Notes under the pieces: generated by a model
What the model saw: only the letters and a program-made list of their open reading frames with translations
Databases searched by the model: none
Told to the model about the DNA's origin: nothing
Translations under genes and position numbers: made by a program
In this document: positions 1 through 38,890 of the stretch, in pieces
Position numbering within the stretch: the first letter of the stretch is position 1
Layout of the letters: every line of letters starts with the position of its first letter
Virus record (IMG/VR): IMGVR_UViG_3300044846_005188
Coordinates: 1-38,890 of that record
From: a virus
Length of the DNA: 38,890 nt
Strand: one strand, 5' to 3'

Positions 1-127
1 CACCCTCGATCGCCTGCGTCCCCGGCGTCCCCGCCAGCCCCTGCCGGCTTCGCGGCACCACCCCGCCCTTGTTCTCCCGCACCATCCCCACCAGCGAACT
101 CGCCTTGATCCCCTGCTTCGTGAACCC
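1..127. repeat. Terminal repeat, left copy (circular contig join)
   Basis: These 127 bases are identical to 38764-38890. They lie inside the portal gene and its frame continues through the join, so the genome is circular and this stretch is present once in nature. The exact length of 127 matches a common assembler k-mer size (inference). A true terminal redundancy is the alternative. Confidence 0.95.
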
Positions 128-865
128 ATTCACCTCCATCAGATCCAGCCCATGATTCACCCCATGCGCCAGCGGCGGCACCGGCCGCTCATGACCGCAC
201 GAATCAAACTCCCCCGCGAAAATCACATTCCGCGCATCCACCACCTCCACCTTTCCCGTCCGCGCATCCCGCAGCCCATAAGCCAACTTCCTTCCCCTGG
301 AGAAAAACACCCCATCCTTCCACCCCGGCCCCGCACTCTTCGGATTCTGCAAATCCTGCGTCTCATAAAACGCAAACTGCGCCGCTCCTCCCTTCGTCTC
401 CGTCAGCACCGTGATATGTTCCCCATCCTTCAAGCACGCCCGGGAAATCATCCCCTGCGCCGTCGCATGATTGAACTTCCCACAAAAATCGAACACCTCC
501 CGCGTCCCCGCGTAATCCGCAAAATACGCCTCCGCCTCCTTATTCCACTCCGCATCCCCCGTATCCGCCTGCGGCTGCTCCCACCCGATGAAATCCGCCC
601 CGTTTCCCACGAAACTCCGGAAAACCCCCGTGTTCGCATACAAACTCCGGATCTTCCGCTGCGTCTCATACCGGCTCCACGAATCCATCTCCGTCCTCGT
701 GTCCATGTCTGGCCACCAGACCTCACCCCTCGCCCCCGAGCTATTCGCCGCGTGGAAACCCGAGAAACCGCCAAACAGCGCCCCCATCGTCAGATCACCC
801 ACGACCTGCTCCCGCACCACCGGCATCGCCGGCAAAGCACCACTCACACCTTCAGGATTCTCCAT
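1..865 (-). CDS. Portal protein, N-terminal part (continues at the right end of the window)
   Basis: This is the first 288 codons of a lambda-type (gpB-like) portal, which forms the ring at the capsid vertex through which DNA is packaged and to which the neck attaches. The start ATG at 865 gives MENPEGVSGALPAMP. The frame runs to base 1 and joins 38763-38123, giving about 501 aa, close to lambda gpB (533 aa). Family-like stretches are DMDTRTEMDSWSRYETQRKI and, later, GNGADFIGWE. The start overlaps the end of the gpW-like gene by 14 nt, so translation is probably coupled. Order terminase, connector, portal, protease is the lambda order. The start could also be one of the later in-frame ATGs, but 865 keeps the whole N-terminal domain. 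Confidence 0.9.
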   Translation of the reverse strand, partial: MENPEGVSGALPAMPVVREQVVGDLTMGALFGGFSGFHAANSSGARGEVWWPDMDTRTEMDSWSRYETQRKIRSLYANTGVFRSFVGNGADFIGWEQPQADTGDAEWNKEAEAYFADYAGTREVFDFCGKFNHATAQGMISRACLKDGEHITVLTETKGGAAQFAFYETQDLQNPKSAGPGWKDGVFFSRGRKLAYGLRDARTGKVEVVDARNVIFAGEFDSCGHERPVPPLAHGVNHGLDLMEVNGFTKQGIKASSLVGMVRENKGGVVPRSRQGLAGTPGTQAIEG

Positions 866-1157
866 ATCGCCCGTTGAATTTCACGTGTTCCACATTCCCA
901 TGCGCCGCCGGCGTCCCCGCCGCCTCCGCATCCAGCTCCTTCAGCCTTGCCTCAAAAATATCCATCCACGCCGCAAAGTCCTCCCGCGTCACCACCACCT
1001 GCGCCTGGCTTGATTCCCCCTCATTCGACTTCCCCACAATGATCACCTTCCGCTCCGTCGTCGTCCAATCCACCTCCAGGATTTTCCGATACGCATCATC
1101 CACCTGCTCCCGCGTCCAATAACGACGGATCGCCGCCAGCCTTCGCTCATCAACCAT
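852..1157 (-). CDS. gpW-like head-tail connector
   Basis: A 101-aa protein between the large terminase and the portal, the place occupied in lambda by gpW, which joins the DNA-filled head to the tail. The N-terminus (MVDERRLAAIRRYWTREQVDDAYRKI) is helical with a YRKILEVDWTTTERKVII strand pair, compatible with the short helix-hairpin fold of gpW, though the protein is longer than lambda gpW (68 aa). The C-terminal third is Ala and Glu rich (FEARLKELDAEAAG). Its start is preceded by the repeated TTTTGACAC plus G-rich leader at 1172-1181. Assignment rests mostly on gene order. Confidence 0.6.
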   Translation of the reverse strand: MVDERRLAAIRRYWTREQVDDAYRKILEVDWTTTERKVIIVGKSNEGESSQAQVVVTREDFAAWMDIFEARLKELDAEAAGTPAAHGNVEHVKFNGRYGES

Positions 1158-1182
1158 CGTGCCAGCCCCCGGGTGTCAAAAC

Positions 1183-2952
1183 TCACGCCGCCTTGTCACC
1201 CCCCCGCTTCATCGGTGCCATCACCCGCCACAACGCCAGCGCATACTTCACACAATCCCAGAAATCATTCGGCCCCTTCACCTTCCACTTCCAAATCTCC
1301 CGACCCAGCTTGTTCTTCTGCCGCTCCGGAACCTCATTCGTCAGCTCGTCCACAAAATCCTCATCCATATCCACATCCTCCGGGAAAATCAGCCGCGGCG
1401 CTCCCGTCTTCTTCCGCTTCTCATTGTCCCGGATCATCCCCAGCAAGTCCCACTTGAACCCGTCATCGTCCACGTGATACGTCAAAATCCACTCCCCATC
1501 GATCCACTGCTCACTCGTCCCCACCGTCTGCTTCACCTGGATTCCCCCCCGCCCCTTCACCGGCCACCACACCGGGCAATGATCCAGGCAACCCCGCCGC
1601 ACATCATGCGCCCGGTGCCCTTCGTCACAAAACCCCGCCTCCACCAACAAATTCTCCCCATCCGGCCCCACCACCGGCTCATACGCCCACTCCATCGCCT
1701 CAGATAAAACCAGCGTCGCCTTCCAATCGATCACATAAATGTTCCCCTTCTCGTCCACCCCGAACTTCACCGTCTTCTGCACATCCCCCTGAATGTCGAT
1801 CGTCTGCCCCAAAAACACCGGCACCACCGGACACGTCCCCCGCTTATGCCCGCCCCGCATCGCCAGAATATCATCCGCCTTCAACTCCCGCCCGCTCCGC
1901 TCATACTGCTCCCCGCGCCGGCCACGCATGAAACGCTCCACCAACGTCATATCCCCCTGCGCCTCGATCCACTCACACGCCAACTCCCCGAAACTCACGA
2001 ATGGCGAGTAAGCATCCCAGATATGCAGTGACCGGATCCCCGGCGCCGCCTTCGGATTCGTCGCCACCGCCTCATACTCCAGCAGCGCCTTCCGCTTGTC
2101 CCCATCCAACAACCGCCCCCCGCACAACTCACACTTGAAATACGCCTCCCGCCGCACCTTCTCCAAATCATACCCCCCAGCCAGATCCTTGAACTCCTTC
2201 GTCCCAAACACCAAATTCCCCCACTTCAGCGCCTGCTTGTGATTGCAACACGGAAACGGAATCCGCACCTCCTCCTGCGTCCCCCGCTTCCATTCCTTCG
2301 TGATTTGATCCGTATCCCCCGGCGTCGAAAACCCCACAATCTTCGCATTCTTCGGCCGCTTGCACCGCTCCCGCGCCAACGTCACCGTCGTCCCCTCCCC
2401 CTCGATATACGTGTGCTTGTCCAACTCATCCAAAATGAACAGCACGATCGACTTGTTAGCCCACGCCCCCTTCGAAAACGACCCCATCAGATAGACCGTC
2501 ATCCCCCGCAGAACATAAGTCAGATTCGACAAATCCTCCTCCTTCCCCCCCACCTCATCCAGCAGCCGGTTATCCAGAATCCACCGCTTCAGCCGGATCT
2601 TGCTGATCTTCCGCGCCTCATCCACCGAGTCGATCGCATACCCCACATTCCCCGGCCGGTGGACGATCATCCAACAAATCAGCACCAGCAGCGCCATCGT
2701 GAATCCCACCTGGGAACTCTTCTTGATCCAGAACTCCCCCTTCCCCGGCTGCCGCGCCCACCGCAAAACCTCCCGCACATACGGCGTGATCGCCGTCGAA
2801 TAGAACATCCCCGCCATCTCCTCATTCTCCGCCCCCGGAATCCGCAACGTCCGCTCCGCCCACTCCCACACCTCCTCATCCGGCGCCGGAGCATACACCC
2901 CCCGCAGCACCCCCGCCACCCACGCCCGCACCACCGCCCTATCGAACTTCAC
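1183..2952 (-). CDS. Terminase large subunit, gpA-like
   Basis: A 589-aa DNA-packaging motor of the lambda gpA family. The ATPase half has a Walker-A-like KKSSQVGFT (about residue 77) in the variant form used by gpA, where the P-loop is SARVGYS, and Walker B VLFILDELD (about 170). A zinc-finger-like CCNHK...CELCGG sits near residues 235-280. The nuclease half shows GQTIDIQ (about 386), FCDEGHRAHDV (about 455) and the terminal NDFWDCVKYAL. The GTG start overlaps the small-subunit stop as GTGA. Terminases of this family usually cut at cos sites, so a cos packaging mode is likely (inference); no cos site was identified. Confidence 0.93.
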   Translation of the reverse strand: MKFDRAVVRAWVAGVLRGVYAPAPDEEVWEWAERTLRIPGAENEEMAGMFYSTAITPYVREVLRWARQPGKGEFWIKKSSQVGFTMALLVLICWMIVHRPGNVGYAIDSVDEARKISKIRLKRWILDNRLLDEVGGKEEDLSNLTYVLRGMTVYLMGSFSKGAWANKSIVLFILDELDKHTYIEGEGTTVTLARERCKRPKNAKIVGFSTPGDTDQITKEWKRGTQEEVRIPFPCCNHKQALKWGNLVFGTKEFKDLAGGYDLEKVRREAYFKCELCGGRLLDGDKRKALLEYEAVATNPKAAPGIRSLHIWDAYSPFVSFGELACEWIEAQGDMTLVERFMRGRRGEQYERSGRELKADDILAMRGGHKRGTCPVVPVFLGQTIDIQGDVQKTVKFGVDEKGNIYVIDWKATLVLSEAMEWAYEPVVGPDGENLLVEAGFCDEGHRAHDVRRGCLDHCPVWWPVKGRGGIQVKQTVGTSEQWIDGEWILTYHVDDDGFKWDLLGMIRDNEKRKKTGAPRLIFPEDVDMDEDFVDELTNEVPERQKNKLGREIWKWKVKGPNDFWDCVKYALALWRVMAPMKRGGDKAA

Positions 2953-3602
2953 CGCAGCACCTCCTCCTGAAGCCTGGCAAACATCTCATCGCAGCTCTTA
3001 TTCCACTGCCCCTCCAACAGCGCCGACGGCGCCAACCCCAAAATCCCGCACATCGTCTGAAACATCAGCCGCACCTCCCGCTCGATCGGCCCGTGAAACT
3101 CAACAATCGCCTGCTCCACCATCCCCTTCGGCAACAACTTCCCCCCCTTCTCCAACTCCTCCCGGATCTTCGTCTGCATCGCGCTCATCCGCGCAATCGT
3201 GTCCAGCCACGGCTTCGTCCCACCCGGCTTCCCCGCCTCCGCATGCAACGTCAGCTCCATCTTCTCCATCCGCTCCAACGCCCCCGCCAATCCCAACTCC
3301 CCCACCGCCACCTCCGCCACCGGCACCACTTCCAACGGCTCCGGCACCACAACACCCGCCACCCGTTCCTTCACCACCGCCCCCGCGATCCCCGCCGGCA
3401 ACACCTGCGTCATCCACCGCGCCCACCACACCCGCAACTCCTCCGGATCATCAAGCGGACAAGCCTCCCCCACCTCCACCCCCCGCGCCCGCCACCGCTT
3501 CAGCGTCCGCAAATTCTTCCCATACACCCCCTCATACTCCTTCAACGGCCGCCGCAAACCCGTCAGCCGCACCCCCTCCCCCGCCTCAGCCTCAGCACTC
3601 AC
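2949..3602 (-). CDS. Terminase small subunit candidate
   Basis: A 217-aa protein directly upstream of the large terminase and overlapping its GTG start by 4 nt. The N-terminus has a probable winged-helix or HTH element (LKEYEGVYGKNLRTLKRWRARGV), as in DNA-recognition subunits such as lambda Nu1. The middle is a hydrophobic Val and Glu rich linker. The C-terminal half is helical with ERMEKMELTLHAEAGKPGG and a final segment that would contact the large subunit. The GTG start at 3602 encodes MSAEAEAGEG and is preceded by TTTGACAC and a G-rich run (3603-3622), the same leader type as other late genes. It is the first gene of the late operon. Confidence 0.75.
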   Translation of the reverse strand: MSAEAEAGEGVRLTGLRRPLKEYEGVYGKNLRTLKRWRARGVEVGEACPLDDPEELRVWWARWMTQVLPAGIAGAVVKERVAGVVVPEPLEVVPVAEVAVGELGLAGALERMEKMELTLHAEAGKPGGTKPWLDTIARMSAMQTKIREELEKGGKLLPKGMVEQAIVEFHGPIEREVRLMFQTMCGILGLAPSALLEGQWNKSCDEMFARLQEEVLR

Positions 3603-3691
3603 CCCCCTCCCCCGGTGTCAAAGTGACAAGTGACAAAAAAAAAGTGACACCCCCGCCCGCCTTTTGGCTGCAAGACTTTCGACCCCGCACT

Positions 3692-3714
3692 AAGGAAGCC
3701 TTAAAAGATTCCTT
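3692..3714. promoter_or_regulatory. 23-bp palindromic operator candidate
   Basis: Inverted repeat with outer arms AAGGAA and TTCCTT and inner arms CTT and AAG around an AT centre. It lies 90 bp upstream of the small terminase gene. It is the most symmetrical sequence in the divergent region and could bind a late-gene activator or repressor. As RNA it would also fold into a weak hairpin. Confidence 0.45.
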
Positions 3715-3832
3715 CCCCCCCCCTACCCCCTCAATCCTCGCCCTTTCGTCACCCGCCTGCGGAGGTTGCGAGGGTGTGTCACTCCCTCCGCTGCTGTAAT
3801 AGAAAAACGTCCCCTTTTCTAAATTCTAAAGA

Positions 3833-3863
3833 AAACCCCTGAAACCCCTGTAACCCCTGAAAA
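3833..3863. repeat. 9-bp tandem repeat (AACCCCTG units)
   Basis: Three copies of AACCCCTG at 3834, 3843 and 3852, exactly 9 bp apart and flanked by A-rich sequence. They could be iterons for replication initiation or one of the 9-bp short tandem repeat families seen elsewhere in this genome. No initiator gene lies beside them. Confidence 0.6.
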
Positions 3864-4189
3864 AACGCCCACTGGCAAAGGATGCAGCTTGCAAGGGTCA
3901 AGCCATCCAGCGGAGGTCACCACCGCCACCGCCCGCCGTGGATCATTCGGGATAGCCGCGCCGCTGCCGGGATGCAGAGGTTTCCGCCGCTTGCGAAATC
4001 AAAAACAGGGGGTCCGGGGGAGGTCGAGCGGAGGTCGAAATCGTGCGGGCTATCGCCCGGGGAAGGGCGGCCGCGGCCGCGCTGGCGCCCACCCCAGCCG
4101 GCAACCTGGCGCAACCCTCATCCCTCATCCGCGCCCCCTCTCACGCCCACAAAACAAGGGGCTTTTCTACCTCATCAAAATAATGCGGA

Positions 4190-4224
4190 AAATGTTTGAC
4201 GGCATCCCCACCCCATGCAATTCT
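4190..4224 (+). promoter_or_regulatory. Shared leader element, copy 1 (upstream of the DUF932 gene)
   Basis: The sequence ATGTTTGACGGCA, then a C-rich stretch and ATGC, is nearly repeated at 6144-6171, each time 70-105 bp upstream of a plus-strand gene. The core GGCAT-N9-ATGC (4201-4218) is an inverted repeat; a perfect copy is at 7671-7689. Differences between the two leaders are not synonymous in the shared open frame, so conservation is at DNA or RNA level. Operator, RNA hairpin or processing site are all possible. Confidence 0.5.
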
Positions 4225-4293
4225 CCCCCCGTCGTCACCAATGACGCCCCGCCGCGGCGGACCCGCGGACCTCATACCAACAGAAAACACACC

Positions 4294-5193
4294 ATGAACA
4301 TCAGCGACCTCATCGCCCTCAATAGCCGCACCCGCACCAGCATTCCCCGCTTCAGCCGCTCCAACGGCGCCGCAAGCTACACCAGCCGCACCGGCCCGAT
4401 CCCCACCGATCACCTCCGCAGCATCGCCCCCTCCATCTTCGCCGCGGACGCCCACACCAGCAGATCCGACAAATACACCTACATTCCCACCAGCGAAATC
4501 CTCACCCGCCTCCAGGCGGAAGGCTTCCAGCCCTACTCCGTTGCCCAGGGCGGATCCCGCGACGAATCCAAGCGCGGATTCACCAAGCACCTCCTCCGCC
4601 TCCGCCACGAAAGCCAGGCCTTGCAAGTCGGTGCAACCCACAACGAAATCGTGCTTCTCAACTCCCACGACGGCACAAGCTCATATCGCCTCATGGCCGG
4701 AGTCTTCCGCCTGGTCTGTCAGAATGGGATGGTGGTTGCGGATTCGCTCCTCGAGGATATCCGGATCCCCCACAAAGGCGACATCGCCGGCCAAGTCCTC
4801 GACGGTTGTATCTCCATCCTCGACCAGCTCCCCCGCGTCTCCGAATCCGTCCGCGAAATGGAAGCCATCCGCCTATCCTCAGCGGAAGAAAACATCTTCG
4901 CCCGCGCCGCATTGATCGCCCGCTATGACGACGCCGCCGCCGCCCCCATCCAAGCCACCGACATCATCCGCCCCCGTCGCCGCGAAGACTCAGAAAACAC
5001 CCTCTGGCAAACCCTCAACCGCGCACAAGAAAACCTGATTCGCGGCGGCGTCTCCTACGTCCAGCGCGACGCAAACGGCCGCCGCATCGCCCGCCGCGAA
5101 ACCCGCCCCATCCAAGGCATCGACCAAAACACCACCCTCAACCGCGCCCTTTGGACGCTGGCCGAAGAAATGCGCGCATTGAAAACCGCCTGA
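4294..5193 (+). CDS. DUF932 family phage/plasmid protein
   Basis: A 299-aa protein with the typical DUF932 core: LLNSHDGTSSYRLMAGVFRLVCQNGMVVAD at about residues 128-157 (given here in two parts: LLNSHDGTSSYRLM and AGVFRLVCQNGMVVAD). The molecular function of the family is unknown; members are common in phages and conjugative plasmids. The C-terminal 100 residues are helical and charged. The ATG at 4294 follows ACCAACAGAAAACACACC; an upstream in-frame extension to 3889 exists but looks non-coding. It heads a rightward operon. Codons are strongly C-ending, opposite to the G-ending codons of minus-strand genes. Confidence 0.85.
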   Translation: MNISDLIALNSRTRTSIPRFSRSNGAASYTSRTGPIPTDHLRSIAPSIFAADAHTSRSDKYTYIPTSEILTRLQAEGFQPYSVAQGGSRDESKRGFTKHLLRLRHESQALQVGATHNEIVLLNSHDGTSSYRLMAGVFRLVCQNGMVVADSLLEDIRIPHKGDIAGQVLDGCISILDQLPRVSESVREMEAIRLSSAEENIFARAALIARYDDAAAAPIQATDIIRPRRREDSENTLWQTLNRAQENLIRGGVSYVQRDANGRRIARRETRPIQGIDQNTTLNRALWTLAEEMRALKTA

Positions 5194-5207
5194 AAACCCC
5201 AACCCCA

Positions 5208-5232
5208 GCGGCCGGGTCCGATCCCCGGCCGC
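5208..5232 (+). terminator. Strong hairpin after the DUF932 gene
   Basis: A perfect 9-bp stem, GCGGCCGGG with CCCGGCCGC, around a 7-nt loop, 15 bases after the DUF932 stop. There is no T-run, so it is more likely an attenuator or mRNA-stability hairpin than a complete terminator. Confidence 0.55.
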
Positions 5233-5258
5233 CCTCACCCCTCACCACCTTCCACACC

Positions 5259-5636
5259 ATGAAACACGCCCGCACACAGCGCAAACGCCGCCAGTCTGCA
5301 CTGGATGAAATCCTCTCTCTTCCCGACTATCAAAACGCCCTTGCCACATCAAAACGCATCGCCCACGAAAAAGACATTGCCACTCTCTCCCACCTCATCA
5401 CTCGCCTTGACGGCCGCCGCCCCCACAAACTCCCACCCCGCTGTCAACGCTTCCACTCCACCATTTACCGTGATCCGATTGATCTAGTCTCTCGTTACCT
5501 CCGCCGCTTCACATGCGGCCCTTGGCACCGCGGCGGATCTCACGTTGCACGTTTCCACGGCGGCCCCGGCATTGGCTTTCGCAACTTCCGAAACGATCGC
5601 CGCATTTCCTACCAACCCATTCCGATCCGCCACTAA
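5259..5636 (+). CDS. Small basic protein, function unknown
   Basis: A 125-aa, strongly basic protein (MKHARTQRKRRQSALDEI...). The start at 5259 comes after TTCCACACC, 26 bases beyond a hairpin. The N-terminal third is an Arg/Lys helix, the middle (LSHLITRLDGRRPHKLPPR) is also basic, and the C-terminus is rich in Gly, Arg and His. Such a protein could bind nucleic acid, but no domain was recognised. It lies between DUF932 and two further small genes in the rightward operon. Confidence 0.55.
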   Translation: MKHARTQRKRRQSALDEILSLPDYQNALATSKRIAHEKDIATLSHLITRLDGRRPHKLPPRCQRFHSTIYRDPIDLVSRYLRRFTCGPWHRGGSHVARFHGGPGIGFRNFRNDRRISYQPIPIRH

Positions 5637-5649
5637 CCACCCCCACCCC

Positions 5650-5913
5650 ATGACTCCCTGGACACCCGACACCGCCAAACACCGCACCGCCGCCTCCATC
5701 CATGCCGTCGATCCCGCCCGCCAGCGCATCGCCGTCTATGACGACGAACACCCCGGCCACCTCTCCCTTTACCTCACCGACGGGGAAAACCAATGGCCAA
5801 TCCGCACCATATCTTTGCACGACGCCGCCCGCGCATGGGAAACCCTCAAATCATGGGCAAGCACCGCCCCCCTCATCGATCACCGCCAAACCATCACCCC
5901 CGCTCTCCCATGA
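5650..5913 (+). CDS. Small protein, function unknown
   Basis: An 87-aa protein (MTPWTPDTAKHRTAASIHAV...). It has alternating strand-like segments (QRIAVYDDE, LSLYLTDGE) followed by a helix (LHDAARAWETLKSW), suggesting a compact alpha/beta fold. The stop overlaps the start of the next gene as ATGA at 5910. No family was recognised. Confidence 0.6.
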   Translation: MTPWTPDTAKHRTAASIHAVDPARQRIAVYDDEHPGHLSLYLTDGENQWPIRTISLHDAARAWETLKSWASTAPLIDHRQTITPALP

Positions 5914-6467
5914 AATCCCCGCCCCCCCTTCACCTCCGCATCCTCCAATCTGCCGGCATCGATCCCGCCACCGTCACCCGTGGCCACCGTCGCCGCCACA
6001 TCGCCATACCCCCAAACATGGCCGCCCGCTACACCGCCGGAGAGTCCGCCGCCTGGAACCACTCCCCTCTTGCCGGCGCCCTATGGGAAGCCGGCACCCG
6101 CTCCGCCCGTGCCATCCTCCTATCCGAAAACGCCTGCAAAAATATGTTTGACGGCAAGCCCACCCTATGCCAACTTCCCCCCGTCACCACCGACACCCGC
6201 CCCGGCGGAACCGGGAACCTCAAACCAAATCAGAAAATGAAACAATACCTCGCAGAGCTAAACGACGGCGGAAAATCAGCATCATTCGACACCATGGAGG
6301 ACGCGCTAGCTTACATAGCGAAGAACTTTCAGACCGAAGCCAATGACCTCGGAACATGGGAAGACGAAGACGGCCGCACACTGCTTTGGATGACTCAGGA
6401 AGATGCAGACGAGGCCGAAGACAATTCAGACGTGATCGCCACCATCACAGAAAACGATCAAGACTGA
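5910..6467 (+). CDS. Hypothetical protein with an alternative internal start at 6238
   Basis: One open frame of 185 codons begins at the ATGA overlap at 5910. It may be two proteins. The first 75 codons (MKSPPPLHLRILQSAGIDPAT...) are C-rich like the neighbours. The frame then crosses the shared leader element at 6144-6171. From the ATG at 6238 follows a 76-aa acidic protein (MKQYLAELNDGGKSASFDTM...TENDQD) with lower GC and balanced codon use. The leader copy upstream of 6238 is placed as the one upstream of the DUF932 start, so an independent start at 6238 is likely; read-through as a fusion cannot be excluded. The acidic part (many Asp and Glu, pI clearly low) could be a DNA-mimic or inhibitor-type protein, but this is only a composition argument. 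Confidence 0.55.
   Translation: MKSPPPLHLRILQSAGIDPATVTRGHRRRHIAIPPNMAARYTAGESAAWNHSPLAGALWEAGTRSARAILLSENACKNMFDGKPTLCQLPPVTTDTRPGGTGNLKPNQKMKQYLAELNDGGKSASFDTMEDALAYIAKNFQTEANDLGTWEDEDGRTLLWMTQEDADEAEDNSDVIATITENDQD
6144..6171 (+). promoter_or_regulatory. Shared leader element, copy 2
   Basis: ATGTTTGACGGCA is followed by a C-rich stretch and TATGCC. The arms GGCA and TGCC (6153-6171) form an inverted repeat like those at 4201 and 7671. It lies 67 bp upstream of the ATG at 6238 and inside the 5910 frame. Confidence 0.5.
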
Positions 6468-6502
6468 ATCCATCTAAAACACCACCCCACATCCCGCGCC
6501 GC

Positions 6503-6542
6503 GACGGCCCGAGGCTCCCCAGCCCCGGGCCGTCTTTTTTTT
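6503..6542 (+). terminator. Rho-independent terminator
   Basis: A perfect 9-bp stem, GACGGCCCG with CGGGCCGTC, around a 14-nt loop, followed at once by eight T. It lies 35 bases after the stop at 6467 and should end the DUF932 operon. Confidence 0.9.
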
Positions 6543-6564
6543 GCACCCACACCACACCCACCCC

Positions 6565-6765
6565 ATGCCAGACCCCACCACCCAGATCATCCTCCGCATC
6601 CCCCGCGCCACCAAAGGCCTATTCGTCGCCGCCGCCCGCCTCCACAATCTCACCCTTTTCGCCTGGATCCTCCACACCCTCACCACCGCCGCCCGCAGCC
6701 AGCTCCCGCCACATCACCCCGCCCTTCTCACGCCAGATCCACCACCTACCCCACCCACGCCATGA
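6565..6765 (+). CDS. Ribbon-helix-helix-like small protein
   Basis: A 66-aa protein whose first 40 residues fit the Arc/HicB-type ribbon-helix-helix pattern: a strand IILRIPRA, a helix KGLFVAAARLHN, then LTLFAWILHTLTTAA. Proteins of this fold bind DNA as dimers and often act as small repressors. The C-terminal 20 residues are Pro-rich and probably disordered. It starts just after the terminator at 6542, so it needs its own promoter or read-through. Its stop overlaps the next start (ATGA). Confidence 0.6.
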   Translation: MPDPTTQIILRIPRATKGLFVAAARLHNLTLFAWILHTLTTAARSQLPPHHPALLTPDPPPTPPTP

Positions 6766-7043
6766 CCCCACCCACCCCGCATCCCAAGCGCAACCCCACC
6801 ACCTTCTCCGCATCCCACAACCCCCGCGGCCTCCCCTGGACACCCGCCCACGATTCCCTCCTTGGCACTGCTACCGACACCGCCATTGCCCACGCCACCG
6901 GCCGCACCCGCGCCGCCGTCATCGCCCGCCGTCGCGCCCTAGCCATCCCCCCCGCCACCGGCCCCGGCCGCCCCCCAGGCAACCCCAAAACCCCCACCCC
7001 CAAAAACCCCCCCGGCCGCCCCCGAAAAACACCCACCGCCTAA
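6762..7043 (+). CDS. SANT/Myb-like small DNA-binding protein
   Basis: A 93-aa protein with the pattern WTPAHDSLLGTATDTAIAHATGRTRAAVIARRRAL (residues about 27-61, quoted in parts: WTPAHDSLLGT, TGRTRAAVIARRRAL). This resembles the short HTH motif W-x-x-x-x-D-x-LLGT...GR-x-x-x-AV-x-x-RRR-x-LGI known from many PVC-group proteins. The tail is Pro/Lys rich, ending in AT-hook-like GRPRK. It overlaps the preceding gene by 4 nt and is the last plus-strand gene before the convergent helicase gene. Confidence 0.6.
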   Translation: MTPPTPHPKRNPTTFSASHNPRGLPWTPAHDSLLGTATDTAIAHATGRTRAAVIARRRALAIPPATGPGRPPGNPKTPTPKNPPGRPRKTPTA

Positions 7044-7189
7044 CAAAACCACCACCCCTTTTCTAACCATTCCGCCAAACGGGCACACCCCTACAAACCC
7101 AAAACCCCCCCAAAAACACACCCCCCCACCCCCTCATACGCTTTTTTGGAAAAAAATCACCCCCCTCCAAACCTTCCCCTCCCCGCCTT

Positions 7190-8812
7190 TCACCCCACCA
7201 CCCGCATCGTAAACGTCGATTTACGGCTCTGTGCCCGCTTCCCCACCTCCACCACCCGTCCCCCCACCTTCGGCGTCGTCCCCGCCTCCTTCCCCATCCG
7301 CTTCCCGAACGCGCTCCTCTGCGCCGGCGTCATATACCCGCGATCCTCCGCAAACGCCCGCTCACTCTTATCCAGCCCATCCTCCTTCACCGTCAACTTC
7401 TTCCCCTCACTCGCACTCCCCACCTGCTGCCCGAAAAGCCCCCTCGCCCGCGCCAGCCGTGCCAAATCCTCCAACGTAAAATCCCTCTCCACATCCAGCC
7501 CCATCTCCTCCAACACCCCACCCAGCAACTCCACAAACTCCGCCCGCTCCGGCGAAATCGCATCCGGAATCTCCGCCCGCTCAAACGGCGGCGAATACCC
7601 CCCAGCCTCCACCACCCCACCCAGCAACCTCGAAAAATTCTCGAAACTCCCCAGCACCACACTCCCCCTCGGCATCCCCACCCCATGCCAATTCCTAACA
7701 AAAGCCCAACACACCGAAAGCACCAACCCCCGCCACTCCGCCCCCTTCATCCGCCCATCATCCAGCACATCCGCCTCCGCCACCGCTCGATCCCCCGGAT
7801 CCCCCTTCTCAAACAAATCCACCACCAAGAACCGCCGCGCCGCATCCTCATTCAACTCCAGCCGATTCCCCGTCACCAACAAAAGCGCCGTATTCCTCGC
7901 CAAGAACACCCCGTGGCCACCCATCCCCCGCCCCGTCGATTCCTCACTTGTTAGGAGCTGATCGATCGAAGCCGATTGAATCCCCCCGTAAACATTATCC
8001 AAGAAAATATAAGGCACCGCCGCCCGGCAAAACGCCTCCAACTCCTTATCCAGCTCCTCCCCCTTCTTCATCTTCGCTGCCGCCGCCGTCCCCAACACCG
8101 GGTAAAGCGCCGCCTTCGCCAGCACACTCTTCCCACTCTCCGGCTTATTCGCCAGCCACAGAAAACCCGGCCGCAGCCCCTGCGCCCCTGGCAAATGCTT
8201 CACATAAAGCGCCAACATCGCCGCCACCTGCACCGCCTCACTCCGCGTATTCGCAAACGGGAACCCCCCGAAAAGCCGCCGCACCCACCCACGCGCACAC
8301 TCCACATCCATATCCATATCATACTCCACCCCACCCCGCACCGTAAACATCTCCGTCTCCTCATCATACCCCCACGGCAGCAGCTCCAGCCGCCCATCCG
8401 CCCGCACCACCGGCAAACGCACCGCATTCACCCCCCGCAACTTCCGCACCCCCCGTCGGAAATTCACACACTCCAAAATCGTCCCCGCATCCTCGATCCC
8501 CATCGTCACCGGCACCGCCTCCCCGCTCGCCTTATCGAACTTCCCCGCGATCACCACAAAATCCCCAATCCACGTCCGGAACGTCCGCGCCGTCATCAAC
8601 CGACGCCGCCCCTCATGATCAAAAAACACCAAATCATCCGCCATCTCAAACAACTCCAACCTCCCCGCCACCTCTCCCAGCCGCCTCGCCACCACATTCA
8701 AATCCGGCCCCATCACCACCACCGGCTGCGCATCCACATCCGCCACATGGATCCCCGCCGTCGCCGCCAGCGCACCCATCCCCACCACAGTCCCATTCTT
8801 CACATCACTCAT
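7190..8812 (-). CDS. AAA+/SF3-like replicative helicase
   Basis: A 540-aa P-loop ATPase, probably the replicative helicase. Walker A is NKPESGKS (residues 222-229), Walker B YIFLDNV (268-274), and a sensor region LLVTGNRLEL (311-320) is followed by arginines in EDAARRFLVVDL. The first 200 residues may hold a DNA-interaction domain; the C-terminal 150 may be a winged helix (DFTLEDLARLARARG). It follows the primase gene by 55 bases, forming a primase-helicase pair. A CTAAC box lies 19 nt upstream of the ATG at 8812 (8832-8836). The perfect GGCAT-N9-ATGCC repeat is inside the gene at 7671-7689. Confidence 0.8.
   Translation of the reverse strand: MSDVKNGTVVGMGALAATAGIHVADVDAQPVVVMGPDLNVVARRLGEVAGRLELFEMADDLVFFDHEGRRRLMTARTFRTWIGDFVVIAGKFDKASGEAVPVTMGIEDAGTILECVNFRRGVRKLRGVNAVRLPVVRADGRLELLPWGYDEETEMFTVRGGVEYDMDMDVECARGWVRRLFGGFPFANTRSEAVQVAAMLALYVKHLPGAQGLRPGFLWLANKPESGKSVLAKAALYPVLGTAAAAKMKKGEELDKELEAFCRAAVPYIFLDNVYGGIQSASIDQLLTSEESTGRGMGGHGVFLARNTALLLVTGNRLELNEDAARRFLVVDLFEKGDPGDRAVAEADVLDDGRMKGAEWRGLVLSVCWAFVRNWHGVGMPRGSVVLGSFENFSRLLGGVVEAGGYSPPFERAEIPDAISPERAEFVELLGGVLEEMGLDVERDFTLEDLARLARARGLFGQQVGSASEGKKLTVKEDGLDKSERAFAEDRGYMTPAQRSAFGKRMGKEAGTTPKVGGRVVEVGKRAQSRKSTFTMRVVG
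7671..7689. promoter_or_regulatory. GGCAT-N9-ATGCC inverted repeat, third copy
   Basis: GGCATCCCCACCCCATGCC within the helicase gene is a perfect 5-bp inverted repeat with a 9-base spacer. It matches 4201-4218 over its whole length except the last base. On the minus strand it encodes WHGVGMP, so coding constraint could contribute. Confidence 0.4.
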
Positions 8813-8867
8813 CTAAAATTGCGTTCTCTCAGTTAGGTTTTCTCAAATCATCTTCACATTACACGCC

Positions 8868-10157
8868 TCACCTCCTCCTCACCACATCCCGGATCACCGG
8901 ATCCCCATCCCTCGCCCCCGGGTTAAGATAAATCAGCCGCTGCTCCCGCCCCCCCCGAGTGCATCCCGGCAACCGCGTCAACCGCACCGGCGTCATCGCC
9001 CCCGGATCCGCGCCGAACACCGGCAGAATCCGCTTCAAATGACTCCTCAGCAGCCCATCGAAATCCGCCTTCGTCTCCACATCCACCCGCACCAACGCAT
9101 GCAGCGAATACCCCCCGCTCGAATAAATCGCCAAAATCGGCAACGGCAATTGCGCCAGGAACCGCATCCACAGCCCCGGCACCTCCCTTGCCTGCTCCTC
9201 CATCGCCCCCGCCATCCCCACCCAATCCACACCCCGCCCCAGCTTCAAAATCGAATCCCTCCACCGCTCACCCCCCGCCAACCGCAAACACTCCCCCGCC
9301 CCCGCCTCATCACCCGCCCCCCGCAGCACCGCCCCCTCCCGCAACCCATGCGCCCGCCGGCGCAACGTCTTCTCCTCATCACACTCCACCACCAAATGCC
9401 GCCACCCCGTCACACACTCCAAACTCCTCCGCGAAAACCTACCCTCCCGCCGCGCATTCGCATACCACTGCCCATCCACCGGATTCGAAAGAAACCACAC
9501 CCCATCCTTCCCCCCATCCTGCGGCAACCTCGAACGCACCGCCCGCACCCCCCGCTCCGCACTCAGCCGGTAGCCACCCTTCCCCACCTCCCACAAAAAA
9601 TCCCCCTGGCTCCGGAAATCCGTAAACACCAACACCCGCTCCCCAGGCCTGAAAACCGCCTCCAAAAAATCCCCCGGCCCCACCCGCGCCACATCCACCG
9701 CACTCCGCTCCATAAACCACTCCGGCGTCACCTCCTCCACCCCGCGCACCAGCCCCTTCAACCTGGCAAAATCAAACTCCGGAATCCACCCCTCCCGGCT
9801 CACCGGCGCCCGACGCACCACCCCCTCCTCACCCGCCTTCACCCCCGCCGCCGCCGGCCGATTCACATCCCCCTCACCCCGCGCAAACAACTCATCCCGG
9901 AACCGCCCATTCAACTCCTCCAACACCCCCTTGCATGACGTATGAAGACAAAAACACCCCGGCTTCTCCCCATTCGGCCCATACGAAAGAAACACCCGCG
10001 CATCCGTCCGCGCACTCCTCCCCGAATGCGCCGATTCTCCCGGACACCGACCCTCCAGCACCCCATCCCCCTTCTCCACCCAATCCCCCCCAAAAAAACG
10101 CGAAAAAATCCCCCGCGCCTTCGGCTCAATCCAAGATCCTCTAACATCAGCAGACAT
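8868..10157 (-). CDS. Primase (zinc finger plus archaeo-eukaryotic-type core)
   Basis: A 429-aa protein with an N-terminal CHC2-like zinc finger (C38, H44, C68/C70, C75) and a C-terminal primase-polymerase-like region. The latter has an acidic motif HLVVECDE (255-261) and an S-x-H motif, GYSLHALV (349-356), typical of archaeo-eukaryotic primases, followed by LTRLPGCTRGG. It would make primers and may also act as a polymerase. A CHC2 finger on an AEP core is a mixed arrangement known in mobile elements. The start ATG at 10157 follows CCAACC and an AT-rich leader. The AAA+ helicase gene is next in the operon. Confidence 0.75.
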   Translation of the reverse strand: MSADVRGSWIEPKARGIFSRFFGGDWVEKGDGVLEGRCPGESAHSGRSARTDARVFLSYGPNGEKPGCFCLHTSCKGVLEELNGRFRDELFARGEGDVNRPAAAGVKAGEEGVVRRAPVSREGWIPEFDFARLKGLVRGVEEVTPEWFMERSAVDVARVGPGDFLEAVFRPGERVLVFTDFRSQGDFLWEVGKGGYRLSAERGVRAVRSRLPQDGGKDGVWFLSNPVDGQWYANARREGRFSRRSLECVTGWRHLVVECDEEKTLRRRAHGLREGAVLRGAGDEAGAGECLRLAGGERWRDSILKLGRGVDWVGMAGAMEEQAREVPGLWMRFLAQLPLPILAIYSSGGYSLHALVRVDVETKADFDGLLRSHLKRILPVFGADPGAMTPVRLTRLPGCTRGGREQRLIYLNPGARDGDPVIRDVVRRR

Positions 10158-10203
10158 AATTATTCAACTTCTGGTTGGGTTAACAAACTGTTCAGCAGAG
10201 AAT

Positions 10204-10485
10204 TCATTTCTCCAGCTTCACTTTGATTCGGTCGTGACTCAGCGTTTTGAAGGCCATGACAGCCGCGTGAGCAACAATAGCCGTGGCGATGTAAGAACAT
10301 CCGCGTTCGGTCGGGTCTTCGATGCGATCCCACCATGCGGTGCCACCTTCCTTCATACCTCCGATCCAGATCGACATTAGCCAGCAGAGTAGGGCGAATC
10401 CTCCGGCGATCACGGCAGGCCATACGACCCACCACCAATGCTGAACAAGTTGGTAGAGGCAACGGGCAGGGCGGTTTTCTTTCAT
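10204..10485 (-). CDS. Small membrane protein
   Basis: A 93-aa protein with two probable membrane segments: VVWPAVIAGGFALLCWLMSI (about 20-39) and YIATAIVAHAAVMAF (about 65-79). The ends are basic (MKENRPARC, HDRIKVKLEK). It sits between the ParB-like and primase genes. Base composition is more balanced than in its neighbours, suggesting a recent arrival. A CTAAC box ends 12 nt before the ATG (10498-10502). Superinfection exclusion or membrane anchoring are possible roles; none is shown. Confidence 0.65.
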   Translation of the reverse strand: MKENRPARCLYQLVQHWWWVVWPAVIAGGFALLCWLMSIWIGGMKEGGTAWWDRIEDPTERGCSYIATAIVAHAAVMAFKTLSHDRIKVKLEK

Positions 10486-10596
10486 AGTTTTTTGGTAGTT
10501 AGAGGGTCTGAAGGCTTCGGCGACGTGCCGCTCTCGGCCCGCGCCTCACCATCGGCGTTCATATCATCTCTTATCTGTGTCATCTGTGGTTCCTCA
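10486..10596. repeat. Intergenic short repeats
   Basis: No gene is seen. Near 10566-10592 lies the repeat ATCTGTGTCATCTGTGGTT, a 9-10 bp unit (TCATCTGTG type) of the kind scattered in PVC-group genomes. A CTAAC box (minus strand) at 10498-10502 serves the membrane protein gene. Confidence 0.5.
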
Positions 10597-11940
10597 TCAC
10601 TTCTTCAACCCCAGCACCCAATCACACACATCCGGAATTAGATGAGACATTCCCCCCTCATCCATCATCCTCGCCCACTCCGGCTTCCACTCTCCACCCG
10701 CCTCATAATTCGCCCTCAACTCCCGCACCGGCCCCAAATCCACCCACGCGCTCATCTCCATCCGTTGCTCGATCACCACCTGCGCCCGCTCCTCCGGCAC
10801 CTCCCCTCCCACCCCATCACAAGCCGCCAGGGCCGCCTCCACCCTTTCATCCTTCAGATCCGTCCCATCCGCCGGATCCGTCACATCTTCCACCCCCGTC
10901 CGCCGCCTCTTCCCAACAAGCCACGCCCCCGCGCTCCCCTCCCGCCACGCCTCCTCCGCCTGCCGCAGCAGCGCCTCCGGCACCATCGCCTCCGCCGTCA
11001 CCTCACCCCCCAGCCCCATCACCGGCACCACCCGCACCGCCATCCCGTGGCGCACCGCCAGATCCAGCCACCGGATCCCCTCCGGCGCCCCCTCCGCCAC
11101 CTCCGCCACCGGCACCGCCACCAGCGCCCCCACCATCCCCCGCTCAAACTGCCCCCGCTCACCCCATCGCACCCCCGCCACAAACATCCCCTCCTTCCGC
11201 AAACACCGCACCACCTCCTTCTTCAAACGCCGCTGCCACGTCCCCACCGCCTCCTCCAGCGCCCCATCCCACCCCCGCTCCCGCTCCCGCGGCACCACCA
11301 CACACTCCCGCACCACCTCCGCCGCCTGCCGTGGCCCCAGCGGCTCACACTCCAGCACCGGGTGCATCACCAGTTGCACCGCCTCCTCACGCCACTCCAG
11401 CGGCACCCCCAGCAACACCTCCACCGTCCCCAGGCACACATGCCCCGCCTCATCCCGGCGCCGGCACAACCCCGTCAGCACCTCCTCCGGCAAATCCAAA
11501 AGCCCCTGCCGCGTCCGCACCCACTCCAGCCCCCGGGAAATCTCCCTCGCCACCTCCTCCTCCGTCATCCCCAGCCCCAGCAACGCCCGCACACCATTCC
11601 CCTCATCCACCACCGTCATCTCCTCCCGCTGCAAATTCTCCAGCACCACCAACTTCAGCGCATCCTCATCCGTCATCCGCCGCACCACACACAACACCTC
11701 ATCCACCCCCGCCTCCATCGCCCCCGCCCGGCGGCGATGCCCCGCCAGCACCTCAAACACCCCCGCCTCATCCCCATCCAACTCCCGCACCAAAAGCGGC
11801 GCCTCCACCCCCCGCCTCCGGATCGACTCCACAAACTCCCCCCACTCCACCGTATCCCGCCGGAACGTCCGATTCAACGGATGCCCCCGCAAAACACCCA
11901 CCTTCAAAACCCGACAATCATTCATCACATCCTGTTTCAT
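10597..11940 (-). CDS. ParB/Spo0J-like protein
   Basis: A 447-aa protein whose N-terminal 130 residues are a ParB-type domain: NRTFRRDTVEWGEFVESI, then VLAGHRRRAGAMEAG (GHRRR, the CTP/nucleotide-binding motif) and ENLQREEMTVVDEG. An HTH follows (MTEEEVAREISRGLEWVRTR, about 130-150). The long C-terminal part is not recognised and includes VTDPADGTDLKDE, coded by a 9-bp repeat. In phages such proteins act in plasmid-like partition, replication or gene regulation; no ParA gene is present, so a role in replication or regulation is more likely. The leader is CTAAC-N10-ATG (11951-11955). Confidence 0.8.
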   Translation of the reverse strand: MKQDVMNDCRVLKVGVLRGHPLNRTFRRDTVEWGEFVESIRRRGVEAPLLVRELDGDEAGVFEVLAGHRRRAGAMEAGVDEVLCVVRRMTDEDALKLVVLENLQREEMTVVDEGNGVRALLGLGMTEEEVAREISRGLEWVRTRQGLLDLPEEVLTGLCRRRDEAGHVCLGTVEVLLGVPLEWREEAVQLVMHPVLECEPLGPRQAAEVVRECVVVPRERERGWDGALEEAVGTWQRRLKKEVVRCLRKEGMFVAGVRWGERGQFERGMVGALVAVPVAEVAEGAPEGIRWLDLAVRHGMAVRVVPVMGLGGEVTAEAMVPEALLRQAEEAWREGSAGAWLVGKRRRTGVEDVTDPADGTDLKDERVEAALAACDGVGGEVPEERAQVVIEQRMEMSAWVDLGPVRELRANYEAGGEWKPEWARMMDEGGMSHLIPDVCDWVLGLKK

Positions 11941-11971
11941 AATATTTTCTGTTAGCTAAACTCAAAAAAAC

Positions 11972-12016
11972 CATCAGTCCCATTCGTCCCATCAGTCCCA
12001 TTCGTCCCATCAGTCC
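11972..12016. repeat. Perfect 9-bp tandem repeat, five units
   Basis: CATCAGTCC and CATTCGTCC alternate for five exact 9-bp units between the ParB-like gene and the integrase fragment. The last base of the array is the last base of the fragment's stop codon. It belongs to the short tandem repeat families dispersed in this genome. Confidence 0.9.
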
Positions 12017-12342
12017 TATCCCACCCGCCTCACCGGAAACGGCACACACCAATCCTCCACCTCCACCCGCACCGGCGGCGCCGCATCCATTGGAGAAAGC
12101 ACCGCCCCCTTCCCCAGCGCATGCGTATAAATCTCCGTCGTCTTCACATCCTCATGCCCAAGATGCTCCTGGATCGTCCGCAAATCCTCCCCGCGATCCA
12201 GCAACGCCGTCGCATTCGAATGCCGCACCGTCTTAGGATTCACCCACGCCTGATATTGCTCCCGAGTCGTCAAAGCATGGCCAGTCTTCAACTGCGCTTC
12301 ATTCATCTTAAAAACCGCCTCATCATCCGTCATCGTCGTCAT
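12016..12342 (-). CDS. C-terminal fragment of an integron-type tyrosine recombinase
   Basis: A 108-aa protein that corresponds only to the last part of a tyrosine recombinase. Residues about 38-88 read [39 protein letters not shown] and KGAVLSPMD, close to the end of integron integrases ([36 protein letters not shown]...SPLD). The second catalytic Arg, the GH histidine and the nucleophile Tyr are present; the HxxR histidine is Lys. The first Arg and the core-binding domain are absent. It may be a degraded gene or a stand-alone piece. The start lies 4 bp from a 34-bp repeat also found at the end of the intact integrase gene. Confidence 0.75.
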
Positions 12343-12345
12343 AGT

Positions 12346-12379
12346 ATTATTCTACTTGTTGTGGGACACTTCACTGTTC
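12346..12379. repeat. 34-bp direct repeat, copy 1
   Basis: It matches 20121-20154 at 33 of 34 positions in the same orientation. It covers the last nine codons and stop of the gene at 12352-12741 (protein ending NSEVSHNK) and a few bases beyond, ending 4 bp from the start of the integrase fragment. Confidence 0.95.
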
Positions 12380-12741
12380 TCCCAATGGAATTTGCGCGGG
12401 AACGGCATCACCCCGAAAGTGACCTCCGCGCATTGCCGGAAGATGTTCGCGGTAGCGCGTGCCATGTTCCGCTCCGCAATCGCCGTTTCGATGTCTTCCA
12501 GTGCGCCCTTGTAGCGGGCATGGAGATCCACCGCTTTCTTCCGCCATTCGTCGCGCTCGCGCTCCAGCGTCCGCGCCAGGTCACACATGCGACGGTAGGC
12601 CGTGAGCGGTGCGGAGTATTCTCCGATGCGGTGCGCATCCGTCTCCATCATCGCATCCGTTTCCGGCGTCAATGAAGACGGAGAACCAGCGCGTGGTGGC
12701 AACCCGCCATAACTTTCTTCGTTGGAGTCTTGGGGTATCAT
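12352..12741 (-). CDS. Small phage-type coiled-coil protein ending NSEVSHNK
   Basis: A 129-aa protein with an N-terminal disordered part (SPSSLTPETDAMMETDAH) and a long helix (LARTLERERDEWRKKAVDLHARYKG...). The TPETDA plus LERERDE pattern is common in small phage early proteins of unknown role. GC and strand skew are lower than in neighbours. The C-terminal eight residues and the DNA around the stop are shared with the unrelated gene at 20127-20516 (34-bp repeat). A CTAAC box ends 14 nt before the start (12756-12760). Confidence 0.7.
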   Translation of the reverse strand: MIPQDSNEESYGGLPPRAGSPSSLTPETDAMMETDAHRIGEYSAPLTAYRRMCDLARTLERERDEWRKKAVDLHARYKGALEDIETAIAERNMARATANIFRQCAEVTFGVMPFPRKFHWENSEVSHNK

Positions 12742-12823
12742 GGCTTTTGATCGTGGTTAGATTGGTTTTCGTTGGCTGTTGCCACACGACAGGCGTTGAC
12801 GTAAAAACTCATCATCATCTCCC

Positions 12824-13582
12824 TCACTTCCCCCTCCTGCGGTTTTGGTTCCCCATTGCGCTTCTCCTCATCTTCCCCCGCGCCTCCTCACTCTTTGAAA
12901 ACTGTGCCGTCGGGTGTCCACCCACCGCCCGCACTGGTGCCTTCACCACCCGATCCGCCAGTGCGCTCCACCGCGCCCGTGCCCCCTGCGGCTTCTCCCC
13001 GAACACCCTCGCCAGCGCCTCAAAACTCAACTCCCGCCGCCCCAGCTCCGTCCCCTCCCGTCGCGCATTCGGCTCCACCACACTCACCAGCTCCGGCCGA
13101 TACGCCTTCGCCACACAAAACACCCGCTTCGTCCCCTTCACCAGCCAGTCCCGGCCGGGAGGAAACAAATGCTCCAACAGCCCCCGCAACCGCCGCTGCC
13201 ACTCCTCCCCATCCTCCAGCCCCGCCAGCAACTCCCCCAGGCCGAACCCGCCCTCAATCGCCCCACCCCCGCGGAACCGCTCCACCTCAGAAACATCCCG
13301 CCCCTGCAACACCCCCGGCGCCAAATGCCGCAAAAGCGCCAGCCCCCGCCGTGCCACACCCTGCCAATCCCTTGCATCCGCCCCCGCAAACAAAAACGCC
13401 AGCACCTGCTCCACCAAAAACTCCCGGCTCACCTCCCGTCCCTCCCCGCCATCCTCCCGCGCCATCAACTCCTCATCCGGAGCCAACTGCCGCTTCGCCC
13501 ACGGCCCCAACGCCGCACCATCCACCCCCACCCCATCCATCACCGCCTCCGCATCACCACTCAACATTGATAACTTTTTCAT
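12824..13582 (-). CDS. Hypothetical protein with a possible HTH
   Basis: A 252-aa protein, not recognised. The middle is helical (QVLAFLFAGADARDWQGVAR). A probable helix-turn-helix is at about 195-220 (SFEALARVFGEKPQGARARW), followed by a basic C-terminus (RGKMRRSAMGNQNRRRGK). This suggests DNA binding. The start ATG at 13582 has one CTAAC box 7 nt upstream and a second exactly 20 bp further (13590 and 13610). It lies in the leftward early operon between two small genes. Confidence 0.6.
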   Translation of the reverse strand: MKKLSMLSGDAEAVMDGVGVDGAALGPWAKRQLAPDEELMAREDGGEGREVSREFLVEQVLAFLFAGADARDWQGVARRGLALLRHLAPGVLQGRDVSEVERFRGGGAIEGGFGLGELLAGLEDGEEWQRRLRGLLEHLFPPGRDWLVKGTKRVFCVAKAYRPELVSVVEPNARREGTELGRRELSFEALARVFGEKPQGARARWSALADRVVKAPVRAVGGHPTAQFSKSEEARGKMRRSAMGNQNRRRGK

Positions 13583-13589
13583 AAATTTC

Positions 13590-13614
13590 GTTAGATTGTA
13601 AATTCAACCGTTAG
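13590..13614 (-). promoter_or_regulatory. Paired CTAAC boxes, 20 bp apart
   Basis: Two copies of CTAAC (minus strand) at 13590-13594 and 13610-13614, a spacing of two helical turns. The upstream copy contains the stop codon TAA of the 13611 gene; the downstream copy is 7 nt from the ATG at 13582. Confidence 0.6.
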
Positions 13615-13982
13615 ACCTTCAGACCTTCCACTTTCAAACTCTCCACCGCCGCATCCTTCCCGCACCCTGGCACCACCTCCCCCACCAAACTCCCCACAAT
13701 CGCCTCATGGCTCTCCACCACCGGCCACCGGCCACCACCGCCCTCCTGGCACCCCTTTGCCATCTCCACCAGCCACTCCACCCGCCTGTCCATCAGCGGA
13801 TCATACCCCGGCCGGTGCTGCACATCCCTTGCCACCGCAAGAAACACACACCTCCCCAACCACGCCTTATCCGGCACCCGCACAAACTCCCGCCGCTCCC
13901 TGCGCAAACGCACACAAAGCCCCCGCACCTCATCCGACTTCATCGCTGCATGTTTGTCACTCATTGGCATAACTCCTTTCAT
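13611..13982 (-). CDS. Hypothetical protein
   Basis: A 123-aa protein with a basic helical N-terminal half (VRGLCVRLRRERREFVRVP) and a central helix (RRVEWLVEMAKGCQEGG). The true start may be the second ATG (MSDKHAAMKSD, 13964), which has GGAGTTATGCCA upstream. The C-terminal ESLKVEGLKV is coded by a short tandem repeat (GAAGGTCTG type) and was probably added by repeat expansion. No family was recognised. Confidence 0.55.
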   Translation of the reverse strand: MKGVMPMSDKHAAMKSDEVRGLCVRLRRERREFVRVPDKAWLGRCVFLAVARDVQHRPGYDPLMDRRVEWLVEMAKGCQEGGGGRWPVVESHEAIVGSLVGEVVPGCGKDAAVESLKVEGLKV

Positions 13983-14007
13983 CTCTTCAACTCAGCATTT
14001 CAGCATC

Positions 14008-14241
14008 TCAACATTTACCCCCCATCTCCCCCACCCGGCGCAAAAACCTCACCACCCAAAACCGCCCGCCCCCACTCGTCCGATTTGCCCACTCATAAGC
14101 AAACACCTCGAACCCACCCCTCTCCAACCGCCGCCGCACCAAATACACCGGTGCATCCGCCGCCTGCAAAGCCACCCGCACCCGAGCCCCATCCAAGGCC
14201 CCCCCGTAACACTCAATCAAAATTGCATCGCCCGTATTCAT
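14008..14241 (-). CDS. Small hypothetical protein
   Basis: A 77-aa protein (MNTGDAILIECYGGALDGAR...) with strand-rich pattern: ILIECYGG, RVRVALQAA, PVYLVRRRLERGG, FEVFAYEW, FWVVRFLRR. The start overlaps the exonuclease stop (ATGA), and a CTAAC box (14253-14257) ends 11 nt upstream, inside the exonuclease gene. It is translationally linked with the exonuclease. Function unknown. Confidence 0.6.
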   Translation of the reverse strand: MNTGDAILIECYGGALDGARVRVALQAADAPVYLVRRRLERGGFEVFAYEWANRTSGGGRFWVVRFLRRVGEMGGKC

Positions 14242-15062
14242 AAAATCGCTTTGTTAGAATTCCCATCCACAAGATCCGTCAAATCCGCCGGATCCGCCGG
14301 ATCCGTCCCACCTCCCATTTCCCACGCCTCCCACACCGCCGCCGCAAACGCCTCCTTCACCTCACCATCCAGCCCCTCCCACGTCGGCAGCAACCACCCC
14401 CGCGTCTCCGCCAGGCACTCCCGATACACCCCCCACCCCCGCTCCACATCCGGCTCCTGCTCCACAAATCCCCACAGCGTCTCAGCATCCTCAAAATCCG
14501 TCGGATCCGTCCCATCAGTCGGATCTTGTTTCCTCCTCACCCCACACCGCACCACCGCCCACGCCTCCTGCACCGCATCCTCCAGCGCATGGTGCATCAC
14601 CTTCCCCTCGCGCCTCACCCCCGCCTCCGCGCAAAACGTCCGCGCACACCGCTGATTCCAATGCTGCCACCTCACCGCCACCCCACTCCGCTCGATCAGC
14701 CCTCGCAGAATCACCAAATCAAAATCAATACCCCAGCTCCACATCCTTCCCTCCTTCTCATCCCAATGCTCCTTCAAAAACTTTGCCAACCTCCCCACCG
14801 CCTCCACCGGCTCCACAAACTCCTCAGCCCCTGGCATCACAAAACCCTCACTCTCCCGCTTACTCCACCACCGCACCGTCTCCACATCGATCGCCCCCCC
14901 CGCATCCCTCACCTCCACATAAAACCGCGGCCCCAGCGCCCCCAGCACCCGATCAAAACACACCGCTCCCACCGAAAGCACCCGCGCATCCGGCCCCGTC
15001 CCCAGCGTCTCCAGATCCACCATCACATCCGTCCACTTCACAGTTTCAAATTGGTTATTCAT
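14238..15062 (-). CDS. DnaQ-fold 3'-5' exonuclease (Rv2179c-like)
   Basis: A 274-aa nuclease. Acidic motifs of the DEDD fold are visible: DVMVDLETLGTGPDA (D and E near residues 15-17), WSWGIDFDLVIL (about 109), and HHALEDAVQEAW (H and D near 158-163). The order and the LETLGT and HHALEDA forms fit the Rv2179c-like 3'-5' exonuclease family found in phage replication and recombination clusters. The region after residue 175 has a KQDPTDGTDPTDFED insertion and the C-terminus TDPADPADLTDLVDG, both coded by 9-bp repeats (14495-14528 and 14269-14315), which are not part of the family fold. The start context has CCAAC rather than CTAAC. Confidence 0.82.
   Translation of the reverse strand: MNNQFETVKWTDVMVDLETLGTGPDARVLSVGAVCFDRVLGALGPRFYVEVRDAGGAIDVETVRWWSKRESEGFVMPGAEEFVEPVEAVGRLAKFLKEHWDEKEGRMWSWGIDFDLVILRGLIERSGVAVRWQHWNQRCARTFCAEAGVRREGKVMHHALEDAVQEAWAVVRCGVRRKQDPTDGTDPTDFEDAETLWGFVEQEPDVERGWGVYRECLAETRGWLLPTWEGLDGEVKEAFAAAVWEAWEMGGGTDPADPADLTDLVDGNSNKAIL
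14269..14315. repeat. GATCCG-type 9-bp repeat, copy in the exonuclease C-terminus
   Basis: 47 bases nearly identical to 15094-15140, both starting ACAAGATCCGTCAAATCCG and ending ACCTCC. Here the array is coding on the minus strand (TDPADPADLTDL). Confidence 0.85.
14495..14528. repeat. GATCCG-type 9-bp repeat inside the exonuclease gene
   Basis: Inverted relative to the copies at 14269 and 15094. On the minus strand it begins CAAGATCCGAC and encodes QDPTDGTDPTD, an Asp-rich insertion after the nuclease domain. A similar array is at 16853-16895. Confidence 0.8.
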
Positions 15063-15093
15063 ATCATCAATCAGTTTGTTGGTTCACCTCTTC

Positions 15094-15140
15094 ACAAGAT
15101 CCGTCAAATCCGTCTGCTCCGTCAGATCCGTCCTACCTCC
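15094..15140. repeat. GATCCG-type 9-bp repeat, intergenic copy
   Basis: It matches 14269-14315 except for six positions. It lies between the exonuclease and the excisionase-like gene and covers that gene's last codons. Confidence 0.85.
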
Positions 15141-15339
15141 GCCGCTCCCTCCCCACATTCGCCTCCACAAATGCCTCAAGATCCACCTCCCGCACCCGCA
15201 CCAGCCGCGGCCCCACCTTCACCCGGGGGAGATCCCCCCGGGTGATCAGATACTCCACGCCCCGCTTGCTTATCTTCAAAATAGCTCCTACCTCCTCAAC
15301 GGTGTAAAAAATCAATTCTTTTTTGATCGGCGGTTTCAT
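15133..15339 (-). CDS. Excisionase-like MerR-type HTH protein
   Basis: A 68-aa protein with a MerR/Xis-like winged helix: FYTVEEVGAILKISKRGVEY (residues 11-30), LITRGDLPRVKVGPRLVRVR (31-50), then EVDLEAFVEAN. Proteins of this type bind as excisionases or small regulators. Being in a phage with a tyrosine integrase, it is the best recombination directionality factor candidate. The start overlaps the stop of the GIY-YIG gene by 4 nt. Two adjacent CTAACC boxes (15355-15365) lie upstream, inside that gene. Confidence 0.75.
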   Translation of the reverse strand: MKPPIKKELIFYTVEEVGAILKISKRGVEYLITRGDLPRVKVGPRLVRVREVDLEAFVEANVGRERRR

Positions 15340-15962
15340 GGCGTATCTTCGCGGGTTAGGGTTAGGTCATTAAGAACCGAACTCGGATCGTTGAAAGCCG
15401 TGGCATTGTTATGCACAAACCGCTGGCGGGCCTGATCCATGTTCATTTCTGGCTTCAACAAACCAATGAACGCTGCCTCCACTCGATTCAGATGATTTAA
15501 CCCACAAGGAAGGATAAAAACACTGTCATAAACCTTTTCCCCATGGCCCATAATTCTCTGCCCAACGTCCTTGCTTTGGCCAACATAAATCACTTCGTCC
15601 CCAAAAACGAGGAAATATATTCCGGAAACCTTCGGCACTTCAATCAATCGATCGGACACCATTGATAGGCACTGGGGAACCATCCAAGGCATTGCCTCCT
15701 TCACCAAAACCGGAACCGGCTTCAACTGAACCCCATCATGAACCTCCATAACATTTTCTCTCAACCACTTCACAATATGAGTTCTCATAAAAAAGATTTC
15801 CTTCTTCGAAACCAAAACATGAGGGCACACTTTAGCTTTTGCATAGCCAATAATTTCATCCTCAGCCACACCAGTAATCTGAAAAACCTCTTTTGCTGTC
15901 AGCATCTTGGGCCACGAACCGTCCGCGTAGCCTTCAATTTCCATTTTCAGTGACTTATACAT
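15336..15962 (-). CDS. HTH plus GIY-YIG domain protein
   Basis: A 208-aa protein. Residues about 20-70 resemble a MerR-type HTH (MLTAKEVFQITGVAEDEIIG ... IVKWLREN). Residues about 112-175 are a GIY-YIG nuclease-like core: SGIYFLVFGDEVIYVGQSKD, then VGQRIMGH and a conserved Glu in RVEAAFIGLLKPEMN. The domain fits the family pattern with G-I-Y, Y-V-G, Arg and Glu in order. Roles could be site-specific DNA cutting, homing or restriction-like activity. Base composition is clearly more AT-rich than the neighbours, a sign of recent transfer. No CTAAC box was found before its start. Confidence 0.75.
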   Translation of the reverse strand: MYKSLKMEIEGYADGSWPKMLTAKEVFQITGVAEDEIIGYAKAKVCPHVLVSKKEIFFMRTHIVKWLRENVMEVHDGVQLKPVPVLVKEAMPWMVPQCLSMVSDRLIEVPKVSGIYFLVFGDEVIYVGQSKDVGQRIMGHGEKVYDSVFILPCGLNHLNRVEAAFIGLLKPEMNMDQARQRFVHNNATAFNDPSSVLNDLTLTREDTP

Positions 15963-16012
15963 ATCTCAATTTTGGTTTTGGTTTATCTTGGCCCATCAAA
16001 AATCTTCACTTC

Positions 16013-16300
16013 TCACTCGGCACTCGCCACTCGTTTCCATTCATTCAAAAACGTCTCATAATCCCTCAGCCGGCCCCCCTGCGTCCGCTTCGCCAGCCAC
16101 TCATGGAAATCCGGCAGGAAGATCCGCAGCCGTGGCCGCTTCTCCCCTGGAATCCTCACCACCGGCAGCGCATCCATCTCGATCATTCGATCCACCTCCG
16201 TCCCCTCGCACCCCAGGAACCGCCCCACCGCCTCACGGCTCTGCATCGCCCGCACCACCGCGGCCTTCTTCACCTTCAGACCTTCGACTTGGCGGCTCAT
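16013..16300 (-). CDS. Hypothetical protein with HTH-like N-terminus
   Basis: A 95-aa protein. The start at 16300 (MSRQVEGLKVKKAAVV) overlaps the stop of the preceding gene (ATGA). KAAVVRAMQSREAVGRFLGC plus TEVDRMIEMDALPVVRIPG and RPRLRIFLPDFHEWLAKRTQ follow the layout of Xis/MerR-type HTH proteins (helix pair, wing, terminal helix), so it may be a second small DNA-binding factor. The upstream VEGLKVK is coded by a short-repeat sequence. Downstream are CACTCG-type repeats. Confidence 0.55.
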   Translation of the reverse strand: MSRQVEGLKVKKAAVVRAMQSREAVGRFLGCEGTEVDRMIEMDALPVVRIPGEKRPRLRIFLPDFHEWLAKRTQGGRLRDYETFLNEWKRVASAE

Positions 16301-16530
16301 CCCACCCTCCTCTCCTCCGGCGTCTCTGCCCATCGTGGTGCATCATTCCTCATCAGCCAGGCATCCAGCGCCCGTCCCACATCCGCGAACGTATCCATCC
16401 GGCTCTCCTTCAGCCCGCACCGCCCCGCATTCGCCCGGCCCGCCGCGCACCGCTGCACCCGGTTCCCCACCGGCACAAACCGCCGCGGCTCAGAAAACCG
16501 CGCCTTCCGCACCTTCTGCTCCTCACTCAC
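16297..16530 (-). CDS. Small hypothetical protein
   Basis: A 77-aa basic protein (MSEEQKVRKARFSEPRRFVP...). The GTG start overlaps the stop of the upstream gene (GTGA), and its stop overlaps the next start, so three genes are tightly coupled. Cys residues (QRCAAGRANAGRCGL) could be a metal or disulphide pair. The C-terminal helix is FADVGRALDAWLMRNDAP. No family was recognised. Confidence 0.55.
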   Translation of the reverse strand: MSEEQKVRKARFSEPRRFVPVGNRVQRCAAGRANAGRCGLKESRMDTFADVGRALDAWLMRNDAPRWAETPEERRVG

Positions 16531-17183
16531 AGCCCCACCCCCTCACCACCCATCACCCGCTTCACCTTCTCCTCCCGCTCCAGGCACACCCGCAGCGTCC
16601 CCCGGTATTCCCTCAGCCACTCCTCGCACCGGCCCCGTTCCTTCCGCTCCGCCCACACCTCCATCATCCTCGCCACAGAACCCCGCATCCGCCGCGCCAG
16701 CACCGCCCGCCAGCCCCACCGCGTCGCCGCCCCAAAAACATCCGCAGCAGGTGCATCCCCGGCAGCCAACCCCATTGGATCAGCCGGATCCGCGTGGCCA
16801 CTTGCCCCTGCTGCGGCCCCCTCCCCGGCACTCACCGGATCAGAAAACTCTTCATCAGAACCATCAGACCCATCCGTCCCATCCGTCGGATCTTGCTTCC
16901 CCTCCGGCGGGCAAATCTCCCACCGCGCCAAAAACTCATCCCGTCTCACCCGCACCGGCGCAAACTCATGCGTCCGCGTCCCCCGCAGCATCCCCGCCCG
17001 GCGCAACAAATCCTCCGTCCCCTTCACCCGCTGGATCCAGCACACCGGCTCCCCGTGGTGCAGCTCCACCCGTGCCCGAGCAAACACCGCCGCATCCCGC
17101 GCCCCATCGAAACCATCCCCCCGCGAAGGAGAACCCCCCGCCGGCATCGTCGTCTCAATCGTCTCAATCTCTGAATGATTCAT
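16527..17183 (-). CDS. Hypothetical protein with repeat-coded insertions
   Basis: A 218-aa protein of unknown function. The N-terminus MNHSEIETIETT is coded by a 9-bp repeat (GAGACGATT type). A central insertion KQDPTDGTDGSDGSDEEF is coded by the GATCCG-type repeat at 16853-16895. The C-terminal part is a long basic helix (MRGSVARMMEVWAERKERGR ... CLEREEKVKRVMGG). Residues 35-60 (ARARVELHHGEPVCWIQRVKG) look like a folded domain. A CTAAC box lies 28 nt upstream. It heads the leftward trio of small genes. Confidence 0.55.
   Translation of the reverse strand: MNHSEIETIETTMPAGGSPSRGDGFDGARDAAVFARARVELHHGEPVCWIQRVKGTEDLLRRAGMLRGTRTHEFAPVRVRRDEFLARWEICPPEGKQDPTDGTDGSDGSDEEFSDPVSAGEGAAAGASGHADPADPMGLAAGDAPAADVFGAATRWGWRAVLARRMRGSVARMMEVWAERKERGRCEEWLREYRGTLRVCLEREEKVKRVMGGEGVGL
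16853..16895. repeat. GATCCG-type 9-bp repeat, coding copy
   Basis: CATCAGAAC, CATCAGACC, CATCCGTCC and similar 9-bp units. On the minus strand it begins CAAGATCCGACGGATGGGAC, the same start as at 14528. It encodes an acidic linker in the 16527-17183 gene. Confidence 0.8.
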
Positions 17184-17276
17184 AATCTCAGTCCCGTGAA
17201 TTTTTCGTTTGGTTAGAATCTAGGAAAACTTGGCGGGAGAACAGGCACACACCCCTGAAGCCCATCCCCCCGCCAC

Positions 17277-17305
17277 CTCCCGCCCGGCACACCCACCGGC
17301 GGGAG
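17277..17305 (-). terminator. Hairpin after the RHH-like gene
   Basis: CTCCCGCC and GGCGGGAG arms, extended by CGG/CCG pairing, downstream of the 17315 stop on the minus strand. No T-run follows, so it is a pause or partial terminator. Confidence 0.45.
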
Positions 17306-17314
17306 AAACTTGCG

Positions 17315-17503
17315 TCAGGCGGCATGCTCCGGCGTATGGCGGAGCGTCAGATTCAGGAAATGCTCCGTCAGACTTGGCGCACCTGCTGCCGCCGCCGCCT
17401 CTTGGAATTGCTCGATCTCCGCCGGTGCCAGCTCATCAGACAGATCAAAAACGATCCGCGTCTCACTCCGGCTGCTCACATCATCTCTCGTCTCGTTGCT
17501 CAT
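17315..17503 (-). CDS. Small RHH-like protein opposite the repressor
   Basis: A 62-aa protein (MSNETRDDVSSRSETRIVFD...). RIVFDLSDEL is a possible strand, then AEIEQFQEAAAAAG and SLTEHFLNLTLR are helices, the layout of a ribbon-helix-helix regulator. The ATG at 17503 follows GAGCC. It is divergent from the HTH repressor, in the position of a Cro-like or early regulatory gene. The 95-bp gap between them holds operators. Confident as a gene; the fold is a guess from pattern. Confidence 0.6.
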   Translation of the reverse strand: MSNETRDDVSSRSETRIVFDLSDELAPAEIEQFQEAAAAAGAPSLTEHFLNLTLRHTPEHAA

Positions 17504-17598
17504 GGCTCGTGTTGCGTTACGCAAGCAACCTATTACAGCCCGCAATCATCCTGCAACAAAAAAGTTGCGTCCTGTAATTTTTTTTTTACAATGCCCCC
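17504..17598. promoter_or_regulatory. Divergent lysogeny-switch operator region
   Basis: Contains the 13-bp palindrome TTGCGTTACGCAA (17512-17524) and GCAAC-AAAAAA-GTTGC (about 17553-17568), with TTGCG half sites. The leftward promoter could be TTGTTG-N16-TGTAAT on the minus strand, with the palindrome between its -10 and the ATG at 17503. This is the likely target of the 17599 repressor. Confidence 0.7.
17565..17592 (+). promoter_or_regulatory. Promoter of the repressor gene, probably leaderless transcript
   Basis: -35 TTGCGT (17565-17570), 16-bp spacer and -10 TACAAT (17587-17592). The expected transcription start, about 7 bases later, coincides with the GTG start codon at 17599. Confidence 0.6.
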
Positions 17599-18069
17599 GT
17601 GGAACAGACCGAAATCACACCCGAAACCCTCACCAAATGGCTTGAGGAAAACGACAAAAACGCCAAATGGCTAGCCGACCAACTCAAAGTCAGCCCCGCC
17701 AGCGTCAGCCGGTGGCTCAACGGCAAACAAACCATCGGCAACACCGACAAAGCCCTCCTTCGCCTCCTCCTCTGGAACGAAATGCCCTTCTCCATCGTCG
17801 GCATCACCCCACTCAAAAACCACCTCGAATTCACGCCCGACCAATGGCGCGTCATCGGCATCCTTGCCCGCCGGGAAGGCATCACCGAAGCCAAATGGAT
17901 CGGCAACCGCATCCGCGACTACCTCACCTGGGACACCGCCGCCCGCGCCGAAACCAACGCCACACCCGCCCTCCTCGTCGCGGACTCCCCCGACGCTCCC
18001 ATCTCTCCCTTACAACCTCTCAAAACGCCCACCACCTACCCCTCTGGAAGAGCATCAAAAAAGGCGTAA
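17599..18069 (+). CDS. HTH (XRE-type) repressor
   Basis: A 156-aa DNA-binding protein, the probable lysogeny repressor. The HTH is TPETLTKWLEENDKNAKWLA and DQLKVSPASVSRWLNGKQTI (residues 7-46), a classic lambda-repressor-like fold with recognition helix SPASVSRWL. The rest (FTPDQWRVIGILARREGITE, AKWIGNRIRDYL) is not a recognised cleavage or dimer domain, and no LexA-type Ser-Lys protease motif is seen. The gene starts with GTG and lacks a Shine-Dalgarno sequence; the promoter places the transcript start at the codon itself. A terminator follows at 18137-18167. Confidence 0.8.
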   Translation: MEQTEITPETLTKWLEENDKNAKWLADQLKVSPASVSRWLNGKQTIGNTDKALLRLLLWNEMPFSIVGITPLKNHLEFTPDQWRVIGILARREGITEAKWIGNRIRDYLTWDTAARAETNATPALLVADSPDAPISPLQPLKTPTTYPSGRASKKA

Positions 18070-18136
18070 CTCCCCCCGAGTTTCTCCCATTCCATCCCTG
18101 TCTCCACTGCAAAATCCAACACCAAAGAAGCTCATA

Positions 18137-18167
18137 AAACCCGGCGGCCCCAGCCTCCGGGTTTTTT
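18137..18167. terminator. Rho-independent terminator after the repressor gene
   Basis: AAACCCGG and CCGGGTTT pair around a 12-nt loop, with a six-T tail on the plus strand and an A-run on the other side. It could work in both directions and lies between the convergent repressor and membrane-protein genes. Confidence 0.85.
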
Positions 18168-18215
18168 CATCCCCGCGCCGCACAAGCAACCCTCTGCATC
18201 CTCACAAACCCTCAG

Positions 18216-18581
18216 TCACTCGAACGGATCCCGTTTCAGCGGCAGCCTTCGTGGCCGTTGAGTAGGAGCCCCCGGCCTGCGGATCGGCATCCCCTTCCCC
18301 CCGGCACCGCCCGATCCGCCGCTCCCTCCATCTTTCCCTGTCGATTCCCGAGGCAGCAAAAAAGCCACGATCCACCCCAGCGGCCCCAGGATCAGCCCAC
18401 AAGCCAGCCCTGCCCCTGCGCGTCCCCGTTCCCCGCCGATCCACATCCCCACAAACCCCATCACCACCCACACCCCGAACACCCACACCCCGAACCCCTC
18501 CCCCACCTCATCCATCCCCAAAACACCCCCCAACCCCACACCCCAAGCAACCCCAACCCCCAACACATCATCAAAAGCCAT
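18216..18581 (-). CDS. Membrane protein, superinfection-exclusion candidate
   Basis: A 121-aa protein (from MAFDDVLGVG; an earlier ATG at 18638 would add 19 residues). Two or three membrane segments are visible: GVWVFGVWVVMGFVGMWIG, then AGAGLACGLILGPLGWIVAF with the GPLGWI motif common in small bacterial membrane proteins. The tail after the membrane is Gly-rich, then basic (PIRRPGAPTQRPRRLPLKR). It lies between repressor and integrase, where lysogenic-conversion or exclusion genes often sit; this role is inference. The start choice is uncertain. Confidence 0.6.
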   Translation of the reverse strand: MAFDDVLGVGVAWGVGLGGVLGMDEVGEGFGVWVFGVWVVMGFVGMWIGGERGRAGAGLACGLILGPLGWIVAFLLPRESTGKDGGSGGSGGAGGKGMPIRRPGAPTQRPRRLPLKRDPFE

Positions 18582-18687
18582 TGCACCGGCAGCAACAAAG
18601 TCCAGATTCATTCCCTCATCCAACACCTCAAAACCCACACATCAACCCCAAACCCCGCCCCCACCCCAAAAAACACCACCCTCCCCC

Positions 18688-18708
18688 GTGTGTAAACCGT
18701 GTGTAACC
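18688..18708. promoter_or_regulatory. Integrase arm-type sites, left (GTGTGTAA repeat)
   Basis: GTGTGTAAACC is followed directly by GTGTGTAACC. Similar words occur at 18850-18881, on the other side of the tRNA-like core, as expected for arm sites of a tyrosine integrase. Confidence 0.55.
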
Positions 18709-18753
18709 CCACCCAATCCCCCAAAAACCCCTAAAAACAAAACCCCACCCAAA

Positions 18754-18779
18754 GGGTTCGATTCCCATCGCCCGCTCCA
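18754..18779 (+). other. attP core: tRNA-Gly 3' end
   Basis: Starts GGGTTCGATTCCC (T-arm and loop), then ATCGCCCGCTCCA (acceptor strand, discriminator base and CCA). It corresponds to the 3' end of bacterial tRNA-Gly genes. The rest of the tRNA is missing. Short tRNA 3' ends next to an integrase gene are the usual phage attachment core, since integration then restores the host tRNA. It is 98 bp upstream of the integrase start. Confidence 0.85.
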
Positions 18780-18849
18780 AAAACCCCTTGTTTCCCAGCC
18801 TCTCCCCTTTCAAAAACACCCAGAAAAACCCAAAATTCCCGGTTTCCCT

Positions 18850-18881
18850 GTGTGTGAAATGGTGTAAAACCGCCGTGTGAA
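18850..18881. promoter_or_regulatory. Integrase arm-type sites, right
   Basis: GTGTGTGAAATG, GTGTAAAACC and CGTGTGAACC in a row, related to 18688-18708. The last one overlaps the GTG start of the integrase, so integrase binding may repress its own gene. Confidence 0.5.
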
Positions 18882-20121
18882 CCCGTCAAAAACCCCCACT
18901 CCCAAAGCGGAAAAAATCACCTACGGCTCCGCCACCATCACCCTCCACACCCGCGCCAACGGATACGTCGCCCTCTCCTGGATCGAAGCCGGCCGCCGCA
19001 TGCGCACCACCCGCGCCGGAATCGAAAACGCCCGCGCATGGGCAAAAAAACACGTCCGCCAGCTCGACTCCTCCACCGGCGCAAAATACGTCACCCCCCT
19101 CGCCGCCGAACGCCTTGCATGGCTTGAACGCATCGCCGGGACACCCGATTCCATCCCTCGCATTCTCTCCGAAATCGAAGACGCCCACACCGCCCTTTCC
19201 GGCCGCGGCACCATCCGCGAGGCCGTCGCCTGGTATCTTCTCCACGGCCCCCCCGCCGTCACCCATCACATGACCTTCTCCGCAGCCATTGCTGCCTTTC
19301 TCAGCGAATACGAAACCCACCACCCCACAGAAACCGTCCGCCCCGTCCGCGCCATCCTCAATCTAGCAGCCCGCAGCCCATGCGGAAAACTCCCCTTGCT
19401 CGAAATCACCCACGCCCACCTTGCCCCCATCGTCCGCTCCGGTTCCCCCGCCGATCGCACCGTTAGAAACCGCATTGCCTGCTTTGTCACTTTCTTCCGC
19501 CGCGCCGAACAGTTAGAATGGTGGCCCGCGGGGAAACGCCATCCCGCCGCCACCCTCAAACGCCCCCGCAAAATCGACAAAGTTCCCGAAATCTATCACC
19601 CCACACACGCCACCCACCTTCTCCGATGGGCTTCACAAAACCCACAACACCTCCCCTTCCTCCTCATCGCCGGATGGCTTGGCGTCCGCCCTGCCGAATG
19701 CGTTCGCATCACCTGGAGCGATTTTGATTTCCCCCACTCCCTGCTCCACATCCGGCCCGAAGTCGCCCGCAAAAAAAATCAGGAACGCTGGATCCCCATC
19801 GATCCAATCCTCCTTCCCATCCTCAAAAAATCCGCCGCCACTGCCAAAAGCCCCACCTCCAAAGCCTGCCGCTTCCACTCTCGCGCCCGCCTATCAGAAG
19901 CCGCCCGTGAAAACCCCGCCGTCGCCATCTGGATCCCCGACGGACTCCGCCACAGCTTCATCACCTATCGCCTCCAGATCCTCCAAAAAATCGACACCGT
20001 AGCCGAAGAAGCCGGAAACTCCCCCAGCGAAATCCGCCAATCCTATCGCCGCCCCATCCCCCCAAAACAAGGCATCGCATGGTGGCAAGCCCTCAAAATC
20101 CTCTCAACCCGCCGGAGATAA
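18877..20121 (+). CDS. int: Tyrosine recombinase (phage integrase)
   Basis: A 414-aa site-specific recombinase. The first 240 residues contain an arm-binding and core-binding (SAM-like) region. The catalytic domain has LGVRPAECVRI (first Arg, about 268), a Lys in RKKNQERWIPID (about 305), DGLRHSFITYR (second Arg; the usual His is Asp) and GNSPSEIRQSYRR (nucleophile Tyr). The GNSP...YR ending, in place of LGH...Y, is a form I associate with PVC-group integrases. It starts with GTG, overlapping a GTGTGAACC arm-like site, and ends 5 bp from the convergent gene at 20127. With attP upstream it marks the phage as temperate. Confidence 0.93.
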   Translation: MNPSKTPTPKAEKITYGSATITLHTRANGYVALSWIEAGRRMRTTRAGIENARAWAKKHVRQLDSSTGAKYVTPLAAERLAWLERIAGTPDSIPRILSEIEDAHTALSGRGTIREAVAWYLLHGPPAVTHHMTFSAAIAAFLSEYETHHPTETVRPVRAILNLAARSPCGKLPLLEITHAHLAPIVRSGSPADRTVRNRIACFVTFFRRAEQLEWWPAGKRHPAATLKRPRKIDKVPEIYHPTHATHLLRWASQNPQHLPFLLIAGWLGVRPAECVRITWSDFDFPHSLLHIRPEVARKKNQERWIPIDPILLPILKKSAATAKSPTSKACRFHSRARLSEAARENPAVAIWIPDGLRHSFITYRLQILQKIDTVAEEAGNSPSEIRQSYRRPIPPKQGIAWWQALKILSTRRR

Positions 20122-20154
20122 TTATTCTACTTGTTGTGGGATACTTCACTGTTC
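20121..20154. repeat. 34-bp direct repeat, copy 2
   Basis: It matches 12346-12379 with one mismatch, in the same orientation. It starts at the last base of the integrase stop codon and covers the 3' end of the convergent gene 20127-20516. Confidence 0.95.
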
Positions 20155-20516
20155 GGCAGAAGAATACGCTTCCAGTTCGAGAGTTCCTCGACGTTCACGC
20201 GGTGGTCGTAGTAGTTCGCTGATCCCTCCGTTTTGAGCCACACGTCACCCATGCGGGACGCTCCTGAGCAGGTATAGCGTTTCCCCTTCCACTCGACCGT
20301 CACTCGGTAGCGGGCGAGCCAGTCGTTGATTCCTTCCGTGTGTTTCGTATAGGCGGGGCGGGTGAACTTATCGAGCCATTCCTTGGCGTCCTTTTCCGCG
20401 TCGTTGGCGGGTGGTAGTTCCAGCCAGTCATAGACATGCAACGGCTCCGAAGATGCCGAACAAGGCGCGGATGGACAATCCGCCATCAGTGGTGTGTTGG
20501 TGTTTTCAAATATCAT
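20127..20516 (-). CDS. Small phage protein ending NSEVSHNK
   Basis: A 129-aa protein, same length as the 12352 gene but unrelated except for the last eight residues. The body has YDWLELPPANDAEKDAKEW and a beta-like stretch RYRVTVEWKGKRYTCSGASR. Codon use is mixed rather than G-ending, so it is probably a recent import along with the next two genes. The start is preceded by GGAAACGAC and overlaps the previous gene. No family was recognised. Confidence 0.7.
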   Translation of the reverse strand: MIFENTNTPLMADCPSAPCSASSEPLHVYDWLELPPANDAEKDAKEWLDKFTRPAYTKHTEGINDWLARYRVTVEWKGKRYTCSGASRMGDVWLKTEGSANYYDHRVNVEELSNWKRILLPNSEVSHNK

Positions 20517-20764
20517 AAAGTCGTTTCCTTCGGTGTGGTTTTCTCGTCAGCGGATGCCATCGCTGGGACGTTCTGGCGATTTAATACCTCGCGGGCGTGA
20601 TCCTCAAGGTGTCGAGCTGACAGACCACTGTGCGCGATGTATTCGAGCGCGGATTTCATTTCAGCGTGCTCCTTTTCCATGCGATCAACGTCCTCAGACG
20701 TAAGCACGAGCGGGAAGTAGGTTTTCCCGTGTCCTTTTCCGTAGAGTTTTCCGGTGTAGTTCAT
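20513..20764 (-). CDS. Small phage protein, function unknown
   Basis: An 83-aa protein starting MNYTGKLYGKGHGKTYFPLV, then LTSEDVDRMEKEHAEMKSAL (helix). The MNYTGKLYGK...LTSEDVDRME pattern is one I have seen in small phage early proteins, with no known function. The stop overlaps the next start by 4 nt. It belongs to the balanced-composition accessory block 20127-21196. Confidence 0.7.
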   Translation of the reverse strand: MNYTGKLYGKGHGKTYFPLVLTSEDVDRMEKEHAEMKSALEYIAHSGLSARHLEDHAREVLNRQNVPAMASADEKTTPKETTL

Positions 20765-20768
20765 GATA

Positions 20769-21020
20769 TTACCATTTGCATCGGTTTGCGCGGCAGGTGT
20801 GATAGGAATGCCATTCCCTTTCCCCGGCTGCGTTGGTTTGCTGCCATCGCACTTTCGTTATCTTGGTTTTCCACGAGCAGCACGGACAGACTCCACGCGG
20901 CACCGGCTGCTTCCACCAGTCGGCGGGGCGTTCCTCGACGGGCATCGGCGGCACATCGGAAGAGCCAGAACAAGACGTGCGAGGCAACGCCGAGGAAGTT
21001 GTTTGTGTATTCGTGGTCAT
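20769..21020 (-). CDS. Small zinc-ribbon-like protein
   Basis: An 83-aa protein with a disordered Ser/Thr-rich N-terminus and, in the second half, GVCPCCSWKTKITKV and HTCRANRCKW, four Cys-type ligands (C-x-C-C and C-x4-C) that suggest a zinc ribbon. The ATG overlaps the stop of the previous gene (21017). Composition is less skewed than the late genes. It may bind nucleic acid or protein; no family was recognised. Confidence 0.65.
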   Translation of the reverse strand: MTTNTQTTSSALPRTSCSGSSDVPPMPVEERPADWWKQPVPRGVCPCCSWKTKITKVRWQQTNAAGEREWHSYHTCRANRCKW

Positions 21021-21196
21021 TCGCGGCGTGCCTCCACTTGATCGTTGGAGGGACTAAAATTTAACGCCGCGAGGACGATGGTAACGTCTTCTGGCCTCAC
21101 CCACGCCGTGATATGGCCAGCGTCTTCGTGGTGAGTATCCACAATTCCGATCCATCCAGCGGGGTTTCTAATTTTGTGTTTCTTCCAGCGTTTCAT
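21017..21196 (-). CDS. Small hypothetical protein
   Basis: A 59-aa protein from the ATG at 21196 (MKRWKKHKIRNPAGWIGIVD); an ATG at 21217 would add seven residues. It is basic at the start, then beta-like (GWIGIVDT, HITAWVRPEDVTIVL). It overlaps the next gene by 4 nt and lies just downstream of the endolysin gene. Function unknown. Confidence 0.6.
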   Translation of the reverse strand: MKRWKKHKIRNPAGWIGIVDTHHEDAGHITAWVRPEDVTIVLAALNFSPSNDQVEARRE

Positions 21197-21262
21197 GGTT
21201 TTGCAGGTTTGCGCCATTCTCTCAGCCCGGCCGCAGCCTCGTCGCGGGTGATTGTGATGCTG

Positions 21263-21841
21263 TTACCCCACCAACTCCAAAATCCCCCTTGGCGTCACAA
21301 ACCCCATCGTCTTCAAACTCCCCCTGCCCACATACGAAAACAACCGCGTCGTGATCCAGTCCCCCTCTCGATCCTTCGCCGTGTTGCTCGAATCCAGCGC
21401 CGTATTCGCCTCCACCGTCGCAATCCTCGTCCCCATCTGCGCCGTTGTCACCCCCGCATGCCCGCTGCTCGTCCGCCCGTGTCGCGCCAGCCAGATTGCT
21501 CCCACCGCCGGCTTCGCCTCCAGCAGCCCCAGCGCCTTGAACGCATTTGCCGCGCTCACACAATGCGGCCCCATCACCTTTGCAAACCGCTGCACCTCCT
21601 TCTCCGCAAAATCCAGCTCCCGCATCGCCGTCACCACCCACCCCTCACACGCCGCCGCGCAATACGCCCACCCCGGCTCCCACGGCGCCGGCCGCATCAT
21701 CCGCCGCAACTCCTCCGCCAACTTCGACTCCCGCCCTGGCGTTTGCGGATCATCCCAATCCTGATTCGCCTTCACCTCCCGCAGCCCAACAAAACGCGAA
21801 GCCACACGCACAATCCTTTCACCCAAAATCACTTCATTCAT
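21263..21841 (-). CDS. Endolysin, NlpC/P60 or CHAP-type peptidase
   Basis: A 192-aa peptidoglycan hydrolase. Catalytic residues appear in order: Cys61 in WAYCAAACEGW, His128 in SSGHAGVTT and Asn146 in IATVEANT, the Cys-His-Asn triad of papain-like amidases/endopeptidases. The substrate would be peptide cross-links in the host wall. There is no signal peptide, so export through a holin is expected; the holin-like gene is two genes upstream. The leader at 21842-21863 is TTTTTGACATG plus AGGGAGGTG, the best Shine-Dalgarno among these junctions. Confidence 0.82.
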   Translation of the reverse strand: MNEVILGERIVRVASRFVGLREVKANQDWDDPQTPGRESKLAEELRRMMRPAPWEPGWAYCAAACEGWVVTAMRELDFAEKEVQRFAKVMGPHCVSAANAFKALGLLEAKPAVGAIWLARHGRTSSGHAGVTTAQMGTRIATVEANTALDSSNTAKDREGDWITTRLFSYVGRGSLKTMGFVTPRGILELVG

Positions 21842-21874
21842 GCACCTCCCTGCATGTCAAAAACGCAAAAACCA

Positions 21875-22369
21875 TCACCTCAGCCGCACCGTCCTTAGCC
21901 CATTCTCATCCCTCCCCCAGCTCGTCCCGCCAAACTGCCGCACCGCCGCATGAAACGTCCGCGCCATCCCGAATCTCGACGCCCTCAAAATCTCCAGAAA
22001 CAACCCATCTGCCTCCTCCCTCGAAAACGGAAACCCCTCCCCACCACTCGCCTGATACAGCAAATCATGCACCCCACTCCCCAGCAAATTCCGCTCCGTA
22101 TCCGGCGTTCCCACCCAGCCTAACAACGGAACCCACCGCTTCGGGCTGCACCCATTCCACCGATACCCCTTCCGCACCGTTAGAAAACCCAGCTCCACAC
22201 TTCCCCACTCCCTCCCGCTTCCATCCACAAACGAAAAATCCCCCTTCACCCGCCACGGCACCTTCACCCCCACATCCTTTGCGAAATCAAAACGCCACCG
22301 CCGCCGCCCCTCCTCCGGTGAAATTTCCACCCACTCCCGATCCCTTCGAAATGGCGGCAAAATCATCAT
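21875..22369 (-). CDS. DUF1353-like protein
   Basis: A 164-aa protein with RKGYRWNGCSPKRWVPLLGW, then GTPDTERNL and GVHDLLYQ, the motif order of DUF1353 phage proteins (YxWDG...GTPD...HDxLY). Members lie in lysis or tail-end clusters and have no firm function. Start ATG ATG (22369) comes 1 base from the holin-like stop, so they are coupled. Located between holin-like and endolysin genes, it may assist lysis. Confidence 0.7.
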   Translation of the reverse strand: MMILPPFRRDREWVEISPEEGRRRWRFDFAKDVGVKVPWRVKGDFSFVDGSGREWGSVELGFLTVRKGYRWNGCSPKRWVPLLGWVGTPDTERNLLGSGVHDLLYQASGGEGFPFSREEADGLFLEILRASRFGMARTFHAAVRQFGGTSWGRDENGLRTVRLR

Positions 22370-22370
22370 C

Positions 22371-22796
22371 TCACTTCCCGATCCACCGGTTCACCAGCCA
22401 ATCCATCAGCCGCTTCGCAATCTTCGGACTCGTCTCATCCAGCTCCCTCACCAGCGCGAATCCCACGAAAAACGCCCCCGCACAAAACATCGTCGTCACC
22501 CCCGCCAGGTAAATCGGATCCCCATGCGCCGCATCAATCCCCAAAAAATTCACCCCGATCCTTGTCCCCAACACTCCCCCCATCACCGCGATCCCGCACC
22601 GTCCCACCACCACCGCTATCCCCTCCGTTGGTCGGCGGAACACCAGCGCCAAAAACCCCGCCGTCAGCACACTTGCCGCAACGGTCACAAACAACCACGC
22701 CACCTGCTCATCCGAAAACATCGCCCCCAGCCAGGCCGCCGCCGCCGCAAAAAAAATCGAACCCGAAAACACCAACTTCTCTTGCCACCAAGTCAC
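22371..22796 (-). CDS. Holin-like membrane protein
   Basis: A 141-aa protein with four probable membrane segments: GSIFFAAAAAWLGAMF (about 12-27), VAWLFVTVAASVLTAGFLAL (32-51), GIAVMGGVLGTRIGVNFL (about 67-84) and IYLAGVTTMFCAGAFFVGF (about 94-112), then a charged tail (ELDETSPKIAKRLMDWL). Size, topology and its place just before the DUF1353 and endolysin genes make it the holin candidate. The start codon is GTG (22796), after a TTTGACATG leader. It could also be an antiholin or a superinfection protein. Confidence 0.65.
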   Translation of the reverse strand: MTWWQEKLVFSGSIFFAAAAAWLGAMFSDEQVAWLFVTVAASVLTAGFLALVFRRPTEGIAVVVGRCGIAVMGGVLGTRIGVNFLGIDAAHGDPIYLAGVTTMFCAGAFFVGFALVRELDETSPKIAKRLMDWLVNRWIGK

Positions 22797-22811
22797 AACT
22801 CTAACCGCATG

Positions 22812-23006
22812 TCAAAGCCACCCATTCAACCTCTCCCGCCGCCCCTTGCACCCCTCACAATTCTTCAAATCCGTCCCCGCCACCTTATCAATCGCCCTTG
22901 CCACCGGCTTCGCCACCGCCGCCACCACATCCCCCAGCCCCACCTTCCGCTTCCGTGGCCGCGGCGGAGCCCCCGGCAGCGGCGCAAATGGATCACCCTC
23001 CGTCAT
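22812..23006 (-). CDS. Small tail-linked protein
   Basis: A 64-aa protein starting at 23006 (ATGA overlap with the 450-aa gene), MTEGDPFAPLPGAPPRPRKR. The C-terminus has TDLKNCEGCKGRRERLNGWL, a C-x-x-C-x-x-R-R pattern seen in small phage proteins near the tail tip. It contains a hydrophobic helix (VGLGDVVAAVAKPVARAI). Role unknown. Confidence 0.65.
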   Translation of the reverse strand: MTEGDPFAPLPGAPPRPRKRKVGLGDVVAAVAKPVARAIDKVAGTDLKNCEGCKGRRERLNGWL

Positions 23007-24355
23007 GGCACCGGCTCCTCCTCGATCCCGAAACTCTCCGCCACCTGCGGCTTCGTCCCCGCCCGGCTCCGGTAGCAACTGTATCGCACATTCCGCACCT
23101 CCACCGTCCCCTCCTCACCCTCCGGCACCCGCACCACCGCGCTCCACTCCGTCAGCCACGTTGCATCCGTCGCATCCTCCAGATCCCCCGGCCCCGTCCA
23201 CTCCACACTCTTCGGCGTCAGCACCGGCACCGGCGCCGCCGGATCCGAAATCTCCTCCCCAGGATTCTCCGGATCATCAATCACCGCGTCCCACCCCAGC
23301 GGATAAAACACCTCATCCCAATCAATCCGAAAAAACGTCCCCTCATGCCCCACCGGAATCCGCCACCGGTAGCGAAAAATCCTCGCCTCCGCCCCCGCCT
23401 CCGTCGTCTGCGGCAGATCCCCATCACACTCCGGCCAGCTCTCAATCTCGCTCATCTTCGGCCAATCCACACCCACAAAAGCCCCGCACTCCTCCCCCAC
23501 CGACTCATCCGTCGGCCACCCTCCCGGCAAATCCCCCACCACCGCCGCCAGCAACTCACTCCGCGTAATCGGCTCCGAAAGCTCAATCTCATCCGCGATG
23601 ATTCGCTGCGCATCCGCCTCCTTCTCATTCTTTTCACCGAACCCCTCCGGATCAGAAAGCGGGCACCCCACCAAAGCCGACACCGAACCCGCCAGAAAAT
23701 ACTCCTCCACCTCTAGCACCTCCCGCCGCAACGCCGCCTCACAAGTAAATGCCGGATCCGGCAACGCCCCCGGCACCCACGCAAAAGACCAAGTGGGCGG
23801 CGTCCCTTCACCAGAATCCGTGTAACTGTTACAGAAATAATCCACATCACCCGGCTCCGTCCCCTTTCGGGCCTGCGTCCCACTCACCGTATAAGACCCC
23901 TCATCCACCCCACCCGTCCACACAAACAACGCCTCCGTCGATGGGAAACCCGCATCTCCAGAAAGATACCACTTCGCCGTCCCCTCCGTCGTCAAAATCG
24001 AAAACCGATCCTCCCGCCGCCCATACAACGTCGGCACATCCTCATCCGGCCCCGCCCCCGGCTCCACAAACGGCAAAAAACACCCATACGAAAAATCCAA
24101 ATAATCCTCCGGCTCCTCCGGCGCCTCCTCCGGGAAATCCCCCGGCTCCCGGTTCTCCGGATCCTCCGCCACCCAGAAATCACGCCGCCCCTCCCACAGC
24201 CTCACCGCCACCGTAAAATCATTATCCCCGCACGCCCTCACCCGCGTCACAGACTCACACACCAGCTCCGGCACCGGGCACTCCGGCAGCTCACAGCACC
24301 CGGAGCATCCCCCCAGCAGCGCATTCCAATCCTCCAGCGTCTCGATCTCACTCAT
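23003..24355 (-). CDS. Tail-tip or baseplate protein candidate, Cys-rich start
   Basis: A 450-aa acidic protein. It begins MSEIETLEDWNALLGGCSGC, with Cys-rich GCSGCCELPECPVPELVCES within the first 35 residues. The rest is a series of Trp and Gly-rich strands (FTVAVRLWEGRRDFWVAED, RIFRYRWRIPVGHEGTFFR), typical of tail-tip proteins. It starts by ATGA overlap with the 203-aa gene and is the largest protein after the tape measure, so a central tail-hub or receptor-binding role is the most plausible. No domain was recognised; it lacks the size of lambda gpJ. Confidence 0.6.
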   Translation of the reverse strand: MSEIETLEDWNALLGGCSGCCELPECPVPELVCESVTRVRACGDNDFTVAVRLWEGRRDFWVAEDPENREPGDFPEEAPEEPEDYLDFSYGCFLPFVEPGAGPDEDVPTLYGRREDRFSILTTEGTAKWYLSGDAGFPSTEALFVWTGGVDEGSYTVSGTQARKGTEPGDVDYFCNSYTDSGEGTPPTWSFAWVPGALPDPAFTCEAALRREVLEVEEYFLAGSVSALVGCPLSDPEGFGEKNEKEADAQRIIADEIELSEPITRSELLAAVVGDLPGGWPTDESVGEECGAFVGVDWPKMSEIESWPECDGDLPQTTEAGAEARIFRYRWRIPVGHEGTFFRIDWDEVFYPLGWDAVIDDPENPGEEISDPAAPVPVLTPKSVEWTGPGDLEDATDATWLTEWSAVVRVPEGEEGTVEVRNVRYSCYRSRAGTKPQVAESFGIEEEPVP

Positions 24356-24963
24356 ACCAACTTAAAAGTCGCCGGTGGGCAAAAAGTCACATTCAGATTT
24401 CCCCCCTCCGCCGGGCGGAAAACCTCCTCATTCCACGCCCCCAGCAAATGATAATACGTCCCCGGCGTCCCCACCTCCGGCAGCACATTATCACTGCTGG
24501 TCGAAACCACCGACACCCCCGTCACATGGAACCCCGGCAGCAACACCCCATCCGCCTCCTCACCGTCTCCATCGATCTTCAGCCACTTCTGCGTCCCGTC
24601 CGCCGGCTCGCTCCCCACCGTCGCAAGCTCGATGTCATCCACCGGCTCATTCCCCTCACCACCCGCCACCTGCCCACCCTGCAAAAACCACTTCGCCGGC
24701 GTCCCCGCCTGGTAAACCGTCCGGAACGCCCCACCCAGCGCCCCCGCCCCACCCGGCCGACCCTCCGTCGCCGTCGCCCCCGGCCGCAGCCGGTAAAACG
24801 TCTTCCCTGCCGACTCATACCGCTCAAACTGATTCGGATCCATCACCACCCCACCCTGCGCCAAAAGCTCCCGCACCAGCTCCCACGATTCCTTCGTCAG
24901 AAACCCGATACTCCCCCGAGTCGGCCGCACCGCCCGCAAACGATCATCATCCTTCTTTCCCAT
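24352..24963 (-). CDS. Tail-associated protein
   Basis: A 203-aa protein starting MGKKDDDRLRAVRPTRGSIG. It has a helix (TKESWELVRELLAQGG), then beta-rich segments (PAKWFLQGGQV, VDDIELATVG, TYYHLLGAW). The C-terminal domain (FHVTGVSVVSTSSDNVLPEV) resembles structural beta domains in tail-tip proteins. It overlaps the small coiled-coil gene by 17 nt and the 450-aa gene by 4 nt. A structural role is inferred from position. Confidence 0.6.
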   Translation of the reverse strand: MGKKDDDRLRAVRPTRGSIGFLTKESWELVRELLAQGGVVMDPNQFERYESAGKTFYRLRPGATATEGRPGGAGALGGAFRTVYQAGTPAKWFLQGGQVAGGEGNEPVDDIELATVGSEPADGTQKWLKIDGDGEEADGVLLPGFHVTGVSVVSTSSDNVLPEVGTPGTYYHLLGAWNEEVFRPAEGGNLNVTFCPPATFKLV

Positions 24964-25105
24964 CTTCTTCTCCTTTCAACTTCGCAATCTCCTTCACCCT
25001 CACCCGCAGCGCATCATGCACCCGCTTCCGGTCCACCATCAGCCGCTCATTCTGCGCCCGCAACCGGCGCACCTCCACCTCCAAAACTTTACAACCTTCA
25101 CACAT
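24947..25105 (-). CDS. Short coiled-coil protein with CxxC
   Basis: A 52-aa protein beginning MCEGCKVLEVEVRRLRAQNE, followed by RLMVDRKRVHDALRVRVKEI; the heptad pattern suggests a coiled coil, with a CEGC metal or disulphide motif. The start (25105) is one base after the stop of the 255-aa gene (TGAGATG). An upstream in-frame ATG at 25222 would overlap that gene fully and is unlikely. It sits among tail genes. Confidence 0.6.
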   Translation of the reverse strand: MCEGCKVLEVEVRRLRAQNERLMVDRKRVHDALRVRVKEIAKLKGEEDGKEG

Positions 25106-25106
25106 C

Positions 25107-25874
25107 TCAATCCGGCAAATGCGTTGGGAAATACTCGAAATCATCCTGCACACCCCACAACCCATTCGCGTCATCCACCCGGAAAAACTCCTCGATCGAT
25201 CGATTCGAAAGCACCCACCCATTCGGATGCTGGAACCGCAGCGGAGCCCCCGACGTAGCCCAATTCACCTCCGTAATCGTCGGCGCATTCGCCGGCACCA
25301 CCACCGTCCCCCCCAGCACCTGGCTAGGCTTCGCCGTCACAAAATACCGATCCGAAATCGCCACCAACGGCTGATTGATATTCCACCGCGGCCCGTTCCC
25401 GCTCCCCGTCGTGATCGACTTATAAACCACCTCCCCATCCTCATCCAACTTCGGAATCCTCCGCACCGCATCCACCTCCCCCGCCTCCGGATCCTCCGCA
25501 TTCTCATCCGTCGTCGTCACCAGAATCACCTTCTCGTATGGCCCGATCGCAATCTGCCGCCCCGCATTCTGCATCGTCCGCCGCCGCTTCTCCCCGCTAT
25601 CCAGCAGCCCGATCAACTGCACATCCGCAGTCCCCGTCTTGCCCCCCTCCCGCGTAAACTCAATCTCCTCCACCCACATCGAATGCCCCGCAGAAGCCAC
25701 CTTCGCATGCTTCACATACCCCAGCGCCGTCGCCTGCGCCCGCCGCGTCTCCCACAGCACCGCACACTGCACCGTCGCCGCATCCAGTTGCCCCAGCGCC
25801 CCCACCGTCTCCCGCTGCCCTGCCAGCAACATCGGAAAAGCCCCATAAACCACACACTCATCAGGTAAAGCCAT
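25107..25874 (-). CDS. Tail protein candidate after the tape measure
   Basis: A 255-aa protein (MALPDECVVYGAFPMLLAGQ...). It follows the tape measure and one small gene, where siphoviruses encode distal-tail or minor tail proteins. Segments such as VEEIEFTREGGKTGTADVQL, QPLVAISDRYFVTAK and FEYFPTHL suggest a beta-rich protein. The leader is a CTAAC pair (25879 and 25889) with only 4 nt between the last box and the ATG. No family was recognised. Confidence 0.6.
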   Translation of the reverse strand: MALPDECVVYGAFPMLLAGQRETVGALGQLDAATVQCAVLWETRRAQATALGYVKHAKVASAGHSMWVEEIEFTREGGKTGTADVQLIGLLDSGEKRRRTMQNAGRQIAIGPYEKVILVTTTDENAEDPEAGEVDAVRRIPKLDEDGEVVYKSITTGSGNGPRWNINQPLVAISDRYFVTAKPSQVLGGTVVVPANAPTITEVNWATSGAPLRFQHPNGWVLSNRSIEEFFRVDDANGLWGVQDDFEYFPTHLPD

Positions 25875-25878
25875 ATTC

Positions 25879-25893
25879 GTTAGATCGTGTTAG
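25879..25893 (-). promoter_or_regulatory. Paired CTAAC boxes, 10 bp apart
   Basis: CTAACACGATCTAAC on the minus strand. The second box contains the stop codon TAA of the 63-aa gene; the ATG at 25874 follows after GAAT. Confidence 0.6.
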
Positions 25894-26071
25894 AAACTTC
25901 AACCGCATCCCGCCAAGCCTCCGCCGGTCCCCTTGGCTCCTGCTCCGCCACCTTCCGCAGATAAAACTTCCGCTCCTCCTCCGTCAGCGTATCCCACCAC
26001 GCCAGCGCACGCCCCTCCTCCGCCGCCTCGCGCCGCTCCTCAAAAGTCCCCCGTTTCTTTGCTTGTCCCAT
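25880..26071 (-). CDS. Small conserved-type basic protein
   Basis: A 63-aa protein, MGQAKKRGTFEERREAAEEG, then TLTEEERKFYLRKVAEQEPR. The MG(Q/K)xKKRGTFEERR start is familiar from small phage and plasmid proteins of unknown function. It is placed between the tape measure and the next tail gene, with a CTAAC pair (26086, 26096) upstream and its stop inside another CTAAC box. Confidence 0.65.
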   Translation of the reverse strand: MGQAKKRGTFEERREAAEEGRALAWWDTLTEEERKFYLRKVAEQEPRGPAEAWRDAVEVSNTI

Positions 26072-26085
26072 AATCGTATTTTTTT

Positions 26086-26100
26086 GTTAGAATCCGTTAG
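26086..26100 (-). promoter_or_regulatory. Paired CTAAC boxes, 10 bp apart
   Basis: CTAACGGATTCTAAC on the minus strand. The first box includes the TAA stop of the tape measure gene; the second is 14 nt before the ATG at 26071. Confidence 0.6.
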
Positions 26101-28157
26101 TAAGCCCCCAGCCCCTCGAAAATCTTCACCATCCGCTCCGTCAGCTCATTCTGCCGCGCCATCAGCCCCGCCGCCTTATCCGCCGGGCGCGCACTTGCCG
26201 CCCGCTCCTTCCCGCGGCTCTCCAGCACCGCATTCCGCAGCCCCGGGCTCCGTCCCAAATCATCCCCCAAGAACGCCCCCCGCCCCCGCGATTCAATCCG
26301 GCCGCCCCCCGCCTGGATCTTATCCCCGGCGGCTCGACGGATCCCCCCGCGCCGCGTCGCCCCCTCAGCCCGCTCATTCTGATTCGCAATCTCCCTTGCC
26401 AGCCTCTCCTTCTCCCGCAGCAACGCCAGCGCCCGCTCCTCCGTCACCCCCAGCTCCTTCGCCAAATCCTTCGCCCCCGCCCGCATCTCCAGCTCCTTCC
26501 GCAGCGCATCCGCCTGATCCTTCCGCCCCCGCGCCTCCAACTGCAACGCCATCATCTCCCCCGCAAAACTCGCCCGGCTCCGGTCCCGCCGCGCCCGCTC
26601 CTCCGCCGCCGCCACCTCCTTCTCCACCGCCTCCCGCGCAATATCCAGCCCCTTATCACTCCCCTTCCGCAACGCATCACGCCGCAAAGCATCCGCCTCG
26701 ATCTTCGCAATCTCCAGGCTCAACTTCTTCTTCCGCTCCAGCGCCTCCATCTCCCGTTTGATCCCATCGATCCGGCTCTGCAAAATCTTCTTTGATTGCT
26801 CCCCCGTCTTCTCCGTCGTCGCCAGCAACTCCCGCTGCAAAGCCAGCTCCGCCTCCGCCGCCCTCAACAACCCCTCCGTCTCCTCCATCCGCTTCCGCGT
26901 CGTCGCCAGATTCTGCTCCTCCGCCTTCCGCAACCCCGCCGTCCAATCACTCCGCTCCGCACCAAGCTGCTCCAGACTCCTTGCCTCCTGCGCCTGCTGA
27001 AGCGCCAGCCGCTCCCGCAACTTCTCCACCTCCGCCGCCGCAGTCCCCACAGAAACCACATACCCGCTCACCCCGCGCCCAATGTTCTCCCACACCAGAT
27101 TCAGCTCACGCCCCAGCGCAATCTTCTCCTTCTGCTTTGCCGCCAGATCCGCCTCAAACCTCGCCTGCTCCTCATAAAACTTCTTCGCCGCCCGGTTCCA
27201 CTCACTCTGCCCACCCTTTGCAAAACGCTCCCGCGCCGCATTCAACTGATTCTCCTCATTCCTCAACTCCCGCACCAAATCCGCTTCTAGCGCAAAACCC
27301 TCAGCCCGCTTCTGGTTGACCCCCACCGCCTTCTCGATCAAAGCCAACTGCGCCCCTCGCTCCTTCATCACCGCCACCATCAACAACTCCTCACGCCGCG
27401 CCTCCCGCTGCGCCTTATACACATCCTTCAGCGCCTGCTCATAATTCTTCGCCCCCATCACCCGCGCCGCCTCCCACGCATCACTCGCCGCCTCACCCGT
27501 CATCCGCTTGATCAACTTGAACCCCTGCGTCGCCGCCACCGCCGCCAGCGAAATCGCCCCCGCCAGCCCCATCGATCCCCCAAACCCCATCACCATCATC
27601 GGGATGTTATTCAAAATCCCGTTGATCCCATACTGGCTATCCTCCACCGCCTGCGAAAACGCCAGGAAACCCATCGCCCCTGCCCCTGCCGACCGGCCCG
27701 CCTGCTCCGCGCTCTTGCCCACCTTCTGATTCAGCATCCGCGCCCGCTCCAGATCCCCCAAATGCTTCGCCGTCAGCGGAGCCATCGGCAGCCCCGGCGC
27801 ACCACCACTCCCACCCGCACCCATCGCCGCACCCTGCGTCGCCGCAATCTGCCGTTGCAGCGCCGCCCGCCGCTCCAAAATCGCAATCGCCTTCTGCTCC
27901 GTAATCCCCGCTTCCTGCGCCAACTTCCGGGCCCGATCATGCAGCGCAATCTCCTGCTCCAGCGCCTTGGCCTGCTTCACGTGCCCCCCCGCCTGGAGCC
28001 TCAGCACCTCCTCCTGCCCCAGCGCCGCCCGCAGCGCCGCCTGCCGGCTCGCCTCCACCCGCTTCTCATAACTCCCCACCGCAGCCCGCGCCCGTCCAAA
28101 AGCGGCCTGAAGCCCCTCATCATCCGCAGACAAAACCAACTTGATCTCCTCAGCCAT
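26097..28157 (-). CDS. Tape measure protein
   Basis: A 686-aa tail-length protein. It is Ala/Glu/Lys/Arg rich, nearly all helical, with long coiled coils (residues 20-125 and 240-600, for example EKLRERLALQQAQEARSLEQ) and a hydrophobic stretch at about 185-215 (NNIPMMVMGFGGSMGLAGAI). It follows the frameshifted chaperone, the standard siphovirus order. At about 0.15 nm per residue the tail would be near 100 nm, an estimate from the general rule. The leader has CGACATG in place of the TGACATG form at other starts. Confidence 0.92.
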   Translation of the reverse strand: MAEEIKLVLSADDEGLQAAFGRARAAVGSYEKRVEASRQAALRAALGQEEVLRLQAGGHVKQAKALEQEIALHDRARKLAQEAGITEQKAIAILERRAALQRQIAATQGAAMGAGGSGGAPGLPMAPLTAKHLGDLERARMLNQKVGKSAEQAGRSAGAGAMGFLAFSQAVEDSQYGINGILNNIPMMVMGFGGSMGLAGAISLAAVAATQGFKLIKRMTGEAASDAWEAARVMGAKNYEQALKDVYKAQREARREELLMVAVMKERGAQLALIEKAVGVNQKRAEGFALEADLVRELRNEENQLNAARERFAKGGQSEWNRAAKKFYEEQARFEADLAAKQKEKIALGRELNLVWENIGRGVSGYVVSVGTAAAEVEKLRERLALQQAQEARSLEQLGAERSDWTAGLRKAEEQNLATTRKRMEETEGLLRAAEAELALQRELLATTEKTGEQSKKILQSRIDGIKREMEALERKKKLSLEIAKIEADALRRDALRKGSDKGLDIAREAVEKEVAAAEERARRDRSRASFAGEMMALQLEARGRKDQADALRKELEMRAGAKDLAKELGVTEERALALLREKERLAREIANQNERAEGATRRGGIRRAAGDKIQAGGGRIESRGRGAFLGDDLGRSPGLRNAVLESRGKERAASARPADKAAGLMARQNELTERMVKIFEGLGAY

Positions 28158-28206
28158 CTCTTCTCATCCCTTCATGTCGAAAACCCCAAAACCTCAATCC
28201 CCAATC

Positions 28207-28973
28207 TCAAATCCCCAATCTCCCATTTCCTTTTCCCACCGCCCACTCCCTCACCCCATCCACCCAATCCCTCACCACCGCATTCCCCCCCGGCCACTGG
28301 CACCGTTCCCCCTCCAGCACCCGCGCCGCGTGGTAATACCCATACCCCCGCGCAAGCGGCAGCTCCCACCGGATAAAATCCTCGCTCCACCCCGTCTTCG
28401 AAGCCACCACCAGCACATACGTGGCCTTCCAAACGGGGAATGCTAGTTTCCCACATCATCCCCATGCGTCCTTCCACCGCTTGGCGCTGCCGGTTCGTGT
28501 TGATTCACATACACCCCATTGAAAATCTGGATCGCCACCCCCTCCGCCTCATACCGGCGGCTCATCGGCACCGCCTCAGCCGCCCACGCATACACCGCCG
28601 CCTCCAGCGCCTCCGGCTCCCGCGCCAACCTCCGCAGCGTCCCCGCCTCCACCGAGCACAAATACAAAATCCGCAGCGCATCCGGAAAAAACGCATCTGG
28701 ATCCGAAAGCACCACCCCCATCCGCGGCGCCCCCATCGCCACCCGGTGCGAAACAAAAATCCCATATCGATCAATCGAAAAACCATGCAGCTCCTCCCCA
28801 TTCCAAAAATGCGCCCCATCAAACGCCTCCTCCCTCGCCCGCTCCTCCGGCCCCTCATCCGCCGCCTTCAACTTCCGCGCCGGAGCCCGCCCTGGCACCA
28901 CCCCACCCTCATCCTCCACCCCATCCAAAATCACCACCTGCTCCACACCTGCATTGCTTCGTTTCGCTGCCAT
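28207..28973 (-). CDS. Tail assembly chaperone, frameshift fusion (gpGT-like)
   Basis: The long product arises when ribosomes slip -1 on GGGAAAC (28446-28452) just before the stop of the short form. After 176 codons, reading continues from 28446 for 79 codons: LAFPVWKATYVLVVASKTGW, then SEDFIRWELPLARGYGYYHA. This second part starts where no ATG is needed and looks like the T domain that recruits tail tube subunits. The total is about 255 aa. In lambda the GT fusion is made in a small proportion and is required for tail assembly along the tape measure, encoded next here as well. Confidence 0.88.
28443..28973 (-). CDS. Tail assembly chaperone, short form (gpG-like)
   Basis: The unshifted 176-aa product, ending GRTHGDDVGN. 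Central segments (FSIDRYGIFVSHRVAMGAP, PDAFFPDALRILYLCSVEAG) and the helical stretch LRRLAREPEALEAAVYAWA are consistent with the helical gpG class. In lambda gpG coats the tape measure. The stop TAG follows the slippery codons directly. The start ATG has a CTAAC box 19 nt upstream (28993-28997). Confidence 0.85.
   Translation of the reverse strand: MAAKRSNAGVEQVVILDGVEDEGGVVPGRAPARKLKAADEGPEERAREEAFDGAHFWNGEELHGFSIDRYGIFVSHRVAMGAPRMGVVLSDPDAFFPDALRILYLCSVEAGTLRRLAREPEALEAAVYAWAAEAVPMSRRYEAEGVAIQIFNGVYVNQHEPAAPSGGRTHGDDVGN
28446..28452 (-). promoter_or_regulatory. Programmed -1 frameshift site GGGAAAC
   Basis: In the zero frame it reads G GGA AAC with the stop TAG next, fitting X XXY YYZ. After a -1 slip the codons are GGG AAA CTA and the frame is open for 79 codons. 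Lambda uses GGGAAAG at the same place in gene G. Confidence 0.9.
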
Positions 28974-29019
28974 AATCGTATCTGTTTTTTCTGTTAGCCT
29001 ATCTCAAAAAATCTCCTCC

Positions 29020-29751
29020 TCACCCCCCAAAAAACCGCTTCACCTCATCCCACGCCTCCGGCGCCGCATCACTCCTCACCACCGCATGCCGCGTCGTCCG
29101 GTGCTTACTCAGCACCACCGTATCGATCGACTCCCGCGCCATCCGCTTGATTTGCTGAAGATCCCTCAGCACCCGCAGCGCGATCGTCAGCGGAGCCCCC
29201 GCCACCATCTCCTCCGGCCGCTTCCGCCACAACTCCAGCTCCCTCGCCACATCCATCCCCTTCATCCCGCCAAAAGCCTCCACCGCATACTCACGGTTCC
29301 CCGCCGGCCCGCGGATCTCCAAAAGCTCACACCCCACCACACCCAGCGCCGCCACCACATCCACATCCTTCGTCCGCACCACCCCCGCCGCACCCTTCAC
29401 CCCCCGCAGCCCCTCCGTCGCCGGCCCGTAGCACCACAAACGGCCCTCAGCCCCCCGCACCGGCAACAACCTGCAAAACACCCCCGCCTCCTGCAAATCC
29501 AGCACCCGCTTCCTGCAAGTAAACGCCAGCCACATCACATACATCGGATGCAGCACCGGCAAAACTCCCTCCTTCAAATCCTTCCGCAGCTTCCCCACCT
29601 TCTCCCCGTCCTCCGTCATCGTCGATACCTGGAACCGCACCACCCGCTTCCCCGCCACCTCATGCACCTGCGAAAACACCTTCACCGTACACCCCAGCCG
29701 CGCAAACGCCGCAGCCTCCCTCGAATCAATCGTAGTTGTCCACCGTTCCAT
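29020..29751 (-). CDS. Hypothetical protein between tail tube and chaperone
   Basis: A 243-aa protein, not recognised. It begins with DSREAAAFARLGCTVKVFSQ and has strands (KRVVRFQVSTM), then VLHPMYVMWLAFTCRKRVLD, and a C-terminal RESIDTVVLSKHRTTRHAVV. A protein with the HP..V......R.LD pattern at this place is one I associate with PVC-group phages, but the link is weak. It is preceded by a long hairpin (29781-29828) and a CTAAC box 14 nt before the ATG. A role in tail assembly is likely from position. Confidence 0.6.
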   Translation of the reverse strand: MERWTTTIDSREAAAFARLGCTVKVFSQVHEVAGKRVVRFQVSTMTEDGEKVGKLRKDLKEGVLPVLHPMYVMWLAFTCRKRVLDLQEAGVFCRLLPVRGAEGRLWCYGPATEGLRGVKGAAGVVRTKDVDVVAALGVVGCELLEIRGPAGNREYAVEAFGGMKGMDVARELELWRKRPEEMVAGAPLTIALRVLRDLQQIKRMARESIDTVVLSKHRTTRHAVVRSDAAPEAWDEVKRFFGG

Positions 29752-29780
29752 CGGAAATAATAGCAGTTAGAAAATGTCAA

Positions 29781-29828
29781 CCCGTGCGGGGCTCCGGGAA
29801 AAACCCAGAAAAACCGGAGCCCCACGGG
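29781..29828 (-). terminator. Long hairpin after the tail tube gene
   Basis: Arms CCCGTGCGGGGCTCCGG and CCGGAGCCCCACGGG pair over about 15 bp with one bulge. No T-run follows, so it may protect the abundant upstream mRNA or lower expression of downstream tail genes. Confidence 0.7.
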
Positions 29829-29842
29829 CCATGCAGACGCCG

Positions 29843-30235
29843 TTAGGCCTCCACAAAAGGATAATGCACCACAGAAAACTTCAGCATCTCCGGATCGGAA
29901 GTATTCTGCTCACAAGACGGATCCTCAAAAACCATGATCCCATCCGCCGGATCGAAGCCGAAACGGCTCCCCGCAAAATTCGCCAACTCCACCACCAACG
30001 TCCCCGGATGCTGATCCGCAAAACCCGTTCGCTCAGAAACAATCGCATCGAACGCGAACGTCAGCAACGGATCCACATACTCCAGCCCCTGCGTCGCCCG
30101 GTTCCCCCCCTGGTAAGCCTTCTTCGTCCGGCTTGGAGTCGTCGTCAGATTCTGCACCAAAAGATCCGGCTCATCCAAAATCTCCGAATCCGCCGGAAGA
30201 ACCCCATAAACAATCCTCGCGTCAACTGCTGGCAT
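29843..30235 (-). CDS. Tail tube protein candidate
   Basis: A 130-aa protein (MPAVDARIVYGVLPADSEIL...) with beta-rich segments (LLTFAFDAIVSERT, GTLVVELANFAGS, EMLKFSVVHYPF). It lies after the tail terminator candidate and is followed by a strong hairpin, as expected for a highly produced tube subunit. Codon use is less skewed than in most neighbours. Size is at the small end for siphovirus tube proteins. The leader is TTTTTTGACACG plus GCGGGG. Confidence 0.6.
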   Translation of the reverse strand: MPAVDARIVYGVLPADSEILDEPDLLVQNLTTTPSRTKKAYQGGNRATQGLEYVDPLLTFAFDAIVSERTGFADQHPGTLVVELANFAGSRFGFDPADGIMVFEDPSCEQNTSDPEMLKFSVVHYPFVEA

Positions 30236-30258
30236 ACCAAACCCCGCGTGTCAAAAAA

Positions 30259-30702
30259 TCACAACTCCACCTGAATCCAAACCTTCATCCGCTGCTCATA
30301 CGCCCGCCCCCGCTCCCCCGCCTCATTACTCGCCGGAGCCACCAGCGAAAGCCGCCGCAGCCACACCCCCCGCGCCTGGCATGCCGCCCTCAGCGCATCC
30401 CGCCCCGCAAACAACAAATACCTCCCCGCCTTATCCAGCGTCTCCTGGCTCGTCTCGATCGGCTCCGCATCCCCATCACTCCGCAGCCGCAGCAACAGCC
30501 CACCCTCCAGAATCTTGTTTCCGCGAAACACAAAATCCTCCGGCGCCGCCAGTAGCGACGGCCGCGCCAGCGCCACCGTCGCATGCTTCGCCATCACCTG
30601 GAGCCCCGCCGGCAGCGCCTCCCCCTCCGGCACCCCCTCCGCATCACGCCGCGCCACCAGCACCTCCGCCACCGCTTCACAAAACTCCTGCTCTCCATTC
30701 AT
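30259..30702 (-). CDS. Tail terminator candidate (gpU-like position)
   Basis: A 147-aa protein (MNGEQEFCEAVAEVLVARRD...). VIQ-type strands at the end (QRMKVWIQVEL) and the order neck protein, this gene, tube fit a gpU-like tail terminator, which stops tube growth and joins the head. ETSQETLDKAGRYLLF is a helix. It begins one or two bases after the upstream stop. Assignment is from order only. Confidence 0.5.
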   Translation of the reverse strand: MNGEQEFCEAVAEVLVARRDAEGVPEGEALPAGLQVMAKHATVALARPSLLAAPEDFVFRGNKILEGGLLLRLRSDGDAEPIETSQETLDKAGRYLLFAGRDALRAACQARGVWLRRLSLVAPASNEAGERGRAYEQRMKVWIQVEL

Positions 30703-30703
30703 A

Positions 30704-31522
30704 TCATGCTGCCTTTCTAAAATACTTCCGCGTCAAAGCATCCACACTCTTCACCATCGCCCGATAAAACGCCGCCTTCGACTCCTCCACCGCCTTATCC
30801 AAAGACGCAAACGTCACCGTCTCCCCCGCATAATCCACGCTCGACCACACCTCCACCCGCCGCGGACTCACACTCGCCCCGCCGATCCCCGGGAACCGCC
30901 GTGCCAGCTGCCGCAAATACCCCGGAAAAATCTCCTCCGTCCGCCGCCGGCCACCCGTCTCCACGATATTCCGCCGCACCCGTCCCCCCAGCGCCTTCGC
31001 CGCCGCATACCACGCCGCCTTCGCCAGCCCCACCAGCCCACGCTTCTCCCGCACATACTTATCCAAACTCGCCTTCCCCACCACCGCTTGGAACACCACC
31101 CCCTTCGGCACATCTCCCTTCGGCCCCGTCCGCGCATTCCGGTGCAGCGCCCGGTCCAACTGCTCCACCGTCACCCCCGCATCCCGCAAATACCGCTTCG
31201 CCTGCGCCGTCTTCCCCGCCTTCGCCGCCCGATAAAACGCCAGCCCCAGCGGCACACTCCGCCGCTTGATAAACTCACTCACCGCGTAAATATTCTCCCG
31301 GCTCGCAAACACCTGCCGCACCTGCTTCTCCACCGTCTTCCGGAACGCCTCCGCCTTCCGCTCCTCGAAGCCCCCCGGCTCCGTCACCGCACCCATCCCC
31401 ACACACAGCGCCCGCGCCTCCTGCCGCAGCAAACTCTCCACCTCACGCCCCAGATCCTCGCTCATCCGGCGCATACTGCCAGAAAAGCGATCCGATCCCT
31501 GCAACGTCATCCTCGTCCTCAT
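30704..31522 (-). CDS. Head-tail neck protein candidate (gp10/gpZ-like)
   Basis: A 272-aa basic protein starting MRTRMTLQGSDRFSGSMRRM. Phage minor-tail/completion proteins of the HK97 gp10 or gpZ type often begin with a motif of this sort and have the segment YAGETVTFASLDKAVEESKA near the end. The middle is helical with SLDKYVREKRGLVGLAKAAW. It is placed between head completion and tail terminator candidates. Moderately sure of role, sure of coding. Confidence 0.55.
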   Translation of the reverse strand: MRTRMTLQGSDRFSGSMRRMSEDLGREVESLLRQEARALCVGMGAVTEPGGFEERKAEAFRKTVEKQVRQVFASRENIYAVSEFIKRRSVPLGLAFYRAAKAGKTAQAKRYLRDAGVTVEQLDRALHRNARTGPKGDVPKGVVFQAVVGKASLDKYVREKRGLVGLAKAAWYAAAKALGGRVRRNIVETGGRRRTEEIFPGYLRQLARRFPGIGGASVSPRRVEVWSSVDYAGETVTFASLDKAVEESKAAFYRAMVKSVDALTRKYFRKAA

Positions 31523-31528
31523 AAAAAC

Positions 31529-31852
31529 TCACGGATTCGGTTCACAACTCAAACACCACGCCGCATCCCCCTCTCCCCCCTTCACCGTCCGCACCTTCCA
31601 CCGCTTCCCGCCCCAATTCAGCGCCACATGCAGCGCCGGCCGCGTCGAAAGCGCCACCTTCCGGATCCGCACCACCAGCTCCACCTCCCCGGGCTCATTC
31701 CCCCCCTCACCCAAAAACTCCGGCTCCCGTGGCGGCACCACCGCGCACTCATACGTCACTCCACCCATCACCACCTCCCCCGGCCACAACTCCTCCCCAG
31801 CCGCCGCAGCCACCTCATCAAACTCCCGCATCATCTCCGCATCCATACCCAT
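31529..31852 (-). CDS. Head completion protein candidate
   Basis: A 107-aa protein (MGMDAEMMREFDEVAAAAGE...) with a helical start and beta-rich body (VVMGGVTYECAVVPPREP, VELVVRIRKVALS, WKVRTVKGG). The pattern of a helix, then a small beta domain with VNGVxYxxxV-like core, fits FII-type head-tail attachment proteins. Two ATGs are possible (31852, 31846). Upstream is TTTTTTGACGTG plus GGGGGG, and a hairpin at 31875-31902. Confidence 0.5.
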   Translation of the reverse strand: MGMDAEMMREFDEVAAAAGEELWPGEVVMGGVTYECAVVPPREPEFLGEGGNEPGEVELVVRIRKVALSTRPALHVALNWGGKRWKVRTVKGGEGDAAWCLSCEPNP

Positions 31853-31874
31853 CCCCCCACGTCAAAAAACAGAA

Positions 31875-31902
31875 CGCCGGAGCCTCCCCCGAGGCCCCGG
31901 CG
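31875..31902 (-). terminator. Hairpin terminator candidate
   Basis: CGCCGG-A-GCCTC pairs with GAGGC-C-CCGGCG around CCCC. On the minus strand it is followed by GTTCTGTTTTTT, so it can act as a Rho-independent terminator after the 122-aa gene. Confidence 0.6.
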
Positions 31903-31947
31903 CCGTTATGCGCACTCATCACATTCCAGGCTGCCAGCCCGGAAAAA

Positions 31948-32316
31948 TCACTTACCCTTCTTCTTCTCCACCGCCGCCCCCAGCCCCTGCAAACCCAACG
32001 GCTTCTCCTCAGCCCCCGGAGCCTCAGCCGCAACCTCAGCCACCGGAGCCTCAGCCGGAGCCTCCGCCGGAGCCTCCGCCGCAACCTCAGCCGCAACCTC
32101 CGCCGGAGCCTCAGCAACCGGAGCCTCAGCCACCACCCCGAACGGCCCCACAAACCGGCGATACACCTCCGGATCCTTAAACACCGCAGTCCGCGCAAAA
32201 TCCTTCCCAGGATTCTCCGCCACCCGCAGCGCCTCAGCCACATCCGCTCCACAATACAAGCACTCCGCAGCGGAATCCTTGTTCATCGTCTCAAAACCCA
32301 GCGTCATTGCAATCAT
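31948..32316 (-). CDS. Small protein with Ala-Glu-Pro repeats
   Basis: A 122-aa protein. The N-terminal 60 residues form a small domain with CLYCG (AAECLYCGADVAEALRVAE). Residues 62-100 are repeats of AEAP, AEVA and similar, coded by repeated GCCGGAGCC-type units, and the end is basic (EKKKGK). It follows the capsid gene and a strong terminator, where lambda has gpFI-type chaperone proteins with flexible acidic Ala-rich parts. Two starts are possible, ATG at 32316 or 32307; the CTAAC box is at 32329-32333. Confidence 0.6.
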   Translation of the reverse strand: MIAMTLGFETMNKDSAAECLYCGADVAEALRVAENPGKDFARTAVFKDPEVYRRFVGPFGVVAEAPVAEAPAEVAAEVAAEAPAEAPAEAPVAEVAAEAPGAEEKPLGLQGLGAAVEKKKGK

Positions 32317-32351
32317 ATCAAAATGTCAGTTAGATTATCTCAGAAAGGAAA

Positions 32352-32381
32352 AGCGGCCCGCCCGTTGCCAGGCGGGCCGCT
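32352..32381 (-). terminator. Rho-independent terminator after the capsid gene
   Basis: A perfect stem of 11 bp, AGCGGCCCGCC with GGCGGGCCGCT, around CGTTGCCA. On the minus strand it is followed by TTTTCCTTTC. It lies 40 bases downstream of the capsid stop. Confidence 0.85.
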
Positions 32382-32420
32382 CAGGGGTAGGTTCTCGGGA
32401 CAGAGAACTAGAAAAACTCA

Positions 32421-33620
32421 TCAGGCGGAAATCAGGCGATGGCCCGCCTTATCCGTCACCGTTCCGGCAACTCCGGATTGGGCACCCACACAGGAGCCCC
32501 AAAGCGCCGCCAACGTCGCGTAAATATCCAGCTTGCCGGATTGCTGCCACATGATCGCCATCACCGCGATCATCGTTTCCGGATCTTGAACCGTCTGCAC
32601 CCGGTGCTGCTGCGGAATCCCAAGCTCCGCCGCAATCTCCACCGAATCATCCGGCACACCGGCTTTCAGCGCAAACGCACGATCCTCGAAGAAGAACCCG
32701 GTAAGATTCTCGTAACCGGTGATCGTGTGAGTGCCGGTGCCAGCGTCGGTAATGTCAACCGCAGTCCCCGCCACCGCAAGCGCACGGGTAGTCGCCAGCT
32801 TGAACGTGCTGGAACTCAGCACAATCACATAATAATCCGTCGCCGCAGACAATCCCGCAGGAAGATCCGCCGCGGAAGTCGAAACGCGCACCCGGTCCCC
32901 AGTCACAAAGCCATGGCCTGCCGCCGTGCAAATGTCCGTGTCAGCCGCCGTGAAAGTCTGCCCGGCCTTGTTGTTCGTCGGAAACTCCGGATACTCATCG
33001 ATCCGCTCGAAGCCGGCGATATTCACCAGCGTCCGCAAAGACTGCCCACCGGCCATCTGGCCGTGATAATCGCCGCTGGCAATCTTCGTGTCGCCCATCA
33101 GCTCGTTCATGACAAGCGTGGAAACAATCCCGCGCCGGCCACTCGTCGCCGCGCCCTGGATGTTCATCGCGCCATTGATCGAAGTCAGAGTGGCGTAGTC
33201 CATCGAAGCCGTCGCCTTCGTGGTAGCAGCGGAAATGCTGGAAGCCTTCACTTTCGCCAACACGCTATCCACGATCTCCTTGCCAAGCACATACGCCTGG
33301 TTCCCCACCGCGTTGTTGTAACGCTTCTCATCCGCGATCGCGTTCAAGTGGGAAATCTTCACCGGCACATGCTTGTGAGAGTCGATGATGATCGGAATAT
33401 CCGTCAGCAAATCACCCATCTCCGTCGCGCCGTTCGCGTAGCCGGTGGTTCCGTCATAAGTCGCGGAAGTCGGCAGGCCTTCCACATGCGCGATTGCCGT
33501 TTGACCCAGCCGCAACTTCTCCGAGGAAAAGTTCAAGCCCATCGATCCAAGGGCCGGAACCCTGGTGCGGAAAGCCGCCACAATGTCGGCCAAAATCTTG
33601 TTTGCAGTTCTCGTTGCCAT
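32421..33620 (-). CDS. Major capsid protein with an inserted beta domain
   Basis: A 399-aa protein taken as the HK97-fold capsid subunit: position between scaffold and neck genes, balanced codon use typical of very high expression, and a following strong terminator. Residues 70-130 (DIPIIIDSHKHVPVKISHLN) and 310-345 resemble capsid core segments. Residues 221-302 are an insertion, GHGFVTGDRVRVSTSAADLP, then GLSAATDYYVIVLSSSTFKL and GTAVDITDAGTGTHTITG, a beta domain I know from other phage structural proteins. It may stand out on the surface. Leader: a CTAAC pair 10 bp apart (33631, 33641). Confidence 0.85.
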   Translation of the reverse strand: MATRTANKILADIVAAFRTRVPALGSMGLNFSSEKLRLGQTAIAHVEGLPTSATYDGTTGYANGATEMGDLLTDIPIIIDSHKHVPVKISHLNAIADEKRYNNAVGNQAYVLGKEIVDSVLAKVKASSISAATTKATASMDYATLTSINGAMNIQGAATSGRRGIVSTLVMNELMGDTKIASGDYHGQMAGGQSLRTLVNIAGFERIDEYPEFPTNNKAGQTFTAADTDICTAAGHGFVTGDRVRVSTSAADLPAGLSAATDYYVIVLSSSTFKLATTRALAVAGTAVDITDAGTGTHTITGYENLTGFFFEDRAFALKAGVPDDSVEIAAELGIPQQHRVQTVQDPETMIAVMAIMWQQSGKLDIYATLAALWGSCVGAQSGVAGTVTDKAGHRLISA

Positions 33621-33630
33621 CGTCGTATCA

Positions 33631-33645
33631 GTTAGATTCTGTTAG
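33631..33645 (-). promoter_or_regulatory. Paired CTAAC boxes, 10 bp apart, before the capsid gene
   Basis: CTAACAGAATCTAAC on the minus strand, 10 nt before the ATG at 33620. The same 68-bp gap also contains the TTTGACACC element (33679-33687). Confidence 0.6.
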
Positions 33646-33688
33646 TCGCTCGTTTGTTTCAGCTCTCAGCACTCTCCCGGTGTCAAAT

Positions 33689-34291
33689 TCACCCCTGCGC
33701 CTTCTCCGCCTTCGCCTTGGCCTTCGCCGCCTCCAGCTCCTGATTCAGCGTGAAAATCCGCTTCGGATCCGTCTCCTTTGCCAGCGCCTTCTCCAGCGCC
33801 TCCACCCCCTGCTCACCACCCTCCGCAGAAGCCTCCGGCAGCTTGTCGCTCGAAATCCCCAGCCCCGCCGTCAGATCCAGCGCCTTCGCCTCCACCGTCG
33901 TCACCTCCTTCTGCGAGGCCTCCAGCGCCGCCGCAATCTGCTGCCGCTCACCCTGGAGCGTCACCAGCTCACCCCGCACCCGCACCAGCTCACCATTCGC
34001 CTTCTCCAACTCCCCGCGCAACTTCAGCGCCTCACCCTCCGCAGCCGTCACCTTCTCCTTCAAACCGGAAATCTCAGCCACCAGGCTCCCCTTCGTCTGG
34101 AGCGCCCCCAGCACACTCTCCAACATCCCCGGCTTCTTCTCAGCCTCACCGGCACCCTCGCCACCACCCTCAGCACCAGCCGCACCGGCCTCAGCACCCG
34201 GCAGCGCAATCACATTCGATGCACCACCACCATCACCTCCCGCACCCTTTTCCTCATCGCGGAGCAAACCATTCAAGAATTTCGGCTTCAT
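33689..34291 (-). CDS. Scaffold-like coiled-coil protein
   Basis: A 200-aa protein beginning MKPKFLNGLLRDEEKGAGGD. A Gly/Ala/Glu-rich disordered region (to about 55) is followed by a long coiled coil (LESVLGALQTKGSLVAEISG ... ELVRVRGELVTLQGERQQIA) and a charged helical C-terminus (QELEAAKAKAKAEKAQG). This layout and its position just before the capsid gene fit a scaffolding protein, probably cleaved or released. The start at 34291 was chosen over 34321 because of the G-rich Shine-Dalgarno after TTTTTGACATG. Confidence 0.75.
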   Translation of the reverse strand: MKPKFLNGLLRDEEKGAGGDGGGASNVIALPGAEAGAAGAEGGGEGAGEAEKKPGMLESVLGALQTKGSLVAEISGLKEKVTAAEGEALKLRGELEKANGELVRVRGELVTLQGERQQIAAALEASQKEVTTVEAKALDLTAGLGISSDKLPEASAEGGEQGVEALEKALAKETDPKRIFTLNQELEAAKAKAKAEKAQG

Positions 34292-34321
34292 ACCCCACCC
34301 CCCCCATGTCAAAAACCACAC

Positions 34322-34597
34322 TCAATCCACCATTCCATCCACCTCCACCAACACCCCATCCGCCAACAAACTCGTCAACCGCGGCGCAATCTCCTCCAGC
34401 ACCGCATGCTCTTCCGCCAAAGCAATATAAACATTCCCATCCCCATCCTTCCGCGCCTCACTCACCGGCACCATGCAGCTCTCAGTCGTCGGAACCCCCG
34501 GATTCTCCGCATCCGAAAAATACGGATAGCCGAATGCCGCGTCAATCTGCGCGCGGATGGCTTCATAAGCCTGCGGAGTGGTGCGGAAGATTCTCAT
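34322..34597 (-). CDS. Small acidic structural protein
   Basis: A 91-aa protein starting at 34597 (MRIFRTTPQAYEAIRAQIDA), overlapping the lectin-domain gene stop as ATGA. A helix is followed by TESCMVPVSEARKDGDGNVY, IALAEEHAVLEEIAPRLTSL and LADGVLVEVDGMVD. Small size and head location suggest a capsid accessory protein; no family was recognised. Confidence 0.6.
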   Translation of the reverse strand: MRIFRTTPQAYEAIRAQIDAAFGYPYFSDAENPGVPTTESCMVPVSEARKDGDGNVYIALAEEHAVLEEIAPRLTSLLADGVLVEVDGMVD

Positions 34598-35610
34598 GGT
34601 GTGCCCCATTTGGCTTTGAGGTAATTTCTGATTTTGTCTTGGTCGGAAGGGGAAAGGATTGACTCGTAAATTAGGAACTCGCTGAGGGCGCAATGAGCGA
34701 AGTTGATCGGGCCAATCTGTGCGCCAAGACTCAGGCCGATTGACGCCGCTGTCGCAACGGTTTCAGTTAATAAAACGCCGTTGTTTTTTCGGATTCGGTA
34801 GGCGTTGTTTTCTACCTCCAACGTCGCCACGGCCCATTCATTGGTAACCGTTGGAATTGATGCTGGCCCGCCGACCATCCGGCCCGTCGACGTGCTGGAT
34901 AGTTGCCTCAACTGGCTTGCCGCTCCAGCCCCTGCCGTGTGATAGATCACGTCGTTCACGACGGTGCTGCGGTTGGTGAAGACGACGAAGGCCGTGTGCG
35001 GTCGCGCAATAGCCAAAGGGTTTTTTATCAACAAGTCATCAGCCCCGTCCCACTCGATACATCGGCCTGAGCTTGGCCCTGCGCTCGTCGAGAGAAGCGG
35101 GCGACTGCCCGCCGTGGTTTGGGCGAGGATGTGTGCATTGCTCGACTTATCAAGCCATCTAGCGACAGCCTCGCCGTTCGCGGCAGGAACAAATCCGCTG
35201 CCTGTATCGCGCAGGACGGTGCTGGCGTCCATCGCGTCTAGCCAGACTTGGAGATTTGCGATGTCGTCCAAATTTAAGATGTCGAGGCTGTTGGACTCAG
35301 CCGTAGCGCTTCCGCCTGCCGAGGTTGCGGTGACTTCGCAGGTGATGAGCGTGCCAGCGTCGGCGAGGACGGTGTTGTAGGTGGATGAAGTCGCGCCTAA
35401 AATGTTAGATCCGCCCCGCTGCCATTGGTAGGCAAAGGATGCGGGTGAATTGTCCCAAGTGCCTGTGGTGGCTGAAAGTGTTTTCCCGATCTCCGCCGTT
35501 CCGGAAACTACCGGTGCCTCCAAGTTCACCGGTGCAGGCACCCCCTCACGCCGCAAAAACCCCGCCTGCAAAAAACCAGCCCGCGAAAAACCTGGACGCA
35601 CCATCCCCAT
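34594..35610 (-). CDS. Ig-like plus concanavalin-type lectin domain protein
   Basis: A 338-aa protein. Residues about 30-110 form a bacterial Ig-like domain: APVVSGTAEIGKTLSATTGT, then WDNSPASFAYQWQRGGSNIL and YNTVLADAGTLITCEVTATS. Residues about 115-335 match a LamG/concanavalin-like domain: LQVWLDAMDASTV, WLDKSSNAHILAQTT, CIEWDGADDLL and the C-terminal LSEFLIYESILSPSDQDKIR. Such domains bind sugars. The gene lies inside the head cluster, so this may be a head-fibre or capsid decoration that attaches to cells or mucus. Its composition is much less skewed than its neighbours, suggesting recent acquisition. Confidence 0.8.
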   Translation of the reverse strand: MGMVRPGFSRAGFLQAGFLRREGVPAPVNLEAPVVSGTAEIGKTLSATTGTWDNSPASFAYQWQRGGSNILGATSSTYNTVLADAGTLITCEVTATSAGGSATAESNSLDILNLDDIANLQVWLDAMDASTVLRDTGSGFVPAANGEAVARWLDKSSNAHILAQTTAGSRPLLSTSAGPSSGRCIEWDGADDLLIKNPLAIARPHTAFVVFTNRSTVVNDVIYHTAGAGAASQLRQLSSTSTGRMVGGPASIPTVTNEWAVATLEVENNAYRIRKNNGVLLTETVATAASIGLSLGAQIGPINFAHCALSEFLIYESILSPSDQDKIRNYLKAKWGTP

Positions 35611-35613
35611 AAC

Positions 35614-35877
35614 TCAGCCCTTGAACGGAACCACCCGAATCCCCACTTCTGCGGACGTCGTGAATTGCACCCGCTCATGCGGACAGTCCAACCGCCCACC
35701 CGGGGCCGCAACCTCCTCGCCATCCCCGAACTCCTCCAGGGTGTCATCATAGAACGCCACCGTCACCGGCCCGCCCGTCACCTGGAGCAACACCGTCTGC
35801 CGCTCCGGCATCCCGTCAAAAATCACGTTGGTGTTATTCACCAACCCCTTGAAAATCGTTCGTCCGTCGGCACTCAT
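35614..35877 (-). CDS. Small beta-rich structural protein
   Basis: An 87-aa protein, MSADGRTIFKGLVNNTNVIF, with strands RQTVLLQVTGGPVTVAFYDD and VQFTTSAEVGIRVVPFKG. A compact beta fold is likely. It lies between the decoration-like protein and the Ig-lectin gene, so it may be a head decoration or a base for the lectin protein. The start at 35877 follows an AT-rich ATTTATTT leader, with no CTAAC box. Confidence 0.6.
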   Translation of the reverse strand: MSADGRTIFKGLVNNTNVIFDGMPERQTVLLQVTGGPVTVAFYDDTLEEFGDGEEVAAPGGRLDCPHERVQFTTSAEVGIRVVPFKG

Positions 35878-35926
35878 AAATAAATCAGATCACTTGCTCC
35901 AGCTCACCCACATCACCCATCAGGCA

Positions 35927-36433
35927 TCAGGCACTTTTCCCAAGATACTCCACAATCACCGTGTCGCTCGCCGCGGAAAACGTAAACGTCAGCGTCGCAC
36001 CAGAAAGCGCCACACCCGCCGCCTTCAGCCCCACCGCCACATCCGCGTCATTGTCCAAAGTGATCGCCGGCAACTTCGAATTGCTCGATCCACCCACCAC
36101 CACCGTCCCCGTATTCCCCGCGCCGGTGCGGATCCGGATCCCCTGGATATTCGCCAACGTCGGCAGCGTCACACCCTCCAAATCCTTCCCATCCCCATCC
36201 GTAATCACCGGGCTCCCCGTCGTCTGCGCCACCACCCCCGTCGAAAGCGTCAGCGTCGCCACATTCGAACTCGCCGCCGCCACCACCTTGAACGCCGCCA
36301 CGATATTCGCCAGCGGATAATCCTTCGTCGTCGGCCCGCTCGATCCGATCGTCGGCTTCCCTCCCACCGATTGGCCGGAAGGAGTGATTCGCGCAAAAAG
36401 CCCCGTCAAAATCTTCGCCGCAGTAGTCGTCAT
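35927..36433 (-). CDS. Head decoration-like protein (gpD-type position)
   Basis: A 168-aa protein from the ATG at 36433 (MTTTAAKILTGLFARITPSG); a TTG at 36454 would add seven residues. It is Gly/Ala/Thr/Val rich with beta-type segments (VATLTLSTGVVAQTTGSPVI, TLTFTFSAASDTVIVEYLG) and small residues, as in head decoration proteins. Position after the protease matches lambda gpD. The leader is TTTTTGACATG plus CCGGGGTG. Confidence 0.6.
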   Translation of the reverse strand: MTTTAAKILTGLFARITPSGQSVGGKPTIGSSGPTTKDYPLANIVAAFKVVAAASSNVATLTLSTGVVAQTTGSPVITDGDGKDLEGVTLPTLANIQGIRIRTGAGNTGTVVVGGSSNSKLPAITLDNDADVAVGLKAAGVALSGATLTFTFSAASDTVIVEYLGKSA

Positions 36434-36458
36434 ACAAACACCCCGGCATGTCAAAAAC

Positions 36459-37238
36459 TCACACCCCCAGCCCCGCCGCGATTCTCAAATACGCCACCGT
36501 TCCCGGCTTCACCGCATACACCGTCAAGAACCGCACATGGTGATCCTCCACCTCATCCTGCTCCGCCGGCAGCCCCAGCGTAAAACGCCCGCCCTCCGTC
36601 ACCGCAAACATCACCCGCCCACCGCCATTCAGCAGCACCACCGCCCCGCTCTCCACCTCCACCTCATACCCCGAAAAAACATCCACATCGATCACCCGCC
36701 CCTCAAAATCTTGCCCATCCACCCCCGTCACCTCCGGCAGCACATCACTGTAAACCGCATCCGTCAGCTCCACCGTCCCACCCATCGATCCATCCGGCAG
36801 CCAAGTCAGAACATCCGTAGGAATCTCGGAAGAAAGCTCCCCCGTAAACTCCACACTCTCCCCCACACCCATCGCCCATCCCATAAACGAAGTCACCCGC
36901 ACAAATCCACCCTCCCCATTCGTCCAACGGATAAAGCCCTTATGCGTCTCCGCATCCACCACAAAATCCCCGTTCAAATTGGCCGATCCCGTCCCCGTCG
37001 CACCCGCCACCGTAAAACTCTCCAACCTCCCAGCCGGCACCCTCGATCCCAACTCCAAATTCCACACCACACTGCTCCCCGCCTCCGCAAACGTCATCTT
37101 CACCTCATACCCCGCCTGCACCAACGGCAACTCGATCCGTCCCCCGCCCCCCAGCACCGGCCGCCACCCCACACTCGTCTTCGTCGCTTCCGCATTCACG
37201 CGCAACCCGGCACCCACACTCGCAGCATTCACATTCAT
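36459..37238 (-). CDS. Hypothetical structural protein
   Basis: A 259-aa Gly/Val/Glu-rich protein (MNVNAASVGAGLRVNAEATK...). Repeated beta patterns (GRIELPLVQAGYEVKMTFAE, EGRVIDVDVFSGYEVEVESG) suggest two similar beta domains. It sits between protease and decoration-like genes, so it may be a decoration or head-surface protein. Starts at 37238 or 37234 are possible. Its leader has two CTAAC boxes 8 bp apart. No family was recognised. Confidence 0.6.
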   Translation of the reverse strand: MNVNAASVGAGLRVNAEATKTSVGWRPVLGGGGRIELPLVQAGYEVKMTFAEAGSSVVWNLELGSRVPAGRLESFTVAGATGTGSANLNGDFVVDAETHKGFIRWTNGEGGFVRVTSFMGWAMGVGESVEFTGELSSEIPTDVLTWLPDGSMGGTVELTDAVYSDVLPEVTGVDGQDFEGRVIDVDVFSGYEVEVESGAVVLLNGGGRVMFAVTEGGRFTLGLPAEQDEVEDHHVRFLTVYAVKPGTVAYLRIAAGLGV

Positions 37239-37249
37239 AAAACAAATTC

Positions 37250-37262
37250 GTTAGATCGTTAG
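37250..37262 (-). promoter_or_regulatory. Paired CTAAC boxes, 8 bp apart
   Basis: CTAACGATCTAAC on the minus strand, 11 nt before the ATG at 37238. This pair departs from the 10-bp spacing seen elsewhere. Confidence 0.5.
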
Positions 37263-37268
37263 AAAAAC

Positions 37269-38123
37269 TCACCGGCTCAAATACACCGCCTCAACCAAAT
37301 CCTCCAGGCTCCCGAAACTCGTCCCATCCACCAGCCCCGCCGGCGCATGCTTCGCCTGCCACGCCTGCCCCTGCATCAGCCCATCATCCAGGCCTCGCCG
37401 CCCCCGCACAAAACCCTTGAAATCTCCATCCGCAGCCCGCACCCGCTCCCACAAATAATCCTCCTCCTCTTTCGTCCACGCCTTCCCCTGCATCCCCGTA
37501 GCCTTCAGCGAACCCGTCGCAAACACCTTCCGCACCAGCCCCGCCTTCGCAAACATCTCACTGCTATCCACCCCCGCCAGAATCGTTGAAATCGATCCCA
37601 CATAAGCACTCCCCTCCGCGTGGATCTCATCGCACGCGCTCGCCAGCCAATAACCCGCCGAACACATCTCATCACTCGTAAACGCAAACGTCCGCTTCCC
37701 GGCCATCCTCAAACTGCTGATCGCCAGCGACGCACTCTCAATCCCCGTCACCACACCTCCAGGCGTGCGAAAATCAAACACCACATCCCGCACCGCCCCA
37801 TCATCGCGGATGTTCTTCACCTGCTTCTCCAACAGCCCCACATCATACCCCTCACACTCCATTTCCAACGCACTCAGGTGCTTGCCCAGAATCCCATGCA
37901 CCCGCAACACCGCAAGCCCATCCGCCACCTCCACCTGCGGATGAAAATACCCCTGCTCACCCGTCCAGCCATTCCGCCACTTCGGCCCCACCCCATCATC
38001 CGCCGCACCTCGCACCCGGAACGCCTCAAACTGCTGCACCATGCTCTCCAGCGTCGCCGGCACAATGCACCACGGCTCACAATACAACCGCGCCGAAATC
38101 CTCGAATAATTCTTCACACTCAT
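37269..38123 (-). CDS. S49-type capsid maturation protease (gpC-like)
   Basis: A 284-aa protease. The signal-peptide-peptidase A core has VVFDFRTPGG (115-123), the nucleophile Ser155 in DEMCSAGYWLAS and the general base Lys207 in FATGSLKATGM, the Ser-Lys dyad of the S49 family. It cleaves scaffold and portal or capsid during head maturation. The start at 38123 shares one base with the portal stop (TGATG), so translation is coupled. No obvious nested scaffold start was found; a separate scaffold gene exists. Confidence 0.9.
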   Translation of the reverse strand: MSVKNYSRISARLYCEPWCIVPATLESMVQQFEAFRVRGAADDGVGPKWRNGWTGEQGYFHPQVEVADGLAVLRVHGILGKHLSALEMECEGYDVGLLEKQVKNIRDDGAVRDVVFDFRTPGGVVTGIESASLAISSLRMAGKRTFAFTSDEMCSAGYWLASACDEIHAEGSAYVGSISTILAGVDSSEMFAKAGLVRKVFATGSLKATGMQGKAWTKEEEDYLWERVRAADGDFKGFVRGRRGLDDGLMQGQAWQAKHAPAGLVDGTSFGSLEDLVEAVYLSR

Positions 38124-38890
38124 CACTTGTCTTCTTCCTCCGTTTGATTGTTCACAGCCTGCCCCGGCGCCACCGCCCCCTGCGGAGTCCGGAATGCCAC
38201 CTCGAACGGCACCTTCACCCGCTCGCACTCATCCAGCTTCCAACGCGCCTCCTCCACCACCTTCGTAATCTCACCACGCCCGTCAGCCCCGTAAAACTCC
38301 TGCATATACCGCGCATGCGAGACATGCCCGCGCTCCACCGCCTCCTGCCAGATCCTCGCCTCACGCCCGCGATCAATCGTCAGGCTCCGCCGCGCCACCC
38401 AATCCACCGCCCACCACCGCGGATCATTCGGCCTCCGCAAACGCCCCGCCTTGATCGCCTTCGCAATCGTGTAAACCCACACCACCCGATTCCACGGCCT
38501 CAAAATGTTCATCCGCCGCAGCTCCATCCAGTTCGCCGCGTGATCCAGCACAAAGCGCACCCCCGGCCCCGTCAGCTCCGCAATCTTCCACACCACCTCC
38601 ACCGGAATCCGGAAACCCATCGCAATCTCACGAATCAAATCATCCTTGAAATCCCGCTGATTCGGATGCGGCCGCCCGTCCGTCAAAACCTTCAGCTCCT
38701 CCCCGCTTGGCATCCGCGGAATCTGCGCCCCTGCCCAAACCTTCGAAATCTCAATCGTCCCCTCACCCTCGATCGCCTGCGTCCCCGGCGTCCCCGCCAG
38801 CCCCTGCCGGCTTCGCGGCACCACCCCGCCCTTGTTCTCCCGCACCATCCCCACCAGCGAACTCGCCTTGATCCCCTGCTTCGTGAACCC
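38123..38890 (-). CDS. Portal protein, C-terminal part (continues from 1-865)
   Basis: This is the last part of the 501-aa portal, from VNHGLDLM through GMVRENKGGVVPRSRQG to the stop at 38123. It contains ISKVWAGAQIPRMPSGEELK, IREIAMGFRIPVEVVW and FVLDHAANWMELRR, features of the lambda-type portal family. Bases 38764-38890 repeat 1-127. The ending (NQTEEEDK) is charged and overlaps the protease start by one base. Confidence 0.9.
   Translation of the reverse strand, partial: GFTKQGIKASSLVGMVRENKGGVVPRSRQGLAGTPGTQAIEGEGTIEISKVWAGAQIPRMPSGEELKVLTDGRPHPNQRDFKDDLIREIAMGFRIPVEVVWKIAELTGPGVRFVLDHAANWMELRRMNILRPWNRVVWVYTIAKAIKAGRLRRPNDPRWWAVDWVARRSLTIDRGREARIWQEAVERGHVSHARYMQEFYGADGRGEITKVVEEARWKLDECERVKVPFEVAFRTPQGAVAPGQAVNNQTEEEDK
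38764..38890. repeat. Terminal repeat, right copy
   Basis: It is identical to 1-127 (see that entry). Removing one copy closes the genome at 38763 bp and joins the portal frame. Confidence 0.95.

Follow-up and report, generated by a model that had tools for sequence, protein, structure and literature searches.

A repeated gene end in a phage genome as the probable attI-like insertion site of a phage-borne integron

Integron integrase genes (intI), attI and attC sites, and gene cassettes occur in phage genomes, in the form of integrons and of CALINs (Qi et al. 2023, PMC9892861). In Shewanella phage M16-3, the same attI is present at two arrays (PMC9892861), and in the chromosomal integrons of Treponema, intI and the cassette genes are co-directional (PMC3607928). 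Published phage integrons are still scarce, and several of them resemble pieces of host integrons.

The DNA analyzed here (the window) is a viral record of 38,890 nucleotides. Its ends are identical over 127 bp (positions 1-127 and 38764-38890), so that the record most likely represents a complete 38,763-bp circle. Apparently the portal gene crosses the record ends, as expected for a circular or circularly permuted genome. An almost uniform, very strong GC skew (about -0.45) extends over the whole window, largely independent of the coding strand.

A 34-bp sequence is found twice in the window in the same orientation, at 12346-12379 and 20121-20154, with identity at 33 of 34 positions and unrelated flanks (local E 1.6e-11). 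Recomputing the comparison of the two copies bore out the description in the earlier note. Each copy is the end of a minus-strand ORF of 129 aa (12352-12741 and 20127-20516) that closes with NSEVSHNK-stop, the remaining protein sequences being unrelated; the left copy lies 4 bp from the ATG of the minus-strand ORF 12016-12342, and the first base of the right copy is the last base of the stop codon of the plus-strand integrase gene 18877-20121. A second direct repeat, of 29 bp (28/29), is located at 3299-3327 and 11088-11116, inside two C-rich coding regions.

The best explanation of the 34-bp repeat, with a probability of roughly 0.85, is that it serves a phage-borne integron as an attI-like insertion site; two near-identical copies and one diverged copy would each form the docking edge of a short cassette array. 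The sites and the adjacent recombinase genes are as follows.

12346..12379, minus strand: repeat copy 1, putative attI-like docking site, 4 bp before the intI remnant; supplies NSEVSHNK-stop to ORF 12352-12741
20121..20154, minus strand: repeat copy 2, putative attI-like docking site; adjoins the 3' end of the phage integrase gene
10158..10193 (about), minus strand: third putative attI-like site, diverged (array 1); edge of the third island
12016..12342, minus strand: integron integrase remnant; best family TIGR02249; both halves align to the intact IntI of L059, L007, and L004
18877..20121, plus strand: intact divergent phage tyrosine recombinase, a neighbor outside the cassette system; phrog_1, 84 bits; TIGR02249, only 19.6 bits

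At each 34-bp copy, the GC skew changes abruptly from about -0.4/-0.5 to about 0, returning near 12.8 kb and 21.27 kb, so that each copy sharply delimits, on the left, an island of foreign appearance. This agrees with the idea, voiced in the earlier note, that less-skewed modules had been imported along with the repeat: the cassettes stand out against the window. In phages of this kind, cassettes can be recognized rapidly by their lack of the strong skew. Arrays 1, 2, and 3 contain 1, 1, and at least 3 cassettes, respectively.

10204..10485, minus strand: ORF of the array 1 cassette, 93 aa, within the 371-bp cassette 10190-10560
10443..10560, plus strand: attC of the array 1 cassette; covariance model CM R1, 55.3 bits, E 1.4e-9
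12352..12741, minus strand: ORF of the array 2 cassette, 129 aa, function unknown; ends in the attI-like site
12683..12798, plus (canonical) strand: attC of the array 2 cassette, at the far end of the array; CM R1, 35.5 bits, E 1.1e-5
20127..20516, minus strand: ORF of the first array 3 cassette, 129 aa, function unknown; ends in the attI-like site
20458..20573, plus strand: attC in array 3; CM R1, 51.4 bits, E 8e-9
20513..20764, minus strand: ORF of the second array 3 cassette; stop inside the neighboring attC
20769..21020, minus strand: ORF of the second array 3 cassette; start inside its own attC
20968..21047, plus strand: attC in array 3; CM R1, 47.4 bits, E 5e-8
21017..21217, minus strand: ORF of the third array 3 cassette (end-truncated); 92.7% identical stretch in phage G002/L007 from the attC boundary on

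No attC was detected by CM R1, run over the window, at the far end of array 3. The 371-bp cassette of array 1 is 100% identical to positions 1-371 of L007 (contig IMGVR_UViG_3300042307_002122), and the two sequences diverge exactly after GAAC; the cassette is identical although the phage backbones differ, which points to recent transfer. Among the few other stretches shared at the DNA level with phages G002 and G003 are 35033-35505 and 34518-34629, likely the tail-fibre region, with 81-88% identity to G002 and 81-86% to G003.

The genes of these regions are separated by imperfect attC-type palindromes (GAACG...TTGTTC) that fold into an R arm, an unpaired spacer, an L arm containing two single unpaired bases, and a variable loop, the features by which attC sites are recognized. 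An alignment of 36 such sites, all from phages outside the window, has an invariant AAC and GTT core, with R boxes of GTTC or GTTA instead of the consensus GTTRRRY. The covariance model built from this alignment (CM R1) matched the window at four places (E between 1.4e-9 and 1.1e-5), each within one of the three islands, and gave no further attC anywhere else in the window at E<=1. Four phage records served as controls. The model recognizes the genuine class 1 integron attC beside aadA in P1 (MH445380; E 6.7e-6 and 3e-5) and, weakly, the attC of Shewanella phage M16-3. In virus Rctr41k, which encodes an IntI-like protein, CM R1 detected no attC in the stretch examined. The aligned sites show fixed-register covariation, but this and the fold statistics are biased, since the seeds were partly picked for arm complementarity. 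A simple hairpin scan of the G-rich strand of the window performed no better than a Markov null, so that the case for attC rests on the covariance model and homology. The 34 bp itself, tried as an attC-like sequence, has no hairpin conserved across the copies by eye and is therefore treated as attI-like.

The site is not confined to the window. The pattern AACAGT-gap-AATAAGNSTCNATAAC was found in 17 stretches of viral contigs, each spanning 35-36 bases and nearly always located where an ORF ends, and only 7 times in GTDB bacterial genome contigs, with varied, chance-like spacing. The constant length at the ends of unrelated genes and the chance-like occurrence in bacteria point to a family of ~36-base sites of phages. 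The contigs that carry it range from ~30-kb phages up to 177 and 207 kb. In the 32-kb phage contig G001, three attI-like sites with cassettes are located at 976, 3756, and 16356, and a similarity search of this contig revealed no intI. Two other interpretations of these sequences were discarded. Mini-ORFs suggested that a zinc-ribbon ORF might start behind the site, or that a leader peptide might be encoded there, but this is not conserved; for dif/XerCD modules, the arms do not match by eye.

Homologues of both 129-aa genes have C termini other than NSEVSHNK. For the gene 20127-20516, L003 encodes a homologue (85% identity) that ends with LPNS-stop in a site of its own, and the gene body of 12352-12741 recurs in G001 with a different tail, while other G001 genes end in GAACAGTGAAGTATCCC followed by related sequence. 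Descent of a single gene family, which the earlier note had named as the outcome that would speak against a mobile cassette end, thus does not account for the site, where many unrelated genes end. Its suggestion of a shared cassette end used for gene swapping can be stated more precisely, as the docking of integron cassettes at an attI-like site. Contigs L053 (177 kb) and L062 (207 kb) are near-identical upstream and downstream and differ directly before the site, in 1,320 or 601 bases. The same swap pattern is seen between L059 and L061/L054 (1,324 or 1,705 bases before the site), and the near-identical phages G001 and G002 carry different cassettes adjoining the site. By genome comparison, cassettes move as units with breakpoints between G and TT.

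Short conserved boundary sequences have been proposed as gene-exchange patches for lambdoid phages, and the recurrence of the site at the ends of different genes, along with the exchange that occurs there, could be ascribed to such a conserved gene-end patch and general recombination between phages, with no integron involved. This explanation is unlikely, given that the swapped units carry attC sites and that the model trained on these sites also matches class 1 integrons. Furthermore, homology at the breakpoints extends no further than the 4-bp GAAC, and IntI genes adjoin the site.

These IntI genes include the one next to copy 1. The earlier note regarded 12016-12342 as a C-terminal fragment of an integrase; the C-terminal part is indeed kept, but so are ~30 aa of the N terminus of IntI. 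The first 34 and the last 75 residues match the two ends of IntI, so that, as judged by alignment, this ORF is an IntI gene with an in-frame internal deletion: an N-terminal segment of about 30-34 aa is fused in frame to the C-terminal ~75 aa, with about 225 aa missing. The window therefore contains an integron integrase only in the form of a deletion remnant, whereas the genes in its relatives are intact. TIGR02249 (integron integrase) is the best family for the IntI of L059, L007, L004, and L052, with scores of 194-260 bits, just below the curated cut-off of 265 bits, and the IntI of L059 is about 40% identical to IntI1. In L059 and L054, the attI-like site precedes the intact 321-aa IntI by 16 bp, which places it where attI should be; in L007 and L004, IntI comes just after the last cassette. 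The position of the site next to intI is conserved in L059, L054, L007, L004, and copy 1 of the window.

The intact integrase next to copy 2 is an ordinary divergent phage integrase and not an IntI; no close relatives of it were found. L059 encodes both an intact IntI and a convergent phage integrase nearby (5.0-6.0 kb and 6.5-7.7 kb), the latter similar by eye to that of the window, and the surroundings of the right copy resemble the L059 layout with intI lost. The contact of one copy with the 3' end of an intact phage integrase gene, and the presence of a similar one near the site in L059, would be expected if the copies were attL and attR of a nested 7.8-kb element or a duplicated attP of this integrase. 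That is very unlikely, however. A genome can carry as many as three sites of this family, next to cassettes and with no such integrase. A phage attP shares its core with the host attB and is present in one copy in the free phage, whereas the circle holds two copies and a diverged third, and the 7 bacterial matches to the related pattern provide no host copy. No contig in the viral collection joins the flanks with 12380-20120 deleted, which the earlier note had proposed to look for, and no other record there contains the exact repeat. Nothing marks 12380-20120 as the single nested mobile unit envisaged in that note: each island is a cassette array of its own, and the 34-bp repeat is the constant edge of integron-type arrays rather than the end of one nested element. 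Joining of unrelated contigs at repeats during metagenome assembly is a very improbable cause, even though L007 starts exactly at GAAC, as assemblies do at repeats, because the L053 junction is identical in five contigs from different datasets, the L059/L061 locus is found in three contigs, and the window is a closed circle.

The integron reading suggests the following course of events. An integron integrase would insert cassettes with their attC between G and TTC (GAAC on the coding strand); position and the breakpoints in the sequence comparison suggest that the 34-bp sequence acts as the recombination partner (attI). With the phage's own IntI reduced to a deletion remnant beside copy 1, capture would presumably occur in trans, using the IntI of another phage or of the host. 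The cassette genes are inverted relative to attC and attI and thus read towards attI, and the arrays would be transcribed with the phage operon from phage promoters. Lacking a stop codon ahead of the junction, a docked ORF runs into the site, which would add NSEVSHNK and the stop. Indeed, the GAAC junction lies inside the ORF and is followed by the attI-like site AGTGAAGTRTCCCACAACAAGTAG, which reads N-SEVSHNK-stop in the frame of both ORFs. Docking at one and the same site would explain the common ending of two unrelated genes; as far as sequence comparison can tell, the shared NSEVSHNK tail is not a sign of shared ancestry.

All four attC of the window lie on the strand opposite to the cassette ORFs, and so do those of the relatives. 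In the control integrons, the CM R1 strand is that of the cassette genes (class 1 attC are on the ORF strand), and in the usual, if not strictly defining, layout the ORFs share the attC top strand and point away from attI; the arrays described here depart from it. Four cassette ORFs on the strand opposite to attC carry DNA-methylase domains, which means that those cassette genes are real and therefore that ORFs are inverted with respect to attC, reading towards attI and, where it is present, on into intI. The ORF start lies inside its own attC in 43/49 cases, and many stops are in the next site. The count alone is not discriminating, since 73% of random 100-nt windows also pass the start-in-attC test; support for such starts comes from homologues, the methylase domains, and the polarity control. 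It seems fairly likely that these phages harbor an integron lineage with systematically reversed cassette ORFs that start in their own attC, cross the junction, and end in the next site, so that each move rewrites the C-terminal tail, and that the shared attI-like sites let phages of very different size trade genes. Searches of the open literature, subscription papers and preprints excluded, turned up no description of reversed cassette polarity or of this attI-like site family.

If correct, this would be a form of the integron adapted to phages, distinguished by a separate site family and by reversed cassette polarity; the recombination sites would encode the start as well as the end of the proteins that are moved. 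It would provide a testable route for gene traffic between unrelated phages, DNA methylases included. Short identical 3' gene ends in phage mosaics, accordingly, need not indicate common descent.

In comparison with known systems, the class 1 integron shares with these loci 40% IntI identity (IntI1) and an attC, that of aadA, matched by the same model; its R boxes are RYYYAAC/GTTRRRY, in contrast to GAAC/GTTC here, and it is in the loci described here that the ORF strand is reversed relative to attC. Similarly to Treponema, intI and cassette genes are transcribed in one direction, but there intI points to attI and is followed by the cassettes, whereas here the cassettes precede intI, which reads away from attI. 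The phage integrons of Qi et al. 2023 (PMC9892861) likewise combine intI, attI, attC, and cassettes on a phage; the cassette ORFs of M16-3 diverge from intI, while those described here run into attI and on to intI. Phage integrons as such have thus already been published (Qi 2023), and what differs here is that the ORFs are reversed, often starting in their own attC and stopping in the next site.
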